This document shows positions 1-64,000 of a DNA stretch of 64,000 nt, piece after piece; position 1 is the stretch's first letter, and every line of letters starts with the position of its first letter. The position numbers and the translations under genes were made by a program. The stretch spans positions 186,001 through 250,000 of the forward strand of contig NZ_CP132312.1 of assembly GCF_030733845.1 (NCBI RefSeq), written 5' to 3'. The stretch comes from Shinella zoogloeoides (lineage in GTDB: Bacteria > Pseudomonadota > Alphaproteobacteria > Rhizobiales > Rhizobiaceae). The notes under the pieces were generated by a model. The model was not told the DNA's origin, made no database searches, and saw only the letters and a program-made list of their open reading frames with translations.

Positions 1-1069
1 TCCACTTCTGGTTCAGCCAGTCGGCCTTGGAGGTGTAGAGGTCGTAGCGCGGGATGATCGGATCGATATCCGAGGAAACCGCGGCGAACTCTTCCGCCGA
101 AAGGTCGAGCAGATCGCGCTTGACGGTCGGCGCGGTGCCGACCTTGCGCGACAGCAGCGCCTGGATCTTCGGCTGGCTCATGTAGTTGATGAAGGTATGG
201 GCTTCCTCGACCTTTTCCGAGACGCGCGACAGCGCCCAGCAGCCGGAATCCATGATGCCGCCTTCCTTCGGGAAGGTGGAGCGGACCGGCTGGCCATCCT
301 TGGCGGCCAGGCCCGTCACGTCGTGGTAATACTGGCCCATCGGGATTTCGCCCGACTTCAGCGACTGCTCGAACTGCGCCTCGTCACGATACCACAGGCG
401 AACGTTCGGCTTGACTTCGGCGAGCTTTTCGAAGGCCTTGACGAGGCCTTCCTCGGTGTCGAGCGCGTTGGTGCCGCCGAAATGGGTCTTGGCCGTCACT
501 TCCAGCAGGAAGGAGTTGGACACGAGCGCCAGCAGGCCGAGCTTGTCGGCATTTGCCGGATCCCACAGCGCGTTCCAGGAGGTCGGCGCTTCCTTGAAGA
601 CATCCGTGTTGGTGACGAGCGTGATGTACCAGGCGACGGCGCCGATGCCGGCGACGCGGCCATCGGGATACTTGTTGACGAAATGGTCGATCAGGTTGGA
701 AGCGTTCGGGATCTTCGCCATGTCGAGCGGCGCCCACAGCTCGGTCGACTGGCCCTTCAGCATGGCGACCTGCGACATCATCGAGACGTCGGCCGGCGCC
801 TGCCCGGCGCGAGCGGCCTGCTCGAGCTGGACGAGCCAGGCCTCGCCCGTCGGCTCGGCGACCGATTCCACCGCGATGCCCGTTTCCTTGGTGAAGTCGG
901 CGAAGATGTTCTTGTCGAAGGAATCCTTGAAATAGCCGCCGTAGACGCCGACCTTCAGCGACTTGTCCTGCGCGCGCAGCACCGCCGGCATGGCGAGCAG
1001 CGAGGCGCCGGCAACGCCCGCGCCAAGCACGGCGCGGCGGCTGACATTGGTCTTGAGGATGTCACGCAT
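1..1069 (-). CDS. ABC transporter substrate-binding protein, polyamine type (3' end outside window)
   Basis: Periplasmic solute-binding protein of the PotD/spermidine-putrescine class. Reading from the ATG at 1069, residues 1-34 form a twin-arginine signal (NVSRRAVLGAG, a hydrophobic stretch, then VLRAQ), so Tat export is likely. The mature part starts DKSLKVGVYGGYFKD, and the motif LVTNTDVFKEAPTSWNALWD is typical of these proteins. The frame is open to base 1 without a stop, so about 356 residues are present and the C-terminus lies beyond the window. It is divergent from the LysR gene, a common control arrangement, and the aminotransferase behind LysR suggests an amine or amino-acid substrate. 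The substrate cannot be read from sequence. Family call is firm; ligand is unknown. Confidence 0.88.
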   Translation of the reverse strand, partial: MRDILKTNVSRRAVLGAGVAGASLLAMPAVLRAQDKSLKVGVYGGYFKDSFDKNIFADFTKETGIAVESVAEPTGEAWLVQLEQAARAGQAPADVSMMSQVAMLKGQSTELWAPLDMAKIPNASNLIDHFVNKYPDGRVAGIGAVAWYITLVTNTDVFKEAPTSWNALWDPANADKLGLLALVSNSFLLEVTAKTHFGGTNALDTEEGLVKAFEKLAEVKPNVRLWYRDEAQFEQSLKSGEIPMGQYYHDVTGLAAKDGQPVRSTFPKEGGIMDSGCWALSRVSEKVEEAHTFINYMSQPKIQALLSRKVGTAPTVKRDLLDLSAEEFAAVSSDIDPIIPRYDLYTSKADWLNQKW

Positions 1070-1381
1070 GGTCGTCTTTCTCCTTTAAGGCCGGCCGGTC
1101 GATCCGGCCGGGTCGTTCCCGTTGTTGCCATTCTACGCCAGGCGCTCTGCGCCATGAAAGGGCCGAACGCCATCGGGTTTGGATTTTCGGAAAGAAAACT
1201 GCGCTTTGGTCCCGGCGCATGCCTTGCGCGGTCCATTGCCAGCGAAACTGGCGCCTCCCGATCGTCCCCCGGGGCTTCGCCCTCGTTTTTCACAGTATCG
1301 TAATAAAACGCTTGGAAAAGCAATTGACATTGTTATAGCGTTTGCCGTGAGAAAAACTCACGATCCGAGAATTCCCCGTCA
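1070..1381. other. Divergent intergenic region between binding-protein gene and lysR
   Basis: This 312-base gap carries the 5' regions of two divergent genes. A GGAG-type ribosome site (AAAGGAGAAAG on the minus strand, 1076-1086) precedes the binding-protein gene. A TTGACA lies at 1324-1329 and a TATAAC-like hexamer is readable on the minus strand at 1332-1337, but neither has a good partner hexamer, so promoters are only tentative. The inverted repeat at 1346-1362 is listed separately. I see no further ORF with coding character. Confidence 0.5.
1346..1362. promoter_or_regulatory. Inverted repeat, likely LysR-type binding site
   Basis: Perfect repeat CGTGAG-AAAAA-CTCACG, 6-base arms with a 5-base A-tract spacer, ending 19 bases before the lysR ATG. 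LysR-type regulators usually bind dyads in the intergenic region shared with a divergent target. Position and symmetry fit, but binding is inferred. Confidence 0.5.
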
Positions 1382-2395
1382 ATGGCATCACGCCTGCCCC
1401 CGCTCAATCCGCTACGCGCCTTCGAGGCCACCGTTCGCCGGGGATCCGTCTCTGCGGCGGCGCGGGAACTGAACGTCACGCACGGCGCGGTCAGCCACCA
1501 GATCCGCGCGCTGGAAGAAGCGCTCGACACCCCGCTCTTCGAGCGCGGCGGCAAGCGGCTGAAGCTGACGCCGCAGGGCGCCTTGCTGCTGCCGGCCGTC
1601 ACCAATGCCTTCGGCGAGATCGCGGCGGCGACCGCGCTGATGAAGCAGCCGGAAACGCGCGGCGAGATCACCGTCACCTGCGTACCGGCGCTGCTGTCGC
1701 TCTGGCTGATCCCGCGCCTCGATACCTTCACCGATCATTATCCCGGCGTGCGCGTCACGCTCATCGCCTCCAACGATCCCGAGCACCTGCGCTCGCTCGA
1801 TACGGATGTCTGCATCCTCTATGGCGACGGAAGCTGGCCGGATTGCTGGACGCGGCTCTGGTCGCATCTGAGGCTTTTCCCGGTCGCAAGTCCCTCCCTG
1901 CTCAACAGCCGGCCCCTGCGCTCGGTGCGCGACCTTGCCGACCATACGCTTTTCCACGGCGACGACGGGCGCGAATGGAACACCTGGCTCTCGGCGGCCG
2001 ATGCTGTCGAGATGGGCCGCGGCCGTCAGCACTTCATGAGCGATGCGCGCCTTTCCACCGAAGCGGCGCTGCACGGCCAGGGCATCGCGCTCGGCGATAC
2101 GATCACCGCCAGCAACCTGATCGCCCGCGGCGATCTGGTCGTGCCCTTCGACCTCTCGGTGCCGGCCAACCATGCCTTCCATGTCGCCTGCCGGCATACG
2201 GCGCGCCAGACGCCGATCGTGAAAGTCTTCATCGACTGGCTCTTCGCCGCGCTGGAAGAAACCCTGCCCGAACCCCAGGCCTCGGCCCGCACGCTGTTGC
2301 GCGGCCGCGGCCGTGCGGCGGAACCCATTCGCCCGATCCCGGCGCCGGCTCCGCGCCGCGCCACGTCCAACCCCCAGCGCAAGACCCGCGCCTGA
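1382..2395 (+). CDS. LysR-family transcriptional regulator
   Basis: A 337-residue regulator of the GcvA/LysR type. The winged helix-turn-helix occupies about residues 8-65 (RAFEATVRRGSVSAAARELN, then AVSHQIRALEEALDTPLFER), followed by a periplasmic-binding-protein-like effector domain from about residue 95. The C-terminus has a basic, proline-rich tail (about residues 305-337, with RGRGRAAEPIRPIPAPAPRR) that is longer than usual for the family. It lies 17 bases before the aminotransferase gene on the same strand, so the two are probably co-transcribed, and it is divergent from the binding-protein gene. It likely controls that transporter and itself. The effector is unknown. Confidence 0.9.
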   Translation: MASRLPPLNPLRAFEATVRRGSVSAAARELNVTHGAVSHQIRALEEALDTPLFERGGKRLKLTPQGALLLPAVTNAFGEIAAATALMKQPETRGEITVTCVPALLSLWLIPRLDTFTDHYPGVRVTLIASNDPEHLRSLDTDVCILYGDGSWPDCWTRLWSHLRLFPVASPSLLNSRPLRSVRDLADHTLFHGDDGREWNTWLSAADAVEMGRGRQHFMSDARLSTEAALHGQGIALGDTITASNLIARGDLVVPFDLSVPANHAFHVACRHTARQTPIVKVFIDWLFAALEETLPEPQASARTLLRGRGRAAEPIRPIPAPAPRRATSNPQRKTRA

Positions 2396-2412
2396 CCGTT
2401 CAGAGATAGACC

Positions 2413-3585
2413 ATGCCCCGCTTCAATCCGCTCGTCGAAACCCTCGCTCCTCCGCCGATTCCCTCCGTCTTCGCCTGGGGCGATGCCTATGACGGCCGCA
2501 GCGGGCCGATGATCGACCTGTCGCAGGCCGTTCCCGGCTATCCGCCGCATCCCGAGATGCTGCGCCTGCTCGGCGAATACGCCGCCTCGCGCGCCTATAC
2601 CGGCTATGGCCCGATCGAGGGCGAGGACGGCCTGCGCAAGGCCTATGGCGAGCATGTCGCCGGGACCTACGGCGCGCCGCTCGCCGCCGCCAACGTCCAT
2701 ATCACGGCGGGCTGCAACCAGGCCTTCATCTGCGCCGCCATGGCGGTGGCCGGCGCAGGCGATGCCGTCCTGATGACGGACCCCTATTATTTCAACCAGG
2801 AAACCACGCTCGCCATGCTCGGCATAAAGACGCGGTTTGCGGCCTGCGACCCGGCGAACGGCTTCCTGCCGGATGTCGATGCGCTTGCCGCCGCGATCAC
2901 ACCGGATGTGCGGGCCGTCGCCCTCGTCTCGCCGAACAACCCGACGGGCGCCGTCTACCCGCCGGCGCTTCTTTCGGCCATCTACGACGTCTGCGCCGCC
3001 CGGGGCGTCTGGCTGATCCTCGACGAGACCTATCGCGACTTCCTGCCGGCCGGCGCCGGACGGCCGCACGATCTCTTCGGCCGTCCGGGCTGGGAGGACA
3101 CGCTGATCAGCCTCTACAGCTTCTCGAAATCCTTCTGCATTCCCGGCCATCGTCTCGGTGCGATCACGGCGGGCGCAGGCGTGGTCGAGCAGGTGGCGAA
3201 GATCATGGACAATCTGCAGATCTGCCCGCCGCGTTCCGCGCAGGCCGCCGTGGCGACCGCCCTGCCGCTGCTTGCCGACTGGCGCGAGGAGAACCGCCGC
3301 GAGATCGCCCGGCGGGTGGAGGCGCTGCGCGCGACGATGACGGGCGTGCCGGCCTGGCGCGTCGGTGCTGTCGGCGCCTATTTCGCCTTCATCGGCCATC
3401 CCTTCGGCGATGTGCCTTCGGCCCGCGTGGCGGAAAAGCTTGCCAAGGAGGCCGGCATCCTTTGCCTTCCCGGCAGCTATTTCGGTGCGCGGCAGGAGGG
3501 ATATCTGCGTTTCGCCTTCGCCAATGCCGATGTCGGGACGATCGCGCGGCTGAAGGATCGCCTGGGTCGATTCGCACTCGACTGA
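2413..3585 (+). CDS. PLP-dependent aminotransferase, class I/II
   Basis: Fold-type I aminotransferase of 390 residues, close to the family norm. Visible landmarks are the substrate/cofactor motif SPNNPTGAVYP (about 176-186), DETYRDF carrying the PLP pyridine-binding Asp, and SFSKSFCIPGHRLG in which the Lys forms the Schiff base. An Arg near the C-terminus (YLRFAFAN) fits the carboxylate-binding Arg. It follows lysR closely and is divergent from an amine-type binding protein, so it may transaminate the imported compound. Whether it is an amino-acid, amine or beta-elimination enzyme cannot be settled from sequence. Confidence 0.88.
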   Translation: MPRFNPLVETLAPPPIPSVFAWGDAYDGRSGPMIDLSQAVPGYPPHPEMLRLLGEYAASRAYTGYGPIEGEDGLRKAYGEHVAGTYGAPLAAANVHITAGCNQAFICAAMAVAGAGDAVLMTDPYYFNQETTLAMLGIKTRFAACDPANGFLPDVDALAAAITPDVRAVALVSPNNPTGAVYPPALLSAIYDVCAARGVWLILDETYRDFLPAGAGRPHDLFGRPGWEDTLISLYSFSKSFCIPGHRLGAITAGAGVVEQVAKIMDNLQICPPRSAQAAVATALPLLADWREENRREIARRVEALRATMTGVPAWRVGAVGAYFAFIGHPFGDVPSARVAEKLAKEAGILCLPGSYFGARQEGYLRFAFANADVGTIARLKDRLGRFALD

Positions 3586-3680
3586 GTGCTACGGCTTCTC
3601 CCGGTTGAATTCAATTAACCTGAAATGCACCCGTCGCGTTGTGGAGGCCTCGTATCCGGCAAAATCGTTTCTCATCCCCT

Positions 3681-3707
3681 GATTGCGTGTAGAAAATTTT
3701 CGCAATC
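3681..3707. promoter_or_regulatory. Inverted repeat upstream of MarR gene
   Basis: GATTGCG, 13 bases rich in A/T, then CGCAATC: perfect 7-base arms about 98 bases before the MarR-family start. MarR proteins typically autoregulate through dyads of this size. A shorter palindrome TTGAATTCAA lies at 3605-3614. Assignment to this regulator is inference. Confidence 0.4.
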
Positions 3708-3804
3708 GCGCGTGCCGCGTCTTGCGCGTTTGGCGTGCCCCCTTATTGTCGATGGCGGGCCATATGCCGGGATTTGTCCCGGCTGGGGAAAGGCTGGCCA
3801 AGTC

Positions 3805-4272
3805 ATGGAAAAGATAAGTGAAACTTATGAAGATGGCGCGGAGGCGGCGCTCGACGCATCCCGCGTCGCGCAGAGTGTGGCGCACCAGCTTCGACGCACC
3901 CATGGCCAGCTCGTCGGCCGCTTTCTTCTTTATTTCTCCAAGGTGAACCTTCGTCCGATCGAATTCGGCGCTCTGGCGCTGATCGCGGAAAATCCGGGGC
4001 GGAAGCAATCCCAGATTGCGGCTGCGCTCGGCATTCAGCGCGCCAACTTCGTGGCGCTGATGAACGATCTCGAAAACCGCTGTCTGACCGAGCGGCGCAG
4101 TGTGCCCAACGACCGCCGCTCCCATGCGCTCTATCTCACGCCCACCGGGGAAAGCCTTCTGGCGGAGGCCCGGCGCGCCGAGGCGGATTTCGAGGCTGAT
4201 TGCCTGGAACGGCTCGGCGGCACGCGGGCCCGCGACCAGTTCCTTGTGCTGCTACGCCGCCTCTTCGGATAA
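3805..4272 (+). CDS. MarR-family transcriptional regulator
   Basis: A 155-residue winged-helix regulator. The recognition region is QSQIAAALGIQRANFVALMN followed by the wing LTERRSVPNDRRSHALYLTP, which matches the MarR signature DxRs.....LT. I chose the ATG at 3805 because the upstream in-frame extension to 3625 is Cys/Arg-rich and not protein-like, and a GGGGAAAGG element sits just upstream. A candidate operator lies at 3681-3707. The next gene downstream has its own CueR-type promoter, so this gene is probably separate from the copper unit. The ligand is unknown. Confidence 0.86.
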   Translation: MEKISETYEDGAEAALDASRVAQSVAHQLRRTHGQLVGRFLLYFSKVNLRPIEFGALALIAENPGRKQSQIAAALGIQRANFVALMNDLENRCLTERRSVPNDRRSHALYLTPTGESLLAEARRAEADFEADCLERLGGTRARDQFLVLLRRLFG

Positions 4273-4287
4273 GCCGGTATCGAGGGC

Positions 4288-4318
4288 TTGACCTTGCCAT
4301 GGGGGAAGGCTTCAGCAT
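4288..4318 (+). promoter_or_regulatory. CueR-type promoter of the small copper chaperone gene
   Basis: TTGACC (-35, 4288-4293), a 19-base spacer and CAGCAT (-10, 4313-4318). The spacer carries an imperfect dyad (ACCTTGCC, then GGGAAGGCT). MerR-family activators such as CueR act on promoters with abnormally long 19-20-base spacers and an ACCTTCC/GGAAGGT dyad, and this site matches that design. Confidence 0.72.
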
Positions 4319-4342
4319 GGTGGAAACATCAGGAGACCAGCC

Positions 4343-4555
4343 ATGAGCAATGACCAGACCCTCGCCTTCACCGTTTCCGACATGACCTGCGGCCACTGCG
4401 CCAGGACCATCACCGGCGCCGTGCTCGCAGCCTACCCGGCCGCGAAAGTCGATATCGACCTTACCACCAAGCGCGTCTCGATCGAGAATGCCGGCGACCG
4501 CGCTGCCGTCGCCTCGGTCATCGAGGCGGAGGGTTATGCGCCGGTCGATGCCTGA
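4343..4555 (+). CDS. Heavy-metal-associated (HMA) domain protein, CopZ-like copper chaperone
   Basis: A 70-residue protein made of a single HMA ferredoxin-like domain. The metal-binding motif MTCGHC lies at about residues 14-19, near the N-terminus as in Atx1/CopZ. It is expected to bind Cu(I) in the cytosol and pass it to the P-type ATPase encoded 122 bases downstream. It is preceded by a CueR-type promoter and a GGAG ribosome site (ATCAGGAGACC before the ATG). The MTCGHC variant is common in alphaproteobacterial chaperones. Zn or other soft metals cannot be excluded from the motif alone, but the copA-cueR context favours copper. Confidence 0.87.
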   Translation: MSNDQTLAFTVSDMTCGHCARTITGAVLAAYPAAKVDIDLTTKRVSIENAGDRAAVASVIEAEGYAPVDA

Positions 4556-4570
4556 GCGTCAAAAAGCTGC

Positions 4571-4601
4571 TTGACCTTGACATGATGGGAAGGTGCACGA
4601 T
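4571..4601 (+). promoter_or_regulatory. Second CueR-type promoter, in front of copA-cueR
   Basis: TTGACC at 4571-4576, then a 19-base spacer with the dyad ACCTTGACA / TGGGAAGGT, then a weak -10 (CACGAT, 4596-4601). It sits 77 bases before the copA start. The dyad fits the CueR consensus better than the first site does, while its -10 is poorer. Confidence 0.68.
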
Positions 4602-4677
4602 CTATCCGAATTGAGGCCGACCGCGCTTCAGCCCAAGCAGGGTTGAGGTCGGGCGGCCTCGGGATGAAAGGTGCACC

Positions 4678-7152
4678 ATGCTCACCCCGAACAGCCAGCA
4701 GACGATCAAGCTTTCCATCTCCGACATGACCTGCGCCTCCTGCGTGCGCCGGGTGGAGAAAGCCATCGAGAAGGTGCCGGGCGTTACCGGCGCGGCCGTC
4801 AATCTTGCGACGGAAAAGGCCGACGTGACCTTTGCCGGCGCGCCCAACGCGATGGCCGTCGTCGATGCGGTTCGCAAGGCTGGCTATGGGGTTTCGGAAG
4901 ACGTCCTCGAATTCCCCGTCGAGGGCATGACCTGCGCCTCCTGCATCGGCCGGGTGGAAAAGGCGTTGAAAGCCGTTCCCGGCGTGCTGGAGGCGACGGC
5001 CAACCTTGCGCAGGAACGCGCCCGGGTGCGCTTCCTCAAGGGCGCCGTCACCTTCGAGGACCTTGCCGCCGCCATCGAGCGCACCGGCTACAAGGCCGTC
5101 CGCGAGACCGTCGCCGCGCCGCAGGAGGACCGGAGGGCCGCCGAGGCGAGGACCCTGCGCCGCGACCTTGCGATTGCCGCGATCCTGACGGCGCCGCTTT
5201 TCGTCATGGAGATGGGCGCGCACGCCTTTCCCTCCTTCGGCCACTATATCCATGAAACGCTTGGCATGCAGGCGAGCCGCGTGATCCAGTTCGTGCTGGC
5301 GACGCTGGTGCTTGCCGGGCCGGGGCTGCGCTTCTTCCGCAAGGGGATTCCGAGCCTCCTGCGCCTTGCGCCGGACATGAACGCGCTCGTCGTCATCGGC
5401 ACGTTCGCCGCCTGGAGCTTTTCGACCGTCGCCACCTTTGCGCCCGGCCTGCTGCCGGGCGGGGCGGCCAATGTCTATTTCGAGGCGGCCGCCGTCATCG
5501 TGACGCTCATCCTTGCGGGGCGCTACCTGGAGGCGCGGGCCAAGGGCCGCACCGGCGAGGCGATCCGGCATCTTGCCGGCCTGCGCGCCAAGTCCGCCCG
5601 CGTGATGCGCGACGGCAAGGCGGAGGACGTGCCGCTGGAAAGCGTCGTGCCTGGCGACGTCGTGCTGGTGAGGCCGGGCGAGAAGGTGCCGGTGGACGGC
5701 GAAGTCACGGACGGCAGTTCCTATGTCGACGAATCGATGATCACCGGGGAGCCGATGCCGGTCGCGCGCAAGGCGGGCGACATGGTGACCGGCGGCACGG
5801 TGAACACGACCGGCTCCCTCACCTTCCGTGCCACCCGCGTCGGGGCCGATACGGTGCTCTCGCAGATCATCCGCATGGTCGAGGACGCGCAGGCGGCGAA
5901 GCTGCCGATCCAGGCGCTGGTCGATCGCGTCACGCAATGGTTCGTGCCCGCCGTCATCGCCGTGGCGCTGCTTACCTTCGGCCTCTGGCTGGCGCTCGGG
6001 CCGAGCCCGGTGCTCGCCCACGCGCTGGTCAATGCGGTCGCCGTGCTGATCATCGCCTGCCCCTGTGCCATGGGCCTTGCGACGCCGACCTCGATCATAA
6101 CAGGCACCGGCCGGGCCGCCGAGCTCGGCGTGCTGTTCCGCCAGGGCACGGCGCTCCAGACGCTTGAGGGTACCGATATCGTCGCCGTCGACAAGACCGG
6201 CACGCTGACGCTCGGCCATCCCACCTTGACGGAGATCGTGCCGGCGGAAGGGTTTGCCCGCGACGAGGTGCTGGCGCTGGTCGCCGCAGCCGAAGTGCAT
6301 TCCGAGCACCCGATCGCCATCGCCATCCACGAGGCCGCCGTGGCCGAGGGCATCGAGCTTCCCGGCGCCAGCAGCTTCATCACCACGTCGGGACAGGGCA
6401 TCGCCGCCGAGGTTGCCGGCCGCAAGGTCGAGGCCGGCTCGGTCGGCTTCATGCAGGCGCGCGGCCTCGATGTCGCGCCCTTCACCGCCCATGCCGAGCG
6501 GCTGGCGGCCGAAGGCGCCTCGCCGCTTTATGCCGCCATCGACGGCCGGCTGGCCGCGCTTTTCGCCGTCACCGACCCGGTGAAGCCGACGACGAAGGAG
6601 GCGGTTTCCGCACTGAAGGCCCTCGGCATCGAGGTGGCGATGATCACCGGCGACAACCGCCGCACGGCCGAGGCCGTCGCCGCAAAGCTCGGCATCGACA
6701 GGGTGATGGCGGAGGTGCTGCCGGACGGCAAGGTGGCCGCGGTGCGCGCGCTTTCGGCCGACGGCGCGAAGAAGGTCGCCTTCGTCGGCGACGGCATCAA
6801 CGACGCCCCGGCGCTCGCCGCCGCCGAGACGGGCATCGCCATCGGCACGGGCACGGACGTCGCCATCGAGAGTGCCGACGTGGTGCTGATGGCGGGCGAC
6901 ATGCGGGGCGTCGCCACCGGCATCGCGCTTTCGCGGGCCACCATGCGCAACATCCGCCAGAACCTCTTCTGGGCTTTCGGCTATAATGTCGCGCTCATTC
7001 CGCTGGCCGCCGGCCTGTTCTTTTCGGCCTTCGGCATCCAGCTTTCGCCGGCGCTCGCGGCCGGCGCCATGGCGCTTTCCAGCGTCTTCGTCGTCTCGAA
7101 TGCGTTGCGGCTGAAGCGGTTCCGCCCGGCTTTCAAGGGAGAAAAGGCATGA
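4678..7152 (+). CDS. copA: Cu(I)-exporting P-type ATPase
   Basis: An 824-residue P1B-type ATPase that exports Cu(I) from cytosol to periplasm. Two N-terminal HMA domains each carry MTCASC (about residues 18-23 and 84-89). The core shows the actuator TGEPMPV, the intramembrane copper site CPC in [14 protein letters not shown], the phosphorylation motif DKTGTLT, the nucleotide-domain HP in SEHPIAIAI, and the hinge GDGINDAP. The C-terminal membrane pair contains [11 protein letters not shown] and the polar [15 protein letters not shown], typical of copper pumps. The stop overlaps the cueR start (ATGA). It is preceded by a CueR-type promoter, so copper-induced expression with its own regulator is expected. 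Confidence 0.95.
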
Positions 7153-7559
7153 ACATCGGCGAGGCGGCGGAGGCGACGGGCGTCACCGCCAAGATGATCC
7201 GGCATTACGAGCAGATCGGCCTTATCCGGGAGGCCGGCCGCACCGGCTCCGGCTATCGCGTCTACGGCCCGCGTGACCTCTCGACGCTCTCCTTCATCCG
7301 CCGCGCGCGCGATCTCGGCTTTTCCATCGCGCAGATCCGCGACCTCCTGGCACTCTGGCAGGATCGCGCCCGCGCCTCGGCCGACGTCAAGCGCATCGCC
7401 AGCGAACACATAGACGAGATGCGGGAGAAGATGCGCCTGCTGCAGGAAATGGTGCATACGCTGGAACACCTTTCCGCCCATTGCCATGGCGACGACCGGC
7501 CGGACTGTCCGATCCTCGAACAGCTCGCGGCCGGAAAGACGGCAGAAAGGTGTTGCTAG
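7149..7559 (+). CDS. cueR: Cu(I)-responsive MerR-family regulator
   Basis: A 136-residue MerR-type activator. The N-terminal winged helix is [20 protein letters not shown] followed by the wing [12 protein letters not shown], then a dimerisation helix (about 80-108), then the metal loop CHGDDRPDC. The two Cys separated by seven residues match the Cu(I) ligands of E. coli CueR. A terminal CC pair is also present. The gene overlaps copA by four bases, so the regulator is made from the operon it activates. It ends one base from the convergent vapC gene. Confidence 0.93.
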
Positions 7560-7560
7560 C

Positions 7561-7962
7561 TCAGGCTTCCAGCCAGTTCTCGATCTTGAGCGCGGGATAG
7601 GCGGCGAAGTCCCTGACATTGTTGGTGACGAGCACCGCATCGGCGGCGATCGCCTGCGCGGCGATGAGCTTGTCGAGATGGTCGGTCTTGCGCTCGCGCG
7701 TCGCCATGCGCACCGGCCCGTAGGCAAGGCCCGCTTCCATGTCGAACGGCAGGACCGGGATCAACTCGACCAGGTCCCGGAGGTTTTCCCGCTCCCGCGC
7801 CGTATCCCTTGCGACGGCGACCCCGTATTGCAGTTCTGCATAGGTGATGGCGGACATCACGACGTCGCCGACCGCGCAGGCCGCAAACCTGCGGGCGACC
7901 TGTTCCGGCTGGTTCTTCATGAGGTAGATGCACATGTTCGTGTCGAGCATGTAGCGGGGCAT
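7561..7962 (-). CDS. vapC: VapC-type PIN-domain ribonuclease toxin
   Basis: A 133-residue PIN-domain endoribonuclease, the toxin of a type II toxin-antitoxin pair. Acidic active-site residues are visible in MLDTN (Asp7), AELQYG (Glu), HLDKLIAAQA (Asp) and VTNNVRDF near the C-terminus. The ATG at 7962 shares a base with the antitoxin stop (TGATG); a GTG one codon earlier is a less likely start. VapC toxins usually cut tRNA or rRNA, but the target cannot be inferred here. The gene runs head-on into cueR with a one-base gap, so the pair looks inserted between the copper operon and its right neighbour. Confidence 0.9.
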   Translation of the reverse strand: MPRYMLDTNMCIYLMKNQPEQVARRFAACAVGDVVMSAITYAELQYGVAVARDTARERENLRDLVELIPVLPFDMEAGLAYGPVRMATRERKTDHLDKLIAAQAIAADAVLVTNNVRDFAAYPALKIENWLEA

Positions 7963-8198
7963 CACAGCGTGTCCCGCTCCGCCTGTTCCTGCTCGCCCCG
8001 GCCTTCCGCCATGAAATCGGGCGCGAAGCGGGCGAAACGATCGAGCACCCCGGCGAGCGAGCGCCGCGCGGGGCGGATGCGCAGTTCCTCTCCGACGCGT
8101 TCGATTTCCACCTCGATATCGGTGCGCTCATAGGCGAGGTCCGAGGGGATGCGGACGGCCTGCGAGTTTCCGTTCCTGAAGACACGCGTTCTATGCAT
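7962..8198 (-). CDS. vapB: VapB-type antitoxin, AbrB/SpoVT fold
   Basis: An antitoxin of 78 residues. The N-terminus MHRTRVFRNGNSQAVRIPSD is the swapped-hairpin (AbrB/MazE-like) DNA-binding fold, and the acidic C-terminal half (FAPDFMAEGRGEQEQAERD) would bind and block VapC. I chose the ATG at 8198 over the one at 8204 because the AGGAG element is one base from 8204 but seven bases from 8198. It is translationally coupled to vapC. The VapBC complex probably autorepresses through the palindrome at 8244-8261. Confidence 0.88.
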   Translation of the reverse strand: MHRTRVFRNGNSQAVRIPSDLAYERTDIEVEIERVGEELRIRPARRSLAGVLDRFARFAPDFMAEGRGEQEQAERDTL

Positions 8199-8243
8199 GG
8201 CCATGCTCCTTCGACGGGACTATAGCACCGATGGGACAGGGCG

Positions 8244-8261
8244 TACACACATATGTATGTA
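8244..8261. promoter_or_regulatory. Palindromic operator-like site upstream of vapBC
   Basis: The 18-base sequence TACACACATATGTATGTA is a near-perfect palindrome centred on CATATG (16 of 18 positions pair). It lies upstream of a TATAGT -10-like hexamer on the minus strand (8219-8224), where the VapBC complex would be expected to autorepress. It also sits just past the 3' end of the neighbouring minus-strand gene. Confidence 0.6.
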
Positions 8262-8266
8262 TGGGG

Positions 8267-8659
8267 TCAGGCCGCTGCCGAAAGATGTTCGTGCACGGCG
8301 AGCCAGCGGCCGGCGGGGTCTCGCGCGAAGACGATGGTCTCGCGCTCGTTGTTCGTCACCGTCTCGCCGCCGACGGAGAGATCCGTCTCCACGGAATGGG
8401 TGAAGATCGCGACGTCGCCGACGAGCCGGATCCTTCGCTCGGTCGAGCGGCAGGCGAGCACGCGGAAGCCGTCGCGCTTCTCCCATAGTGCCCATTCCGC
8501 CTCGTAGGCGGCGCGCCCGTCGAGGGGGCGGTCGAGATTGTAGAAGAGAAAGGTCGCCTCCGGCGCGAAGGCGGCGAAATAGGCGTCGCGGTCGTGCCGG
8601 GCAAAGGCATCGACCAGCGCATCGGCGGCAGAATGGATGGCGGACTGCGTATCGGTCAT
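8267..8659 (-). CDS. NTF2/SnoaL-like fold protein (DUF4440 type)
   Basis: A 130-residue protein with the NTF2-like alpha+beta cone fold: a helical start (IHSAADALVDAFARHDRDAY), then FAPEATFLFYNLDRPLDGRA and strands ending in WLAVHEHLSAAA. This matches the YybH/SgcJ-type group. I chose the ATG at 8659, preceded by GGAAGCAAGC, over the upstream in-frame ATG at 8716 whose extension is Ser/Arg-rich and overlaps the TetR gene. It lies 13 bases after tetR and is probably co-transcribed. The substrate or ligand is unknown; members range from small isomerases to proteins with no known activity. Confidence 0.78.
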   Translation of the reverse strand: MTDTQSAIHSAADALVDAFARHDRDAYFAAFAPEATFLFYNLDRPLDGRAAYEAEWALWEKRDGFRVLACRSTERRIRLVGDVAIFTHSVETDLSVGGETVTNNERETIVFARDPAGRWLAVHEHLSAAA

Positions 8660-8672
8660 GCTTGCTTCCGGC

Positions 8673-9299
8673 TCAGACGATCTTGACGGTGCTGATGAGT
8701 GTCGCGATGGGCTCATGCTGGGCGTTGACGCGGACCTTCAACTCCTCGAGCGACATGGCGTCGACCTTGCAGAACTCGATGAACATCATGTTGAGATTGT
8801 TGAAGAAGACCTCACCCATGGCTTTCGCGTCGATGCCGGCATGGACCACGCCGCGCGCCTGCAACGTCTCGACGAGACGGACGACCTGGGCGGAAAGCTG
8901 GCCGTCAAGCTCCGTATAACGCCGGGAAAGCGGGGTTTCCGGCTGCTGGATGGAGATGGCCATGGCGGTGCGCCACATCTCCTTGGAAAGATAGACGAGC
9001 GAATGGTCGTAATACTGGTCGATCAGGGTGCGCAGCGCCTCGGCGACGTTGAGCGGCGGGTTGGAAACGATACGTGCACCGCCCTCCAGCACTTCCGTCA
9101 CTTCCATCGCGACGGTGGCGACGAGAATATCGCCTTTGTTCTGGTAATAGTTGTAGAGTGTGCCGACGGAGACTTCGGCCATCTCGGCGATGTCCTCGAT
9201 TCGGGCGCTGTCATAGCCCTGTTCGCGGAACAGCGTGGTGGCGGCTTCGAGGATGCGGCGGGTCTTGTCCGCCTTCTGTTTCGCCCGCAAACCCGCCAT
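8673..9299 (-). CDS. TetR/AcrR-family transcriptional regulator
   Basis: A 208-residue repressor. The HTH is at about residues 14-58: ILEAATTLFREQGYDSARIE, then MAEVSVGTLYNYYQNKGDIL. The rest is a helical ligand domain. It is divergent from the polyamine-type ABC operon, and a dyad lies in the shared promoter, so it probably represses that transporter. The ligand is likely the transported compound or a derivative (inference). Confidence 0.9.
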   Translation of the reverse strand: MAGLRAKQKADKTRRILEAATTLFREQGYDSARIEDIAEMAEVSVGTLYNYYQNKGDILVATVAMEVTEVLEGGARIVSNPPLNVAEALRTLIDQYYDHSLVYLSKEMWRTAMAISIQQPETPLSRRYTELDGQLSAQVVRLVETLQARGVVHAGIDAKAMGEVFFNNLNMMFIEFCKVDAMSLEELKVRVNAQHEPIATLISTVKIV

Positions 9300-9333
9300 A
9301 GAATCCTCCGGTTGAATCTCCTCGAAAATGATA

Positions 9334-9362
9334 TTGACTTAAAAAATGAACTCGTTCAATCT
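9334..9362 (+). promoter_or_regulatory. Promoter with embedded TetR-type operator
   Basis: TTGACT at 9334-9339, a 17-base spacer and CAATCT at 9357-9362. The palindrome TGAACTCGTTCA (9347-9358, 5-base arms around a 2-base centre) covers the end of the spacer and the start of the -10, where bound repressor would block polymerase. It lies in the intergenic region of the divergent tetR and ABC genes. Confidence 0.55.
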
Positions 9363-9426
9363 TTTTCTCAAGGCGCCGTGATGAGTGCCGTTCGCAAGGC
9401 CCGAAAAGCCTTCACCAGAGGGAACT

Positions 9427-10506
9427 ATGATGAAGAAAACCGTTTCCGGCGGCCTCCCCGGCCGCAAGCTTCTCGCCACCGCCGCCGTCCTCGCGTTTTC
9501 GCCCGCCAGCGTTATGGCGCAGGATGAGCTGAACGCGCTCGTCTGGTGCGATCACACCGACCCGGCCCTCGTCGAGCCCTTCGAGAAGGCCAACAACGTC
9601 AAGGTCAATCTCAAGGAATATGAAGGCACGGGCGCCGCGATCTCGATCATCGAGCAGTCCCGCCCGGGCGATTGGGACGTGCTGGTGATCGACGCGGTGG
9701 ATGTGCCGCGCGCCATCGACATGGATATCCTCGGCGAAATGCCGGCCGACAAGCTGCCGCTGGGCGATCTCTTCCCGGAAGTGCGCATGGAGGAGACGAC
9801 GACGCGGGACGGCAAGGTCTACGCCGTCACGGAGAAATTCGGCTACAACACGATTTCCTACGACAAGACCAAGGTCGACCCGGCCGACATGGAAGACCTC
9901 TCGGTCATGTGGTCGGACAAGTACAAGGGCCGCATCGCGCTCTATGACTATTACCTGCCGATGGTCGGCCTCACCGGCGTCGGCATCGGCAAGAAGACCG
10001 CCGACCTCAAGCAGGACGACCTGCCGGCGATCAAGGAAAAGCTCTTCGAGATGAAGAAGGTCTCGCGCCAGGTGAGCGACGTCGTCGCCTCGCAGACGGC
10101 GCTGGCGACCGGCGAGGTCGACATCGTTGTGGGCGGCGGCGAATGGCTGACGGCCGGGCTTTCCGCCGAAAAGCCGAACCTCGACTGGACGATCCCCAAG
10201 CAGGGTGCGTTGCGCTGGGCGCAGTCCATCGGCGTCTTCAAGGACAGCGAGAAGCAGGACCTCGCGCTGAAATTCGTGCAGTACATCGTCAGTCCCGAGG
10301 GCCAGGCGCGGCTTGCCACCTCCTCCTGCTACTGGGCGATGCCGTCCAACGCCAAGGCGGGCGAGCACCTTACAGACCCGCAGAAGACGGCGCTGCGCTG
10401 GGACAGGCAGCCGGAATACCTGAAGAACTCGCAGCTCTACCCGGTGGCCGATGCCGACATGGACGCGGCGATGCAGGATGTGTGGACGGAGATGCTGCAG
10501 CAGTAA
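9427..10506 (+). CDS. ABC transporter substrate-binding protein, spermidine/putrescine type
   Basis: A periplasmic binding protein of about 359 residues, PotD-like. The start is the double ATG at 9427/9430 behind AGAGGGA; upstream in-frame codons are not convincing. A Sec signal ends near PASVMA-QDELN. The mature part shows the class motifs NALVWCDHTDPALVEPFEKA, a Tyr-rich hinge (KFGYNTISYDKTKV) and SEKQDLALKFVQYIVSPEGQ near the C-terminus. It starts an operon with two permeases, an ATPase, an MBL-fold hydrolase and an aldehyde dehydrogenase. The presence of an aldehyde dehydrogenase suggests an amine or alcohol-derived substrate, but this is inference. Confidence 0.88.
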   Translation: MMKKTVSGGLPGRKLLATAAVLAFSPASVMAQDELNALVWCDHTDPALVEPFEKANNVKVNLKEYEGTGAAISIIEQSRPGDWDVLVIDAVDVPRAIDMDILGEMPADKLPLGDLFPEVRMEETTTRDGKVYAVTEKFGYNTISYDKTKVDPADMEDLSVMWSDKYKGRIALYDYYLPMVGLTGVGIGKKTADLKQDDLPAIKEKLFEMKKVSRQVSDVVASQTALATGEVDIVVGGGEWLTAGLSAEKPNLDWTIPKQGALRWAQSIGVFKDSEKQDLALKFVQYIVSPEGQARLATSSCYWAMPSNAKAGEHLTDPQKTALRWDRQPEYLKNSQLYPVADADMDAAMQDVWTEMLQQ

Positions 10507-10534
10507 TGCTGGCTTGGGGAAGTCCCCTCCCCAA

Positions 10535-10557
10535 CCCCTCCCCACAAGGGGGAGGGG
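10535..10557. repeat. GC-rich rhizobial intergenic palindrome, copy 1
   Basis: A 23-base imperfect palindrome, CCCCTCCCC-ACAAG-GGGGAGGGG, between the binding-protein and first permease genes. Its core recurs inverted 57 bases downstream. Rhizobiales genomes carry many such intergenic mosaic elements (RIME-like), and this looks like one. Copy number cannot be tested within this window. Confidence 0.6.
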
Positions 10558-10614
10558 CTTAGTCCGCCGCCCCGTTTGGTGTTCAACTTCGGGCAATGTG
10601 CAAGCCTCCTGCTT

Positions 10615-10635
10615 TCTCCCCCCTTGTGGGGGAGA
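10615..10635. repeat. GC-rich rhizobial intergenic palindrome, copy 2 (inverted)
   Basis: TCTCCCCCCTTGTGGGGGAG plus a final A, followed by ATGCCGGCAGGCAGAGGGGG. It is the reverse complement of copy 1 at its ACAAGGGGGAG core. The pair could fold into a larger hairpin in the transcript and lower expression of the genes after the binding protein relative to it, a known role of REP-type elements. That effect is inferred. Confidence 0.58.
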
Positions 10636-10705
10636 TGCCGGCAGGCAGAGGGGGTGCCGAAGGGTAACGCCCCATTCTTCCGAAGGAAGCCGGAGACCCT
10701 ACCCC

Positions 10706-11569
10706 ATGACCGTCACTGCCCTCGAACGCGCGGAGCGCCGCAAGGCCTGGGCCTTCGCCCTGCCGGCATTGCTCTGGACGGGGTTCTTCTTTCTCGTGCC
10801 GTTCGCCTACATGGTCGCGATCAGCTTCTGGACGCGGCAGGGGCGCGAGATCGTCGCGACCTGGACGCTCGACAACTACATCGCCTTCTTCGGCAAGGCG
10901 CATTTTTTCAAGGGGCTCGTCGTCTCGCTGGAGATCACGGCGGTGGTTACCGTCATCTCCGTGCTGCTCGCCTATCCGCTTGCCTGGATCATCGCCGAGC
11001 GCGTGCCGAAGAAATGGCAGCGTTTCGCGCTGATCATGGCGATCCTGCCGTTCTGGACCTCCTATGTGGTGCGCTCCTATTCCTGGTTGCTGGTGCTGTC
11101 CAAGGGCGGCGTCGTCAACCAGACGCTGCTGTGGCTCGGCGTGATCGCGGAACCGCTGGAACTGTCGGCCAACCGCACGGGCACGATCATCGGCTTCGTG
11201 CACTTCTTCGTCATGCTGCTGACTCTGACGATCTACGCCAACCTCATCCAGCTTTCGCCGAACTATCGCCGCGCCGCGGCCGACCTCGGGGCCAATGCCT
11301 TCCAGACCTTCCGGCATGTCGTGCTGCCGCTGACGCTGCCCGGCATCATGGTCGGCGCGTTCCTCACCTTCGTATTGTGCATCGGCGACTACATCACGCC
11401 GCAGATCCTCGGCGGCAACAATGAACTCGTCCTGCCGCAGGTCATCATGTTGCAGCTCGGGCGGCGGGCGGATTTCCCGATGGCAGCGGCGCTCTCCCTG
11501 GTGCTGATGGTCGTCGTCACGCTCGCCTATGTCGCCTGCGCGCGCTGGCTGAAGATGGAGAGGACCTGA
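10706..11569 (+). CDS. ABC transporter permease, PotB type
   Basis: A 287-residue inner-membrane permease with about six membrane segments, beginning WAFALPALLWTGFFFLVPFA. The cytoplasmic EAA loop is visible as RRAAADLGANAFQTFRHVVL. The ATG at 10706 starts the recognisable protein; the frame stays open upstream only because it runs through the intergenic repeat. It pairs with the PotC-type permease four bases downstream to form the channel of this importer. Confidence 0.9.
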   Translation: MTVTALERAERRKAWAFALPALLWTGFFFLVPFAYMVAISFWTRQGREIVATWTLDNYIAFFGKAHFFKGLVVSLEITAVVTVISVLLAYPLAWIIAERVPKKWQRFALIMAILPFWTSYVVRSYSWLLVLSKGGVVNQTLLWLGVIAEPLELSANRTGTIIGFVHFFVMLLTLTIYANLIQLSPNYRRAAADLGANAFQTFRHVVLPLTLPGIMVGAFLTFVLCIGDYITPQILGGNNELVLPQVIMLQLGRRADFPMAAALSLVLMVVVTLAYVACARWLKMERT

Positions 11570-11572
11570 GCC

Positions 11573-12361
11573 ATGCGTCACCTCGCCACCGCGCTGGCCG
11601 CGCTCTATGCCGGCCTCATCTATCTCTTCATCTTCCTGCCGGTCGTCGTGCTGGTGCTGTTCTCCTTCCAGGACGGCACGTTGCCGGTGCCGCCGCTGAA
11701 CGGCCTGACGCTGCGCTGGTACGAGGCGATCTTTTCCGACGGCAAGCTGATGGCGGCGCTCGGCAATTCGCTGATCGTCGCGTTGCTCTCCTCGGCCGTC
11801 GCCTGCCTGCTCGGCTTTCTCGCGGCCTATGCCTTCGCCCGCTACACGCTGCCGGCCTCCGGCCTGCTGCGCGGGCTCATCGTCGCGCCGATGACGGTCA
11901 GCACGCTGATCATCGGCCTTGGCCTCCTCTCCATGCTGAACGTCACCGGCATGCGGCTTTCGCTGGTCACGGTCGGCATCGGCCATGTGGTGATCAACCT
12001 GCCGCTCTGCTTTGCCATCATCTATGCCTCGATGGGCGGGCATCAGGTGAACATCGAGCGGGCGGCGCGCGATCTCGGGGCGAAGGACTGGCAGGTCATG
12101 CTGCTCGTCACCGCGCCGATGCTGCTGCCGTCGATCCTGGCGGCCTTCTTCCTGTCGGTCACGTTCAGCTGGGACGAGTTCATCGTCGCCTTCCTGCTGT
12201 CGCGCTTCGACGTGACGCTGCCGGTCGAAATCTGGAGCATGCTGCGCTCCGGCCTCGACCCCAGGACCAATGCCATCGGCAGCGTCGTCTTCCTCGTCTC
12301 GGTCGCGTTCCTCGTCGTCCTCGAACTCGCCGTCTTCCGCAAAACCGGGAAATCCTCATGA
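11573..12361 (+). CDS. ABC transporter permease, PotC type
   Basis: A 262-residue permease with about six membrane segments (first: LYAGLIYLFIFLPVVVLVLF) and the EAA loop IERAARDLGAKDWQVMLLVT. It starts three bases after the preceding stop behind GGAGAGGACC and overlaps the ATPase gene by four bases (ATGA). It is the second half of the heterodimeric channel. Confidence 0.9.
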   Translation: MRHLATALAALYAGLIYLFIFLPVVVLVLFSFQDGTLPVPPLNGLTLRWYEAIFSDGKLMAALGNSLIVALLSSAVACLLGFLAAYAFARYTLPASGLLRGLIVAPMTVSTLIIGLGLLSMLNVTGMRLSLVTVGIGHVVINLPLCFAIIYASMGGHQVNIERAARDLGAKDWQVMLLVTAPMLLPSILAAFFLSVTFSWDEFIVAFLLSRFDVTLPVEIWSMLRSGLDPRTNAIGSVVFLVSVAFLVVLELAVFRKTGKSS

Positions 12362-13449
12362 CCGCCGATGTTTCCATCCGCAATGCCACTAAGGCTTTCG
12401 GCGCGTTCCGCGCGCTCGACGACGTCTCGCTCGATATCGCGGCGGGCGAGTTCATCGTGCTGCTCGGCCCATCGGGCTGCGGCAAGACCACCCTGCTCTC
12501 CATCCTCGGCGGCTTCATCGAGCCGACTTCCGGCACGATCGCCATCAACGGGCGCGACATGACGCACGTCTCCCCGGCAAAACGCCCGACGACGACCATG
12601 TTCCAGGATTATGCGCTCTTCCCGCATATGTGCCTGCGCGATAATGTCGGTTTCGGCCTTCGCATGCGCGGCATGGGCAAGGCCGAGCGATACGAGAAGG
12701 CGTCTTCCTATCTCGATCTCGTCGGCCTGAAAGCCTCTTCGGCCAAGAAGCCGCACGAACTTTCCGGCGGCCAGCGCCAGCGTGTGGCGCTCGCCCGCGC
12801 GCTGGCCGTCGATCCCGACGTGCTGCTGCTCGACGAGCCGCTCGGCGCGCTCGACCTGAAACTGCGCCGGCAGATGCAGGACGAGCTGAAGGCCATCCAG
12901 AAGCGCGTCGGTACGACCTTCGTGCACGTCACCCACGACCAGGAAGAGGCGATGGCGATCGCCGACCGCATTGTCGTGATGAACAAGGGCCGCATCGAGG
13001 ATGTCGGCACGCCGGCCTCAATCTACATGCGGCCGCGCTCGCTGTTTTCCGCCGGCTTCATGGGCGAGGCAAATTTCCTGCCCGCCAGGGTGCGCGGCAC
13101 GGCGGGCAGCGAGGCGGAGGTGGAAACGGCGCTCGGCCGTGTCGCCCTGCCCACCGCCGCCTTCGTTTCGGGGGTGCCGGCGGCAGGCAGCGACGTCACG
13201 CTCTGCGTGCGCCCGGAGCATGTCCGCTCCGCGGCGGCGGATGTGCCGACCGTCTCGCTAGGCCGCGGGCGCATCACCGGTAGCGCCTTCTTCGGCACGC
13301 ATCACCGCTGCCATGTGGTGGCGGGCGACACGATGCTGACTGCGCATCTTCCCCAGACCGACAATCCCGAAGCGGGCGCCGAGCTTGACCTTCGGCTGAA
13401 GGCGGATAGCATCGTCGTGCTTCAGGACGGAGCGGGAGTGGTAGGGTAA
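12358..13449 (+). CDS. ABC transporter ATP-binding protein, PotA type
   Basis: A 363-residue nucleotide-binding subunit. Walker A is GPSGCGKTT (about residues 37-45), the signature is LSGGQRQRVALARAL, Walker B is VLLLDEPLGALD, and the switch His is in HVTHDQEEAMA. The C-terminal 120 residues form a TOBE domain (VRPEHVRSAAADVPTVSLGR), typical of the polyamine/Fe/sugar importer subclass. It overlaps the PotC-type gene and lies one base before the MBL-fold gene, so expression is tightly linked. Confidence 0.93.
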   Translation: MTADVSIRNATKAFGAFRALDDVSLDIAAGEFIVLLGPSGCGKTTLLSILGGFIEPTSGTIAINGRDMTHVSPAKRPTTTMFQDYALFPHMCLRDNVGFGLRMRGMGKAERYEKASSYLDLVGLKASSAKKPHELSGGQRQRVALARALAVDPDVLLLDEPLGALDLKLRRQMQDELKAIQKRVGTTFVHVTHDQEEAMAIADRIVVMNKGRIEDVGTPASIYMRPRSLFSAGFMGEANFLPARVRGTAGSEAEVETALGRVALPTAAFVSGVPAAGSDVTLCVRPEHVRSAAADVPTVSLGRGRITGSAFFGTHHRCHVVAGDTMLTAHLPQTDNPEAGAELDLRLKADSIVVLQDGAGVVG

Positions 13450-13450
13450 A

Positions 13451-14179
13451 ATGCAGCGCATCCGCCCGGAGGATTGGTATAGCGTGCGGCGCCTCGGCGA
13501 CGAAGTGACCGCCATTTCCGAGCCCCATATCCAGGAATTCTACCGCTGCAACATCTGGCATGTGCGCGGGCGCGACAGCGACATGCTGGTCGATAGCGGC
13601 ATGGGCGTCGTCTCGCTCACGCAGTGGGTGCCGCTCGTCACCGAACGCGACCTGATCGCGGTGGCGAGCCACACCCATTTCGACCATATCGGCTGCCATC
13701 ACGAATTCGAGTGCCGCGCGGTGCATGCGGCAGAGGCCGACCTGCTCGCCCATCCGACGCGGGAGAACACGCTCGCCGATCCTTATGTCACCGACGAGAT
13801 CTTCGACGCGCTGCCGCCGGAGCCCTATTGCTCGAAATGTTATGCCGTGAGGAAAGCACCCGCGACGCGCATCCTCGAGGACGGCGACGTGATCGACCTC
13901 GGCGACCGGCAATTCGAGGTCATCCACACGCCGGGCCACTCCCCAGGGGGTATTGCACTCTACGAGCGGGCGACCGAAATTCTCTTCTCGGGCGACATCG
14001 TCTACGATGGCCCGCTGATCGAGGACACCTACCATTCCGACTTGGGGGATTACATCGCCTCGATGGAACGGCTCCTGACCCTGCCCGTGCGGCTGGTGCA
14101 TGGCGGCCATTTCCCAAGTTTCGGCGGGGAACGCTACCGCCGGCTCATCAAGGGCTGGCTCGACGAAAAACAGAAGTGA
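13451..14179 (+). CDS. MBL-fold metallo-hydrolase
   Basis: A 242-residue metallo-beta-lactamase-fold hydrolase. The dinuclear metal site is visible in SHTHFDHIGC (HxHxDH), then a His in TPGHSPGG, an Asp in LFSGDIVYDGP, and the C-terminal His of HGGHFPSF. A Cys pair (EPYCSKCYAV) near residue 128 is unusual for the fold and could bind metal or form a disulphide. It sits between the importer ATPase and an aldehyde dehydrogenase in one operon, so it probably hydrolyses an ester, lactone or thioester of the imported compound. The exact substrate is unknown. Confidence 0.87.
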   Translation: MQRIRPEDWYSVRRLGDEVTAISEPHIQEFYRCNIWHVRGRDSDMLVDSGMGVVSLTQWVPLVTERDLIAVASHTHFDHIGCHHEFECRAVHAAEADLLAHPTRENTLADPYVTDEIFDALPPEPYCSKCYAVRKAPATRILEDGDVIDLGDRQFEVIHTPGHSPGGIALYERATEILFSGDIVYDGPLIEDTYHSDLGDYIASMERLLTLPVRLVHGGHFPSFGGERYRRLIKGWLDEKQK

Positions 14180-14191
14180 CGGGAGAAAAGC

Positions 14192-15625
14192 ATGCTCGAC
14201 AAGCGCAAATTCTACATCGACGGCCAGTGGGTTGATCCGCTGAAGCCCAACGACCTCGCGGTCCTCAATCCGGCCACGGAAAAGCAGATCGCGGTCATCA
14301 CCATGGGCACCGCCGCCGATATCGACCGCGCCGTCGCCGCCGCCAGACAAGCCTTTACGACCTATAGCCAGACCAGCGTGGAGGAGCGCCTGGCGCTGCT
14401 CGAAAAGCTGCTCGAAATCTACAAGCGCCGCTATGACGAGATGGCCCGCACCATCACGCAGGAACTCGGCGCGCCGATTACAATGAGCACCGAGCAGCAG
14501 GCCGATGTCGGCGTGGGTCACCTCCAAGGCTTCATCGACGCGCTGAAGCGCCTCAAGGGCCGCGAAGTCCTGCCGAACGGCGACGTGGTGCGCCGCGAGC
14601 CCATCGGCGTGTGCGGCCTCATCACGCCGTGGAACTGGCCGATCAACCAGATCGCGCTGAAGGTCGTGCCGGCGCTGGCGACGGGCTCGACCTGCGTGCT
14701 CAAGCCGTCCGAATTCACGCCGCTCAATGCCATGCTCTATGCGGAGATGGTGCATGAGGCTGGCTTCCCGGCAGGCACGTTCAACCTCGTCAACGGCGAC
14801 GGCATCGAGTGCGGCGCCGCGCTCTCCAAGCATAAGGACGTCGACATGATGTCCTTCACCGGCTCGACGCGCGCCGGCATCGCCGTCAGCAAGGATGCGG
14901 CCGATACGGTCAAGCGCGTGACGCTGGAACTCGGCGGCAAGTCGCCGAACATCGTCTTCGCCGATGCGGACCTCGAGGATCGCGTCGCCGGCAGCGTGCG
15001 CGAATGCTTCAACAATTCCGGCCAGTCCTGCGACGCGCCGACCCGCATGCTGGTCGAGCGCTCGGTCTACGACAAGGTGGTCGAGATCGCCGAACGCACC
15101 GGTAAGGAGGCCAAGGTCGGCAATCCGGAGGAGGAGGGCGAACATATCGGCCCGCTCGTCTCGCATGTCCAGTTCGGCCGCGTGCAGGCGCTGATCGAAG
15201 CGGGCGTTGCCGAAGGCGCGCGCCTTCTCGTCGGCGGCCCCGGCAAGCCGGAGGGCTACGAGACCGGCTATTTCGTCAAGCCGACGATCTTCGCCGACGT
15301 CAACAACGAGATGCGCATCGCCCGCGAGGAAGTGTTCGGTCCGGTGCTTTCGATCATCCCCTTCGACACGGAGGAGGAAGCGATCGCGATCGCCAACGAC
15401 ACGGCCTACGGCCTTGCCGCCTACCTGCAGACCGGCAATCCGGACCGCGCCGAGCGCGTCGCCGCGCGCCTTCGCGCCGGCATGGTGCACATCAACGGCG
15501 GGCCGCACCGCTACGGCAGCCCCTTCGGCGGCTACAAGCAGTCCGGCAACGGCCGCGAAGGCGGCCTGTTCGGCCTTGAGGATTTCCTCGAGGTGAAGAC
15601 CGTGCACCGGCCGGACGCGGCCTGA
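14192..15625 (+). CDS. NAD(P)-dependent aldehyde dehydrogenase
   Basis: A 477-residue aldehyde dehydrogenase of the ALDH superfamily. Visible are the NAD-site PWNWPINQIALKVVPALATG, the general base in LELGGKSPNIVFADADLED, the catalytic Cys in NNSGQSCDAPTRML, and the C-terminal FGGYKQSGNGREGG. It oxidises an aldehyde to the acid in the cytosol. It is the last gene of the ABC-importer operon, 12 bases after the MBL-fold gene and before a terminator, so its substrate is likely derived from the imported compound. Confidence 0.9.
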   Translation: MLDKRKFYIDGQWVDPLKPNDLAVLNPATEKQIAVITMGTAADIDRAVAAARQAFTTYSQTSVEERLALLEKLLEIYKRRYDEMARTITQELGAPITMSTEQQADVGVGHLQGFIDALKRLKGREVLPNGDVVRREPIGVCGLITPWNWPINQIALKVVPALATGSTCVLKPSEFTPLNAMLYAEMVHEAGFPAGTFNLVNGDGIECGAALSKHKDVDMMSFTGSTRAGIAVSKDAADTVKRVTLELGGKSPNIVFADADLEDRVAGSVRECFNNSGQSCDAPTRMLVERSVYDKVVEIAERTGKEAKVGNPEEEGEHIGPLVSHVQFGRVQALIEAGVAEGARLLVGGPGKPEGYETGYFVKPTIFADVNNEMRIAREEVFGPVLSIIPFDTEEEAIAIANDTAYGLAAYLQTGNPDRAERVAARLRAGMVHINGGPHRYGSPFGGYKQSGNGREGGLFGLEDFLEVKTVHRPDAA

Positions 15626-15646
15626 CACCCGATTGTCGAATGGGGA

Positions 15647-15677
15647 GGCGGCGCCGGAAAAGCGCCGCCTTTTGCTT
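15647..15677 (+). terminator. Rho-independent terminator of the ABC/ALDH operon
   Basis: Perfect 8-base stem GGCGGCGC / GCGCCGCC with a 7-base loop (CGGAAAA), followed by TTTTGCTT. It starts 21 bases after the aldehyde dehydrogenase stop. Confidence 0.8.
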
Positions 15678-15779
15678 GTGCACCAAAGTTTCCCGCTAAT
15701 TTAGCAGCGCCCGTCTGGTCCAAGGCGACGCGGTCTGATAGCCCGCCTGCATCCATCCTTCCTCTCCCGGACTGCCGCC

Positions 15780-16658
15780 GTGTCGCCGATTGCCGCCTCC
15801 CGTCATACCCGCCTTGCCCTGATCGCCCTTCTTGTCGGAGGTGCTGCCATTGGCGGGTCGCCGATTTTCGTGCGCCTTTCGGAAGTGGGGCCGATGGCGA
15901 CGGCCTTCTGGCGCGTGTCGCTCGCCCTGCTGCCGTTCTTCCTGATGTCGCGCTTGGCGAAGCAGGGAGACGAAACGCCCCGCGGGCTGCGCGACCATCT
16001 CTTCCTGCTGCTGCCGGGCGTCTTCCTCGCCATCGACCTTGCCGCCTGGCACCTGTCGCTGCACATGACCTCCGTCGCCAATGCGACGCTGCTCGCCAAT
16101 CTCGCCCCCGTCTTCGTGACGCTCGGTTCCTGGCTGGTTTTCCGCACGCGCATCACGCCTGTCTTCCTGGCCGGGCTTGCGCTGGCGCTTGTCGGCGTCG
16201 TCGTGCTGAAGGGCGGGCCGGCAGCCATCGGCGGCGGACAATTGGCGGGCGACGCGACGGCCATCGTTGCGGCGCTCTTCTACGCCTGCTACATGCTCTC
16301 GCTCGGCCATGTGCGCTCGCGTTTCTCGACGCTACGCATCATGGTCTGGACGACTTTTTCGGCGGCCGTCTGCATGCTGCCTCTCGCCTTCTTCTTCGAG
16401 GGAGACATGGTGCCCGTCACCCTGTTCGGCTGGGCGATGGTGCTGGGCCTCGCCTTCATCAGCCATGTCGGCGGGCAAGGCCTCGTGACCTATGCGCTCG
16501 CCTATCTGCCGACGGCCTTCTCGTCGCTGACGCTGCTGCTCCAGCCGGTCGTCGCCGCCATCCTCGCCTGGATCCTGCTTGCCGAGCCGGTCGGCGTTCT
16601 GCAGGCGGTCGGCGGCCTGATCGTGCTTCTCGGGATTCTCGTCGCCCGCCGGGGTTGA
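15780..16658 (+). CDS. EamA/DMT-family transporter
   Basis: A 292-residue inner-membrane protein with about ten hydrophobic segments arranged as two EamA repeats. The first begins LALIALLVGGAAIGGSPIFV; the second contains TYALAYLPTAFSSLTLLLQP and ends VGVLQAVGGLIVLLGILVAR. The likely start is the GTG at 15780, as no better-placed ATG is visible. DMT proteins usually export metabolites or amino acids; the substrate cannot be told. A second DMT gene follows 120 bases downstream but is not a close repeat. Confidence 0.85.
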   Translation: MSPIAASRHTRLALIALLVGGAAIGGSPIFVRLSEVGPMATAFWRVSLALLPFFLMSRLAKQGDETPRGLRDHLFLLLPGVFLAIDLAAWHLSLHMTSVANATLLANLAPVFVTLGSWLVFRTRITPVFLAGLALALVGVVVLKGGPAAIGGGQLAGDATAIVAALFYACYMLSLGHVRSRFSTLRIMVWTTFSAAVCMLPLAFFFEGDMVPVTLFGWAMVLGLAFISHVGGQGLVTYALAYLPTAFSSLTLLLQPVVAAILAWILLAEPVGVLQAVGGLIVLLGILVARRG

Positions 16659-16778
16659 GCGCGTGCCGGGCCGGACGGCGAGGCATGCGCGCGCTTCATG
16701 CAGCTATCAAAATTGCTGACTGGATCGCCGGGAAGGAATGTGTCACAGCCCTGCCATCCCGAGACCCGAGTTTCCATC

Positions 16779-17678
16779 ATGGCCGACACCACCGTTTCCT
16801 CGCCCGCTTCCGGCTCCGCGCGCCTCGGCGTGCTGCTGATGCTGCTCGGCATGGTGATGTTCTCGCTGAACGACGTTCTCGGCAAATGGCTGGTCGCCAC
16901 CTATTCCGTCGGCCAGCTCATGCTGATCCGCAGCATTGCCGCGCTCGTCGTGCTGGCGCCGTTCTTCTGGCGCGTGGGCTGGCGCCGGCTGGTCGAGGTC
17001 GACCGCCCGAAGCTGCATCTGCTGCGCTCCGCCCTCTTCGCCTTCGAGGCGTCCGGCTTCTATTTCGCCGTCGCCTACATGCCGCTCGCCGATGCCATGA
17101 CCTACTGGCTCGCCGCGCCGATCTACGTCGCCGCCCTCTCCCCGCTCATGCTCGGCGAGAAGGTCGGCTGGCGGCGCTGGACGGCCATCATCGTCGGTTT
17201 CGTCGGCGTCGTCATCGCGCTGGAACCTTCGAAGGACACCTTCACGCTCCCGGCCCTCGTCGCGCTTGCCGGCAGCCTTGCCTTCGGTCTTGCCATGGTG
17301 CTCGGCCGCTCGCTGCGCGCCGCGCCCGATACGACGCTGGTCTTCTGGCAGATCGCCGGCGCCGCCGTCTTTTCGGCCATCTGGTGCCTTGCCGATCCCG
17401 CCGGCTGGGCGCCGGTGAGCGGTGTCGATTTCGGTCTCCTCAGCCTGCTCGGCATCGTGGCGATGAGCGCGCACATGCTGGTCAACCGCTCGCTGAAGCT
17501 GGCGGATGCATCGACCGTCGTGCCGCTGCAATATACGCTGCTGCTCTGGGCGGTGGTCTTCGGCTGGATCTTCTTCGGCGATGCGCCCCGACCGGCCATG
17601 CTCGCCGGCGCCGGCTTCATCGTTGCCTCCGGCCTCTTCATCTTCTTCCGCGAGCAGCAGTTGAAGCGCCGCGGCTGA
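16779..17678 (+). CDS. EamA/DMT-family transporter
   Basis: A 299-residue ten-segment exporter with two EamA repeats. The first segment is LLMLLGMVMFSLNDVLGKWL and the last IVASGLFIFFREQQLKRRG. The ATG at 16779 (MADTTVSSPAS) is chosen because the upstream in-frame stretch (to 16698) contains no transporter-like sequence. It converges on the cupin-domain regulator gene with a six-base gap and no visible terminator. The substrate is unknown. Confidence 0.84.
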   Translation: MADTTVSSPASGSARLGVLLMLLGMVMFSLNDVLGKWLVATYSVGQLMLIRSIAALVVLAPFFWRVGWRRLVEVDRPKLHLLRSALFAFEASGFYFAVAYMPLADAMTYWLAAPIYVAALSPLMLGEKVGWRRWTAIIVGFVGVVIALEPSKDTFTLPALVALAGSLAFGLAMVLGRSLRAAPDTTLVFWQIAGAAVFSAIWCLADPAGWAPVSGVDFGLLSLLGIVAMSAHMLVNRSLKLADASTVVPLQYTLLLWAVVFGWIFFGDAPRPAMLAGAGFIVASGLFIFFREQQLKRRG

Positions 17679-17684
17679 CGAAGA

Positions 17685-18500
17685 TCAGAAGGTGGGCGGG
17701 GTGTTGATCCAGATGAGGACCGTCTCGCCGTCATGGCGGTTGCGCCAGGCATGGCGGCGGCAGCTTTCGAAATAGAGGCTGTCGCCGGCGCCGAGGTCGT
17801 GGAACTCATGGCCGTCGAGCACCATCTCGATGCGACCGGAAAGCACATGCACGAATTCCTCGCCCTCGTGCTTGTAGGCGCCGTCGCTGGAGGCGCCCGG
17901 CGCCAGCACGAAACGGTGGCAATCCATCATGTTGCGCCCGTCGGCCAGCACCTGCACGGTGACGCCCGGCGAGGTCTCCGGCCAGAGCTTCCACTCCCCG
18001 GCCCTGACGACGGAACGGTTGTCGTTTTCCTCCTCGCCGGAAAGCTTCGAGACGGTCGTCTCGTAATAGGCGGCAAGATCGTGCAGCACGCGGAAGGTCA
18101 CGCCCTGCGAGGTGCGCTCGAAGGTGGAGAGCACGGAAGTGGCGATGCCGATGTCGCCGGCGACCTGCTCCAGCGTCTTGCCGACGGCATGGCGCAGGCT
18201 GCGCAGCTTGCGGCCGACGCCTTGCGGCGCATCGCCGTCCGATGCACCCGTGTCGGCGGCGGGCTCCTCCGCATCCAGCGCCTCGCGGATGGCGGCCGGG
18301 TTCAGCCCGCGCTCCGTGCGGTACCAGGCGATACGCTTCAGTCGGGCGACATCCTCGGCGCTGTACTGGCGGTGCCCGGTCTCCGAGCGCCCCGGCACGA
18401 CGAGCCCCTGCGCCTCCCAAAGCCTGAGCGTGGAGGCGGATACTCCGGCGAGCCGCGCGGCTTCCGCCACCTTGTAGTGCACCGGCTCCTCGGACCCCAT
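17685..18500 (-). CDS. MerR-HTH / XRE-HTH / cupin three-domain regulator
   Basis: A 271-residue protein with three recognisable parts. Residues about 8-76 are a MerR-type winged helix (YKVAEAARLAGVSASTLRLW, with the wing GHRQYSAEDVARLK). Residues about 96-153 are an XRE/Cro helix-turn-helix (RKLRSLRHAVGKTLEQVAGD, IATSVLSTFER). Residues about 175-268 are a cupin_2 sensor (KHEGEEFVHVLSGRIEMVLD, DSLYFESCRRHAWRN). XRE-cupin regulators often control amino-acid or polyamine metabolism, and the MerR domain at the front is an addition. A linker of about 15 Asp/Ala-rich residues separates the two DNA-binding domains. Targets are unknown; the neighbouring exporter is one candidate. Confidence 0.85.
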   Translation of the reverse strand: MGSEEPVHYKVAEAARLAGVSASTLRLWEAQGLVVPGRSETGHRQYSAEDVARLKRIAWYRTERGLNPAAIREALDAEEPAADTGASDGDAPQGVGRKLRSLRHAVGKTLEQVAGDIGIATSVLSTFERTSQGVTFRVLHDLAAYYETTVSKLSGEEENDNRSVVRAGEWKLWPETSPGVTVQVLADGRNMMDCHRFVLAPGASSDGAYKHEGEEFVHVLSGRIEMVLDGHEFHDLGAGDSLYFESCRRHAWRNRHDGETVLIWINTPPTF

Positions 18501-18645
18501 TCCGCCAATCCCTGATTCTGCCTTGTCGTCTATACTACGTCTTTATAGGAAAATGGCGCGGTCATCGAACAGTCTGCGGAAATCACCCACCGCCGGCATT
18601 TTCGGCGCAGGCGGAGCCGCCTTTTTCCGCCGATGGGCCGGTGGG

Positions 18646-18674
18646 TTGACTTGATGGGTCATTTACGTTGATAT
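18646..18674 (+). promoter_or_regulatory. Sigma-70-like promoter of the VOC gene
   Basis: TTGACT (18646-18651), 17-base spacer, TGATAT (18669-18674), 65 bases before the VOC start. Both hexamers are close to consensus for this GC-rich genome. An AAGGGAGGAGAC ribosome site precedes the gene. Confidence 0.6.
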
Positions 18675-18739
18675 CAATTTATCGATGAGCCGAACCCGAC
18701 GCGAGGTCGGGGGAAGGCGATATAAGGGAGGAGACAAGC

Positions 18740-19171
18740 ATGAAAATCGTGACCAGCCTGAGTTTCCAGGGACAGTGCCGCGAGGCTTTCGAATTCTACG
18801 CGAAAATTCTCGGCGGCAAGATCACCGCGGCCTTTCCCTATGGCGAAGCACCGCCGGACATGCCGATCAGCGACCCGAAATACAGGGACTGGCTGATGCA
18901 TTGCTGGCTGGAAGTCGGCGACCAGGCGCTGATGGGGGCCGATATGGATGCCGCCTGGGCGCCGAACATCGACAAGCCCAAGAACGGCTTCGACGTCACG
19001 CTGCACACCAACGACAAGGCCGAGGCGCAGCGCTGGTTCGATGCGCTGTCCGACGGCGGCCGGCAGGTCATGCCGTTCAGCGAAACCTTCTGGTCGCCCG
19101 GCTTCGGATCACTCGTCGACAAGTTCGGCGTGCCGTGGATGGTCAACACCATTCCCGCGACCGAAGGGTGA
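18740..19171 (+). CDS. VOC-superfamily protein, PhnB/glyoxalase-like
   Basis: A 143-residue protein of the PhnB-like branch of the vicinal-oxygen-chelate fold. The two halves begin MKIVTSLSFQGQCREAFEFY and GFDVTLHTNDKAEAQRWFDA, and it ends with the class motif FGSLVDKFGVPWMVN. PhnB-like members are annotated as glyoxalase/bleomycin-resistance relatives but mostly lack a defined activity. It appears monocistronic with its own promoter, and a small secreted-protein gene follows 171 bases later. Confidence 0.85.
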   Translation: MKIVTSLSFQGQCREAFEFYAKILGGKITAAFPYGEAPPDMPISDPKYRDWLMHCWLEVGDQALMGADMDAAWAPNIDKPKNGFDVTLHTNDKAEAQRWFDALSDGGRQVMPFSETFWSPGFGSLVDKFGVPWMVNTIPATEG

Positions 19172-19342
19172 CACGGCTGGAAAGCGGTGCCTTGCGGCCC
19201 AAGCCGCAGGGGCATCGTCTCCATGTCCACGAAATGTCGCCGTGCCGGGAACGGCAGCGAATTTGCCGCTGCCGTTTCGTTCCCGCGCAAATGTTGTAGA
19301 CTCGAAGCGTATCTTGCCCGGCATTGCTTCGAGGAGATGTGC

Positions 19343-19585
19343 GTGAAACCGAAAATAAGATTGCCGGCGCTTGCCGCCGGCGCAGCCCTGCTCGCCGGCA
19401 GCGGTTGCGTGCATGAGGACGCCGTTGCTGCGGGAAAACCGGTTTTCGATCCGGGAAAATATCCCCGCGAGCATTTCCAGTGGTGCATGAAGACCCATTT
19501 CACCAGCTATCGGGCGCTCGACAACACATACCGCACGGCCGAAGGCGGGCGCGTGCAGTGCATCTCTCCCTTCCTCAAGAAATGA
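19343..19585 (+). CDS. Small exported or lipoprotein-like hypothetical
   Basis: About 80 residues. The N-terminus MKPKIRLPALAAGAALLAGS followed by GC reads as a signal peptide with a possible, non-canonical lipobox (Gly rather than Leu/Val at -3). The mature part is short and has two Cys (FQWCMKTHF, GRVQCISPF) that could form a disulphide. The GAGGAG element abuts an ATG at 19337 and is six bases from a GTG at 19343, so I favour the GTG. It ends just before a bidirectional hairpin. I do not recognise the family. Small proteins with a C-x-C-type spacing and the phrase YRALDNTYRTAEGGRVQC recur in rhizobia as far as I recall, but no function is known to me. Confidence 0.65.
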   Translation: MKPKIRLPALAAGAALLAGSGCVHEDAVAAGKPVFDPGKYPREHFQWCMKTHFTSYRALDNTYRTAEGGRVQCISPFLKK

Positions 19586-19600
19586 CAGGGCCAAAACGCA

Positions 19601-19626
19601 AAAGCCCGGGCGCTGGCCCGGGCTTT
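19601..19626. terminator. Bidirectional intrinsic terminator
   Basis: AAAGCCCGGG, a 6-base loop, then CCCGGGCTTT, a perfect 10-base stem. The A/T flanks give a U-tract in both directions, so it serves both the small exported-protein gene (+) and the omptin gene (-), which converge here. Confidence 0.82.
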
Positions 19627-19648
19627 CGATTCAAACATGATGATCGGC

Positions 19649-20605
19649 TTAGAAGGCGACCTTAAGGCCAGCCGAGAGCGTGACGGACTGGAAGTCCATG
19701 CCGGCGCCGTCTTCGAACGGGCCGCCGACCTGAATGCCGGTCGGGATGTCGTACATCTTGGTTTCGCCCTTCTTGCGGAAGAACCGCTCGAAGTCGACGC
19801 CCAGCGTGATCTGGGTGCTTTCGGTGATCTGGTAGGCGGCTTCCGCGCCCAGGCTCACAAACGGAATGGCGCCGTACTTCTCTTCGAAGCGAAGGTCGCG
19901 CATCCAGTGATGGTCGGTGTCGGTCGCGCCGATCGTCACGCCGGCGCGGGCAAGGCCGGTGAACGTCCATGCGCCGTGGACCGTCTTGGCTTCGCCGCCG
20001 ATGAAGACGCCCGGGTAACGCTGCTCGAAGGTGATGCCCTTCTCGCCGGCAGGGAAATTGCCGACCGTGTCACGGAAGCCGCCGACGCTGTAGGTGAACG
20101 AGCCGCCATAGGCCGTCCACTTGACGTCGGTGTACTTGAAGCCGCCGTGCAGGTTGAACGTGGTGGTCTCGTTCAGGTCGAAGTTCTTGCCGAGAGCGAT
20201 ATCGAGGTTGATATAGCGGTCGAGTTCGGTGTCGGGATGGATGGACTGGTGCGTCCAGTTGTCGAAGGCGTAGTCGCCAGCCAGCCAGTCATAGTCTTCC
20301 ATGTGGCTGTTGCCGCTGAAGCCGAATTCCACGTTGCCCGAGACGGTCCAGTCGTTGCCGAACTCGCCCTTGGCGCCGAGGTTGATGACGGGGGCATCGG
20401 TTTCCCAGATCAGATGGCTGATACGGTTACCGGCGCCGTCGTAGACGAGCTCGTTGCCCTTGAGCCAGGTATAGCCGACGCCGCCGACGAAAACGAAGTC
20501 CGGCGATGCGACAACGTCTGCAGACTGGTCCGCAGAGAAGGCGAGCGAAGCCGTCGAAGCCAATACTGCTGCCGAGATTGCCAATGTCTTTGCGGAAAGT
20601 CTGAT
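19649..20605 (-). CDS. Omptin-family outer-membrane protease
   Basis: A 318-residue protein with a Sec signal (MIRLSAKTLAISAAVLASTA, cleavage near AFS-ADQ) and a ten-strand barrel of the OmpT/Pla family. Catalytic residues align well with OmpT: the acidic pair in MEDYDW (Asp105, Asp107) and the Asp-x-His dyad in TDHHW (Asp232, His234). Family blocks HPDTELDRYINLD, GGSFTYSVGGFRD, FPAGEKGI and DFERFFRKKGETKMYD are all recognisable. Omptins cut between basic residues at the cell surface and need LPS. The GTG at 20605, seven bases after GAGGGG, is the likely start. A 28-base palindrome lies 109 bases upstream of it. Confidence 0.88.
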   Translation of the reverse strand: MRLSAKTLAISAAVLASTASLAFSADQSADVVASPDFVFVGGVGYTWLKGNELVYDGAGNRISHLIWETDAPVINLGAKGEFGNDWTVSGNVEFGFSGNSHMEDYDWLAGDYAFDNWTHQSIHPDTELDRYINLDIALGKNFDLNETTTFNLHGGFKYTDVKWTAYGGSFTYSVGGFRDTVGNFPAGEKGITFEQRYPGVFIGGEAKTVHGAWTFTGLARAGVTIGATDTDHHWMRDLRFEEKYGAIPFVSLGAEAAYQITESTQITLGVDFERFFRKKGETKMYDIPTGIQVGGPFEDGAGMDFQSVTLSAGLKVAF

Positions 20606-20713
20606 CACTGCGATACCCCTCGATTGCAATGCTGCTGCACGTAAGAATTGATTAGCAGCGACACCCCATAAAGTCTGTTGTAAAATCGCAACGCTCTCTC
20701 CTTGGTGACGCGT

Positions 20714-20741
20714 CCATTAGAAATCAATTGATTTCTAATGG
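20714..20741. promoter_or_regulatory. 28-base perfect palindrome upstream of the omptin gene
   Basis: The half-site CCATTAGAAATCAA is followed directly by its exact reverse complement, giving 28 bases of perfect dyad symmetry with no loop and centre CAATTG. A terminator normally needs a loop and U-tract, so a dimeric-regulator site is more likely. It lies upstream of the omptin gene on the minus strand and about 245 bases upstream of tetR. Confidence 0.6.
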
Positions 20742-20924
20742 CGATAGCCAAAATAAATCAATTGGTTGAATTGCCAATTCGAAGACATTTCTGCCGTGGA
20801 AATTTTGCGGAATTTTCCGTTTTCAAGCATTGGGTCGCTAACATTTGGTTGTGCCCTCGAAGAAGGATGTCCTGTTTCCGGACGAATCATGTGAATGCGC
20901 GAACTGCCGGCGCCAAACGTGCAC

Positions 20925-20952
20925 TTGACATATACCGACCGTACGGTATGTT
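20925..20952 (+). promoter_or_regulatory. Promoter and autoregulatory operator of tetR
   Basis: TTGACA (20925-20930), a 16-base spacer and TATGTT (20947-20952). Between the hexamers lies ATACCG-ACCGTA-CGGTAT (20932-20949), containing the perfect inner palindrome ACCGTACGGT. It sits directly before the TetR-family gene start at 20959, the standard position for an autorepressor site. Confidence 0.68.
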
Positions 20953-20958
20953 GCTCAT

Positions 20959-21639
20959 ATGTCGAGACCAACCAAACATTCGCCCGAACGGGGCAGCGCG
21001 CGGATCCGCCTCCTGGAGGCGGCGCGGGACATCGTTCGTGAAAAGGGCTTCGCCGCAACCAGCGTCGACGACCTGTGCAAGGCCGCCGATGTCACCAAGG
21101 GGGCGTTCTTCCACCACTTCGGAAGCAAGGATGCTCTCGGCGTGGCGGCGGCGGAGTTCTGGGCGGAGACGACCTCCGCCTTCTTCGCCGGGGCGCCTTA
21201 CCACGCGCCCGACGACCCCCTGGAGCGGGTGCTCGCCTATGTGGCGTTCCGCAAGGCGATCATCGCGGGCGACCTGAAGGATTTCACCTGCCTCGTCGGA
21301 ACGATGGCGCAGGAGGTTTATGACAGCGCGCCCGATATTCGCGACGCGTGCGGGCGCAGCATCTTCGGCCACACGGCGACGCTGGAGGAAGACATCGAGC
21401 TGGCGCGGCGGGAGCGCGGCATAACGGCCGGCTGGACGGCCGAGAGCCTCGCCCGCCACACGCAGGCCGTGCTCCAGGGGGGCTTCATCCTGGCGAAGGC
21501 CGGCAACGATCCGGCCCTTGCGCGGGAAAGCCTCGATCATCTGGAGCGATACATCAGGCACTTGTTCAATGTCATGGAGGATGACGGCAATGAGCAGAAC
21601 GACCCACATAGGATGCGCGTGCGGCAAGACGCGCCTTGA
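20959..21639 (+). CDS. TetR/AcrR-family transcriptional regulator
   Basis: A 226-residue repressor. The HTH (about residues 16-62) reads RLLEAARDIVREKGFAATSV, then KAADVTKGAFFHHFGSKDAL; the F-F-H-H-F pattern marks the subgroup with TetR_C-type helical ligand pockets. The start at 20959 lies just after its own operator-like dyad. Its last 50 bases overlap the GFA-family gene in another frame, so the two are translationally linked. The ligand is probably an electrophile or aldehyde if the GFA partner is a guide (weak inference). Confidence 0.88.
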   Translation: MSRPTKHSPERGSARIRLLEAARDIVREKGFAATSVDDLCKAADVTKGAFFHHFGSKDALGVAAAEFWAETTSAFFAGAPYHAPDDPLERVLAYVAFRKAIIAGDLKDFTCLVGTMAQEVYDSAPDIRDACGRSIFGHTATLEEDIELARRERGITAGWTAESLARHTQAVLQGGFILAKAGNDPALARESLDHLERYIRHLFNVMEDDGNEQNDPHRMRVRQDAP

Positions 21640-22126
21640 GGTGCGGGGCAACCCGATCCTCGTTTCCGAATGCCTGTGCGACAGTTGCCGTGCCGCGGCC
21701 GGCAGGCTCGCGACGCTTCCGGGCGCAGCGAACATGCTGACGACCTATCATGCGACGCCCAGCGCGGAATATCGCAAGGACCGGATCGGCGTCCTTTCCG
21801 GTGCAGAGAACCTGAAGGAATTCCGCCTGTCCCCTTCGTCCGGTTCCCGACGCGTCGTAGCCACCTGCTGCAACACGCCGGTCTTCCTGGAGATGAAGGG
21901 CGGCCACTGGCTGAGCCTCTACCTCCACCTCTGGCCGGAAGAGGCGCGGCCGAAGGCCGAGCTGCGGACGATGACGGGCGACCTTGCCGACAGGTCCGGC
22001 CTGCCGGCCGACATTCCCAACCTGAAGACCCATACGGTGGCCTTCTACGCAAAACTCCTGGCGGCCTGGATCGCCATGGGATTCCGTAATCCGAAAATCG
22101 CTGTCGCTGGGAAGATCGATGTCTGA
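21590..22126 (+). CDS. GFA-family (CENP-V/glutathione-dependent formaldehyde-activating-like) protein
   Basis: A 178-residue protein of the GFA fold. The first zinc motif is IGCACGKTRL and the next Cys pair CLCDSC; a further Cys pair is CCNTPVF. Most GFA members are of unknown activity; some act on glutathione adducts. The GGAGG nine bases before 21590 supports the start, although it lies 50 bases inside the tetR gene. It overlaps the next gene by eight bases, forming a three-gene unit. Confidence 0.8.
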   Translation: MSRTTHIGCACGKTRLEVRGNPILVSECLCDSCRAAAGRLATLPGAANMLTTYHATPSAEYRKDRIGVLSGAENLKEFRLSPSSGSRRVVATCCNTPVFLEMKGGHWLSLYLHLWPEEARPKAELRTMTGDLADRSGLPADIPNLKTHTVAFYAKLLAAWIAMGFRNPKIAVAGKIDV

Positions 22127-22412
22127 GAAGATCGAAATCGAAAACGTCAACATCCCGGGCCGGAGCGAACGGGTCGATCGCACCAAATACATGGCGATGC
22201 GCGAGGCGCTCCTCGCCGCGCTGCCGGATCAGGAGCCGGGCATGACGGTCGCGGAGGCGCAGGCCGCTCTGCTGCCCTTCCTTTCCGAGACGGCCTTTCC
22301 CGAGCGGCAGAAGGCCGGCTGGTGGATGAAGGCCGTGCAGCTCGACCTCGAGGCAAAGCGCATTATCAAGCGCGCGCCGCGAAAGCCGGTGCATCTCTAC
22401 CGGCTCGTCTGA
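22119..22412 (+). CDS. Conserved small hypothetical protein
   Basis: A 97-residue soluble, helix-rich protein without signal or membrane segment: RVDRTKYMAMREALLAALPD, then a Trp-rich centre (ERQKAGWWMKAVQLDLEAKR) and a basic C-terminus (IIKRAPRKPVHLYRLV). The C-terminal pattern (helix, helix, hairpin) resembles small winged-helix proteins. I recall similar short proteins catalogued as a domain of unknown function in Proteobacteria. It overlaps the GFA gene by eight bases, so a shared role is likely but unidentified. Confidence 0.7.
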   Translation: MSEKIEIENVNIPGRSERVDRTKYMAMREALLAALPDQEPGMTVAEAQAALLPFLSETAFPERQKAGWWMKAVQLDLEAKRIIKRAPRKPVHLYRLV

Positions 22413-22432
22413 CGCTTCTCAGCTTCCGTGCG

Positions 22433-22792
22433 TCATTTCCGGCTGTCGGAACGAAGCCGCGCCGCGCCCGAATGCAGCAGGATGCCGGCGAACAGGCCGG
22501 TAACGCCACCCGCGGCCTTCACGGCGGCGTCCATCAGTTGAGGATGGCGCATGGGGGAGAGGAACTGCAGAAGTTCGACCCCGCCCGCGGCCAGCACGAC
22601 AAGGGCGGCCACGGTCCAGCGATGGCGCGGATAGGCGAAGACGAACAGCGCCGACAGGACGGCATAGGCCGCGGCACGGTCGAAATTGGTCGACACCAAA
22701 TCCCTCGGCCGCAGGCCGATGGGAGAGACCGTAACGAAGATGATGGCGGCAAGGGCAAGCCACGCGCCAATGCGGAAAAGACGGATCGTCAT
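22433..22792 (-). CDS. VanZ-like membrane protein
   Basis: A 119-residue integral membrane protein with about four hydrophobic segments. The pattern VSPIGLRP near residue 23, FDRAAAYAVLSALFVFAYP, GGVELLQFLSPMRHPQLMDA and the final Gly-rich segment fit the VanZ-like family. That family's general function is unclear; VanZ itself gives low-level teicoplanin resistance. AGGAGGGACG precedes the ATG. It points away from the tetR-GFA unit and has no obvious operon partner. Confidence 0.78.
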   Translation of the reverse strand: MTIRLFRIGAWLALAAIIFVTVSPIGLRPRDLVSTNFDRAAAYAVLSALFVFAYPRHRWTVAALVVLAAGGVELLQFLSPMRHPQLMDAAVKAAGGVTGLFAGILLHSGAARLRSDSRK

Positions 22793-22840
22793 CGTCCCTC
22801 CTAACTAGGCAAGGCGCGATCTTGTTACAATAAGCAAGAC

Positions 22841-22859
22841 GGCCGCCCGCGGGGCGGCC
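22841..22859 (-). terminator. Hairpin after manC
   Basis: GGCCGCCC, 3-base loop, GGGCGGCC. On the minus strand it is followed by GTCTTGCTTATTG, a weak U-tract, 28 bases after the manC stop. The stem is strong and the tail poor, so termination may be partial. Confidence 0.55.
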
Positions 22860-22886
22860 GCATCACAATGTCGTTAGCCGACAGCC

Positions 22887-24314
22887 TTATCCGCGGCCGA
22901 ACTCGTCCTCGATGCGGATGATGTCGTCCTCGCCGAGATAGGAGCCGGTCTGCACCTCGATGAGTTCGAGCATGATCTTGCCGGGATTGGCGAGCCGGTG
23001 CAGTTCGCCCTGGGGGATGTAGACGGATTCGTTTTCGCGCAGCGGGATCGTCTTGTCGCCGATCGTCACCTCCGCGGTGCCGCGCACCACGATCCAGTGC
23101 TCGGAACGGTGATGGTGCTTTTGCAGCGACAGCCGCTTGCCGGGCGTCACGAACAGCCGCTTCACCTGGAAACGCTCGCCGTTGAGGACGGAGGTATAGC
23201 CGCCCCACGGGCGGTAGGAGGTCGGGTGCGTCTCGGTCAGCTTGGCCGTCTTCGGCAGCTTGGCGAGGTGCTTGACCAGCTTTCCGACATTCTGGCTGTC
23301 TTCGAGGCGGCCGACATAGACCGCATCCTCGCTGGCGATGACCGCGACATTGTCGAGGCCCTGCACGGCGACGTGGATGTCGTGCGAGATGACCAGCGAA
23401 TTGCGCGTATCGACCATCGTCGTGCTGCCGTCGGCGACATTGCCGGCCTCATCCTGCTTGCCCGTCTTCCAGACCGAATCCCAGCTTCCGAGATCGGACC
23501 AGGAGATCGGCGAGGGCACGACGGCGGCGATCGGCGTCTTCTCGAAGATGGCATAGTCGACGGATATATCCGGCGCGCGGGCGAAGGCCCCCTCGTCCAG
23601 GCGCTCGAAATCGAGGTCGTGATGGGCCTTCGTCACCGCCTCGCCGGCGGCTTCCAGCACGTCGGGGGCATATTGCTGGAGTTCGCGCAGGAAAAGCCCG
23701 ACGGGCAGCATGAACATGCCGGAATTCCAGAGGTAGCCGCCTGCCTCCAGCATGGTTTGCGCCCGGTCGCGATCCGGCTTCTCCACGAAGCGGCGCACGG
23801 CATGGGCGCCATTGCCGAGGTCTTCGCCGGTCTCGATATAGCCGTAGCCCGTCGCCGGCTCGCTGGGCGTGATGCCGAAGGTGACGAGACGACCGGCGCG
23901 GGCGGCGGTCGCCGCCTTGGCGATGCAGTCGAAATAGACGGCGTCGGCATCGATTTCATGATCCGAGGCCAGCACCTGCATGATCGCGTCCTCGCCATGG
24001 AGGCGTGCGATGACGGTGGCGGCGGCGGCGAGCGCCGGCGCGGTGTTGCGCGCGACCGGTTCGAGCAGGATCGATGCAAGCGGCACGCCGGCCGCGCGCG
24101 CCTGCTCGGCCACGAGGAAGCGGAAGTCGCTGTTGGTGACGATGACGGGCGCTTCGTAAAGAGTGCCATCGGCAATTCGGGTCAGCGTTTTCTGGAAGAG
24201 CGTCGTCTCGCCGAGGAAGCTGAGGAACTGTTTCGGCGCCGAAGCCCGCGAGAGCGGCCAAAGGCGCGTGCCCTTACCGCCGGCCATGATGACGGGTACG
24301 ATCTTGCTGCTCAT
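22887..24314 (-). CDS. manC: Mannose-1-phosphate guanylyltransferase / mannose-6-phosphate isomerase
   Basis: A 475-residue bifunctional type II PMI/GMP (ManC/AlgA/XanB class) that makes GDP-mannose for surface polysaccharide. The N-terminal nucleotidyltransferase shows GGKGTRLWPLS (residues 10-20) and FVEKPDRDRA. The C-terminal isomerase is a cupin: YRPWGGYTSVLNGERFQVKR, LQKHHHRSEHWIVVRGTAEV and SVYIPQGELHRLANPG. I chose the ATG at 24314 behind AGGATGGA over upstream in-frame ATGs. It opens the left flank of the polysaccharide locus. Confidence 0.92.
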   Translation of the reverse strand: MSSKIVPVIMAGGKGTRLWPLSRASAPKQFLSFLGETTLFQKTLTRIADGTLYEAPVIVTNSDFRFLVAEQARAAGVPLASILLEPVARNTAPALAAAATVIARLHGEDAIMQVLASDHEIDADAVYFDCIAKAATAARAGRLVTFGITPSEPATGYGYIETGEDLGNGAHAVRRFVEKPDRDRAQTMLEAGGYLWNSGMFMLPVGLFLRELQQYAPDVLEAAGEAVTKAHHDLDFERLDEGAFARAPDISVDYAIFEKTPIAAVVPSPISWSDLGSWDSVWKTGKQDEAGNVADGSTTMVDTRNSLVISHDIHVAVQGLDNVAVIASEDAVYVGRLEDSQNVGKLVKHLAKLPKTAKLTETHPTSYRPWGGYTSVLNGERFQVKRLFVTPGKRLSLQKHHHRSEHWIVVRGTAEVTIGDKTIPLRENESVYIPQGELHRLANPGKIMLELIEVQTGSYLGEDDIIRIEDEFGRG

Positions 24315-24475
24315 CCATTCCATCCTGATGTTGAAATCCGCCTTCATGGCGGATGATGTTCCCTGCAATCTCTCTCACTGTCCCGTAAAGAGACAATAAA
24401 TATTTCCCGGGCGTTGGGGACAACCGGAAATTATCAAGTATGGAAAGAGAAAGAAGGGTGTTTATCCGCGTCTAC

Positions 24476-24967
24476 TTAAAATGTCTTGTTCTGGCGAAAG
24501 GCGTTTTTCAGCCGGTAGAGAGCCGCGATGGGTGACGGGAAAGGCCGGCGGATGAAGGCCGCCTTCCTGACATAGTCGTCGATGTGCCACGTCGCCCAGG
24601 TTCGCGCGGCGAAATAGCCCATGTCGCCCGTCCGCAGCGTGTAGGAAGAGCCGTCCTCGGCGGTGATGTGCACCTCTCCTTCGAGGATGACGACGGTTTC
24701 GTCCCAGTGGAAATACCAGCGGAACGTGCCGGCGGTGCAGTCCCACTGGGCGGAAAACGAGGAATCGTCCGCGCTACGGACATGATCGGCGGCGCGTGCT
24801 ACCGGCGAGCCGTCGATGATCCAGCTCGGCTCGATCGGCGCATCGCGCATCTTGAGATCGTGCGCGCGTTTGAACACCGTGGTGACACGCTGCTGTGCGA
24901 AAGGCGTATCGGACGAACGGCGTGCGGCGGCGGCGACCGCACCGGCGATCAGTAGTTTCAGAACCAA
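24476..24967 (-). CDS. Cupin-domain protein with N-terminal hydrophobic segment
   Basis: A 163-residue protein: a short hydrophobic N-terminus (MVLKLLIAGAVAAAARRS) then a cupin_3-type domain (about 75-150) with HWDETVVILEGEVHITAEDG and SYTLRTGDMGYFAARTWATW. This resembles the EutQ/ureidoglycine-hydrolase-like cupins. The start is probably TTG at 24967, seven bases after GAGGGAG. It lies between manC and the divergent polymerase gene. A role in sugar or polysaccharide modification is possible but not shown. Confidence 0.72.
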   Translation of the reverse strand: MVLKLLIAGAVAAAARRSSDTPFAQQRVTTVFKRAHDLKMRDAPIEPSWIIDGSPVARAADHVRSADDSSFSAQWDCTAGTFRWYFHWDETVVILEGEVHITAEDGSSYTLRTGDMGYFAARTWATWHIDDYVRKAAFIRRPFPSPIAALYRLKNAFRQNKTF

Positions 24968-25249
24968 GTCTATGCTCCCTCTAGCCCGAACTTTGATCGC
25001 ACCATAGGAAACAAGAATTAGAACCGGGTTGAGAAAGCCGTTAAAACCTTAACGATCGGGCGATTCCGCCTATCCTGGGTAGCATTTCGAGCGTGCGTGT
25101 GCGCCACTTCGGGACGGTGCGGCATGGGCGGGCGAATGGCTTGCCCGATCGCGACTTAAGCAAAGATTCACGGCACTGTGGTTTGGTCGTTCCTTGATGG
25201 GCCGACGCCGTGGCGTGGCGGGCCGCGCCCGGCCCGCAAAGAGAGCGAA

Positions 25250-26680
25250 ATGGATCTGATACCGGTCATTCTGTTCTGGGTACTCCTGCTCATCGGAATG
25301 GTAAGCCGGGGGCCCTTCATCTTTTACCTGCTGTTCGGCTCCATGTCGTTCGGTTCGCTCGCCGTCATCCCGCCGGAAATCACGCAAGGGCTGAGCTTCA
25401 CCCCTCCCCCGATCGTCGCGCTCGCCATCATCTTCATCTATGCGGGCGGTGCCAACGGCCTGTCGCGCATGCTCGACATCGCCTTGCGGCCGTCGCAATG
25501 CCTGCTGCTGTTCCTGTTCTGGATCGTCGCCGTCTGGGTCACCCTGTTCATGCCGCGTATCTTCGCGGGAATGGTGACGATCATCCCGATGCGCCTTGAG
25601 GAATTCACCACCGGCATTCCGCTCTATCCCACGCAGCAGAACATCTCGCAGCTCATGTATCTGACGATCTCGATCGTCACGGTGTTCGCCTGCGCGCTCG
25701 CTTTGCGCTCGGCCGCGGCGCGCCAGCATGTGCTCGGTGCTCTCTGCGTCGGCGGTGCGGTGATCGTGGCGACGGGCATGGTCGATCTCGTCGGCCTCGG
25801 CCCCTATCTCGATATGTTCCGGACCGCCCAATATTCCTATCTGACCGATGTCGACATCGCGGATGTCAAACGCATCGTCGGCTTGATGCCGGAGGCCTCG
25901 ACCTACGGGTCCCTCGCGGTATCGTTCCTCTCGGCAATCTACTTCTTCCGGCGCGCGATCGTCAGCCCGTGGCTGCGGCTCTACGGTGCGCCCTGTCTCA
26001 TTGTCCTGCTCACGGTCTTCGCGCTGCTTTCCACTTCGTCGGCAGCCTATGCGGGGCTCGGCGTCTTCGGCTGCGTCGCCGCGGCCGAATGGTTCTGGCG
26101 GCTTTTGACGGCCCGGAAGGGAAGCCCGGCGCGCGAGGGGCTTGTCGCGGAATTCTGGGCGATCGTCCTCGGCCTTGCCGCGATCTATGTCCTGGCGCTC
26201 GCCTGGCCGGCGCTCTTCAACCCGTTCATCAAGCTGGTCGACACCATCATTTTCCAGAAGACATCGTCCGACTCCTTCGAAGAGCGCAGCATGTGGACGG
26301 CGGTATCGCTGAAGGCGCTGTTCGATACGTGGGGGCTGGGGGTCGGCATGGGGGCGACGCGCGCGTCGAACGGCATCGTGGCCGTCTTCAGCAATAGCGG
26401 CGTCGTCGGCGGGTTCCTCTACTATGGCTTCATGCTGCAGACCTTCCTTCGCCGGGCGCAGCCGGGCGACCTGACGGGCGCGGCCATCCTCAACGCGGTC
26501 CGCTTCTACATGCCGCCTGTGCTCATCATGGCGACGCTCGTGGGCACGTCGGCCGATTTCGGCATCATGAACGCCTGTATCTATGCGCTGGCCGCTGCCG
26601 CGGCCTGGCCGGCGCCGGCGCGCGTGCCTGCTTCCGCCGAGCGCCCGGCATTTGCCGGTTACCCGGAAAGGGCCCGCTGA
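25250..26680 (+). CDS. Polysaccharide polymerase/O-antigen-ligase-like membrane protein
   Basis: A 476-residue polytopic membrane protein with about ten to twelve segments, starting LIPVILFWVLLLIGMVSRGP. A large periplasmic loop before the last helices is typical of Wzy/WaaL-type proteins; here it contains FEERSMWTAVSLKALFDTWG and GVGMGATRASNGIVAVFSNS. Family relation rests on topology, position beside a flippase and these Arg/Gly-rich loop features, not on a strong motif. The ATG at 25250 has GAGAGCGA upstream. The stop overlaps the flippase ATG by one base (TGATG), so both are co-expressed. Confidence 0.72.
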   Translation: MDLIPVILFWVLLLIGMVSRGPFIFYLLFGSMSFGSLAVIPPEITQGLSFTPPPIVALAIIFIYAGGANGLSRMLDIALRPSQCLLLFLFWIVAVWVTLFMPRIFAGMVTIIPMRLEEFTTGIPLYPTQQNISQLMYLTISIVTVFACALALRSAAARQHVLGALCVGGAVIVATGMVDLVGLGPYLDMFRTAQYSYLTDVDIADVKRIVGLMPEASTYGSLAVSFLSAIYFFRRAIVSPWLRLYGAPCLIVLLTVFALLSTSSAAYAGLGVFGCVAAAEWFWRLLTARKGSPAREGLVAEFWAIVLGLAAIYVLALAWPALFNPFIKLVDTIIFQKTSSDSFEERSMWTAVSLKALFDTWGLGVGMGATRASNGIVAVFSNSGVVGGFLYYGFMLQTFLRRAQPGDLTGAAILNAVRFYMPPVLIMATLVGTSADFGIMNACIYALAAAAAWPAPARVPASAERPAFAGYPERAR

Positions 26681-28155
26681 TGTCTGCCGCCGAAGGCGCT
26701 TCCCTCTCGACACGCACGATCCGTGCCGGCATGTGGACCGTCGGCGCACGGCTGTCGTCGCGCCTGATCGATTTCGCCGTTCTGCTCGTTCTGGCCCGCC
26801 TGCTCGGTCCCGCCGATTTCGGCCTGGTGGCGACGGCGATGACGGTGATCTATATCGTCGAGGCCGTTCTGGAACTGCCGCTGACATTCGTGCTGGTCCG
26901 CCTGCCGGAGGTGACGGACCGCATGTACAGCACCGCCTTCACGCTGGGGCTGATCCGCGGTCTTCTCGTCGCCGGCCTGATGGCGGGCCTGTCCTTCCCG
27001 CTCGCCTCCCTCTACGGCGATCCGCGGCTGATGCCGCTGATCTGCGCGCTGGCGCTGGCGCCTGCCGCACGCGGCATGATCAGCCCGCGCATGGTGATCT
27101 TCGAGAAGGCATTGGACTTCCGCCGCAAGGGGATGCTCGAACTTCTCGGCAAGGCCGTGGCCGGTGTCATCGCCATCTCGATCGCTGTCGGCACGGGCAA
27201 CTACTGGGCGGTGGCCGCCGGAACTGTCTCCACCCCCGTCGTGATGATGATTGTCTCCTACATCATGGCGCCGATGCGCCTGCGCCTGTCGCTGGCCGAC
27301 TGGCCGCTTTTCTCAAGTATGACGGGCTGGAATTTCCTGTCGCAGATCGTCTCGGCGCTGAACTGGCAGGTCGATCGCCTCATCCTGCCGCTCTATGTCG
27401 ATATCACGTCCTTTGGCCGCTTCACGACGGCCAACGATATTGCCGGCCTGCCCTTCCAGGCGATCGTGCAGCCGACGGCGGTCCCGTTGTTCTCGGCGCT
27501 GGTCAATGCGCGGGAAAAGGGCAACCTCACCGGCGCCTACCTGAAGGCCTGCGCCGGCATCGTCACGCTGATGGCGCCGGTGATGGGCTTCATGGCGCTG
27601 ATGGCCGGCCCGGTGATCCACATCCTGCTCGGGCCCGACTGGAGCAGCGGCGCGCCCATCCTCGCCGGCGTGGCGCTGACGAGCCTCGTCATCCTGCCCA
27701 CCGTCCCCATGTCCGCCCTGGTGCTGGTGCTGGACCGTCCCCGCCTCGTCGCCCTCCGCTCCTTCGTGGAGCTGGCGGTGCGCGTTCCCCTCACCGTCGT
27801 CGGCATCATCCTCGCCGGCATCACCGGCGCCATCTGGGCAAAGGCCGGCGCCGGCCTCGCTCTGCTGCTGATGACGCTTTTCTCGGTGCGGTCGGTCGCG
27901 GGCATTTCGTTCCGCGACCAGCTGCGCAGCAGCCTGTCGCCGATGGTCGCGCTGGTTCCCGCCGCCGCCTTCCTCTACGGCGTGCCGGACCTCACGCAAT
28001 ACGGCCCCTACCTCTATCCCGCCATCGCGGTGGTCGGCATGGTCTTCGGCGCGATCTATGTCGCGGGCCTCTACGGGCTCTGGTGGGTGAGCGGCCGGCC
28101 CGCAGGCCTGGAAGCCTATGTCGCAGAAAAGGCGGTAACCTATTTCCGGCGGTGA
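26680..28155 (+). CDS. Wzx-type lipopolysaccharide/exopolysaccharide flippase
   Basis: A 491-residue MOP-superfamily flippase with about fourteen membrane segments. The N-terminus is typical: GMWTVGARLSSRLIDFAVLL, then LARLLGPADFGLVATAMTVI. It would flip lipid-linked oligosaccharide repeats across the inner membrane to the neighbouring polymerase. It overlaps that gene by one base. The next gene is convergent, 21 bases away, without a visible terminator. Confidence 0.88.
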   Translation: MSAAEGASLSTRTIRAGMWTVGARLSSRLIDFAVLLVLARLLGPADFGLVATAMTVIYIVEAVLELPLTFVLVRLPEVTDRMYSTAFTLGLIRGLLVAGLMAGLSFPLASLYGDPRLMPLICALALAPAARGMISPRMVIFEKALDFRRKGMLELLGKAVAGVIAISIAVGTGNYWAVAAGTVSTPVVMMIVSYIMAPMRLRLSLADWPLFSSMTGWNFLSQIVSALNWQVDRLILPLYVDITSFGRFTTANDIAGLPFQAIVQPTAVPLFSALVNAREKGNLTGAYLKACAGIVTLMAPVMGFMALMAGPVIHILLGPDWSSGAPILAGVALTSLVILPTVPMSALVLVLDRPRLVALRSFVELAVRVPLTVVGIILAGITGAIWAKAGAGLALLLMTLFSVRSVAGISFRDQLRSSLSPMVALVPAAAFLYGVPDLTQYGPYLYPAIAVVGMVFGAIYVAGLYGLWWVSGRPAGLEAYVAEKAVTYFRR

Positions 28156-28176
28156 CGGAACGCGGGCGTCAGCGGC

Positions 28177-29067
28177 CTACATGTCGAGGATGTTGCGGGG
28201 ATCGAGACGGCCCGACAGGAAATCCCTGATGGCAAGCAGGTTGCCCTTCAGCCGGCCGCGCCGGTCGACCCAGGGTTCCGGCTTCAGGCTCCAGAAGAGA
28301 TTGGACGCAATGTTCCTGAAGGTGCCGTCCCATACCTGATACCAAGGCATGTTGCCCTTGCGCTGGATGTATATCCGGTTGGCGACCTGGGAGTAGCCGA
28401 GCCGCTTTCCCGGACTGCGCCCCGCCTTCTTCGTGCCGAGATGCACGCCGCGCAACTGGTCCGCCCTGACGATCCTGCCATAGGGCGCGAGCTGCCGCGA
28501 AAAGTCGACATCCTCAAGCCAGGCGTAGAAAGGCAGGTTCTCGTCGAAGCGAAGATCGTGCGCCCGAACCGGCGCCAGGCGGATGGCCATGTTGCAGCCA
28601 TAGCCGTTGAAGGTGGGATGCAGCAAAGCGGGGCGGCGAAGCACGTCCGCCTCCAGCAGCCGGCGTCCTTCCTCGAATTCCAGTCCGGGACCGCGCGCGC
28701 CGTCCGCGATCACATGGCCGGTGGCGACCATGATATCGGGCTTGCTTGCGAACAGCGCCTCGACCTCGGCCAGGAAATTGGCGGCCGGCAGGAAATCGTC
28801 GTCGAAGAAGACGACGATATCGGCCCTGGAGGCGGCGATGATCACGTTGCGCTGGTGCGGCAGGCCGACCGGGCCGGGCAGGACCTCGATGGCGCCGTGA
28901 TAGGCCGACAGGCCCTCGACGTCGACATCCTCCGGGCGCGAGGGGCAGACGAGGAACTCGTCCGGCTTGCGTGTCTGGTTGTTGAGGAAGGTGATCGTCT
29001 GCGTCAGGATATCCCGCCGTCCTGCCGTGGCGATGGCGACGGCGATGGTCAGGCCGTCCTTGCCCAT
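28177..29067 (-). CDS. Family 2 glycosyltransferase
   Basis: A GT-A-fold glycosyltransferase, about 296 residues from the ATG at 29067, which has AGGA seven bases upstream (other in-frame ATGs lie at 29073, 29082 and 29115). The N-terminal nucleotide site begins LTIAVAIATAGRRDILTQTI, the metal site is VVFFDDDFLPAANF, and the acceptor region has FYAWLEDVDFSRQL (the ED pair of the catalytic base). It probably adds a sugar to the lipid-linked repeat. It follows an epimerase gene on the same strand, consistent with an operon. Confidence 0.85.
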   Translation of the reverse strand: MGKDGLTIAVAIATAGRRDILTQTITFLNNQTRKPDEFLVCPSRPEDVDVEGLSAYHGAIEVLPGPVGLPHQRNVIIAASRADIVVFFDDDFLPAANFLAEVEALFASKPDIMVATGHVIADGARGPGLEFEEGRRLLEADVLRRPALLHPTFNGYGCNMAIRLAPVRAHDLRFDENLPFYAWLEDVDFSRQLAPYGRIVRADQLRGVHLGTKKAGRSPGKRLGYSQVANRIYIQRKGNMPWYQVWDGTFRNIASNLFWSLKPEPWVDRRGRLKGNLLAIRDFLSGRLDPRNILDM

Positions 29068-29122
29068 GTTCATGTCCTGCATCCTGTCCACTCTAAGCCT
29101 TCCACGTTCCGCCAAAACGCCT

Positions 29123-30094
29123 CTAGACGAAACGGCCGCCGCTTTCGGCGTTCCACCGTTCGATGGCGGAGGCGAGCCTGCCCCGGTTCGCCCTGCCCGT
29201 CGCCTCCAGCCAGCCGGGCATCACGTCGGTCGAGCGCACGAGCTTCATCACCCGGTCGGGGTGGATGCCGAGCCCCATGACGGAGAAGGGCCGCAGCATG
29301 GTCGCGGCGAGCGTTACCACGCCGCGCGGCACGAGGAACGTCCTTGCGCCGCGCATGGGGCCGTCGCGGAAGGCCTCGACGATCTGCTCGAGCGTGTAGC
29401 GATCGGGGTAGCAGCCGTTGAAGAGGACGAAGCGTTCCTCCCGCCGTGCTGCGAAGTCCAGCGCGTCCAGCAGGTCCTCTACGTAGAAGCACGCCTTGAT
29501 CGTGTCCTTGCGGCCCGGATAGATGAAAAAGCCCTTTTTCAGCAGTTTCGCCATGCGCGTGAAGTTGCCGCCTTCGCCGGCCCCGAAGATGACGGCCGGG
29601 CGGCATATGACGAGGCGGCGGCGCTCGTCTTCTTCCATCCAGGCACGCTGGATGCGCTCGGCCATGAATTTCGACCAGCCATAGGGGCTCTCGGGCGCCG
29701 GCGGCGTGTCCTCGCGCTTCGTCTCCTCGCCGGGGCCGTAGACCGAGATCGAGCTGGTGAAGGTGATCTCGTTTATATCGAGCCGCCGCGCCAGCGCCGT
29801 CACCGACGTCGCGCCGAGGATGTTCGTCTCGTAGTATTCGTGGGCGGGATGGCCGGGCGTCGTGTGGACGGCGGCGAGATTGTAGATGCGGTCGATCCGC
29901 ATGCCGGGATCGAAGGCCGAGAGATCGCGCACGTCCGCCTGCAGGTAGACGACGCCATCGAGCCTTTCGCGCGGCGGGCGGATGTCGACGGAGACGACGC
30001 GGTGTCCTTCTCCCACGAGCCGGCGCACCAGATGCGTTCCGATGAAGCCGGACCCGCCGAAGACGAGATCGTGCCTTGCCGTTTTCTCTACCAT
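29123..30094 (-). CDS. NAD-dependent sugar-nucleotide epimerase/dehydratase, extended SDR
   Basis: A 323-residue extended short-chain dehydrogenase. The Rossmann motif is GGSGFIGTHLVRRLVGEG (residues about 12-29), with an acidic NAD-selecting position (VSVDIRPP), Ser in SSISVYGPG and the catalytic pair in YGWSKFMAE (YxxxK). It converts a nucleotide sugar used by the locus; which one cannot be told. The ATG at 30094 has AGGAGG nine bases upstream. The run-on upstream frame to 30142 is Arg/Cys-rich and unlikely to be protein. Confidence 0.88.
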   Translation of the reverse strand: MVEKTARHDLVFGGSGFIGTHLVRRLVGEGHRVVSVDIRPPRERLDGVVYLQADVRDLSAFDPGMRIDRIYNLAAVHTTPGHPAHEYYETNILGATSVTALARRLDINEITFTSSISVYGPGEETKREDTPPAPESPYGWSKFMAERIQRAWMEEDERRRLVICRPAVIFGAGEGGNFTRMAKLLKKGFFIYPGRKDTIKACFYVEDLLDALDFAARREERFVLFNGCYPDRYTLEQIVEAFRDGPMRGARTFLVPRGVVTLAATMLRPFSVMGLGIHPDRVMKLVRSTDVMPGWLEATGRANRGRLASAIERWNAESGGRFV

Positions 30095-30300
30095 CGTGAT
30101 GTGCCTCCTGGAACAATATGGGCGCGGAACTTCAAGGCGCACGTTGAGATTTTAATAAGCGCAACTTCTGGACAATTGCTTAAGCCGTGACCTGTGCGTG
30201 CAACGGAAGTCGCAGGACAATTCAAGTTTCTTAATGAAATTCGGCTTTGGTAGTGCCTGATTGGAATTCGCCGGGTCGGGGATCCGGGAAAGGTTCGATA

Positions 30301-32112
30301 ATGCACGGTACATCCGCCCGGAAGGACCCTTCGCCGCTGGTGACGGCTGTCGCCACCGAAGGCGGCGGCAGATATGCGGCCGCCGATTTTCCTGTGACCT
30401 TCGCCGGGACAATGGGTCTCTACCGTCCCTCGGATGCCGCGCAGCCCAGCGACACGGCGGTGCTCTTCGTCAGCTCGTGGGGTTTCGAGGAACTGTGCGC
30501 GCGCAAATTCTGGCGCTTGCTGGCCGCGGATCTGGGGCGGGAGGGCATTGCGAGCCTGCGCTTCGATTATCCGGGCACCGGCGATGCGCTGGATCTCGAG
30601 GACTATTCCGCCGGTCTCGATATCTGGCATCGGAGCATCCTGTCCGCGGCGGAGGTTCTGCGCGGCCTGTCGGGCGCAAGGCGCCTGTTGCTGATCGGGC
30701 ACGGCATCGGCGCCGCGCTCGCCTGGCGTGCGGCCGAAATGCTCGGGGACGTCGCCGGCATCGCCATGGCCGCGCCGGCGACATCCGGCCGGCGCTGGGT
30801 GCGCGAATTCATGGCCCTGAGCCGCATCGCCGATCACGGCGCGATCAAGCACGCCACGCCGCCCAGCGGGCCGGCCATGGGCGAGCAGGTGATCCCCGAC
30901 GCCGTGCTTGCCGGAATCCGCACCCTCGACATCTCCAAGCCTGAGACGGCCGCGGCTCCGGATATACTCGTCCTGACCCAGGAAGGCCGGGCGAACGATG
31001 CTGCTTTCGTCGAGCATCTCGCCTCGCTCGGCGTGCGGACGCATAGTGCGCCCTTCGAGGACTACGACCTCTTCGCTCGGGATGTCCTGCTGTCGATCCC
31101 GCCGCGGGCGGCGATCGGAGAACTGGTGTCCTGGGCTGCCAGCCTGAAGGGCGCGGACCGGACGTCCGCCCGCCCTGCCCTGCCGGAATGCCAGCCGCTC
31201 ACAGGCGACGGCTTCACGGAGACGCCGGTGCGCTTCGGGGAAGGAGACCGTCTCTACGGGATACTTTGCGAGCCGCAGGGGCCGCGCCGCGGTGCGACCG
31301 TCATGATGCTGTCCACCGGTTACGACCGCATGTCCGGCTGGGGCCGCATCACCACGCGGATCTGCCGCGATCTGGCGCGCGCCGGAATCCCGGCGTTCCG
31401 CTTCGATTTCGCCAATGTCGCGGACAGCCCGCCCCATCCCGATGCGCCCGCTCAGGTCATGTATCACGACAGCCTTGTCGACGATGTCGGTGAGGCGCTG
31501 GCCTTCCTGGAGGCTCGCCGGCTTTCCCCGGTCGTGCTGAGCGGCCGGTGTAGTGGCGGCTATACCGCCTTCAGGAGCGGAATCCGCTTTCAGCCGGTCA
31601 AGGCCGTTGTGCCCGTCAATCCCTTCGATTTTTCCCTGGCGCCGGATACGGATGTCGATGCGCTGATCAACGCGTCGCTTCAGCCGCTCGCCAGCTATGG
31701 CGAGAAGATGCGCAGCGGCGGGTTCTGGAAGCGGGTGCTGCGCGGCGAGGTCAATGTGACGCGCGGCGTGCGCAACCTCTCCCGGATGCTCTTCGCCAAG
31801 GCCGTCGCCAAGGCGCTGCCCGTCCTCGTGCGCTTCCCCTTTCTGCTGCCCAGCCTGAAGCGGGTGACGCGCGACTTCGAGGCGATGGCCGCGAATGGGA
31901 CGCGGGTGTCGTTGATCTACAGCGAGGGCGATATCGGCGTGCCGAACCTCGAAACCCGCTTCGGCAAGGGCGGCTACCTGATGCGCCGCTACGCCAATGC
32001 GAATCTCGTGTTCCTCGCCGAGGCCGACCACAACCTGACGACGGCCCCGGCGAGGGAATATTGGCAGGCGGAGCTGCAAAAGACGGCATCCCACTTCACG
32101 CACTCCCCTTGA
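30301..32112 (+). CDS. Tandem alpha/beta-hydrolase protein with altered nucleophile elbows
   Basis: A 603-residue protein made of two alpha/beta-hydrolase units. Unit 1 (about 30-275) has FVSSWGFEELCARKFW and RFDYPGTGDA, but its nucleophile elbow reads GHGIG (residues 133-137), with Gly where Ser is normal. Unit 2 (about 310-600) has LSTGYDRMSGWGR and RFDFANVADSP, and its elbow is GRCSGG, placing Cys417 as nucleophile as in dienelactone hydrolase (GYCLGG). Candidate acid and His are in YSEGDIGVPN and EADHNLT. GGGAAAGG precedes the ATG. Exosortase-A EPS loci carry two separate small hydrolases; this may be a fused counterpart (inference). The substrate is unknown. Confidence 0.82.
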   Translation: MHGTSARKDPSPLVTAVATEGGGRYAAADFPVTFAGTMGLYRPSDAAQPSDTAVLFVSSWGFEELCARKFWRLLAADLGREGIASLRFDYPGTGDALDLEDYSAGLDIWHRSILSAAEVLRGLSGARRLLLIGHGIGAALAWRAAEMLGDVAGIAMAAPATSGRRWVREFMALSRIADHGAIKHATPPSGPAMGEQVIPDAVLAGIRTLDISKPETAAAPDILVLTQEGRANDAAFVEHLASLGVRTHSAPFEDYDLFARDVLLSIPPRAAIGELVSWAASLKGADRTSARPALPECQPLTGDGFTETPVRFGEGDRLYGILCEPQGPRRGATVMMLSTGYDRMSGWGRITTRICRDLARAGIPAFRFDFANVADSPPHPDAPAQVMYHDSLVDDVGEALAFLEARRLSPVVLSGRCSGGYTAFRSGIRFQPVKAVVPVNPFDFSLAPDTDVDALINASLQPLASYGEKMRSGGFWKRVLRGEVNVTRGVRNLSRMLFAKAVAKALPVLVRFPFLLPSLKRVTRDFEAMAANGTRVSLIYSEGDIGVPNLETRFGKGGYLMRRYANANLVFLAEADHNLTTAPAREYWQAELQKTASHFTHSP

Positions 32113-32118
32113 AGGCCC

Positions 32119-33279
32119 TCATTCGGCTGCGACTTTGATCTCTGGATGGTTTTCGGCTGTTTTGACGCCGAGGATATCCGCGAGTTTTCGTGCTGCCTTG
32201 TCCCATGTGAAGGTTTCGGCGCGGGCGCGGCCGGCCTTTTTCATGCGGGCGGCGAGGGCTGGGTCGTCGGTGAGCGCGCGGATCTGGCGGGTCCAGGCGG
32301 CGGGGTCGTGCGGGTCGGCGGTGAGCGCGGCGTCGCCGCATACTTCCGGCAGCGCGCCGCAGGGCGCGACGATGGCCGGGCAGCCGAGCATCATGGCTTC
32401 CAGCGGCGGCAGGCCGAAGCCCTCGGTGGTGGAGGGACAGGCGAAGGCGGCGGCGTGGCTCATCAGCCCGGCCAGCGCATCGTCGTCGATGCGGCCGGTG
32501 AAGCGCACGTTTGCCGGCACGCTTGCGCCGAGGCGCTCGAAGTCCTCGCGCGTCGCGGAACCGAACAGCACCAAAGTCAGGTCGGCAAGGCGCGGTTCGG
32601 CGAAGGCTTCAAGCAGGATGGGGATGTTCTTGTGCGCCTGGGTGTTGGCGAGCGCCAGCACGTAGCGGCCCTTCGTCAGGCCGTGCGCGGCGGGCGCGCC
32701 ATGGTCGGGCCGGCAGGCGAGGATGTGGTCGCAGCCGTTGTGGATGACGGTGATCTTGTCGGCCGGGGCGATGCCGTGGCGAACGAGCTGTTCCCTGGAA
32801 TAGTGCGAGACCGCGAGGATGCGCCGGTTGGTGCGCCCGATCAGCGGCTGGAGGAAGCGGTACCAGAGGCGGAAGCCGCGCGAATAGGATTGTGGCGTCA
32901 GGTGCACCTGGGCATCGTGGATCATGGTGACGGCATCGGGATGCAGCACCGGGCCGAGATTGCACAGGCTGAGGAGCACGCCCTTGCGGGCGGCAAAGGG
33001 CAGGCTGACCTGTTCCCACAGGATGTCGCGCGCCAGGCCGGACAGGAAGCGGACGCGCCGGAGCGCGGTGGCGGCGAGCGGCAGCGTGCGGGCGGCCTGG
33101 GCGGGGGCGAGCACCACGGTTTCGGGAAGGTCCGGGGCCGGGCCGGGCGGCAGGCTGCCGTCCTTGCCGCGGCCTGCGGCCATGAGGCGGTCCATCGCCA
33201 GGATGAGCTCCTCGGCGACGCGGTGCACGCCGGTGGGCGCGGCGGTCAGGAATTTGCCATTGAACAGGATCGGCTTCAT
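32119..33279 (-). CDS. Family 4 glycosyltransferase
   Basis: A 386-residue GT-B glycosyltransferase. The N-terminal acceptor domain begins ILFNGKFLTAAPTGVHRVAE, and the C-terminal donor domain carries the GT4 block HAAAFACPSTTEGFGLPPLE with the E-x7-E motif. It follows another GT4 gene (33293) by 13 bases on the same strand. Both probably build the lipid-linked repeat from nucleotide sugars such as GDP-mannose, made by manC in this locus. Donor and linkage cannot be inferred. Confidence 0.88.
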   Translation of the reverse strand: MKPILFNGKFLTAAPTGVHRVAEELILAMDRLMAAGRGKDGSLPPGPAPDLPETVVLAPAQAARTLPLAATALRRVRFLSGLARDILWEQVSLPFAARKGVLLSLCNLGPVLHPDAVTMIHDAQVHLTPQSYSRGFRLWYRFLQPLIGRTNRRILAVSHYSREQLVRHGIAPADKITVIHNGCDHILACRPDHGAPAAHGLTKGRYVLALANTQAHKNIPILLEAFAEPRLADLTLVLFGSATREDFERLGASVPANVRFTGRIDDDALAGLMSHAAAFACPSTTEGFGLPPLEAMMLGCPAIVAPCGALPEVCGDAALTADPHDPAAWTRQIRALTDDPALAARMKKAGRARAETFTWDKAARKLADILGVKTAENHPEIKVAAE

Positions 33280-33292
33280 GCCGGTTTGCCTT

Positions 33293-34417
33293 TCATGCGG
33301 TGAGGCGAATGGCGTCTGCCGTGCCCGCCGTCATGGCGAGCCCGGGAAGATTGCCGAGGAAGCGGCGCAGCTCGCGCTCGAAGCGGCGCGGCTCGAACTT
33401 GAGGGCATGGGCGCGCAGGTCCGCCGGGACGAAGGAGCTCGCCTCCCTCTCGAAGCGGGCGAGCGCGGCCATCAGCGCCTCGACGCTCTGCTCGTGGAAG
33501 AACAGGCCCGTGCGGCCCTCCACCACGGTCTCCAGCGCCCCGCCGCGGCCGAAGGCGATGACCGGCCGTCCGCTCGCCATCACCTCGAGCGGCACGATGC
33601 CGAAGTCCTCGACGCCGGGATAGAGCAGCGCCTTGCAGGCGGAGAAGTGGCGTTCCATCTCCTCGTTCGACACCGCGCCGAGGAAGCGCACGGTCGGGCC
33701 GGCCGACTGCTTCAGCTTCGCCGAGGCGCCATCGCCGATGACGACGAGCGGCAGGTTCATGCGCGTGCAGGCGGCCACCGCCAGCTCGATCTTCTTGTAG
33801 GGGGTGATCTGGCCGGCGCAGAGATAGTAGTCCTTCGGCCCCTCCGATATCTTGAAGCGGGAGACCTCGACGGGCGGGTGGATGACGCTGGCCTCGCGCC
33901 GGTAGAACTTCTCGATGCGCCGCGCGACATAGCCGGAATTGGCGATGAAGTGGTCGACGCGGTGCGCCGTGGTGACGTCCCACTGGCGCAGCCTTGGCGC
34001 CGTCAGGGCCAGGATGGCGCGGGCGAAGAAGCCGGCCTCGGCCATGTACTGGGGATAGAGGTCCCAGATGTAGCGCATGGGCGAGTGGCAGTAGCAGACA
34101 TGCACGGCGTCGGGCCTTGTGATGACGCCCTTGGCGGGGCCGGCCTCGCTGGAGATGACGAGGTCGTAGGCGGTCAGGTCCAGCGCTTCGAGCGCATGGG
34201 GCATGAGCGGCAGCATCTTCTGGTAATGCCTTCGCCCGCCGATCTTCTGGAGGAAGGAGGTGGTCAGCCTGTGGCGGCGCAGCTTGGGGGACAGCTTGTC
34301 GGGATCGGCGACGAGGGTGAAGATGTCGGCATCGGGGAAGATGTCGCAGAAGGTCTCGAGCACCTTCTCGCCCCCGCGCATCCCGACCAGCCAATAATGT
34401 ACCAGGGCGACCTTCAC
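33293..34417 (-). CDS. Family 4 glycosyltransferase
   Basis: A 374-residue GT-B glycosyltransferase. From the GTG at 34417 the protein begins MKVALVHYWLVGMRGGEKVL, a familiar rhizobial GT4 start. GGGGAG lies seven bases upstream of that GTG, better than the ATG at 34438. The donor-site block is ALLYPGVEDFGIVPLEVMAS (E-x7-E) and the hinge has LCAGQITPYKKIELAV. The long run-on to 34945 has no protein character. It is the first gene of a two-gene minus-strand unit divergent from the GNAT-asnB cassette. Confidence 0.88.
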   Translation of the reverse strand: MKVALVHYWLVGMRGGEKVLETFCDIFPDADIFTLVADPDKLSPKLRRHRLTTSFLQKIGGRRHYQKMLPLMPHALEALDLTAYDLVISSEAGPAKGVITRPDAVHVCYCHSPMRYIWDLYPQYMAEAGFFARAILALTAPRLRQWDVTTAHRVDHFIANSGYVARRIEKFYRREASVIHPPVEVSRFKISEGPKDYYLCAGQITPYKKIELAVAACTRMNLPLVVIGDGASAKLKQSAGPTVRFLGAVSNEEMERHFSACKALLYPGVEDFGIVPLEVMASGRPVIAFGRGGALETVVEGRTGLFFHEQSVEALMAALARFEREASSFVPADLRAHALKFEPRRFERELRRFLGNLPGLAMTAGTADAIRLTA

Positions 34418-34841
34418 CGCAACACTCCCCAAACCCATGCAACCCGTCTGCCGGGATAGAGCAACAGTGTCGAGAAACCGTGAAGCACTTCGTTCGACTG
34501 TGATTAAAATTAGAGGCAACACGTATTTCCTGATCGAAACCGGGAAAAAACCAGGTCGGAAACGTAAACGGGGTAAATAGTTTGATAATCCGAAGCGTAG
34601 TTGCATGGATAAAGCGATACATCCCCGTATTTCCCCGTATTCGACGGCAGATGAAAGAATATTCCGAAGCGGGAGGCGCGAAAAAACAAACCTGCATCGC
34701 TGTGCCTTGGACGGTCGAAGTGTACTGCGCGCCGGCGGACCTGCGATCTTTGACCTTTTCTTCACGGTCGTCTCGTAATGAGAGGCAGGGCGCTCGTCGG
34801 GCGTCGGGAACCGGAATGGAACAGGTTCTGAGTGGATTGTG
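34418..34841. other. Divergent intergenic region upstream of the amidotransferase cassette
   Basis: 424 bases, distinctly more AT-rich than the flanks (for example the A/T-rich run near 34501-34560). It holds a direct repeat CCCCGTATT (about 34624-34643) and a promoter-like TTGACC (34750-34755) with TCGTAA 17 bases on, which could serve the GNAT gene at 34842. A GT4 gene lies on the other side. I see no convincing ORF. The length and composition suggest regulation worth mapping. Confidence 0.5.
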
Positions 34842-35951
34842 ATGTCGAGCGTACGTTCATTTGAAGCCGGAGATGTCGAGGCCGTCGCGGACCTCTTCCA
34901 GCGGTTGCTGCGCAAGACCGGTGCGCCGGCCGGCAGCGACCTCAAGGCCTATCTGCGCACCCTTTTCCTTGAAGGGGCGACGGGCGACACACCCCTGCGT
35001 TCCCGCGTCCATGTGCGCGCCGACGGCACGGTCTCCGGCTTTCTCGGCATCCTGCCCGTGCCCATGGAATTCGAAGGGCGCCGCCTGCTCGCGGCAAATT
35101 GCGGAACATTCGCCTGCGACGACCGCGAGAGCGACCCGTTCGCTGGCGCACGCCTGCTGCGCGACGCCCTTTCCGGCCCGCAGGATCTCTCCTTCAGCGA
35201 AACGTCCAACGACATCTCCACCGACATGTGGCGGAGCATGAGGGCAACCGTTCTCGGTCCCTACAGCCTCGAATGGCTGCGTATCCTGAGGCCCGCCGCC
35301 TTCGCGCTGGAAGCCGCCGCGAACCGGGTTTCGGCGGCAAGGCTGGCAAGGCCCCTTGCGAGGGCGGCCGACGCCGTTCTCTGCCGCCGCGGGGAAAAAC
35401 AGAGCTGGTCGCACTATGCGCCGCTCGCCGGCAAGGCCGACGCCTTCATCGACGCGCCGGCGTCGGACGGCGATTTCATCGAGGCTTGCCAGCAGCTTGT
35501 CGCCAAATTCCCCCTTCGCCCGCATTGGGAACGACCGGTGTTGGAAACCATGCTCCGGCACGCCGCGCGCAAGGCGCAGCACGGCGAGCGGGTCCAGCAC
35601 GTCGTAAGGGCTCGCTCCGGCAAGGCGATCGGCCTGTATCTCTACTACGGCGATCCCGGCGGCATCGGCCGCACCGTCCAGATCATGGCCGAGCCCGGCC
35701 AGGAATCCATCGTCATCGACTGTCTCCTGCGCAACGCCCATGACCGCGGCCTCGTCGCGATGCGCGGCCGCACGCAGCCCGCGCTTCTGCAGGCGATGAT
35801 CGGCAAGAAGTGCGCCTTCCTGCACGCCTCCTCCACCGTCGTGCATTCGCGCGATCCCGATCTCCTCCAAGCGATGACCACTGGCCGCGCCTTCCTCAAC
35901 GGCCTTGCCGGCGAGGGCTGGACCCGCCTCATCGGCGACCGTTTCGAGTAG
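34842..35951 (+). CDS. GNAT-like acyltransferase of the polysaccharide cassette
   Basis: A 369-residue protein. The first half (about 1-130) reads as a GNAT-type N-acyltransferase: VRSFEAGDVEAVADLFQRLL at the N-terminus, then FLGILPVPMEFEGRRLLAAN and the acyl-CoA-site-like segment FAGARLLRDAL. A second, poorer GNAT-like segment follows from about 240 (HVVRARSGKAIGLYLYYGDP, then IDCLLRNAHDRGLVAMRGR), so it may be a tandem or FemAB-like fold. ATG 34842 or GTG 34839 starts it. It is five bases before the AsnB gene and is probably a tailoring transferase. The acyl donor and acceptor are unknown. Confidence 0.7.
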   Translation: MSSVRSFEAGDVEAVADLFQRLLRKTGAPAGSDLKAYLRTLFLEGATGDTPLRSRVHVRADGTVSGFLGILPVPMEFEGRRLLAANCGTFACDDRESDPFAGARLLRDALSGPQDLSFSETSNDISTDMWRSMRATVLGPYSLEWLRILRPAAFALEAAANRVSAARLARPLARAADAVLCRRGEKQSWSHYAPLAGKADAFIDAPASDGDFIEACQQLVAKFPLRPHWERPVLETMLRHAARKAQHGERVQHVVRARSGKAIGLYLYYGDPGGIGRTVQIMAEPGQESIVIDCLLRNAHDRGLVAMRGRTQPALLQAMIGKKCAFLHASSTVVHSRDPDLLQAMTTGRAFLNGLAGEGWTRLIGDRFE

Positions 35952-35956
35952 CCGGC

Positions 35957-37912
35957 ATGTGCGGGATAGCGGGATATCACGGACAGAACATCGCGCCGGA
36001 AAAGGCCGCCACTTATCTCGGCCGCATGGTCGCCGCGCTGCGGCATCGCGGGCCGGACGCGGAGGGTGTGCTGGTGCGCGGCGATACGGGCCTTGCCCAT
36101 ACGCGCCTTTCCATCGTCGGCCTTGCCGACGGCGCCCAGCCGATGACGCGCGAAGAGGCGGGGCTTGCCGTCTCCTTCAACGGCGAGATCTTCAACTATG
36201 TGGAGCTGCGCGACGACCTGAAAGCGCGCGGGCAACGTTTCAGGACCGGCTCGGATACCGAGGTGCTGCTCGCCGCCTATGCGGAAAAAGGTCTCGACTG
36301 CCTGGAAGATTTCAACGGCGACTTCGCCTTCGCGCTGCACGATAACCAGACCCGCACGCTCGTGCTCGCCCGCGACCGCATGGGCGTGCGCCCGCTCTTC
36401 TATACCGAGCACGACGGCGCGCTTTTCTTCGCCTCCGAGATCAGGGCGCTGCTCGCCCTGCCCGGCATGGCGGTCGAGATCGATCCGGTAGCGCTCGACC
36501 AGGTCTTCACGCTCTGGTGCCCGATCCCGCCGCGCACCGCCTTCCGCGGCATCCACGAGCTTCCGCCCGGCCATGTGATGACCGTTCGCGATGGCAATCG
36601 CACGATCCGGCCGTGGTGGCAGCTTTCCTATCCCGACCGGAACGACATGGCGCCGTCCGCCGGCAACGGGGAGCAGGCGGAGGAATTGCGCGCGCTTCTC
36701 GCCGAGGCGACCCGCATTCGCCTGCGCGCCGACGTGCCGGTCGGGTCCTATCTTTCGGGCGGCCTCGACTCCTCGTTCATCGCCGCCCTTGCCGCGCGCA
36801 CGGTGACGCGGGGTTTGCGGACCTTCTCGCTGACCTTCCGCAGCGAGGAACATGACGAAAGCGGCTGGCAGCGCCAGATGGCCGCGACGCTCGACGCCGA
36901 GGCGGACAGCGTGGAATGCCCGGCCGAAACGATCGTCGACCGCATGCCCGCCGTCATGCAGCAGATCGGCTGCCCGATCCTGCGCACGGCGCCCGTGCCG
37001 CTTCACCTGCTTTCGCAGCGGGCGCGCGAGCGCGGCATGAAGGTGGTGCTGACCGGCGAAGGCGCGGACGAGATTTTCGCCGGCTACGACCTCTTCCGCG
37101 AGGCGCGGGTCCGCCGCTTCTGCGCCCGGCAGCCGGACTCCCTGCGGCGTCCAAAACTCTTCCAGCGGCTCTATCCCTACCTGCCGGGCCTCAAGCAGCA
37201 GTCGCCGGAATATCTGGCGCGTTTCTTCTCCTTCGGCGCCGAGGCGCTCGACGACCCGCTTTATTCGCACCGCCCACGTTTCCGTTCCACGGCGGCGGCA
37301 AAACTGTTCTTCTCGGCGGATCTCAAGGAGACGCTCGGCGACTACGATGCCGCAGCCGACCTTGCGGCGCGGCTGCCGGCCGATTTTTCCCGCTGGCATC
37401 CGCTCCACCAGGCGCAATATCTGGAAACGGCCTTCCTGCTGCCGGGCTATATCCTTTCCAGCCAGGGCGACCGGGTGATGATGGCCAATGCGGTGGAAGG
37501 GCGGTTCCCCTTCCTCGACTACCGCGTCGTCGCCTTCGCCGCGACCCTTTCGCCGGATGCCAAGCTGCTTGGGCTCAAGGAAAAGCACATTCTCAAGGAA
37601 GCCGCGCGCGGCATCGTGCCGTCAGCGATCATCGACCGTGCCAAGCAACCCTACCGGGCGCCGGATGCCGAGGCTTTTGCCGGCTCGGCAAGGCCCGCCT
37701 ATCTCGACGCCGCGCTGGCGCCGGAGCGGCTGGTGGAAAGCGGGCTGTTCAACGTCCAGGCGGTCGGCAAGCTGAAGGAAAAAGTCCTCAAGGGACAGGC
37801 GACCGGCTTCCGCGACAATGCGGCCTTCATCGGCATCCTGTCGACGGAACTGCTGCGCGGCGGCGACGCCGTACAATCATCACAACCCATATCGAGCATC
37901 GGGGCAAGCTGA
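35957..37912 (+). CDS. asnB: Asparagine synthase (glutamine-hydrolysing)-type amidotransferase
   Basis: A 651-residue class II amidotransferase. The N-terminal glutaminase starts MCGIAGYHG with the catalytic Cys2; the synthetase half has the PP-loop SGGLDSSFIAA. The ATG at 35957 is fixed by the Cys2 requirement, since processing exposes the nucleophile. Length agrees with AsnB. In polysaccharide loci of exosortase-A type, AsnB relatives are tailoring amidotransferases rather than asparagine makers, and this copy lies between a GNAT gene and an acyl carrier protein. It abuts the ACP start (stop TGA 37910-37912, next ATG 37913). The housekeeping alternative remains open. Confidence 0.85.
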   Translation: MCGIAGYHGQNIAPEKAATYLGRMVAALRHRGPDAEGVLVRGDTGLAHTRLSIVGLADGAQPMTREEAGLAVSFNGEIFNYVELRDDLKARGQRFRTGSDTEVLLAAYAEKGLDCLEDFNGDFAFALHDNQTRTLVLARDRMGVRPLFYTEHDGALFFASEIRALLALPGMAVEIDPVALDQVFTLWCPIPPRTAFRGIHELPPGHVMTVRDGNRTIRPWWQLSYPDRNDMAPSAGNGEQAEELRALLAEATRIRLRADVPVGSYLSGGLDSSFIAALAARTVTRGLRTFSLTFRSEEHDESGWQRQMAATLDAEADSVECPAETIVDRMPAVMQQIGCPILRTAPVPLHLLSQRARERGMKVVLTGEGADEIFAGYDLFREARVRRFCARQPDSLRRPKLFQRLYPYLPGLKQQSPEYLARFFSFGAEALDDPLYSHRPRFRSTAAAKLFFSADLKETLGDYDAAADLAARLPADFSRWHPLHQAQYLETAFLLPGYILSSQGDRVMMANAVEGRFPFLDYRVVAFAATLSPDAKLLGLKEKHILKEAARGIVPSAIIDRAKQPYRAPDAEAFAGSARPAYLDAALAPERLVESGLFNVQAVGKLKEKVLKGQATGFRDNAAFIGILSTELLRGGDAVQSSQPISSIGAS

Positions 37913-38167
37913 ATGACCGACGAAACCAAGACCACCATACGCGCCTTCATCGTGGAGAACTTCCTGTTCGGCGACGACAGCCAGCCGCTTCCGGCCGACC
38001 TGTCGCTCATCGACAACGACCTGATCGATTCCACCGGCATCCTCGAGCTTGTCGGCTTCCTGGAAGAGCGCTTCGCCATCTCGGTGGCCGATGCCGATAT
38101 CGTGCCGACCAATCTCGACACGATCGAGCGGATCGCCGGCTTCATCGAGCGCAAGCAGGCAGCCTGA
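37913..38167 (+). CDS. Acyl carrier protein of the cassette
   Basis: An 84-residue acidic acyl carrier protein (ACP/PCP fold, four helices). The phosphopantetheine Ser is in LIDNDLIDSTGILEL, in the D-S-x pattern. It differs from housekeeping AcpP, which has GADSLDTVEL. It abuts asnB and is followed 14 bases later by an AMP-forming ligase, so it probably carries an activated acid for transfer. A phosphopantetheinyl transferase is not visible in the window. Confidence 0.88.
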   Translation: MTDETKTTIRAFIVENFLFGDDSQPLPADLSLIDNDLIDSTGILELVGFLEERFAISVADADIVPTNLDTIERIAGFIERKQAA

Positions 38168-38181
38168 CGGCGGAAGCGGCC

Positions 38182-39702
38182 ATGCGGATCGAGCACTATC
38201 TTCGGGAAAGCGCGGAGCGGGACGGGGCTAAGACGGCCATCGTCGCGGGCGACGTGCGGCTGAGCTACGACCGCCTCCTCGACCTCGCCGCCCGCATGGC
38301 GACGACGCTGCAGCGCCATGGCGTTGCCCGCGGCGACCGCGTGCTCATCCTGCTCGACAACGGCTGGCAGGCGGCGGTCACGGTCTTCGCGACCTGGATG
38401 GCCGGGGCGGTCATCTGCTCGGTCAACCCGTCGAGCAAGGGGCCTCGCCTTTCGCAGATCGCGCGCGATTGCACGCCGGCGATCATCGCCACGGAAAACC
38501 GACTTGAGGGGCTGGTCGAGGCGACCGCCGGGCTTTCGGCCATCCCGCGCCTCGTGACGGGCGACGGCCGGAGCTTTCAGGCGGGGCTCGAAGCCGAGCC
38601 CTTCGCGGCCGACATCCTGCCGGATACCGACCTTGCCGCGCTGATCTATACATCCGGCTCGACGGGCGAGCCGAAGGGCGTGATGCTCGCGCACGAGAAC
38701 ATGGATGCGGCGGCGCGGTCGATTGCCTCCTACCTCGAAAACACTGCCGCCGACACGATCCTCGTCGTCCTGCCCATGTCCTTCGGCTACGGGCTCAACC
38801 AGCTCGTGACCGCGATGCTGACGGGCGCGACGCTCGTCATCGAAAAATCCTTCGCCTTCCCCCAGGCGATCTTCGAGAAGATCCGCGACGAGCGCGTTAC
38901 CGGCTTTCCGCTGGTGCCGGCGATGGCCGCGATGATGATGCAGGCGCGAGACCTCGATCCGTCGCTCTTTGTGAGCCTGCGCTACATGACGAGCGCCGCC
39001 GCGCCCCTGCCGCTGGCGCATCTCGACCGGATGCGCGCCTTCCTGCCCCATGTCCGCCTCTATGTGATGTACGGCCAGACCGAATGCACCCGCGCCACCT
39101 TCCTGCCGCCGGAGGAGATCGACGCGCGGCGCGGATCCGTCGGCATCGCCATACCGGGGGCCCGCGCCGCGGTGGTGGACGACGCCGGTCTGCCGGTTCC
39201 GCCGGGCACGGTCGGCGAACTGGTGATCAGCGGGCCGAATGTCATGCGAGGCTATTGGCGCAAGGAGGCCGCGACCTGCAAGGCGCTGCGGCCGGACCCG
39301 GACACCGGAGCCATCCGCCTTCACACAGGCGACCTTTTCACCGCGGATGCGGACGGCTACCTCACCTTCGTCGCCCGCACGGACGACATCATCAAGCCGC
39401 GCGGCGAGAAGGTCGCGCCGAAGGCGGTGGAGGACGTGCTGCACCGCATGCCGGGTATCGCCGAAGCGCTCGTCGTCGGCGTTCCCCATGACGTGCTCGG
39501 CGAGGCCGTCAAGGCGATCGTCGTCGCTTCCGATCCCGCCCTGACCGAACGGGACGTGATGCGTTTCTGCGCGCGCAACCTCGAGGATCACATGGTCCCG
39601 AAGGTCGTCGAATTCCGGGCTTTTCTGCCCAAGACCGAATCCGGCAAGGCAAGCCGCAGGCTCGCCGCCCAAACCGCCACCCTGACAGGATCGAACGCAT
39701 GA
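38182..39702 (+). CDS. AMP-forming acyl-CoA/acyl-ACP ligase
   Basis: A 506-residue ANL-superfamily adenylating enzyme. The P-loop-like A3 motif is YTSGSTGEPKGVMLAHEN (about 155-172), the aromatic/Thr motif YVMYGQTECTRATF (about 293), the hinge HTGDLFTADADGYLTFVART, then DDIIKPRGEKVAPKAVE and the C-terminal catalytic Lys in PKTESGKASRRL. It activates a carboxylic acid and presumably loads the adjacent ACP. GCGGAAGCGG precedes the ATG. It overlaps the NadE-like gene by four bases (ATGA). The acid is unknown. Confidence 0.88.
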   Translation: MRIEHYLRESAERDGAKTAIVAGDVRLSYDRLLDLAARMATTLQRHGVARGDRVLILLDNGWQAAVTVFATWMAGAVICSVNPSSKGPRLSQIARDCTPAIIATENRLEGLVEATAGLSAIPRLVTGDGRSFQAGLEAEPFAADILPDTDLAALIYTSGSTGEPKGVMLAHENMDAAARSIASYLENTAADTILVVLPMSFGYGLNQLVTAMLTGATLVIEKSFAFPQAIFEKIRDERVTGFPLVPAMAAMMMQARDLDPSLFVSLRYMTSAAAPLPLAHLDRMRAFLPHVRLYVMYGQTECTRATFLPPEEIDARRGSVGIAIPGARAAVVDDAGLPVPPGTVGELVISGPNVMRGYWRKEAATCKALRPDPDTGAIRLHTGDLFTADADGYLTFVARTDDIIKPRGEKVAPKAVEDVLHRMPGIAEALVVGVPHDVLGEAVKAIVVASDPALTERDVMRFCARNLEDHMVPKVVEFRAFLPKTESGKASRRLAAQTATLTGSNA

Positions 39703-40679
39703 TCGCACCGACGTCCCATACGCCCTCCTTCGCGCCGCTCATGCTCGATCCCGCCGCGGAGGTGGAGCGCATCACCGCCTGGATGCGCGAGAAGCTGCGC
39801 ACCGACCTGCGCAAGCGCGGGCTCGTACTCGGCCTTTCCGGGGGCATCGATTCGAGCCTTTCGGCTGCGCTTGCGGTGCGCGCGCTCGGTGCGAAGAACG
39901 TCTTTGCCCTCTATATGCCGGAGAACGATTCCGACCCGGAGAGCCTGCGCCTCGGGCGCAGCGTGGCGGAGACCTTCGGCATCGACAGCGTGGTCGAGGA
40001 TATCGGGCCGTCGCTCGCGGCCATGGGCTGCTACGAGCGCCGCGACGCCTTCATCCGCGAGGCCGTGCCGGAATATGAAGCCGGCTGGGCCTCCAAGATC
40101 GTCTTCGACAACCCGATGACGACTGGCGGTTACAACATCTCCTCGCTCGTCGTGCGCTCGCCCGACGGCGAAATGCGCAAGGTTCGCCTGTCGGCAAATG
40201 CCTATCTCGGCATTGTCGCGGCGACGAACATGAAGCAGCGCACGCGCAAGCAGCTCGAATATTACCATGCCGACCGCCTGAACTTCGCAGTGCTCGGCAC
40301 GCCGAACCGGCTGGAATACGACCAGGGCTTCTTCGTCAAGAACGGCGACGGCGCGGCCGATATCAAGCCGATCGCCCATCTCTACAAGTCGCAGGTCTAC
40401 CAGCTCGCCGCCTATCTCGGCGTGCCCTCGGAAATCCTCGCCCGCCCGCCGACCACGGACACCTATTCGCTGCCGCAGACGCAGGAGGAGTTCTACTTCG
40501 CCCTGCCCTACGACAAGATGGACATCTGCCTTTACGGTCTGGAAAACGCCGTGCCGGCGCAAAAGATCGCCGAGGCGACGGGGCTCAAGGCGAGCGACGT
40601 GGAGCTGGTCTGGGCGGATATCGCCGCCAAGCGCAAGGTCGCGCGCTACCTGCATTGCCAGCCGCTCACGATGGGCTGA
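39699..40679 (+). CDS. NAD-synthase (NadE)-like amidating/adenylating enzyme
   Basis: A 326-residue protein of the ammonia-dependent NAD synthase fold without a glutaminase domain. The PP-loop is GLSGGIDSSLSAALA (about 46-60). The NadE block GTPNRLEYDQGFFVKNGDGA and LYKSQVYQLAAYLGVPSEIL is present, but the usual PSAGLW-like segment is RPPTTDTYSLPQTQEE. It overlaps the ligase gene by four bases and ends an AsnB-ACP-ligase cassette, an unlikely place for housekeeping NAD synthesis. It could be a repurposed amide-bond former. Substrate assignment remains open, as ordinary NadE is also possible. Confidence 0.72.
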   Translation: MIAPTSHTPSFAPLMLDPAAEVERITAWMREKLRTDLRKRGLVLGLSGGIDSSLSAALAVRALGAKNVFALYMPENDSDPESLRLGRSVAETFGIDSVVEDIGPSLAAMGCYERRDAFIREAVPEYEAGWASKIVFDNPMTTGGYNISSLVVRSPDGEMRKVRLSANAYLGIVAATNMKQRTRKQLEYYHADRLNFAVLGTPNRLEYDQGFFVKNGDGAADIKPIAHLYKSQVYQLAAYLGVPSEILARPPTTDTYSLPQTQEEFYFALPYDKMDICLYGLENAVPAQKIAEATGLKASDVELVWADIAAKRKVARYLHCQPLTMG

Positions 40680-40685
40680 CACGGA

Positions 40686-40717
40686 AAGGCCGAGGCCGCT
40701 TTCGCAGCCCCGGCCTT
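40686..40717. terminator. Hairpin between nadE-like and ridA-like genes
   Basis: AAGGCCGAGGC, about a 10-base loop, GCCCCGGCCTT; one internal mismatch. It is followed by TGTTT on the plus strand and TTTCCG on the minus strand, so it could stop transcription from both converging units. Confidence 0.62.
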
Positions 40718-40735
40718 GTTTCCTGACGGGCTCGC

Positions 40736-41074
40736 TCAGACGAGCGCCGTCACCTGGATTTCCACCAGCAGTTCCGGCGCGGCGAGGCGGGCCTCCACCG
40801 TGGCGCGGACCGGCAGGTTGTCCTTGTCGACCCATTGGTCCCAGACTTCGTTCATCTGGTTGAAATGGGCGATGTCGCGCAGCCAGATGGCGGCGCTGAT
40901 GAGCTTGGCCTTGGAGGTGCCGGCTTCCGCGAGCAGGCCGTCGATCTGCGCGAGGATGTCGCGGGTCTGGGCGACCGTGTCGGCGCCTTCGCCGGTGACA
41001 CCGGCCGTGGTGACCACACCGTTGACGACGACGGCGCCGCAGAAACGCTTGCCGGGCTTGATGCGCTTGATCAT
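40736..41074 (-). CDS. RidA/YjgF-type enamine/imine deaminase
   Basis: A 112-residue RidA-family trimeric protein that hydrolyses reactive 2-imino acids to 2-keto acids plus ammonia. Family traits are visible in the N-terminus (IKRIKPGKRFCGAVVVNGVV), in VAQTRDILAQIDGLLAEAGT and in LPVRATVEARLAAPELLVEI, where the conserved Arg that binds the substrate carboxylate is the R of VRATVEA or EARLA. It is the last gene of the operon, 19 bases after the racemase fusion, and fits deamination of the imine released by the D-amino-acid dehydrogenase. GGGAGA precedes the ATG at 41074. Confidence 0.87.
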   Translation of the reverse strand: MIKRIKPGKRFCGAVVVNGVVTTAGVTGEGADTVAQTRDILAQIDGLLAEAGTSKAKLISAAIWLRDIAHFNQMNEVWDQWVDKDNLPVRATVEARLAAPELLVEIQVTALV

Positions 41075-41093
41075 GAAAAGTCTCCCTGTTTGA

Positions 41094-42881
41094 TCAAAGA
41101 ATGGTTTTGCCGAAAGCCGACAGGATGAAGTTGGCGCATTCCGCGCCGATCGGCGATGGCAGCGCGGCATCAATGCCTGAAACGCTCAGCGAGCGCAACT
41201 TGCCGCTGAGCGCCGCCATCTCCATCGCCGAATGGGTCTCGCGCACGGTGATACCGCCGATGCCGCCGCTCCAGCCGGACATGTCGGTGGCAGTCGGCGA
41301 ATAGCAGAGGTGAAAACCGCGCGTGCCGGCAGAGGCGATGGCGATTGCGTCGCGCATCGCCTGGCGCAGGCCGACGGCGTCGATCTCCGCCATGGTGAAG
41401 GTGCGGATGCGCGAAGCTTTCAGCGTCGCCGCCTCTTCGGGCGCTGCATTGCGCAGGCCGACGAGCACGATGTTCTCAGGCGCGATATGCGGCGGCAGGC
41501 GGGCCAGCATGCGGCGCAGCACGGCATTTTCCGGTGGCGGCGCGTCGTCATCTCCATCCGGCATCATGGCGGCGTCGGAATCGATCCAGACCAGGCCGAG
41601 CGCATCGTGCCGGCGGCCGGCCGCTTCGACGAAGGGCAGGATATCGCGCCGGCGGGCGCAGATGGAAAGCCTTCGCGCATCGCCATCAGTATCCCGCTCG
41701 AAACCGAGATGTTCGATGCGCTCGACAATGTTCTGCACGACCACGAGCGCGCCGCCGATGGCGTCCGTCTCGATTTCATAGGTCTTGCGCGCGCCCGCTT
41801 TCTGCACATCCCGCATGGGAACCTTCTCCACATATTCAGACGTCATCACCGTCAGCAGCGCGCCGTAGTTCATTCGGAAGCTGACATTCTCGCCCACCTG
41901 CAAGGGCGGATCGGCCTCGGTGAGATCGAGCACGAGATGATCGCTGGATGCGCCGAGCACACGCACGCCCGGGCGCGCCGGGATGAGCCCTTCGGCGATC
42001 ACGTCCTCGCGGCCGATATTGGCGATGCCGCGCAGCCGGTCTCCTTCGTCGAGGAAGACCGGCGCGTTGCCGAAGGCGTCGAGGCCGGACTTGCCGATCG
42101 GCATCGACGGCTTGACCTTCACTTCCAGCAGTTCGCCGGTGAGCTCGAAGGCATCGCGGTCGAGCGCCTCCCACGGCTCGGTGAGGAAGGTGTCGCGCCC
42201 GCCCTGCAGGATCGCCTCGCCGATGCGCAGGTTGTTGATGCCGACAGGCATTCCGCCGGCCAGAAGCAGGGGAAGCGAGGAGGAGTTGCCGCCGGAGACC
42301 CAATCGAGCGGGCGGCCGGTGATGCTCTCCACCTTGTAGGCGTGGGCGACGAGCTGCGTCAGGTTCTCCTGCGTCGGGATGATGGCGCCGAAGCAGGTGA
42401 GGTTGGTGCCGACGCCGGCTATGCGCACGCCGGGCAGGTCCATCACCGCCTCGACGGTGGGGATGAGGTCGCTCGGCCAGATTCCCTCGCGCAGGTCCCC
42501 GAGGTCGATCATCAGGATGACGTCGTGCACACGGCCGAGCCGTTCGGCGACGCGGGAAATCTCGCGCATCAACTGCAACTCGGATTGCAGGCTGATATCG
42601 ACGGTGCGCACCAGTTCCTCCACCCGCGTCAGCGGCGGCGAGCGGAGCAGCATGACCGGGCAGTCGATGCCGGCATCGCGCAGGCGGCGGATGTTCTCGA
42701 AGCGGGATTCGGCGATGCCCGCCACGCCGCCGCGCAGCATGGCGCGCGCGACCTGCGGCATGCCGCAGGTGCCCTTGGTAACGCCGAACGGCGTGATGCC
42801 CGCGCCGCGGCAGAGATCAACGACCGCGCGGGCATTGCGTTCGATGCAGGCAAGATCGATCGAGATTTGCGGATCGGACAT
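41094..42881 (-). CDS. PLP-dependent racemase fused to a degenerate arginase-like domain
   Basis: A 595-residue fusion. Residues 1-360 are an alanine/ornithine-racemase-like fold-type III enzyme: start ISIDLACIERNARAVVDLCR, PLP Lys36 in VTKGTCG, and a second-domain block FRMNYGALLTVMTSEYVEKV. Residues about 375-595 read as an arginase/agmatinase-like domain with spaced equivalents VWIDSDAAM, NIVLVGLRNAAPEEAA and GGIGGITVRETHSAMEMAAL. The metal motifs are broken: the family DAHAD is DSDAA and the SFDIDxxDP strand is CYSPTATDM, so metal-dependent urea release is unlikely. AAGGGA precedes the ATG at 42881. In this operon it would racemise a basic amino acid, probably arginine (inference); the second domain may bind the guanidino group. 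Confidence 0.82.
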   Translation of the reverse strand: MSDPQISIDLACIERNARAVVDLCRGAGITPFGVTKGTCGMPQVARAMLRGGVAGIAESRFENIRRLRDAGIDCPVMLLRSPPLTRVEELVRTVDISLQSELQLMREISRVAERLGRVHDVILMIDLGDLREGIWPSDLIPTVEAVMDLPGVRIAGVGTNLTCFGAIIPTQENLTQLVAHAYKVESITGRPLDWVSGGNSSSLPLLLAGGMPVGINNLRIGEAILQGGRDTFLTEPWEALDRDAFELTGELLEVKVKPSMPIGKSGLDAFGNAPVFLDEGDRLRGIANIGREDVIAEGLIPARPGVRVLGASSDHLVLDLTEADPPLQVGENVSFRMNYGALLTVMTSEYVEKVPMRDVQKAGARKTYEIETDAIGGALVVVQNIVERIEHLGFERDTDGDARRLSICARRRDILPFVEAAGRRHDALGLVWIDSDAAMMPDGDDDAPPPENAVLRRMLARLPPHIAPENIVLVGLRNAAPEEAATLKASRIRTFTMAEIDAVGLRQAMRDAIAIASAGTRGFHLCYSPTATDMSGWSGGIGGITVRETHSAMEMAALSGKLRSLSVSGIDAALPSPIGAECANFILSAFGKTIL

Positions 42882-42924
42882 TGAGATCCCTTGTTTGGTG
42901 CATTCCCACTTTTCGTGGAAATGC

Positions 42925-44172
42925 TTAGTTCCTGTAGAGCAGGCCTGCGGTATCGATCTCCGGCTTGCGGCCGGAGACGAGGTCGGCGATGAGCTTTCCC
43001 GAGCCACAGGCCATCGTCCAGCCAACATGGCCGTGGCCGGTATCGAGGAAGAGGTTTTCGTAGCGCGCGCGCCCATGCACCGGCACCGATCCGGGCATCA
43101 TCGGCCGCAGACCCGACCAGAGCACGGCCTTGGTCTCGTCGATGGCGCCGGGGAAGAGATCGTGCGCCGTCTTGAACATGGTGGCGAAATCGGACGGCTT
43201 GAAGGAACGGTCGTAGCCCGCGAACTCCGCCGTCGAGGCAAGGCGCAGGCGGTTGCCGAGGCGCGAATAGGCGATCAGCCGGTCTTCGTCGACGCCGCCC
43301 ATGGTCGGTCCATTGTCCGCGTCTATGGGAAGCGTCGCAGTGTATCCCTTGACGGGATAGACCGGCACGTCGATGCCGATCTTGCGGGCGAGCAGGGAAC
43401 TCTCCGGCCCGAGCGACAGCACGACGGCGTCGCAGGCGACCTGCCCCCTGTCCGTCAGCACGGCCTTGACCCGCCCGCCCTCTACGTCGAGACCGGTGAC
43501 GGTTGTGCCGAAGCGGAAATCGACGCCGTGGCGGGTGCGGGCCTGTTCGGCGAGGCTGCGGGTGAAGAGCGAGCTGTCCCCCGTCTGGTCCATCGGCGAA
43601 TAGACGCCGCCGGCAAGCTGGTGCTTGACCGCGGCAAGGCCCGGCTCCAGCGCTACCAGCCGTTCGCGATCGACCACTTCGATCTGAAGGCCCCGGTCGG
43701 CGATGTAGCGCATGTGTTTCGCGCCGGCATCCATGCTCTGCTGCGAACGGTAGAAATAGAGGATGCCCTTGCGCCGGTCGTCGTAGGAAATGCCGGTTTC
43801 CTCCTGCAGCGCGTTGATGCACTGGCGAGCATAGAAGGCGAGGCGCAGCTTGACGTCCGTATTGGCGTTGGCGCGGGCCTGCGTGCACTGCATGAGGAAG
43901 CGCAGGCACCAGGAAAGGAATTGCGGATCGAGCGAAAAGCGCACCTTGATGCCGAGGTCTGAGCGGAAGAGCGACTTCATGAAGGTGGCGAGCGCGCCGG
44001 GTGAAGCCCAGGCGGTGGAATCGCCCGGCGAGACGAGGCCGGCATTGCTCTGGCTGGTGCCGCGCGCCACGTCCTCGTGGCGCTCCAGCACGGTCACGTC
44101 ATGGCCGTCCTTCGACAGATACCAGGCCGCCGCCGTGCCGACGACACCGGCGCCCAGAACGACTACTTTCAT
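42925..44172 (-). CDS. D-amino-acid dehydrogenase, DadA type
   Basis: A 415-residue FAD-dependent oxidoreductase of the DAO/DadA class. The FAD-binding motif is VVVLGAGVVGTAAAWYLSKD (residues 3-22), then HDVTVLER; the C-terminal FAD block is LWSGLRPMMPGSVPV and DTGHGHVGWTMACGSGKL. DadA-type enzymes turn D-amino acids into imino acids, passing electrons to the quinone pool. It lies between the C45 gene (18 bases) and the racemase fusion (43 bases), which fits a racemase-dehydrogenase pair. With guanidinobutyrase nearby, a DauA-like D-arginine role is inferred, but the substrate is not proven by sequence. Confidence 0.9.
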   Translation of the reverse strand: MKVVVLGAGVVGTAAAWYLSKDGHDVTVLERHEDVARGTSQSNAGLVSPGDSTAWASPGALATFMKSLFRSDLGIKVRFSLDPQFLSWCLRFLMQCTQARANANTDVKLRLAFYARQCINALQEETGISYDDRRKGILYFYRSQQSMDAGAKHMRYIADRGLQIEVVDRERLVALEPGLAAVKHQLAGGVYSPMDQTGDSSLFTRSLAEQARTRHGVDFRFGTTVTGLDVEGGRVKAVLTDRGQVACDAVVLSLGPESSLLARKIGIDVPVYPVKGYTATLPIDADNGPTMGGVDEDRLIAYSRLGNRLRLASTAEFAGYDRSFKPSDFATMFKTAHDLFPGAIDETKAVLWSGLRPMMPGSVPVHGRARYENLFLDTGHGHVGWTMACGSGKLIADLVSGRKPEIDTAGLLYRN

Positions 44173-44190
44173 TGCAGATCTCCCTGACCC

Positions 44191-45207
44191 CTAGCTGCTC
44201 ACCGCGCCCTGCTTGAAGGTCGGCGCGAAGCCGCCGGAATCCCCATCGTTGAAGCGGATGATGCGCACCTCCTCCTCGAAGGCGGTGCAGGATTGCCGCC
44301 ACACCGATCCCGGCCAGACCAGTTCCACCGAGGCGTCGAGCGGGTGGTAGGCGGCGGTGTAGAGCGTGCCGTAGCCGCGTCCGTACGAGGTCTGGTAGAC
44401 CGGCGGGCGCAGGAAGCTGGCAAGCACGGCTTGCGTATCGGCCGTGCCGGCAAGCGTTTTCTCCAGCGACGCCTCGCGCTCCATCGACCGGGTGGTCTCG
44501 GCATGGCGCGCCCATTCGACGCCGTGCTGGTGGTTGGTGCTGACGCGCCGCTCCACCACTTCGGCCGGGCGGTCCGGGTTGACATAGACCGTCGCGTGGC
44601 TGCCGTCCCGGTCGATGATGGCGATCGAATAGGACATGTGAACGGGAATGCGCTGGAGCATTGCGACGGCCTCGGCCGTGTTGCTCGCGAATTCCAGCAC
44701 GTAGCGCAGCACGACGGGAATGCCGAAGCCCTGCCCTGCCGCCGTACGCCCGCCGAAGGAGAGCGAGACGGCAAGCCCATCCTCGTTGATGCCGTCGAGC
44801 ACGCCCCACAGGCAATCGACCACCGCCACCACCCGCTTGTTGTAGCGCGAGGCGAGCCAGGTGCCTTCGAGAAGGCGGGGGCTATAGTCGTAGTTGCGGA
44901 TGAGTGCCGGCTCCGCCCCCGTCAGGATCGCCTGCGAGCAGCCGCCGACATAGAAGGGGGGGCACCACATGGAGAGGAACCGCGCCTCGAGGTCCCCGCC
45001 GCCGGCCGCCGCGACGATGGCCTCATAGGTCGGCAGCAGTTCCGGCATGTGGGTGCGCAGCGCCTTCAGGCTCATGAAATAGGTGGGGCGCGAACGGACC
45101 CCGTCACGCACGAACCAGCGGCTATAGGCGTGCCAATGACGATCGAACACCCGGCGCCATTTCGGGCCGGGCAGGTCTTCGTCGATGGCTTCGAACTGGA
45201 GGTCCAT
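44191..45207 (-). CDS. C45-family autoproteolytic acyltransferase/amidohydrolase
   Basis: A 338-residue Ntn-hydrolase-type protein of peptidase family C45 (isopenicillin acyltransferase-like). The likely autoprocessing site is in YVGGCSQAIL, giving Cys90 as N-terminal nucleophile; the following ALIRNYDYSP matches the conserved family sequence GRNLDW-type. Cleavage products would be about 89 and 249 residues. Such enzymes form or hydrolyse amides. It is six bases from the ATP-grasp gene and 18 from the dehydrogenase gene, so it may remove or add an acyl/amide group on the operon substrate. Not part of any arginine pathway known to me. Confidence 0.8.
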   Translation of the reverse strand: MDLQFEAIDEDLPGPKWRRVFDRHWHAYSRWFVRDGVRSRPTYFMSLKALRTHMPELLPTYEAIVAAAGGGDLEARFLSMWCPPFYVGGCSQAILTGAEPALIRNYDYSPRLLEGTWLASRYNKRVVAVVDCLWGVLDGINEDGLAVSLSFGGRTAAGQGFGIPVVLRYVLEFASNTAEAVAMLQRIPVHMSYSIAIIDRDGSHATVYVNPDRPAEVVERRVSTNHQHGVEWARHAETTRSMEREASLEKTLAGTADTQAVLASFLRPPVYQTSYGRGYGTLYTAAYHPLDASVELVWPGSVWRQSCTAFEEEVRIIRFNDGDSGGFAPTFKQGAVSS

Positions 45208-45213
45208 GGCGCC

Positions 45214-46752
45214 CTACAGAATCTTGAAGGAGCCGGCTTCCGGCGCGTCGTCGCGCTGGATCTCCGTCAGCGGCTTGCTGGCATAGAGGCGCTTGATGCC
45301 CTTGATCCAGTTGCTGGCGCGCTCGTTCAGCTCGAATTCGTCGTCCATCACCCGCCCGCGCGTGATCAGGATGCCGAGGTCTGCTCCTTCGTAGCGGTAG
45401 TCGCCCGGGCCGGTGATGCGCAGGAAGAAGGCCTCCTCGTCGCTCTCGATCGCCTGGCGGTGATAGTCGAAGCGATCGTAGGACACGCTGCCATCGGGCG
45501 CCATGCGGTAGATGCCGCTTGCGGGCGCATGGGTGACGATGTCGACGAGGTCCTCCGTCGACTTGATGACCACCTGCGACCAGGAATCGATGAACTCTTT
45601 TCGCGCCCAGCGGTCGTTCAGCTCCTCCACGTCGATCTTGTAGTCGATGCCGGAAAATTCCATGAGGTGGAACAGGAAGAGCGGCGCATCGGCATAGGCG
45701 AAGGCGGCGTGGTTCGTCATGGAGCTGGCGCCGCAGATGCGCGGGTTGAGTTCGCCGAGATAGACCTCGTTGTCCTCGACGTCGATCAGGAAATCGAGGT
45801 CGAAATAACCGCGATATCCCTCCTCGCGCAACTGGTTGCCGAAGCGGTATGCCATGTCGCGCGCCTTGGCGCGGATCTTTTCGGAGAAGGCGCCGGGGAA
45901 GATTTCGTTGCCGCACCAGCCGCCCTTGTAGGGCGTCAGCGCGGGCTGGCCGACGACCTCCGTCAGGAGCGGGCCGACCAGCGTGCCGGACCCGGTCGTG
46001 CAGGCCTCCATCGTCGCGCCGCGGCACTTGATGCGCTTCATGATCTTCACTTCGTCTTCTGCGGAAATCTCCGCGGCGTGACGGTTATAGTCCTCCTCGC
46101 TGGCGATGAAGAAGGTCGTGTGGCCGCTGTCGCCGAAGGCGGTCTGCACCACGAGGTCCGCACCGATGCCCGCTTTTTTGGCTGAGGACAGCAGCTCCTC
46201 ATAGGTGCGGGCCGGCGCCAGTGTGTTCGGCACGGAGGGCACGCCCGCCTTGTTGCCGATGCGCACGGTTTCCATCTTGTTGTCGCAGCGCTGGCGCAGC
46301 TTCGCCTTGGGGAACCAGACCTCGATGCCGAGTTCCTTGCAGATCTCCTCGGTCGTCTCGTCGAACATCAGGAAGGTCGCGACCGCCCGGCCGCCGCGCC
46401 TAGTGATGTAGTCGATCACTTCCTTGTGCTGCAGCAGGTAGTTGTTGATGTCCTCGATGCTCTCGAATTCGGCATGGGGGATTTCGGAGGGGACGAAGAC
46501 GTTGGGGTGGCGGCCGTCGAAGCAGTCGATATAGCTGACGAACTTGAAATTCCGCACCCATTCGTCGATGCCGATCAGGTTGAAGTTCGTTGCGGAGATG
46601 AAATAGATCGGGCGCTCGTTGCGATGCATGACGACGCGAAGGTCGGCGACGTTGCGAATGGTTTCCATGATGTACCCCTCATGTGACTTCGAGTGCTTCT
46701 TGCGCTTGTCGCGCTTCTTTTCCTTCTTCTTCTCTTTCTTCTTTTTCGACAT
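45214..46752 (-). CDS. ATP-grasp ligase with lysine-rich N-terminus
   Basis: A 512-residue ATP-grasp protein. The N-terminal pre-ATP-grasp region (about 29-150) includes YIDCFDGRHPNVFVPSEIP. The ATP-grasp core (about 150-360) has AGVPSVPNTL, LVVQTAFGDSGHTTFF, and the Mg/ATP motif FLIDVEDNEVYLGELNPR. It joins a carboxylate to an amine or other nucleophile at the cost of ATP. The first 28 residues, MSKKKKEKKKEKKRDKRKKH and on, are almost all Lys/Glu/Arg, which is unusual. An alternative start is ATG 46668 (METIRN), preceded by GAGGGG six bases away, so the tail may be untranslated. Substrate unknown. Confidence 0.8.
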   Translation of the reverse strand: MSKKKKEKKKEKKRDKRKKHSKSHEGYIMETIRNVADLRVVMHRNERPIYFISATNFNLIGIDEWVRNFKFVSYIDCFDGRHPNVFVPSEIPHAEFESIEDINNYLLQHKEVIDYITRRGGRAVATFLMFDETTEEICKELGIEVWFPKAKLRQRCDNKMETVRIGNKAGVPSVPNTLAPARTYEELLSSAKKAGIGADLVVQTAFGDSGHTTFFIASEEDYNRHAAEISAEDEVKIMKRIKCRGATMEACTTGSGTLVGPLLTEVVGQPALTPYKGGWCGNEIFPGAFSEKIRAKARDMAYRFGNQLREEGYRGYFDLDFLIDVEDNEVYLGELNPRICGASSMTNHAAFAYADAPLFLFHLMEFSGIDYKIDVEELNDRWARKEFIDSWSQVVIKSTEDLVDIVTHAPASGIYRMAPDGSVSYDRFDYHRQAIESDEEAFFLRITGPGDYRYEGADLGILITRGRVMDDEFELNERASNWIKGIKRLYASKPLTEIQRDDAPEAGSFKIL

Positions 46753-46773
46753 GCCCCCCGGTCCGTCGGTTGG

Positions 46774-48216
46774 TCAGCGTTTCAGGCGCGATGTGACGTG
46801 TTTGACTTCCAGATAGGACGACATGCCCCACGGCCCGAGCTCGCGGCCGATGCCGCTCGCCTTGAAGCCGCCCCACGACGTCTCGACGAAAATGGCCTGA
46901 GGGCTGTTGATCCAGATATGGCCGGCCTCGATGGCATCCGCCACGCGGTTCGCCTGTTCCTCGTCGCCGCTGACGACCGTGGCGACGAGGCCGAAGTCGC
47001 AGTCGTTGGCGAGCGCGATGGCCTCCTCCTCCGTCTCGAAGGTGCGGATGCACAGGACCGGACCGAAAATCTCCTCGCGCCAGAGGGCGCTGGTCGCCGG
47101 CACGTCGCCGAAAATCGTCGGCTCGACGAACCAGCCGTCGAGGCCGGCCGGCTTGCCGCCGCCGGCCAGCAGCGACAGGCCCTCGGCCTTGCCGCGTTCG
47201 ATATAGGCGAGCACCTTGTCATGCTGCGCCTTCATGGTGATCGGGCCGATCTCTGTGCCCTCGTCCAGGGGATCGCCGGGCTTCAAGGCTCGGCTTCTGG
47301 CGATTATGGCCTCGATCAGTTTTGGCGCAATGGGTTTTTCTACCAGAAGGCGAGAAGTGGCCGAACACATCTGGCCGGCGTTGAAGAAGATGCCGCCGAG
47401 CACGCATTCCACGGCCTCGTCAAAATCCGCATTTGCGAAGACGACGATGGGCGATTTGCCGCCGAGTTCCAGGCTCACCGATTTGACGCCCGGCGCACCC
47501 GCCGCCATGACGCGCGCGCCGACGGCGTTCGAGCCGGTGAAAGAAACCTTGGCCACGTCCGGATGGGTCGTCATCGGCGCGCCGACACGCTCGCCGGTGC
47601 CGGTGACGATGTTGAGCACGCCGGGCGGCAGGCCGATCTCGTCGGCGATAGCGCCGAGTTCCAGCTCCACGACGGGGGTGATCTCGGAGGGTTTCAGCAC
47701 GACGGTACAGCCGGCGGCAAGGGCCGGGGCAACTCTCCACGAGGTCGTCACCAGCGGGAAGTTCCAGGGCACGATAAGGCTCGCGACGCCCGCGGGTTCC
47801 TGGCGCAGCCGGGCGTGAAAACCATTATCGGGAAGCGCCACATCGGCATCCTGTCGCTCCTGAAGGACGACGGCCTGTTCGGCATAGTAGGCGAAGGACG
47901 CGGCCGCATCGGCCATGTCGATGCGCGCCTCGGCGATCGGCTTGCCGTTGTTGCGCGAGGAGAGGCGAGCCAGCTCTTCTGCGCGGTCCCGCAGCCTTTG
48001 CGCGATCGCGCCCAGATAGCGGGCGCGCTCGCGCCCGCCCGCATCGCGCCAGCCCGGGAAGGCCGCCTTGGCGGCGGCCACGGCCTTGGCGACGTCTCCC
48101 GGGCCGCCGGCCGAGACCTCATGGTAGACAGTGCCGCGATAGGGATCGAAGACCGGGATGCGGCCGGGCTCTACAGGGTCCTGCCAGCGACCGTCAATGT
48201 AGAGCTGGTGCCGCAT
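46774..48216 (-). CDS. Aldehyde dehydrogenase (KauB/4-guanidinobutanal dehydrogenase candidate)
   Basis: A 480-residue NAD-dependent aldehyde dehydrogenase. Visible are VPWNFPLVTTSWRVAPALAA (NAD site), LELGGKSPIVVF (general base Glu), NAGQMCSATSRLL (catalytic Cys) and the C-terminal WGGFKASGIGRELGPWG. It is most like betaine/aminobutyraldehyde-type enzymes. It follows the TPP-enzyme gene by seven bases; in the arginine transaminase route KauB oxidises the 4-guanidinobutanal made by the decarboxylase, so the order matches. The substrate is inferred from context. Confidence 0.88.
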   Translation of the reverse strand: MRHQLYIDGRWQDPVEPGRIPVFDPYRGTVYHEVSAGGPGDVAKAVAAAKAAFPGWRDAGGRERARYLGAIAQRLRDRAEELARLSSRNNGKPIAEARIDMADAAASFAYYAEQAVVLQERQDADVALPDNGFHARLRQEPAGVASLIVPWNFPLVTTSWRVAPALAAGCTVVLKPSEITPVVELELGAIADEIGLPPGVLNIVTGTGERVGAPMTTHPDVAKVSFTGSNAVGARVMAAGAPGVKSVSLELGGKSPIVVFANADFDEAVECVLGGIFFNAGQMCSATSRLLVEKPIAPKLIEAIIARSRALKPGDPLDEGTEIGPITMKAQHDKVLAYIERGKAEGLSLLAGGGKPAGLDGWFVEPTIFGDVPATSALWREEIFGPVLCIRTFETEEEAIALANDCDFGLVATVVSGDEEQANRVADAIEAGHIWINSPQAIFVETSWGGFKASGIGRELGPWGMSSYLEVKHVTSRLKR

Positions 48217-48223
48217 CTTCGCC

Positions 48224-49846
48224 TCACGCCGTCAGCGCATCGGCAAGCGGGGAGCCTGCCTGGATTTCGATCACGGTGGGCACCTTGCGGGTGGCGGAGG
48301 CCTTGAGTTCGCCTTCGAGTTCCGCAAGGGAGGCCGGGCGCGAGGCTTCGCAGCCGAGCGCCTTTGCGAGGCCGACGAAATCGGGCGTGAAGATATCGAC
48401 GCCGATCTGCGGGATGTCGCGCTCGGCCATGAAGGCCTTGATCTCGCCGTAGCTGGTGTTGTTCCAGATGACGACGGCCGTGGCGATGCCCGCTTCCACG
48501 GCGCTCGCCAGTTCCTGCACGGAGAATTGCAGGCCGCCGTCGCCGATGAGGCAGACGGAGGGACGGTCCGGCGCGCCGAGCTTGGCGCCGAAGGCGGCCG
48601 GCAGGCCGTAGCCGAGCGTGCCGTAGCCGGTGGAGGAGTTGAAGAAGGAACGCACCTGCGGCGCCTGGTAGAACTGATTGACCGCGTAGACCGGTTCGGT
48701 CTGGTCGCCGGCAACCGTCGCATCGGGCAGCGCGCGGGTGACGATCTCCATCAGCCTGCCATGGGTGCGGCAGGCGGGCCACAGGCCGGCGGCCACCTTT
48801 TCACGGACTGCCTTCGCCCGCGCCGCTCCGTCGCCTGTCTTGCGGGTTTCGCCAAGAGCGGCGTCGAGGCTGGCGGCGGCGAGTTTTGCGTCGGCGGCGA
48901 TCGGCACGTCGCAGCGAAGGCCGGTGACGATCTGCGCCGGGTCGATGTCGATGCGGATGAGCGGGCCGCCGAAGGTCAGCGGCTTCGGCTCGGGATACAT
49001 CTCCGTCTCGCCGAACTCCGTGCCGATGGCGAGGATCGCGTCGCTTGCCGCAAGCTCGTCGAGCAGCGGCTGCATGCTGAGATTGCCGGTCATGGTCAGC
49101 GCATGGCCGGGTTTCAGGATGCCGCGGCCGTTGATCGTCATGAAGACGGGGGCGTCGAGCTTTTCGGCGATGGCCGTGATTTCCGCCGCCGCATCGGCGG
49201 CACCGCCACCGGCGACGATCATCGGACGCTTGGCGGCCTTGAGGATCGATGTTGCTTTCTCGATGGCCGAAGGATCTGCGGCGGCGCGGCCCGGCAGCGG
49301 CCAGGCGTCCGCGGAGAGGTGCTCCGCTTCGGCGACGATCACGTCGAGCGGGATTTCGATATGGACGGGGCGCGGGCGCCCGGAATTGAACACGGTGAAG
49401 GCGCGCGCCATCACCTCGGGAAGCTGAGCGGGATCGAGCAGCGTGTGGCTGAAGGCGGCAACACCGGCCACGAGATTGCGCTGGGAGGGCAGTTCATGCA
49501 GCCGCCCCTGCCCCATGGCGAGCTCTGCGCGCGAATTCACCGCCGAGATGACCAGCATCGGCACCGAATCCGCATAGGCCTGGCCCATAGCGGTGGCGAT
49601 GTTGGTCATGCCCGGGCCGGTGACGATGAAGCAGACACCCGGCTTGCCCGTCACGCGCGCATAGCCGTCGGCCATGAAGCCCGCGCCCTGTTCGTGGCGC
49701 GGCGTGACGTGGCGGATCTTCGTGGCCGGCAGGCCGCGATAGAGTTCGACCGTGTGGACGCCCGGGATGCCGAAGATCAGTTCGACGCCGTAGGATTCCA
49801 GGAGACGGACGAGGTATTCGCCGGTGGTGAGACGGGTGTCTGCCAT
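48224..49846 (-). CDS. aruI: TPP-dependent decarboxylase, 5-guanidino-2-oxopentanoate decarboxylase-like
   Basis: A 540-residue ThDP enzyme of the acetolactate-synthase/benzoylformate-decarboxylase superfamily. The cofactor Glu52 is in PRHEQGAGFMADGYARVTG; the ThDP/Mg motif is GDGGLQFSVQELASAVEAG, followed by the Asn in WNNTSYGEIK. Acetolactate synthase is unlikely: no regulatory subunit or leucine/valine genes are nearby, and the gene lies next to guanidinobutyrase and an aldehyde dehydrogenase. AruI converts 2-ketoarginine to 4-guanidinobutanal. The start 49846 has GAGGCG eight bases upstream. Substrate by analogy and context. Confidence 0.82.
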   Translation of the reverse strand: MADTRLTTGEYLVRLLESYGVELIFGIPGVHTVELYRGLPATKIRHVTPRHEQGAGFMADGYARVTGKPGVCFIVTGPGMTNIATAMGQAYADSVPMLVISAVNSRAELAMGQGRLHELPSQRNLVAGVAAFSHTLLDPAQLPEVMARAFTVFNSGRPRPVHIEIPLDVIVAEAEHLSADAWPLPGRAAADPSAIEKATSILKAAKRPMIVAGGGAADAAAEITAIAEKLDAPVFMTINGRGILKPGHALTMTGNLSMQPLLDELAASDAILAIGTEFGETEMYPEPKPLTFGGPLIRIDIDPAQIVTGLRCDVPIAADAKLAAASLDAALGETRKTGDGAARAKAVREKVAAGLWPACRTHGRLMEIVTRALPDATVAGDQTEPVYAVNQFYQAPQVRSFFNSSTGYGTLGYGLPAAFGAKLGAPDRPSVCLIGDGGLQFSVQELASAVEAGIATAVVIWNNTSYGEIKAFMAERDIPQIGVDIFTPDFVGLAKALGCEASRPASLAELEGELKASATRKVPTVIEIQAGSPLADALTA

Positions 49847-49850
49847 GATG

Positions 49851-50804
49851 TTATCGCCTCTGCACGCCCGGAAGGACGCAAAGCATTTCAAAGAGAAGGT
49901 TGGCCGCCGTGATCGCCGTGTTGCCCGAGGGATCGTAAGGCGGGGAGACCTCGACGAGGTCGCAGCCGACGAGGTTGAGGCCCCAGCAGCCGCGGATGAT
50001 CTCCAGCGCCTGGATCGTGTTGAGGCCGGCGATCTCGGGCGTGCCGGTGCCGGGCGCGATCGACGGATCGAGGCTGTCGATGTCGAAGGAGAGATAGACC
50101 GGGCGGTCGCCCATCTGCGCGCGGACTTCCTCCATCAGCGGCGTCAGCGACTTGTGCCAGCACTCTTCCACCTGCACCACGCGGAAACCCTGCTCGCGCG
50201 ACCAGTCGAAATCGTCGGCGGCATAGCCCGTGCCGCGCACGCCGATCTGGATGCAGCGCTTGGTGTCGAGCACGCCGGCCTCGACCGCGCGGCGGAACGG
50301 TGTGCCGTGGGCGATCGGCTCACCGAACATGTGCTCGTTGATATCGGCATGGGCATCGACATGGATAAGGCCGACGGGGCCGTGTTTTTCCGCCATCGCC
50401 CGCAGGATCGGATAGGAGAGCGTGTGGTCGCCGCCGAGCGTCAGCGGGATGCAGTCGTTCTTGATGATGTCGCGATAGGCATCGGTGATGATGTCGATGC
50501 ATTTCGGCAGGTTGAACGTGTCGATCGCGACGTCGCCGATATCGGCGACCTGCAGGCTTTCGAAGGGGGCGGCGCGGGTCGCCATGTTGTAGGGGCGGAT
50601 CATGCAGCTCTCGGTGCGGATCTGCCGCGGCCCGAAGCGCGTGCCCGGCCGGTTCGACGTGCCGATATCCATGGGAATGCCGACGAAGCAGGCGTCGAGC
50701 CCTTCCGAGGTCGGCTGCGTCGGCAGGCGCATCATGGTGGCGGGGCCGCCAAAGCGCGGCATTTCGTTGCCGCCCAGCGGCTGGTTGAAGGTCTTTGTCG
50801 TCAT
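49851..50804 (-). CDS. gbuA: Ureohydrolase, guanidinobutyrase/agmatinase family
   Basis: A 318-residue binuclear Mn ureohydrolase. All metal motifs are intact: GGDHTLS, HVDAHADIN, and SFDIDSLDPSIAPGTGTPEI, with the downstream Glu in DLVEVSPPYD. The N-terminal RFGPRQIRTESCMIRPYN is typical of guanidinobutyrase/agmatinase enzymes. It would release urea from 4-guanidinobutanoate to give GABA. GGAGGAAAACAG precedes ATG 50804. The TPP enzyme starts four bases after its stop. Agmatinase or proclavaminate-amidinohydrolase activity cannot be excluded, but context supports the guanidinobutyrate reading. Confidence 0.88.
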   Translation of the reverse strand: MTTKTFNQPLGGNEMPRFGGPATMMRLPTQPTSEGLDACFVGIPMDIGTSNRPGTRFGPRQIRTESCMIRPYNMATRAAPFESLQVADIGDVAIDTFNLPKCIDIITDAYRDIIKNDCIPLTLGGDHTLSYPILRAMAEKHGPVGLIHVDAHADINEHMFGEPIAHGTPFRRAVEAGVLDTKRCIQIGVRGTGYAADDFDWSREQGFRVVQVEECWHKSLTPLMEEVRAQMGDRPVYLSFDIDSLDPSIAPGTGTPEIAGLNTIQALEIIRGCWGLNLVGCDLVEVSPPYDPSGNTAITAANLLFEMLCVLPGVQRR

Positions 50805-50900
50805 CTGTTTTCCTCCGGCGGGGCGGTGTTTCACGTCTTTTGCCCCGACCTGACTGCACTCTACGAGACTTGCCCGAACGGCTGGAATACCCCTTTTCGA

Positions 50901-51773
50901 TTATTCTTCGGCCCGGGGCAGGATAAGGCAGGGCACGGGCGCGTTGTGCACGATCTTGCGGGCGTTCGAACCGAGGAAGACGCGCAGGATCGGCCCGAGC
51001 TTGCTGGAGCCGAGCACGAGCAGTTCTCCCTCCTCCCAGGAGAGCGACTCGAAGGCGGCCTTCCAGGTCGGCCCGTCCGCGATTTCGGCGGACAGGCCCT
51101 TCTGATCCGCCAGCAGGGCCGTCTGGGCATCCCGCGCCTGTTCGCGCAGCACGTTGGAAACGAACTGCTCCGCGTCGTAGCCCGCGCCCGTCGGGTACAT
51201 CTGCTTGTCGCGCACCACGAAGGTCACGAGACGGAGCGGAACCGTGTATTCCCGGGCCAGTGCGGCGCTGCGCGCGACGATGCCGGGTGCCGAAGACGAG
51301 CCGGAATAGGCGGCGCTGAGCCGTCGTACAAGGGTCCCGGGCCCGGCCGAATAGCCGTGCGGCGCCACGGCGATCGGCAGATGCGCCGAGCGCAGCAATT
51401 CCGTCGTCACGCCGCCCTCGCCGAAATAGCCGAGCGGCGCTTCGCGTGCCGAGCCGAGCACGAGGCAGTCGGCCCCGATATCCGAGGCGGCCCTGATCAG
51501 GCCCTCGCGGGCCGAAGGGGCGGAAACGGCCATGAACTCGGCGGTGACGTCGGCGGGCAGCGCCGCTTTCGCCTCTGCCTGAACCGTTACCGTGTGGCGG
51601 GCGAGGAAGCTGCCATATTCGCCGTCGACGCGCGCCGGCGAGGGATGCCCCCAGGTGTCGGGCGTCACGGTGCAGGCGAAAAGCGAGGCCTTGCAGGACC
51701 GGGCGAGCATCGCGCCCAGCGCCAATGCCTCCTGTCCGCCCTGGTCGGCGGAAAGTCCGACGAGGATCTTCAT
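50901..51773 (-). CDS. Universal stress protein, tandem Usp domains
   Basis: A 290-residue protein with two Usp (Rossmann-like) domains. Domain 1 begins MKILVGLSADQGGQEALALG and ends CLVLGSAREAPLGYFGEGGV; domain 2 begins near LVRRLSAAYSGSSSAPGIVA and ends with LLVLGSSKLGPILRVF and VPCLILPR. The G-x2-G-x9-G-S/T ATP motif is present only loosely in both. It overlaps the permease gene by four bases and lies 96 bases before gbuA. Its role in the operon is unclear; stress proteins coupled to permeases are common. Confidence 0.85.
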   Translation of the reverse strand: MKILVGLSADQGGQEALALGAMLARSCKASLFACTVTPDTWGHPSPARVDGEYGSFLARHTVTVQAEAKAALPADVTAEFMAVSAPSAREGLIRAASDIGADCLVLGSAREAPLGYFGEGGVTTELLRSAHLPIAVAPHGYSAGPGTLVRRLSAAYSGSSSAPGIVARSAALAREYTVPLRLVTFVVRDKQMYPTGAGYDAEQFVSNVLREQARDAQTALLADQKGLSAEIADGPTWKAAFESLSWEEGELLVLGSSKLGPILRVFLGSNARKIVHNAPVPCLILPRAEE

Positions 51774-53263
51774 TCCGCTGCCTCGCCGAGGGCATCCGGC
51801 TTTTCAAGCCGCGAATTGCGGGCGGAATAACCGAAATAGACGAGCGCCGCGATCGCGACCCAGACGCCGGTGATGGCGTAGACCATCCAGCTCAGCTTGA
51901 AGATCAGGTAAAGGCAGGCCGTGATGGAGAGGATCGGCAGGACGGGGCCGAAGGGCACCCGGTAGCCGCGCGGCATGTCCGGCTGCGTATACCGCAGGAT
52001 CAGGACGCCGGCCGAAACCACGGTGAAAGCGGTGAGTGTGCCCATGCTGGTCAGGTCCCACAAGAGGCCCGAGGGCACGAAGGCGGCGATCAGCGAGACG
52101 AAGATCGCGACGATGATCGTGCAGGCGACCGGCGTCATGCTGCGCGGATCGACCTTGTGGAAGATCGAGGGCAGAAGGCCGTCGCGCGAGACCGCGAAGA
52201 GGATGCGCGACTGGCCGTAGAGCACGATCAGCGTCACGGAGAAGATCGAGATCACCGCGCCGGCGGCAAGCAGGTTTGCCGGCCAGGCGGCGCCCGTGAG
52301 GTTCTGCAGGATGGTGGCAAGGCCGGCTTCCTGGCCCTCGAAGGCGCCGGCCGGCTGCACGCCGAGCGCCGCGAGGGCGACAAGCACATAGAAGCCGGTA
52401 ACGATGACGAGCGCCGAGATGATGGCGATCGGCAGGTTGCGCCGCGGGTTGACCACTTCCTCGCCCGCCGTGGAAACGGCATCGAGGCCGACGAAGGTGA
52501 AGAAGATGGAGGCCGCGGCCGCCTGTACCCCGCCGAAGCCGCTTTCATTGAAGAAGGGCGTGAAGTTGGCGCTGTTGAAGGCGCTTCCGGCGATCACGAT
52601 GAAGAGCGCGAGCACGGCGAGCTTGACCAGCACCATGATGGCGTTGGCGCGGGCCGATTCCTTCGCGCCGCGCAGCAGCAGGACGCAGCAGAGCATGACG
52701 AGGATGACGGCCGGCAGGTTGATGATGCCGGAGCCTTCCTGGAAGAAGGCCATGGCGAAGGGATGATCGCCATCGACGATGGTGATCGGCCCCTTGATCA
52801 TCCAGCCAGGCAGCACGATGCCGGTGATGTTGAAAAGCAGCTTCTCGACATATTCGGCCCAGCCCACCGCAACGGCGGCGGCGGAGATGCCGTATTCCAG
52901 CACCAGGCAGGCGGCGACGAAGAAGGCGATGCCCTCGCCGAGCGTCGCATAGGCATAGGAATAGGAGGAGCCCGAGACCGGGATCATCGAACTCATTTCC
53001 GCATAGCAGAGCGCCGAAAGGCCGGCCGCGACCGCCGCGATGACGAAGGAGATGACCACTGCGGGCCCGGCAACCGGCACCTGCTCGCTCAGCACGAAGA
53101 AGATACCCGTGCCGATCGTCGCGCCGACGCCGAACATGATCAACTGGAACAGCGTGATCGAGCGCCCGAGATGGCCGTGTCCGTCACCCGCGCCCGACGT
53201 GTCGGCCACGAGCCGGTCGACCGGCTTCTTGCGCGTGATCTGCTCAAGGATAGATGATGCCAT
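51770..53263 (-). CDS. APC-family basic-amino-acid permease, CAT type
   Basis: A 497-residue permease with about twelve segments. The first conserved region is ITLFQLIMFGVGATIGTGIF and the next PAVVISFVIAAVAAGLSALC followed by YAEMSSMIPVSGSSYSYAYA, typical of cationic amino acid transporters. GGAGGGGAGAACG precedes the ATG at 53263. It is the first gene of the operon and divergent from the Lrp/AsnC gene. Together with the guanidino-degrading enzymes downstream, arginine or a related basic amino acid is the likely substrate (inference). Confidence 0.88.
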   Translation of the reverse strand: MASSILEQITRKKPVDRLVADTSGAGDGHGHLGRSITLFQLIMFGVGATIGTGIFFVLSEQVPVAGPAVVISFVIAAVAAGLSALCYAEMSSMIPVSGSSYSYAYATLGEGIAFFVAACLVLEYGISAAAVAVGWAEYVEKLLFNITGIVLPGWMIKGPITIVDGDHPFAMAFFQEGSGIINLPAVILVMLCCVLLLRGAKESARANAIMVLVKLAVLALFIVIAGSAFNSANFTPFFNESGFGGVQAAAASIFFTFVGLDAVSTAGEEVVNPRRNLPIAIISALVIVTGFYVLVALAALGVQPAGAFEGQEAGLATILQNLTGAAWPANLLAAGAVISIFSVTLIVLYGQSRILFAVSRDGLLPSIFHKVDPRSMTPVACTIIVAIFVSLIAAFVPSGLLWDLTSMGTLTAFTVVSAGVLILRYTQPDMPRGYRVPFGPVLPILSITACLYLIFKLSWMVYAITGVWVAIAALVYFGYSARNSRLEKPDALGEAAE

Positions 53264-53441
53264 CGTTCTCCCCTCCGATGTCCTCCAACATGGCAAACTG
53301 TAGCGCCGGGCGCGGCAAAGGTGCTGCCGTATTTCTGTCGTCTTCCGGCACTTGCTGCTGCGTGCCATGCCCTTTGCGACAGTTTTTATCGCCGGTGCCC
53401 GGGGTCTTGCGGGGGAGCCGCAATGTGGTCCGGAGGCCAGC

Positions 53442-53470
53442 TTGACAGGGTCGGAACAAACGTATCCTTA
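53442..53470 (+). promoter_or_regulatory. Candidate promoter of the Lrp/AsnC gene
   Basis: TTGACA at 53442-53447 and TCCTTA at 53465-53470 with a 17-base spacer (TATCCT, 15-base spacing, overlaps it). It lies in the 274-base region between the divergent permease and lrp genes; the rest of this region shows no ORF or clear dyad. Confidence 0.35.
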
Positions 53471-53537
53471 TGGTTCGAGGCTTCGGGCCACGCTCATCGG
53501 GAGGCCGCATGGCCCGGTCCATGCAGGGGGCGAGTGA

Positions 53538-54080
53538 ATGAAGGATGAAGACGGGTCGATCCGGCTCGATCAGATCGACTTGCGCATTCTGGCATGTCTT
53601 CAGGCCAATGCGCGCGTGACGAACCAGGAACTGGCCGATGCCGTGGGCCTCTCGCCGAGCCCCTGCCTTCAGCGCGTCAAGCGCCTCGAAAAGGCCGGCG
53701 TTATCAACAGCTACCATGCCAGCATCGATCTCGCGAAGGTCTGCCGCCATGTGGACGTCATCGCCGCGGTGACGCTCAACAGCCATGGTCTGGAGGATTT
53801 CGAGATCTTCGAGAAGATGGTCGAGGAGATGCGCTACGTGGTGGAATGCACCAAGGTCAGCGGTCCGATCGACTATCTCGTGCGCTTCGTCTGCCCTGAT
53901 ATCGGCTCCTACCAGATGCTGTCGGATGAGCTGCTGCGGCTCGGTCCCAAGATCGGCAACCTCTCCAGCTATATCGTGCTCAAATCGAGCAAGCGCTACC
54001 GCGGCGTCGCCTTCGACGATCTGGTCTCCCCCTCGCCCCGGGGCGTGCCGGCGCGGCCCGCGCCACGCGCGGGCAAATAG
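53538..54080 (+). CDS. Lrp/AsnC-family transcriptional regulator
   Basis: A 180-residue regulator. The N-terminal HTH is LDQIDLRILACLQANARVTN, then LADAVGLSPSPCLQRVKRLE. The RAM ligand domain follows (about 75-160): VDVIAAVTLNSHGLEDFEIF, and VRFVCPDIGSYQMLSDEL. It is divergent from the permease that heads the ten-gene operon, so it is the natural amino-acid-sensing controller of that operon. The start at 53538 has only a weak upstream element. The effector is likely arginine or a D-amino acid (inference). Confidence 0.9.
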   Translation: MKDEDGSIRLDQIDLRILACLQANARVTNQELADAVGLSPSPCLQRVKRLEKAGVINSYHASIDLAKVCRHVDVIAAVTLNSHGLEDFEIFEKMVEEMRYVVECTKVSGPIDYLVRFVCPDIGSYQMLSDELLRLGPKIGNLSSYIVLKSSKRYRGVAFDDLVSPSPRGVPARPAPRAGK

Positions 54081-54098
54081 TTTCATCGAGATCTGGAA

Positions 54099-55013
54099 AT
54101 GATGTCAGGCTCCCTTTCCGACGCAAGCGTCCTGCCGACCTCCACCGGCCGCCGGGAAAATACCCGCTTCCTGATCGCAGGCGTCCAGATGCCCGTACCG
54201 ATCTCCGGCCGCAACATCCCGGCGATGACGATCGAGATCGAAAAGACCATGGCGCTCTATCCGGGCACGGACATGATCGTCTTTTCCGAGCTTGCCATGC
54301 ACGGTCCGCTGCATGCCTGCGCGGCGGAGAACCCGGCGGCGGACGAAGCCGTTTTCCAGGCGCTCGCCGCGAAGCACCGGGTGTGGATCATTCCCGGCAG
54401 CTACTTCGTGCACCGCGACGGCAGGACGTACAACCACTCCATCGTCATCAACCCGGACGGCGAGGTCGTCGGGCGCTATGACAAGATGTTCCCCTTCATG
54501 CCCTTCGAGGCGGGCGTGACGGGCGGGACCGACTTCCTGATCTTCGACGTGCCGGATGTGGGCCGTTTCGGCCTTTCCATCTGCTACGACATCTGGTTCC
54601 CCGAGACGACGCGCACGCTGACGTCGGCGGGCGTGGAGGTGCTCATCCATCCCGTGCTGACCGGTACGACGGACCGCAAGGCGGAGCTTGCCATCGTGCA
54701 GGCGACGGCGGCGATGTTCTCCTGCTATGTCGTCGACGTGAACGGGCTCGATGCCGGCGGCGTCGGCCGCTCGCTCGTGGCCGATCCGACCGGCAATGTC
54801 GTGCACCAGTGCGGCCAGGTGACGGAAATCTTCCCGATCAACATCGATCTCGGCCTGGTGCGCCAGGTGCGCGCGGAAGGGGCCAACGGCCTCGGCCAGG
54901 TGCTGAAATCCTACCGCGACCGCACCGTTACCTTCTCCACCTACGAGAATGGCGGCGCGTCGGCCTATCTCGACAGCCTCGGGCCGCTTGTGCCGATGCC
55001 GAAACGGCGTTGA
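54099..55013 (+). CDS. Carbon-nitrogen hydrolase, nitrilase-superfamily amidase
   Basis: A 304-residue nitrilase-fold enzyme. The Glu-Lys-Cys triad is visible: Glu in VFSELAMHG, Lys in GRYDKMFPF and Cys in SICYDIWFPETT. Spacing and length fit aliphatic/omega-amidase groups. It is co-oriented with lrp, 18 bases downstream, and beside the guanidinobutyrase operon. Arginine can also be degraded through 4-guanidinobutyramide, which needs an amidase of this fold; that is one possible role. The start is the ATG ATG at 54099/54102. Confidence 0.84.
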   Translation: MMSGSLSDASVLPTSTGRRENTRFLIAGVQMPVPISGRNIPAMTIEIEKTMALYPGTDMIVFSELAMHGPLHACAAENPAADEAVFQALAAKHRVWIIPGSYFVHRDGRTYNHSIVINPDGEVVGRYDKMFPFMPFEAGVTGGTDFLIFDVPDVGRFGLSICYDIWFPETTRTLTSAGVEVLIHPVLTGTTDRKAELAIVQATAAMFSCYVVDVNGLDAGGVGRSLVADPTGNVVHQCGQVTEIFPINIDLGLVRQVRAEGANGLGQVLKSYRDRTVTFSTYENGGASAYLDSLGPLVPMPKRR

Positions 55014-55949
55014 TCACGTCCAGGTGTAGCGGACGATGTGGAAGAAGACGGGCGCGGCGAAGACGAGGCTGTCGGCCCGGTCCAGCATGCCGCCATGGCC
55101 CTCGATCATATGGCCCCAGTCCTTCACCCCGCGGTCGCGCTTGATGGCGGAGGCGACGAGGCCGCCGAAAAAGCCCATGATGCAGGCAAGGCCCGCAAGG
55201 ACACCCGCCTCGACCGGCGAGAAGGGCGTCAGCCAGTAGAGCCCGGCGCCGAGCAGGGACGCGCTCGCAATGCCGCCGACCAGTCCCTCCCAGGTCTTCG
55301 AGGGCGAGATGTTCGGCGCGACCTTGTGCCGGCCGAACAGCTTTCCGAAGATGTATTGCAGCACGTCGCTGCCCTGCACGGTCGCGATCAGGAAGGCGAT
55401 GAGCAGCAGGCCGCGTCCCTCGTTGCCCGGAATGGGCAGCGTCACCAGCGCCGGCACATGGCTGATGCAGTAGACGGACAGCATGATGCCCCATTGCTGC
55501 TCGCTGACCCGTTCGAGGAAACGGGAGGTGTCGCCGCGGATCGCCGTCAGCGCCGGCATGGCGAGGAAGCAGTAGACCGGGATGAAGATCGCGTAGAGCC
55601 CGTACCAGTCGATCCAGATCAGGTAATATTGCACCGGTATGACGATGAGGAACATGCCGATGAGCGTCCAGCGGTCGGCATGGCGGGTATTGGTAAGCGT
55701 CACATATTCGCGCAGCGCCGCGAAGGAGACGAAGGCGAAGAGCAGGATCACGCCGCCTGTGCCGAACAGGAAGGCGAGGCTGATGCCCGCCACCATGATC
55801 CACCAGGCCTTGATGCGCGCATTGAGGTTTTCGAGCGTGGAGGGCAGCGGCTTGGCGCTACGGTAGGACAATACCCCTGCAACGACGCTCGCCGTGACGA
55901 GCACGGCGACAAGGCCGAGGGCGAGGCGTGTGGTGTCGTCGCTGATCAA
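55014..55949 (-). CDS. ynbB: Phosphatidate cytidylyltransferase-like protein (YnbB type)
   Basis: A 311-residue CdsA-family membrane enzyme with about eight segments, which would activate phosphatidic acid as a CDP-lipid. The signature is visible as PSKTWEGLVGGIASASLLGA followed by MGFFGGLVASAIKRDRGVKD and GHGGMLDRADSLVFAAP. Length and position match E. coli YnbB, not housekeeping CdsA, which is normally beside lpxD/bamA. The likely start is TTG 55949 behind AGGATGGA, overlapping the acyltransferase stop by four bases (TTGA). It is the last gene of the minus-strand ynb-like run. Confidence 0.86.
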   Translation of the reverse strand: MISDDTTRLALGLVAVLVTASVVAGVLSYRSAKPLPSTLENLNARIKAWWIMVAGISLAFLFGTGGVILLFAFVSFAALREYVTLTNTRHADRWTLIGMFLIVIPVQYYLIWIDWYGLYAIFIPVYCFLAMPALTAIRGDTSRFLERVSEQQWGIMLSVYCISHVPALVTLPIPGNEGRGLLLIAFLIATVQGSDVLQYIFGKLFGRHKVAPNISPSKTWEGLVGGIASASLLGAGLYWLTPFSPVEAGVLAGLACIMGFFGGLVASAIKRDRGVKDWGHMIEGHGGMLDRADSLVFAAPVFFHIVRYTWT

Positions 55950-56599
55950 CGGGTTCCATCCTTCCTGGGCGCAAGCGCCAGCAGCGCCTGCCTTGCACGA
56001 TCGAGAAACACTTTGCGGTCCTCCCCTTCCTCCAGCGCGACCGGTGCGCCGAACACGACGCGGCAGAGCAGCGGCACCGGCAGCACCGCGCCCTTGGGCA
56101 GCACGCGGGACATGTTCTCGATCCAGCAGGGTACGAGCTCGACATTCGGACGCGCGGCGGCGAGATTGTAGAGGCCGGAGCGGAAGCGCAGCAGCGGCTC
56201 CTCCGTCATGTTGCGCGTGCCTTCGGGGAAAAAGATCAGGGACTGGCCCGCATCGAGCGCGGCGAGCATGACCTGCATCGGATCGGCTGTGCGCTCCACC
56301 CAGTTGCGCTCGACGAGGACCGTCCGCAGCATCCTGCCGGAAATGAAGCGGCGGACGGGGTCGGCGTTCCAGTAGTCGGCGCCGGCCACGGCGGCGGTGC
56401 GGCTGCGCTCGGCGGGATGCAGGCAGGTCGAGACCAGGATGAAGTCGCCATGGCTGGCATGGTTGGCGAAATAGATCCGCTGCCGGCCGTTCGGCGCGGC
56501 GCCGGCCCAGATCGGCCTGACGCCGGTGACGGCGCGCGAAAGGCCGGCGAGCAGCGCGCCGGACACGGTTTGCAGGAGGGAAGCGCCGTTGCTCAACAC
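55946..56599 (-). CDS. Lysophospholipid acyltransferase, PlsC type
   Basis: A 217-residue 1-acyl-glycerol-3-phosphate acyltransferase-like protein. The catalytic HX4D motif is in YFANHASHGDFILVS, and the acceptor motif is FFPEGTRNMT. The N-terminus is short for PlsC, with one hydrophobic segment. I chose the GTG at 56599, seven bases after GGAG; the longer frame (to 56890) is Arg/Cys-rich and unlikely to be protein. It overlaps both neighbours. E. coli ynbABCD has no such gene, so this is an added acyl step in the pathway. Confidence 0.86.
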   Translation of the reverse strand: MLSNGASLLQTVSGALLAGLSRAVTGVRPIWAGAAPNGRQRIYFANHASHGDFILVSTCLHPAERSRTAAVAGADYWNADPVRRFISGRMLRTVLVERNWVERTADPMQVMLAALDAGQSLIFFPEGTRNMTEEPLLRFRSGLYNLAAARPNVELVPCWIENMSRVLPKGAVLPVPLLCRVVFGAPVALEEGEDRKVFLDRARQALLALAPRKDGTR

Positions 56600-57033
56600 A
56601 GGCCCGCTCCATCCACCGTGTCGAGCAGCAGCACGGCGTAGAGCAGCCCGCCCACGATCAGCGCGATCCGCTGTTTCCAGATGAGCCGGCGGCATCCCGC
56701 AAGGCGAGCGTCGAGCGGCGCGGGCGCGCCGCCGCGGCTGCGAAGCCCCATGCGGGCGAGCACGTCGTCGATGGCAGCAAGTCCGGTGGTTTCTTCCTCG
56801 TGGGATGCGGCGAGCCGGAACAGCGCGGCATCGAACAGGAGATGCACCGACAGCGCGAGCGGCAGCAGGCAGAAGAAGAGAAGCAGCCACCAGGCGAGCG
56901 GCCCGGTAAAGCCGTGCGCACCCGCCGTCGGCGGGGCCACGGCGAGAATGAGGAGTGCCATCGCTCCGCCGGCAAGGGCGTTACGGCGGAGGCGCCGGGC
57001 GGCATCGGTCGCGCGGGTCTTCCACTCGGTCAT
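56593..57033 (-). CDS. Small membrane protein in the ynb-like cluster
   Basis: A 146-residue protein with three hydrophobic segments: LAGGAMALLILAVAPPTAGA, LAWWLLLFFCLLPLALSVHL and IALIVGGLLYAVLLLDTVDG. A central cytosolic loop (FRLAASHEEETTGLAAIDDV) is acidic and helical. I do not recognise the family. It overlaps the PAP2 gene by four bases and the acyltransferase start by seven, so it is a tightly coupled member of this lipid-metabolism operon. It may be a membrane partner of the acyltransferase or phosphatase. Confidence 0.75.
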   Translation of the reverse strand: MTEWKTRATDAARRLRRNALAGGAMALLILAVAPPTAGAHGFTGPLAWWLLLFFCLLPLALSVHLLFDAALFRLAASHEEETTGLAAIDDVLARMGLRSRGGAPAPLDARLAGCRRLIWKQRIALIVGGLLYAVLLLDTVDGAGLC

Positions 57034-58364
57034 CGCGCCGCCTCTTCGATGCGGGCATAGGCCTCGAAAGGAAGATGGACGGGCCTTCCCGCCACCTTGA
57101 TCTGGGCGACGGCCGCTGCGGCATTCCCGGCATGCCCCGCCCGGACAAGGGCGCAGGCCGCGACGACGGCGCTGCGCTGGAAACCGAGCGCGCAGCAGAT
57201 CAGGACCGGGCCGTGGCGGCGCGCCTCCTCGACCACCAGGGCCGCATCGCGGATGCGGGCGGCGGGAACGGGAATGAGGTCGAGCGAGGGGAAGGCGCGC
57301 CAGGCAAGGCCCGCCACGGCAAGGCCGGGCAATTCCGCCGCCATGTCGATCACGGCGACATAGGTCGAAAGCTCATGGCGCCTCGGGACGCGGCCGAGGA
57401 AGATGCCGTCCGCGATCTCGGTCGCCGCCGGAAGCCGCCGGGTCCACCAGCGGACATTGAGCCGTGCGCCGGCCCGGTAGGGCATGAGCAGCCAGCGGCT
57501 TGCGAGGGTAATCCGGCCATCCGCCTGCTTCTGGAACACCGCCGTCCCGGCGCCGGCATAGCCGAGCGCGACGATGGCGAGGGCAAGGGCCGGCCAGAGG
57601 AGCAGCAGGCCGGCGCCGGAATCGCGCGTCGCCAGCACGGTCAGCACGAGAAGCGCCGCCGCGCCCGCGGCATAGCAAGTTGCCAGTCGCCAGGCCTTCG
57701 GATCGTCCGTCAGTCGAAAGCCGGCGAGTGGCGAGGGTTTTCGCGGCGGAAACAGCCAGAGGGCGAAGAGGCCGAGCAGCGCGCCGGTGGGAATATCGAT
57801 GATGTGGTGCTGCCGCGTCGTCAGCACGGAAAGGCCGATCAAGAGACTCCAGACGTGCCAGAGCGCGAGCCCCGCCCCGCGCAGCCGGCCGCGCCAGTGA
57901 TCCCAGATGATGACGAGCAGTGCGATATGCAGCGACGGCGCCTGGTTGAACGGCTTGTCGAAGCCGCCGAGGACATCGAACATGAAGCCCGGCAGGCCGT
58001 CCGTTTCCGGCCGCACGAAAATCGCCTGCAAGGGAAAGGCGATGAAGCAGGCGACGGCGACGATCTGCGCTGTGAGGTAGCGCCGCGCCAGCCGGCCGAC
58101 CTCCTCCGGTGTCTCGTTGACGAAGAGCGACAGCGCGTAGAAGGCGTTGATCGACCAGTAGGGAACGATCGTCCAGGCGATGAAGGGGATATACCGTTCC
58201 CAGCCGAAGGCGAGGTTCGGCACGTCGGCGCGCAGCGAGGCCAGCCAGTTCGCCGTGCCGTAGGTGAGGTAGAAGAACGGCGCGAGGACGGCGAGCCAGA
58301 GCGCCGCCGCGCGGAAGACGGCGCGACGGTCGACGGCCGGAACGGATGCAACCCCCTCCCCCAT
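57030..58364 (-). CDS. ynbD: PAP2 phosphatase fused to dual-specificity phosphatase (YnbD type)
   Basis: A 444-residue two-domain protein. The membrane PAP2 part (about 1-230) has the motifs PFNQAPSLHIALL and TTRQHHIIDIPTGALLGL. Further hydrophobic segments (to about 300) precede a C-terminal phosphatase domain (about 310-440) of the dual-specificity/tyrosine-phosphatase fold with the P-loop CCALGFQRSA (C-x5-R). The PAP2 plus phosphatase fusion is the hallmark of YnbD. It would dephosphorylate a lipid phosphate and perhaps a phosphorylated headgroup. It overlaps the small membrane protein gene by four bases. Confidence 0.88.
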   Translation of the reverse strand: MGEGVASVPAVDRRAVFRAAALWLAVLAPFFYLTYGTANWLASLRADVPNLAFGWERYIPFIAWTIVPYWSINAFYALSLFVNETPEEVGRLARRYLTAQIVAVACFIAFPLQAIFVRPETDGLPGFMFDVLGGFDKPFNQAPSLHIALLVIIWDHWRGRLRGAGLALWHVWSLLIGLSVLTTRQHHIIDIPTGALLGLFALWLFPPRKPSPLAGFRLTDDPKAWRLATCYAAGAAALLVLTVLATRDSGAGLLLLWPALALAIVALGYAGAGTAVFQKQADGRITLASRWLLMPYRAGARLNVRWWTRRLPAATEIADGIFLGRVPRRHELSTYVAVIDMAAELPGLAVAGLAWRAFPSLDLIPVPAARIRDAALVVEEARRHGPVLICCALGFQRSAVVAACALVRAGHAGNAAAAVAQIKVAGRPVHLPFEAYARIEEAAR

Positions 58365-58371
58365 GCGGTCC

Positions 58372-60108
58372 TCAGATGCGCTCCGCCAGAGACACGGTGA
58401 AAATCCCCCATTTGTCGATGCGCTGCTCGATCTTGCGGAAGCCGGCGGCGGCGACGAGCTGGTCCATTTCCTGCTGGGTGCGCCGGCGCATGATCCAGGC
58501 CTCGCCGCCGCGATGCGATGTCAGCGCCCGCGCGATCATCTCAAGCTGCGGGTGCCAGGGCTGGCCGGTGTAGATCAGCAGCGATCCGGGTTCCAGCGCC
58601 CGCGACAGGCCGGCCAGCGAGGCTTCGATCTGGCCATTGTCGGGGAAGAGTTCGTAGAGGCCGGAGACGATGGCGAGGGTCGGCTTCGGATCGACGGCGG
58701 CGAGCCCTTCGGTGTCGAACGCGTCCGCCCGGTGGAAGGATGCGACCTCCCGCAGGCCGCGTTCGTCGATCAGCGCGCTGCCCTTCTCCACGTTGATTGG
58801 CGAATAGTCCTGCAGGCGGATGCTTTCGGGCTTTGCCGGCGAGCCGATCACCGCGTCCAGCACATAGCGTCCGTGCCCGGCGGCGATGTCGAGCACGCGG
58901 AGCGGCTTGTCTTCCGCCTTGAGGCGCGCGAGCGCCTTGCCGATCAGCTCTTCCAGATGGATTTTCCGCTGGCGGATGCCGCGCCAGCCGATGGCATCGA
59001 GGAATTGCCGGTCGATCAGCCGTCCGCCCGGTCCGAGGCCGCGCGGCTCGTCTTCGTAGACGTAGTCCAGCGTCGAGCCGGAATCGAAGCCGGTGCGGAT
59101 GCCTGTCTTGATGCCGTTGGAAAACAACCCGCCGAGGCGTATGGAGGCCCGCGTCATTGCCCAGTAGAGCCCGCGCGGCGAGAAGAGCGACAGCGGGGTC
59201 GCCAGACGATCGGCCTCGTCGCGGGTATAGCCGGAAAGATGCGCCCGCCGCACATCCGCCACGACCGGCGGCTCCGCGAAACGGGCCGTGATGAAGGCGC
59301 GGACCTTGTCCAGCGCCTTGGCGCGGTCCCGCTCGCCGAGCGTGTCGTGATAGAAGCCGGGCAGGATATGCCGCTCCTTGATCGTGCTGCCGAGATTTTC
59401 GAAGAAACGGTGCTGCGGCTCGTGGCGCACGACGAAATCGCTTCCGGAGATGAGAAGCTGCGTCGGCACGGTGATGGCGCGCGCGTCGGCGACCACCCGG
59501 TCGGCCGCCTCGTAGAGTTCCAGAAGGATATTGGAGGCGATGGGACGGGTTATCAGCGGATCGGCTTCGAAGGAGGCGATGCGCTCCGGATCGTGCGTCA
59601 GGAAGCGCGCCTTGACGTAGGAATTGACGAAGAACGTGCCCTTCAGCTTCTGCCAGAGCGCGATGCCTTGCCTTGCGAAGGGCACGTAGAGCTTGACGTC
59701 GAAGGCGGGCGAGGCGAGCACCAGCGCGCGGATGTCAGGCGCATAGTCGTGCACCCAGGTGGCGGCCAGCACGGCGCCGACGCTCTGCGCGACGACGGCG
59801 ATCTGGTCCATGGCGAACCCGCCCGTCTCCCTTATATGGCGCACGAAGCTGTCGAGATCGCGCACCGAATGGGCGAAGGACGGCGAATGGCCGCGCTCGC
59901 CGGGCGAGCGGCCGTGCCCGCGCGCATCCCAGGCGTAGATCGAAAAATCGTCGAGGCCGAGTTCCTCGGCGATATGGGCCACCCGGCCGCTATGCTCATG
60001 GCCGCGGTGCAGGAGCACGATCGCGCCCTTCGCCGTGCCGGAGCGGGCGGGCCAGAAGCGGTAGAAAAGCTCCACGCCGTCATGGCTCGCAAACGCCGAT
60101 TCCATCAT
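58372..60108 (-). CDS. ynbC: Alpha/beta-hydrolase fused to SAM-dependent methyltransferase (YnbC type)
   Basis: A 578-residue fusion. Residues about 1-290 are an alpha/beta-hydrolase of the monoacylglycerol-lipase class: LLHRGHEHSGRVAHIAEELG, nucleophile Ser in VVAQSVGAVL, and a His in GFYHDTLGE. Residues about 320-578 are a class I methyltransferase with the SAM motif LRVLDIAAGHGRYVLD. This fusion is the YnbC type. It starts the minus-strand run and lies seven bases from ynbD; ynbA is divergent, 120 bases away. A lipid substrate is likely; the methyl acceptor is unknown. Confidence 0.9.
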   Translation of the reverse strand: MMESAFASHDGVELFYRFWPARSGTAKGAIVLLHRGHEHSGRVAHIAEELGLDDFSIYAWDARGHGRSPGERGHSPSFAHSVRDLDSFVRHIRETGGFAMDQIAVVAQSVGAVLAATWVHDYAPDIRALVLASPAFDVKLYVPFARQGIALWQKLKGTFFVNSYVKARFLTHDPERIASFEADPLITRPIASNILLELYEAADRVVADARAITVPTQLLISGSDFVVRHEPQHRFFENLGSTIKERHILPGFYHDTLGERDRAKALDKVRAFITARFAEPPVVADVRRAHLSGYTRDEADRLATPLSLFSPRGLYWAMTRASIRLGGLFSNGIKTGIRTGFDSGSTLDYVYEDEPRGLGPGGRLIDRQFLDAIGWRGIRQRKIHLEELIGKALARLKAEDKPLRVLDIAAGHGRYVLDAVIGSPAKPESIRLQDYSPINVEKGSALIDERGLREVASFHRADAFDTEGLAAVDPKPTLAIVSGLYELFPDNGQIEASLAGLSRALEPGSLLIYTGQPWHPQLEMIARALTSHRGGEAWIMRRRTQQEMDQLVAAAGFRKIEQRIDKWGIFTVSLAERI

Positions 60109-60228
60109 GCTGTCTCACCCCTCATGCAGATCTCACTTCCCCTATACGGATGAGCAGCGATGTTTGCAGTTGATTTCATGGCGTTGGGTCTTCATTTGTT
60201 GAACGCAATCCAGCGGATTCGAGCGTTC

Positions 60229-60825
60229 ATGTCGATCTATAAACTGAAATCATCCTTTCAGAGCCTGCTTCGTCCACTGGTAGGGCGTCTGGCCGGCATG
60301 GGGCTCACGGCCAATCAGGTGACGCTGGTGGCGGCCGTCGTTTCCGTCGGGATCGGCGCGCTTCTCCTCGCCCGGCCCGAGCCGGCGCTCTTCGCGCTCG
60401 TCCCGGTCTGGATGTTCCTGCGCATGGCCTTCAACGCCGTCGACGGCATGCTGGCCCGCGAGCATGGCCAGAAAAGCGCGCTCGGCGGCTATCTCAACGA
60501 GATCGCGGATGTCGTTTCGGATGCCGCACTCTATGTGCCTTTCGCGCTGATCGCGCCCTTTTCCCTGCCCTGGCTGGCGGCGATCATCTTCCTCGCGACG
60601 CTGACGGAGTTCGCAGGCGTGCTCGGCGTCGCCCATGGCAATGGCCGGAACTACGAGGGGCCGATGGGCAAGAGCGACCGGGCGCTGCTCTTCGGCGCGC
60701 TGGGCGCGCTGGTGGCGGGCTTCGGCACGCTGCCGGAATGGACGTGGCACATCCAGCCGATGGCCTGCGTGCTGCTCGCCTGGACGGTCGTCAACCGCGT
60801 CCGGGCCGGCCTTGCCGAAACCTGA
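60229..60825 (+). CDS. ynbA: CDP-alcohol phosphatidyltransferase-like protein (YnbA type)
   Basis: A 198-residue membrane enzyme with about six segments, starting MSIYKLKSSFQSLLRP, which matches the YnbA N-terminus. The CDP-alcohol motif is altered: FNAVDGMLAREHGQKSALGG then YLNEIADVVSDAALY; Asn replaces the first Asp and Glu the usual Asp after the Gly. The same substitutions occur in YnbA as I recall it, so this is a family trait, not decay. It would join a headgroup alcohol to the CDP-lipid made by the YnbB-like enzyme. It is divergent from the other ynb-like genes. Confidence 0.86.
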   Translation: MSIYKLKSSFQSLLRPLVGRLAGMGLTANQVTLVAAVVSVGIGALLLARPEPALFALVPVWMFLRMAFNAVDGMLAREHGQKSALGGYLNEIADVVSDAALYVPFALIAPFSLPWLAAIIFLATLTEFAGVLGVAHGNGRNYEGPMGKSDRALLFGALGALVAGFGTLPEWTWHIQPMACVLLAWTVVNRVRAGLAET

Positions 60826-62142
60826 CTAGCGTTTGTCGCCAAACCGGCGCGGCGTCGGTCGGCCGGTCACCTGCTCCCAGTGCTCGTCGGCGCGCCGCTC
60901 GAAGGTCGCGGCATCGCGCGCGTCGCTCTGGTAGAAGGCGCCGCGGGCAACGTCCGGGGCATAGACCTGATCGCTCCAGCCGCGCCCGTCGTCGTGCGGG
61001 AAGGCGTAGCCGACATGGCCGAGCGCCGCCGCGCCCTTGTAATGCGCATCGCGCAGATGCATCGGCACGGAGGACGGCGCTTCGTTCGCCACATGGGCAA
61101 GCGCCAGCGATATGCCGCGGCAGGCGGCGTTTGATTTCGGCGCGCGGGCGACGTGCAGAGCGGCATGGGCGAGCACGATCTGCGCTTCCGGATAACCGAT
61201 CTTCTCCACCGCATGCAGCGCCGCGACGGCGGTCTGGAGGGCGGTGTTGTCGGCGAGACCGACGTCCTCAGAGGCGTGGATCATGATGCGGCGGGCGATG
61301 TAGCGCGGGTCCTCGCCGCCGTGGATGAGCCGGGCAAGCCAGTAGAGCGTCGCGTCGGGATCGGAACCGCGCATCGATTTCACGAAAGCCGAGACGACGT
61401 CGTAATGCGCATCGCCCGAGCGGTCGTGATTGACGGGCGCGGCGGCATAGGCTTCCTCGACCATCGCTTCCGTGACGATCACGGGCTCGCCTGCCGCGTG
61501 GCCGACCGCAAGGCTTTCCAGCACCGTCAGCGCGCGGCGGGCATCGCCGCCCGAGCGGCCGGCGATCCGGCGCAGCATGGCCGGTTCCAGCCGAACCTCG
61601 ATGCCCCGGTCGGCGAGATGACGGAGGCCGCGCCGGACCACTTCCTCCATCTCCTCGATGGCCAACGGCTCCAGCTTGAGGATGGTCGAGCGCGAGATGA
61701 GCGCGGGCGTCAGCGTGTGGTAGGGATTGCCGGTGGTCGCGCCGATGAAGTCGGCAACGCCTTCCTCGCAGAGCGCCAGAAGGTGATCCTGCTGGGTGGC
61801 GCTGAAGCGATGCACCTCGTCGGCGAAGAGCAATGTCGGGCGCATGCGCGCCTCGTCCGCGATCTTGCGGATATCGGCGACGTTGTTGTGCGCGGCGTGC
61901 AGCGGACGGAAATTCTTGCCGAGCATGTTGCCGATGGCGCGGGCGATCGACGTTTTGCCGAGGCCCGGCGGGCCATAGAGGATGATGCTGCCGAGCCGCC
62001 CGGCCGCGATGCGTCGTCGCAACATCGTACCGGGGCCGATGACCTTTTCCTGCCCGATCACGTCGTCCAGCGTCGCCGGGCGCAGTTCAGCGGCAAGGGG
62101 CATCGAGCCGGTGCGCGGCGCGGCGTCGAAAAGATCGGTCAT
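60826..62142 (-). CDS. rarA: Replication-associated recombination protein A, AAA+ ATPase
   Basis: A 438-residue RarA/MgsA/WRNIP1-type AAA+ protein that acts at stalled replication forks. Walker A is YGPPGLGKTSIARAI, Walker B is LLFADEVHRFSATQQ, sensor 1 is ATTGNPYHTLTPALISR, and sensor 2 includes SGGDARRALTVLE. The C-terminal oligomerisation region has KSMRGSDPDATLYWLARLI and ARRIMIHASEDVGLADN. It converges on ynbA, with stops abutting at 60825/60826 and no terminator visible. Confidence 0.94.
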   Translation of the reverse strand: MTDLFDAAPRTGSMPLAAELRPATLDDVIGQEKVIGPGTMLRRRIAAGRLGSIILYGPPGLGKTSIARAIGNMLGKNFRPLHAAHNNVADIRKIADEARMRPTLLFADEVHRFSATQQDHLLALCEEGVADFIGATTGNPYHTLTPALISRSTILKLEPLAIEEMEEVVRRGLRHLADRGIEVRLEPAMLRRIAGRSGGDARRALTVLESLAVGHAAGEPVIVTEAMVEEAYAAAPVNHDRSGDAHYDVVSAFVKSMRGSDPDATLYWLARLIHGGEDPRYIARRIMIHASEDVGLADNTALQTAVAALHAVEKIGYPEAQIVLAHAALHVARAPKSNAACRGISLALAHVANEAPSSVPMHLRDAHYKGAAALGHVGYAFPHDDGRGWSDQVYAPDVARGAFYQSDARDAATFERRADEHWEQVTGRPTPRRFGDKR

Positions 62143-62270
62143 GGCTGCCCCCGTCGAAAGATTGTCCGTTCCGGCCGGGCTTCGCGAAAAAGGACCCGCT
62201 CGCCCGGCCGGATGACGTTCGTCTATCGGCCGGAGCAGGCAGGGTCAAAGGCATTTGTGGATGATTGCGG

Positions 62271-63041
62271 TCAATGCAGCCCGAAGAGGTTCAGCAGTTC
62301 CTCCCGGTGGCGCACGAATTCCGGCGCGCTGCGGTCACGCGGGCGCGGCAGGTCGATCTCGATCAGCCGCGGCGCCGCGTTCTTCTCGCGCGGCAGGATG
62401 AGGATGCGGTCGGCTAGATAGATCGCCTCCTCCAGATCGTGGGTGACGAGGATGGTGGTCACGTCCTCGTCGCGCCAGATGCGGGTCAGCTCCTGCTGCA
62501 TGCTGATCTTCGTCATGGCGTCGAGTGCGCCGAGCGGCTCGTCGAGCAGCAGGATTTCCGGCTGGACGGCAAGGGCTCGGGCAATGCCGACACGCTGCGC
62601 CATGCCGCCGGAAAGCTGGCGCGGATAGGCGTTCTCGAAGGACTGAAGCCCGACGAGCTGCACATAGCGGCGGGCCCGGCTTTTCGCCTCCTCGCGGCCG
62701 ACGCCGCTCGTGTCGAGCCCGAAGGCGACGTTTTCCAGCACCGTCAGCCAGGGCAGGAGGCGCGGCTCCTGGAAGATGACGGCGCGCTCCGCCCCGACGC
62801 CCCTGACGGCCTTGCCGTCGATCAGCACCTCGCCGCCATCGGCATGGTCGAGCCCGGCGAGGATGCGCAGCAGCGTCGTTTTGCCCGAGCCGCTGGCGCC
62901 GACGATGGCAAGGCTCTCGCCGGAGCGGATATTCAGGTTGACGTCACTGAGGACCGGCAGTGGCTTGCCGTTGAGGGTGAAGGATTTCGAGAGGTGACGG
63001 ATCGTCACCTCTCCGCGAACGGTTTGGGAGGTAAGGCTCAT
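62271..63041 (-). CDS. ABC transporter ATP-binding protein, sulfonate/nitrate/taurine type
   Basis: A 256-residue ABC ATPase of the SsuB/TauB/NrtD class. Walker A is GASGSGKTTLLRIL (about 50-63), signature LSGGMAQRVGIARAL, Walker B ILLLDEPLGALDAMT, switch His in LVTHDLEEAIYLADR. The Ala in the signature Gly-Gly-Met-Ala is typical of this class. It lies nine bases after the binding-protein gene (63051). No permease gene lies between them or downstream before rarA, so the channel subunit must be elsewhere. Confidence 0.9.
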   Translation of the reverse strand: MSLTSQTVRGEVTIRHLSKSFTLNGKPLPVLSDVNLNIRSGESLAIVGASGSGKTTLLRILAGLDHADGGEVLIDGKAVRGVGAERAVIFQEPRLLPWLTVLENVAFGLDTSGVGREEAKSRARRYVQLVGLQSFENAYPRQLSGGMAQRVGIARALAVQPEILLLDEPLGALDAMTKISMQQELTRIWRDEDVTTILVTHDLEEAIYLADRILILPREKNAAPRLIEIDLPRPRDRSAPEFVRHREELLNLFGLH

Positions 63042-63050
63042 GGTCGTTCC

Positions 63051-64000
63051 TCAGTTCGTCGCCGCGTCGGGCGAATAGAGCACGTCCTTGGCAGCGAGCT
63101 GGCCTTCCTTCAGTTTGCCCTCGCGCACCAGCACGTCGATCCAGAACTGCACGTCGCGCTCGGCGGGCAGGCCCCCGGCGCGCACGCCGTAGCCGCGGAA
63201 ATACTGGGCGATATCAGGATTCTCGCCGCGTGCCTTCAGCGTCTTGGCAAGGATGTCCCGGGTTTCCTGCGGATGTTCACGGGCATAGTCGAGCGCGCGG
63301 GCGGACTGCTCGACGAAGATCTTCGCCGCCTCCGGATGCGCCTTCACGAAGTCGCGTCGCAGCACCACGAAGCCGCCGGCGATTTCTCCGAGGACTTCCG
63401 TATCGCCGAAGACGGCGCGCAGACCGCCATTCTTGCGCGCCACGCCCTCGAAGGTCGTCTGCCAGTAGCCGAAGGCGGAGATATCGACCTGGCCGGAACG
63501 CAGGACCTGCTCGAGCTGCGGCCCCGGCACGACGATCTGGTTGGCGGCGTCCGTCGGCAGGCCGACCGAGTGCAGCGCCTCGCGGATCGTGTAGTCGAGA
63601 TGGGCGCCGAGCGTGTTGACGGCGATGCTCTTGCCGGCGATGTCCTTGATCGACTTGATGGGGCTGTCTTCCAGGACGTAGAAGATCGACTCCACTTCCT
63701 TGTTGATGCCGTTCGAGGGATAGGCCGCGACGAAGTCGTTGCCACTGACGATGGAATTGAGAACGGCGGAGGTGGCGGCGCTGCCGATCTCCACGTCGCC
63801 GGAGGCGAGCGCGATCAGCGAAGCCGGGCCGCCGCCGGCATAGCCGACATTTTCGAGCGTGATGCCGGTTCCGTCGAAATAGCCGAGTTCTGCGGCCAGC
63901 TCATGGGCGGCGAGGCCGCCCTGGCTGGCCAGGAAGCGGAGCTTGACGTCTTCTGCCGAGGCATTGGCGGCAAGGCCTATGAAGAGGGCTGCGGAGAGGA
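63051..64000 (-). CDS. ABC transporter substrate-binding protein, aliphatic-sulfonate type (5' end outside window)
   Basis: A periplasmic binding protein of the SsuA class. From the right edge the frame reads LSAALFIGLAANASAEDVKL, so the signal peptide is only partly inside the window and about 316 residues are visible. Class motifs are GGGPASLIALASGDVEIGSA, SIKSIKDIAGKSIAVN-like text (PIKSIKDIAGKSIAVNTLGA) and ALDYAREHPQETRDILAKTL. The substrate could be a sulfonate, taurine or similar; sequence alone cannot separate these. It is nine bases before the ATPase gene. Confidence 0.87.
   Translation of the reverse strand, partial: LSAALFIGLAANASAEDVKLRFLASQGGLAAHELAAELGYFDGTGITLENVGYAGGGPASLIALASGDVEIGSAATSAVLNSIVSGNDFVAAYPSNGINKEVESIFYVLEDSPIKSIKDIAGKSIAVNTLGAHLDYTIREALHSVGLPTDAANQIVVPGPQLEQVLRSGQVDISAFGYWQTTFEGVARKNGGLRAVFGDTEVLGEIAGGFVVLRRDFVKAHPEAAKIFVEQSARALDYAREHPQETRDILAKTLKARGENPDIAQYFRGYGVRAGGLPAERDVQFWIDVLVREGKLKEGQLAAKDVLYSPDAATN

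Follow-up and report, generated by a model that had tools for sequence, protein, structure and literature searches.

A probable arginine racemase joined to a pseudo-arginase that has lost its metal site and kept an inter-subunit residue cluster

A gene in a 64,000-nucleotide stretch of Shinella zoogloeoides DNA (contig NZ_CP132312.1, positions 186,001 to 250,000; "the window") encodes, in a single frame, a pyridoxal-phosphate (PLP) racemase followed by a complete arginase fold that has lost its metal site and has retained the residue cluster of the arginase inter-subunit interface. The most likely reading of the sequence comparisons is that the protein is an arginine racemase with a pseudo-arginase that holds it together and probably regulates it. 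On balance, we favor the version of this reading in which the racemase heads an arginine-degrading route and the dead arginase has been kept for its trimer-forming surface and for an arginine niche in that surface. We put forward more tentatively, as the less probable of these proposals, that the racemase is assembled and switched by the pseudo-arginase as a sensor of arginine, much as ACT-type domains serve for other amino acids, the domain having lost an active site and kept an inter-subunit effector site, and that this arrangement arose once and spread across three proteobacterial classes.

Table 1. Coordinates of the fusion gene, its parts and the neighboring genes in the window.
Feature	Position	Strand	Basis
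Rid-family protein (imine deaminase)	40736..41074	-	TIGR00004 subfamily 49.8 bits, under cut-off 106.25; 19 bp downstream of fusion
Fusion gene, racemase plus dead arginase domain, 595 aa	41094..42881	-	translation, Pfam, 62 other full-length copies
Residues ~366-595, complete but metal-dead arginase fold	41097..41786	-	Pfam, hhalign, AlphaFold model, structure matches
Codons 547-554, RETHSAME: Arg547, Glu548, Glu554 (R255, E256, E262 of rat/human arginase)	41220..41243	-	alignment; 63/63
Codon of Asp501 (D204 of rat/human arginase, D199 of B. caldovelox arginase)	41379..41381	-	alignment; 63/63
Residues 1-355, Orr-like fold-III PLP racemase, Lys36 in VTKGTCG	41817..42881	-	racem_Orr, Foldseek
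FAD D-amino-acid dehydrogenase, taken as D-arginine dehydrogenase	42925..44172	-	NF001933 473 bits, cut-off 383; homolog in 61/66 loci
C45-family autoproteolytic acyltransferase/hydrolase	44191..45207	-	NF040521 172.7 bits, cut-off 85; PF03417
ATP-grasp protein, named biotin carboxylase PRK06524	45214..46668	-	NF005096 768 bits, cut-off 684
Aldehyde dehydrogenase, probably for 4-guanidinobutyraldehyde	46774..48216	-	BADH, aminobutyraldehyde dehydrogenase and other models; all 25 listed below cut-off
TPP enzyme, 5-guanidino-2-oxopentanoate (2-ketoarginine) decarboxylase	48224..49849	-	NF005712 737 bits, cut-off 500
Metal-intact agmatinase-type ureohydrolase, probably guanidinobutyrase	49851..50804	-	TIGR01230 212 bits, cut-off 174.3; metal motifs intact
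Universal stress protein	50901..51773	-	PF00582
Amino acid permease, APC type	51770..53263	-	model match; ortholog annotated amino acid permease
Divergent Lrp/AsnC-type regulator	53538..54080	+	ortholog annotated Lrp/AsnC family

The fusion frame comprises 595 codons and a stop, is read on the minus strand from 42881 to 41094, and begins at its own ATG with AAGGGA upstream; 43 bp separate it from the preceding dehydrogenase gene, and 19 bp separate its stop from the start of the Rid gene. Translation, Pfam matches and a survey of other genomes, which returned 66 loci with 62 full-length fusions, bear out the single racemase/arginase-like frame described in the initial annotation, and the 62 further copies rule out a sequencing error or a chance join of two genes. 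The initial annotation also called the arrangement new: this holds for the joining of a racemase to an arginase, of which we found no description in the literature among the matches listed, and does not hold for dead arginase domains at the C-terminus of PLP enzymes, one of which is already known in a Fusobacterium ornithine decarboxylase. A predicted model of the full-length protein has pTM 0.59 and linker pLDDT <50, and we draw nothing on interdomain geometry from it.

The N-terminal part is a racemase, as initially annotated. It matches Pfam Ala_racemase_N over residues 8-224 (1e-26) and aligns end to end, over residues 4-354, with the ornithine-racemase model racem_Orr (NF040742), scoring 393.3 bits against a cut-off of 480 bits; the alanine racemase model TIGR00492 gives 25.1 bits against a cut-off of 168. 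The PLP lysine, Lys36, is lysine in 63/63 fusions and in 3/3 strongly diverged fusions. Foldseek searches with this part rank D-threonine aldolase first and alanine racemases second. A close copy of the fusion is annotated plainly as alanine racemase. The racemase part thus shares with the Orr family its full alignment and its PLP lysine, but differs from it in its sub-threshold score, in an operon that points to arginine, and in its arginase domain, which stand-alone Orr relatives lack. We infer that the fusion protein is probably an arginine racemase, converting L-Arg to D-Arg.

A true arginase is the ancestor of the C-terminal domain, a relationship that the initial annotation had offered with reserve and that profile and structure comparisons now place on much stronger ground than a reading of the sequence alone allowed. 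Pfam Arginase (PF00491) matches residues 415-564 (7.6e-12; 45.7 bits against a cut-off of 22), phmmer matches B. caldovelox arginase (1cev) at 1.1e-12, and hhalign of the domain against 13 arginases gives 99.5% (E 3.7e-23, 204 columns); the arginase model TIGR01229 gives 44.7 bits, below its curated cut-off of 227.6. Alignment of the domain to ureohydrolase of the type found in the operon gives 73.6%, and the far better profile match to true arginases rules out an origin from that ureohydrolase. An AlphaFold model of the domain that was built from 21 fusion sequences, with no arginase included, has pTM 0.86 and a complete fold, and its best structural matches are arginases. In a midpoint-rooted tree, for which the program warned of long branches, a branch with 100/100 support separates all 16 fusion domains (13 fusions and the three diverged fusions) from 21 arginases and three agmatinase-type sequences.

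By alignment, the metal site of the domain is lost. The broken motifs DSDAA and CYSPTATDM are present as initially described, and the ligands are lost across the 63 fusions counted (the window protein plus 62 full-length loci). In rat/human numbering, assigned by aligning query residues 462-574 on rat residues 165-282 and in agreement with B. caldovelox numbering, the arginase residues are present in the 63 fusions as follows: H101 in 0, D124 in 61, H126 in 1, D128 in 0, D232 in 0, D234 in 10 and E277, which we take to be the guanidinium glutamate of arginase, in 0. Four other residues, D204, R255, E256 and E262, are each present in 63/63. The three diverged fusions, for which the alignment is unsure where the pocket loop is missing, keep D124 and all four cluster residues, and have other residues at the five remaining ligand positions and at E277. 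Across all 66 sequences (63 plus the three diverged), H101, D128, D232 and E277 are gone and the four interface residues are kept.

Ordinary arginases provide the reference for this pattern. Among 21 metal-intact arginases (5 of the 13 in A4; L164-L166; and 13 of the 14 other loci fetched with the domain profile, which may lean towards the fusions; L133, its frame misread, was dropped), the seven catalytic positions are conserved in 21/21 and the complete cluster in 19/21. The two exceptions, L132 and L138, have AESE and RKEK in place of DREE and may assemble differently; their catalytic set is intact without the cluster, which suggests that catalysis does not need the cluster. Agmatinase-type enzymes have the complete cluster in 0/3 cases, with the E256 residue in one. 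All four cluster residues are among the 13 fully retained of 75 arginase-invariant columns (P 0.0006, a figure that is only a guide, as it assumes that columns are independent, and the cluster was picked after the alignment had been inspected). We conclude from these alignments that the catalytic set and the interface cluster come apart in both directions.

In arginases, the residues of the retained cluster lie where subunits meet. The partners of Arg308, in the C-terminal tail, are reported to be Glu262 and, in the rat enzyme, Asp204 of the neighboring subunit; Arg308Ala arginase is monomeric and shows no cooperativity at pH 7.4; and in B. caldovelox arginase, which has no Arg308, an L-arginine molecule occupies the same interface region (PMC7925462). 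Titles cited in PMC6988801 (Garcia 2015) and PMC11271267 (Lobos 2020) refer to an allosteric site for arginine in the B. caldovelox enzyme and to the part played by Glu256 and Asp204 in oligomerization. The C-terminus of the fusions coincides with that of B. caldovelox arginase and has no Arg308 tail, so the niche between Asp501 and Glu554 is probably open to free L-arginine. The initial annotation had suggested that the dead domain might confer arginine specificity or control; as far as sequence can indicate, control is the better supported of the two, because conservation falls on the contact surface between subunits, which is where free arginine is bound in B. caldovelox arginase.

According to the reading that we favor, an ancestral arginase joined to a racemase lost catalysis, and its domain was retained for its trimer-forming surface. 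Because fold-III racemases are dimeric, a three-fold arginase contact would link their dimers into a larger complex, in the simplest case a hexamer; free L-arginine in the D501/E554 niche would stabilize this complex and adjust the racemase to the supply of arginine. The best-surviving alternative, to which we would give perhaps a little over one chance in four, is that the dead arginase is purely a scaffold that oligomerizes the racemase, or the racemase together with the dehydrogenase, and that has no ligand at its interface. The invariant cluster is first of all a trimer-contact cluster, and might serve only folding or a trimer that binds nothing; moreover, a basic residue around linker positions 365-366, present in 8/8 rows listed, could replace Arg308 and occupy the niche instead of a ligand. 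Two observations nevertheless argue for a ligand: an Arg308 tail is missing both from the domain and from the construct of B. caldovelox arginase that is reported to hold free arginine in the niche (PMC7925462), and the operon context puts the action of the protein on arginine.

The old active-site pocket is mostly gone, which tells against the initial suggestion of a guanidino-binding fold that acts through that pocket. Some pocket-side residues are kept, namely D124 (61/63) and E177 (20/21; presumably the equivalent of rat arginase E186), as are R171 and several glycines (21/21), and this retention counts against a reading in which only the interface matters. Together with the complete fold, the retained D124 and E177 would also suit a substrate gate, that is, a pocket that still binds arginine and passes it on to the racemase or confers arginine specificity. 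We nonetheless consider a gate quite improbable: E277 is present in 0/63 fusions, H126 in 1/63 and D232 in 0/63, the SGN loop residues are present in 0/21 fusions, and the pocket loop is deleted in the three diverged fusions.

The operon around the fusion consists of a minus-strand run of genes for a permease, universal stress protein, ureohydrolase, decarboxylase, aldehyde dehydrogenase, ATP-grasp protein, C45 protein, dehydrogenase, the fusion and a Rid protein (Table 1). The intact ureohydrolase that had been placed in the same operon is indeed there, with its metal motifs whole. The model matches of these genes support arginine as the context in which the fusion acts. In the route that we propose, the fusion would convert L-Arg to D-Arg; the FAD dehydrogenase would convert D-Arg to 2-ketoarginine, perhaps with the aid of the Rid protein; and 2-ketoarginine would be decarboxylated, oxidized to 4-guanidinobutyrate and hydrolyzed to GABA and urea. 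According to PMC5619798, iminoarginine from D-arginine dehydrogenase is deaminated in vitro by Rid2 and Rid3 and not by RidA or Rid1 proteins; the operon's Rid protein, which may or may not belong to Rid2 or Rid3, is, against our reading, only a candidate iminoarginine deaminase.

The genes for the D-amino-acid dehydrogenase, 2-ketoarginine decarboxylase, aldehyde dehydrogenase and ureohydrolase occur together in the window operon and likewise in Shinella, Rhizobium sp. Root1212, Labrys, Thiothrix, Thiofilum and a Burkholderiaceae MAG, with nine operon genes together in Thiothrix and Thiofilum. Across the 66 loci, several of them short, tblastn with window proteins (half coverage or more) finds the dehydrogenase in 61, but the decarboxylase in only 12 and the ureohydrolase in only 12, counts that weigh against our reading; in most Mesorhizobium loci only the dehydrogenase and the fusion are found. 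Six Mesorhizobium-group genomes have a decarboxylase elsewhere that is 47-50% identical (3/6 matches with an internal stop), which does not prove the route there. The three diverged fusions are preceded by genes for an FAD oxidoreductase and an agmatinase-type protein. The ATP-grasp and C45 genes (44191-46668) accompany the operon to Thiothrix and Thiofilum (66% and 51-52% identity) and perhaps encode a ligase and a hydrolase of an amide intermediate. Genes for asparagine synthase, acyl carrier protein, an adenylate-forming enzyme and NAD synthase adjoin the operon (35810-40679) and also lie beside it in NZ_CP084753.1 (L141), a plasmid labeled Roseateles sp. XES5 (betaproteobacterium, UNVERIFIED_ORG), a label that looks wrong.

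Arginase was absent at E 1e-40 or better in 8 of the 12 fusion-bearing genomes searched (drafts and two MAGs among the 12), so the arginine route may replace arginase there; in the genome of the window itself, an intact arginase is encoded outside the operon. The latter enzyme, the intact ureohydrolase of the operon and the precedent of metformin hydrolase, in which MetCb partners MetCa (PMC11271267), would allow the dead domain to co-assemble with the cell's true arginase or ureohydrolase. The absence of arginase from 8/12 genomes and of a complete interface cluster from all three agmatinase-type enzymes makes such a partnership very unlikely, and co-assembly with RocF as a general role is ruled out by the same absence (some of the genomes being drafts or MAGs).

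The distribution of the fusion is patchy. Of the 66 loci from the species-genome scan, four were left out of the fusion counts: L076 and L081, at contig ends; L080, with a break in frame; and L083, a stand-alone racemase. Hosts include Shinella, Rhizobium, Labrys, Mesorhizobium, Pseudaminobacter, a Burkholderiaceae MAG, Thiofilum and Thiothrix. Counting the center genome in each figure, full-length fusions occur in 7/61 genomes of a search of relatives and in 4/398 genomes of a phylum sample. With the domain profile, fusions are found in 9/247 genomes of a family sample searched at E 1e-30 (one of the nine being truncated by the end of its contig), in 1/385 genomes of a class sample, and in 1/369 genomes of the class of Thiofilum, plus the three strongly diverged fusions, in which a shorter arginase part scores under the Pfam cut-off (17.5-19.2 bits). 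Sixteen loci with weaker profile matches in the class samples were read and are ordinary metal-intact arginases. In the racemase tree, which included 8 of 11 stand-alone racemases (three without the anchor motif were left out), the fusion group has support of 79/74; a single joining would be the simplest reading, weakly supported from the racemase side.

Partial or broken copies also occur. Four genomes of the same genus (L010-L013) carry stand-alone fragments of 34-79 codons that match only within residues 517-595 (63-85% identity) and are probably footprints of operon loss. An extra 88-aa frame that resembles the last third of the dead domain (G1370:C57:70177-70407) lies ~12.5 kb from the full fusion of its genome. 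The Mesorhizobium helmanticense copy (L080:10001-11823) has one frame break near residue 285, which may be real or an assembly error.

The dead domain is under purifying selection, looser than that on the racemase: in 9 pairs, dN/dS is 0.083-0.207 for the domain and 0.023-0.113 for the racemase, a ratio of 1.4 to 4.7 (dS is saturated in pair L077/L085). That the domain is a decaying, functionless relic of a bifunctional arginase-ornithine racemase would suit this looser constraint, the progressive loss of pocket loops and the action of Orr-family racemases, going by the family name, on ornithine, the product of arginase, but it is scarcely credible given the low dN/dS in all 9 pairs, the full length retained in 62/66 loci and an interface that is invariant even in diverged copies.

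With H101, D128, D232 and E277 gone and the four interface residues retained in 66/66 sequences, the fusions offer a natural test of why a pseudoenzyme is retained. They are also an instance, open to experiment, in which an effector-binding site may have outlived its active site. They further provide a candidate for a dedicated arginine racemase; one close copy bears the label alanine racemase.

The closest known parallel is the Fusobacterium ornithine decarboxylase Oda, described in PMC8503589 and PMC12826042, in which a PLP enzyme of basic amino-acid metabolism likewise carries a C-terminal arginase-family domain with broken metal ligands, two Asp ligands being changed. The Oda decarboxylase domain is active without its arginase domain, so dead arginase domains can be dispensable, a point against the reading that we favor. 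Oda is an ornithine decarboxylase of aspartate-aminotransferase (AAT) fold, reported only in Fusobacteriaceae, whereas the fusion described here has a racemase of alanine-racemase fold, occurs in proteobacteria and has lost at least three of six ligands in every copy compared, usually five. The present fusion would be a second, separate joining of a basic-amino-acid PLP enzyme to an arginase that later died, and two separate joinings suggest a recurrent use for a dead arginase domain. With B. caldovelox-type arginase (TIGR01229; 1cev) the fusion domain shares the complete fold, the interface cluster and a C-terminus without the Arg308 tail, but it has no metal site and no guanidinium glutamate, and is joined to a racemase. 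MetCb of metformin hydrolase is similarly a metal-free arginase-family protein kept for assembly, a role that we infer for the domain here; unlike this PLP-enzyme-fused domain, MetCb is a separate subunit that partners an active ureohydrolase (PMC11271267). Finally, the proposed route shares with the DauA route, as set out in PMC5619798, the oxidation of D-Arg via iminoarginine with Rid proteins to 2-ketoarginine; in P. aeruginosa DauB returns 2-ketoarginine to L-Arg, whereas here a racemase precedes the oxidation and a decarboxylase, an aldehyde dehydrogenase and a ureohydrolase follow it.
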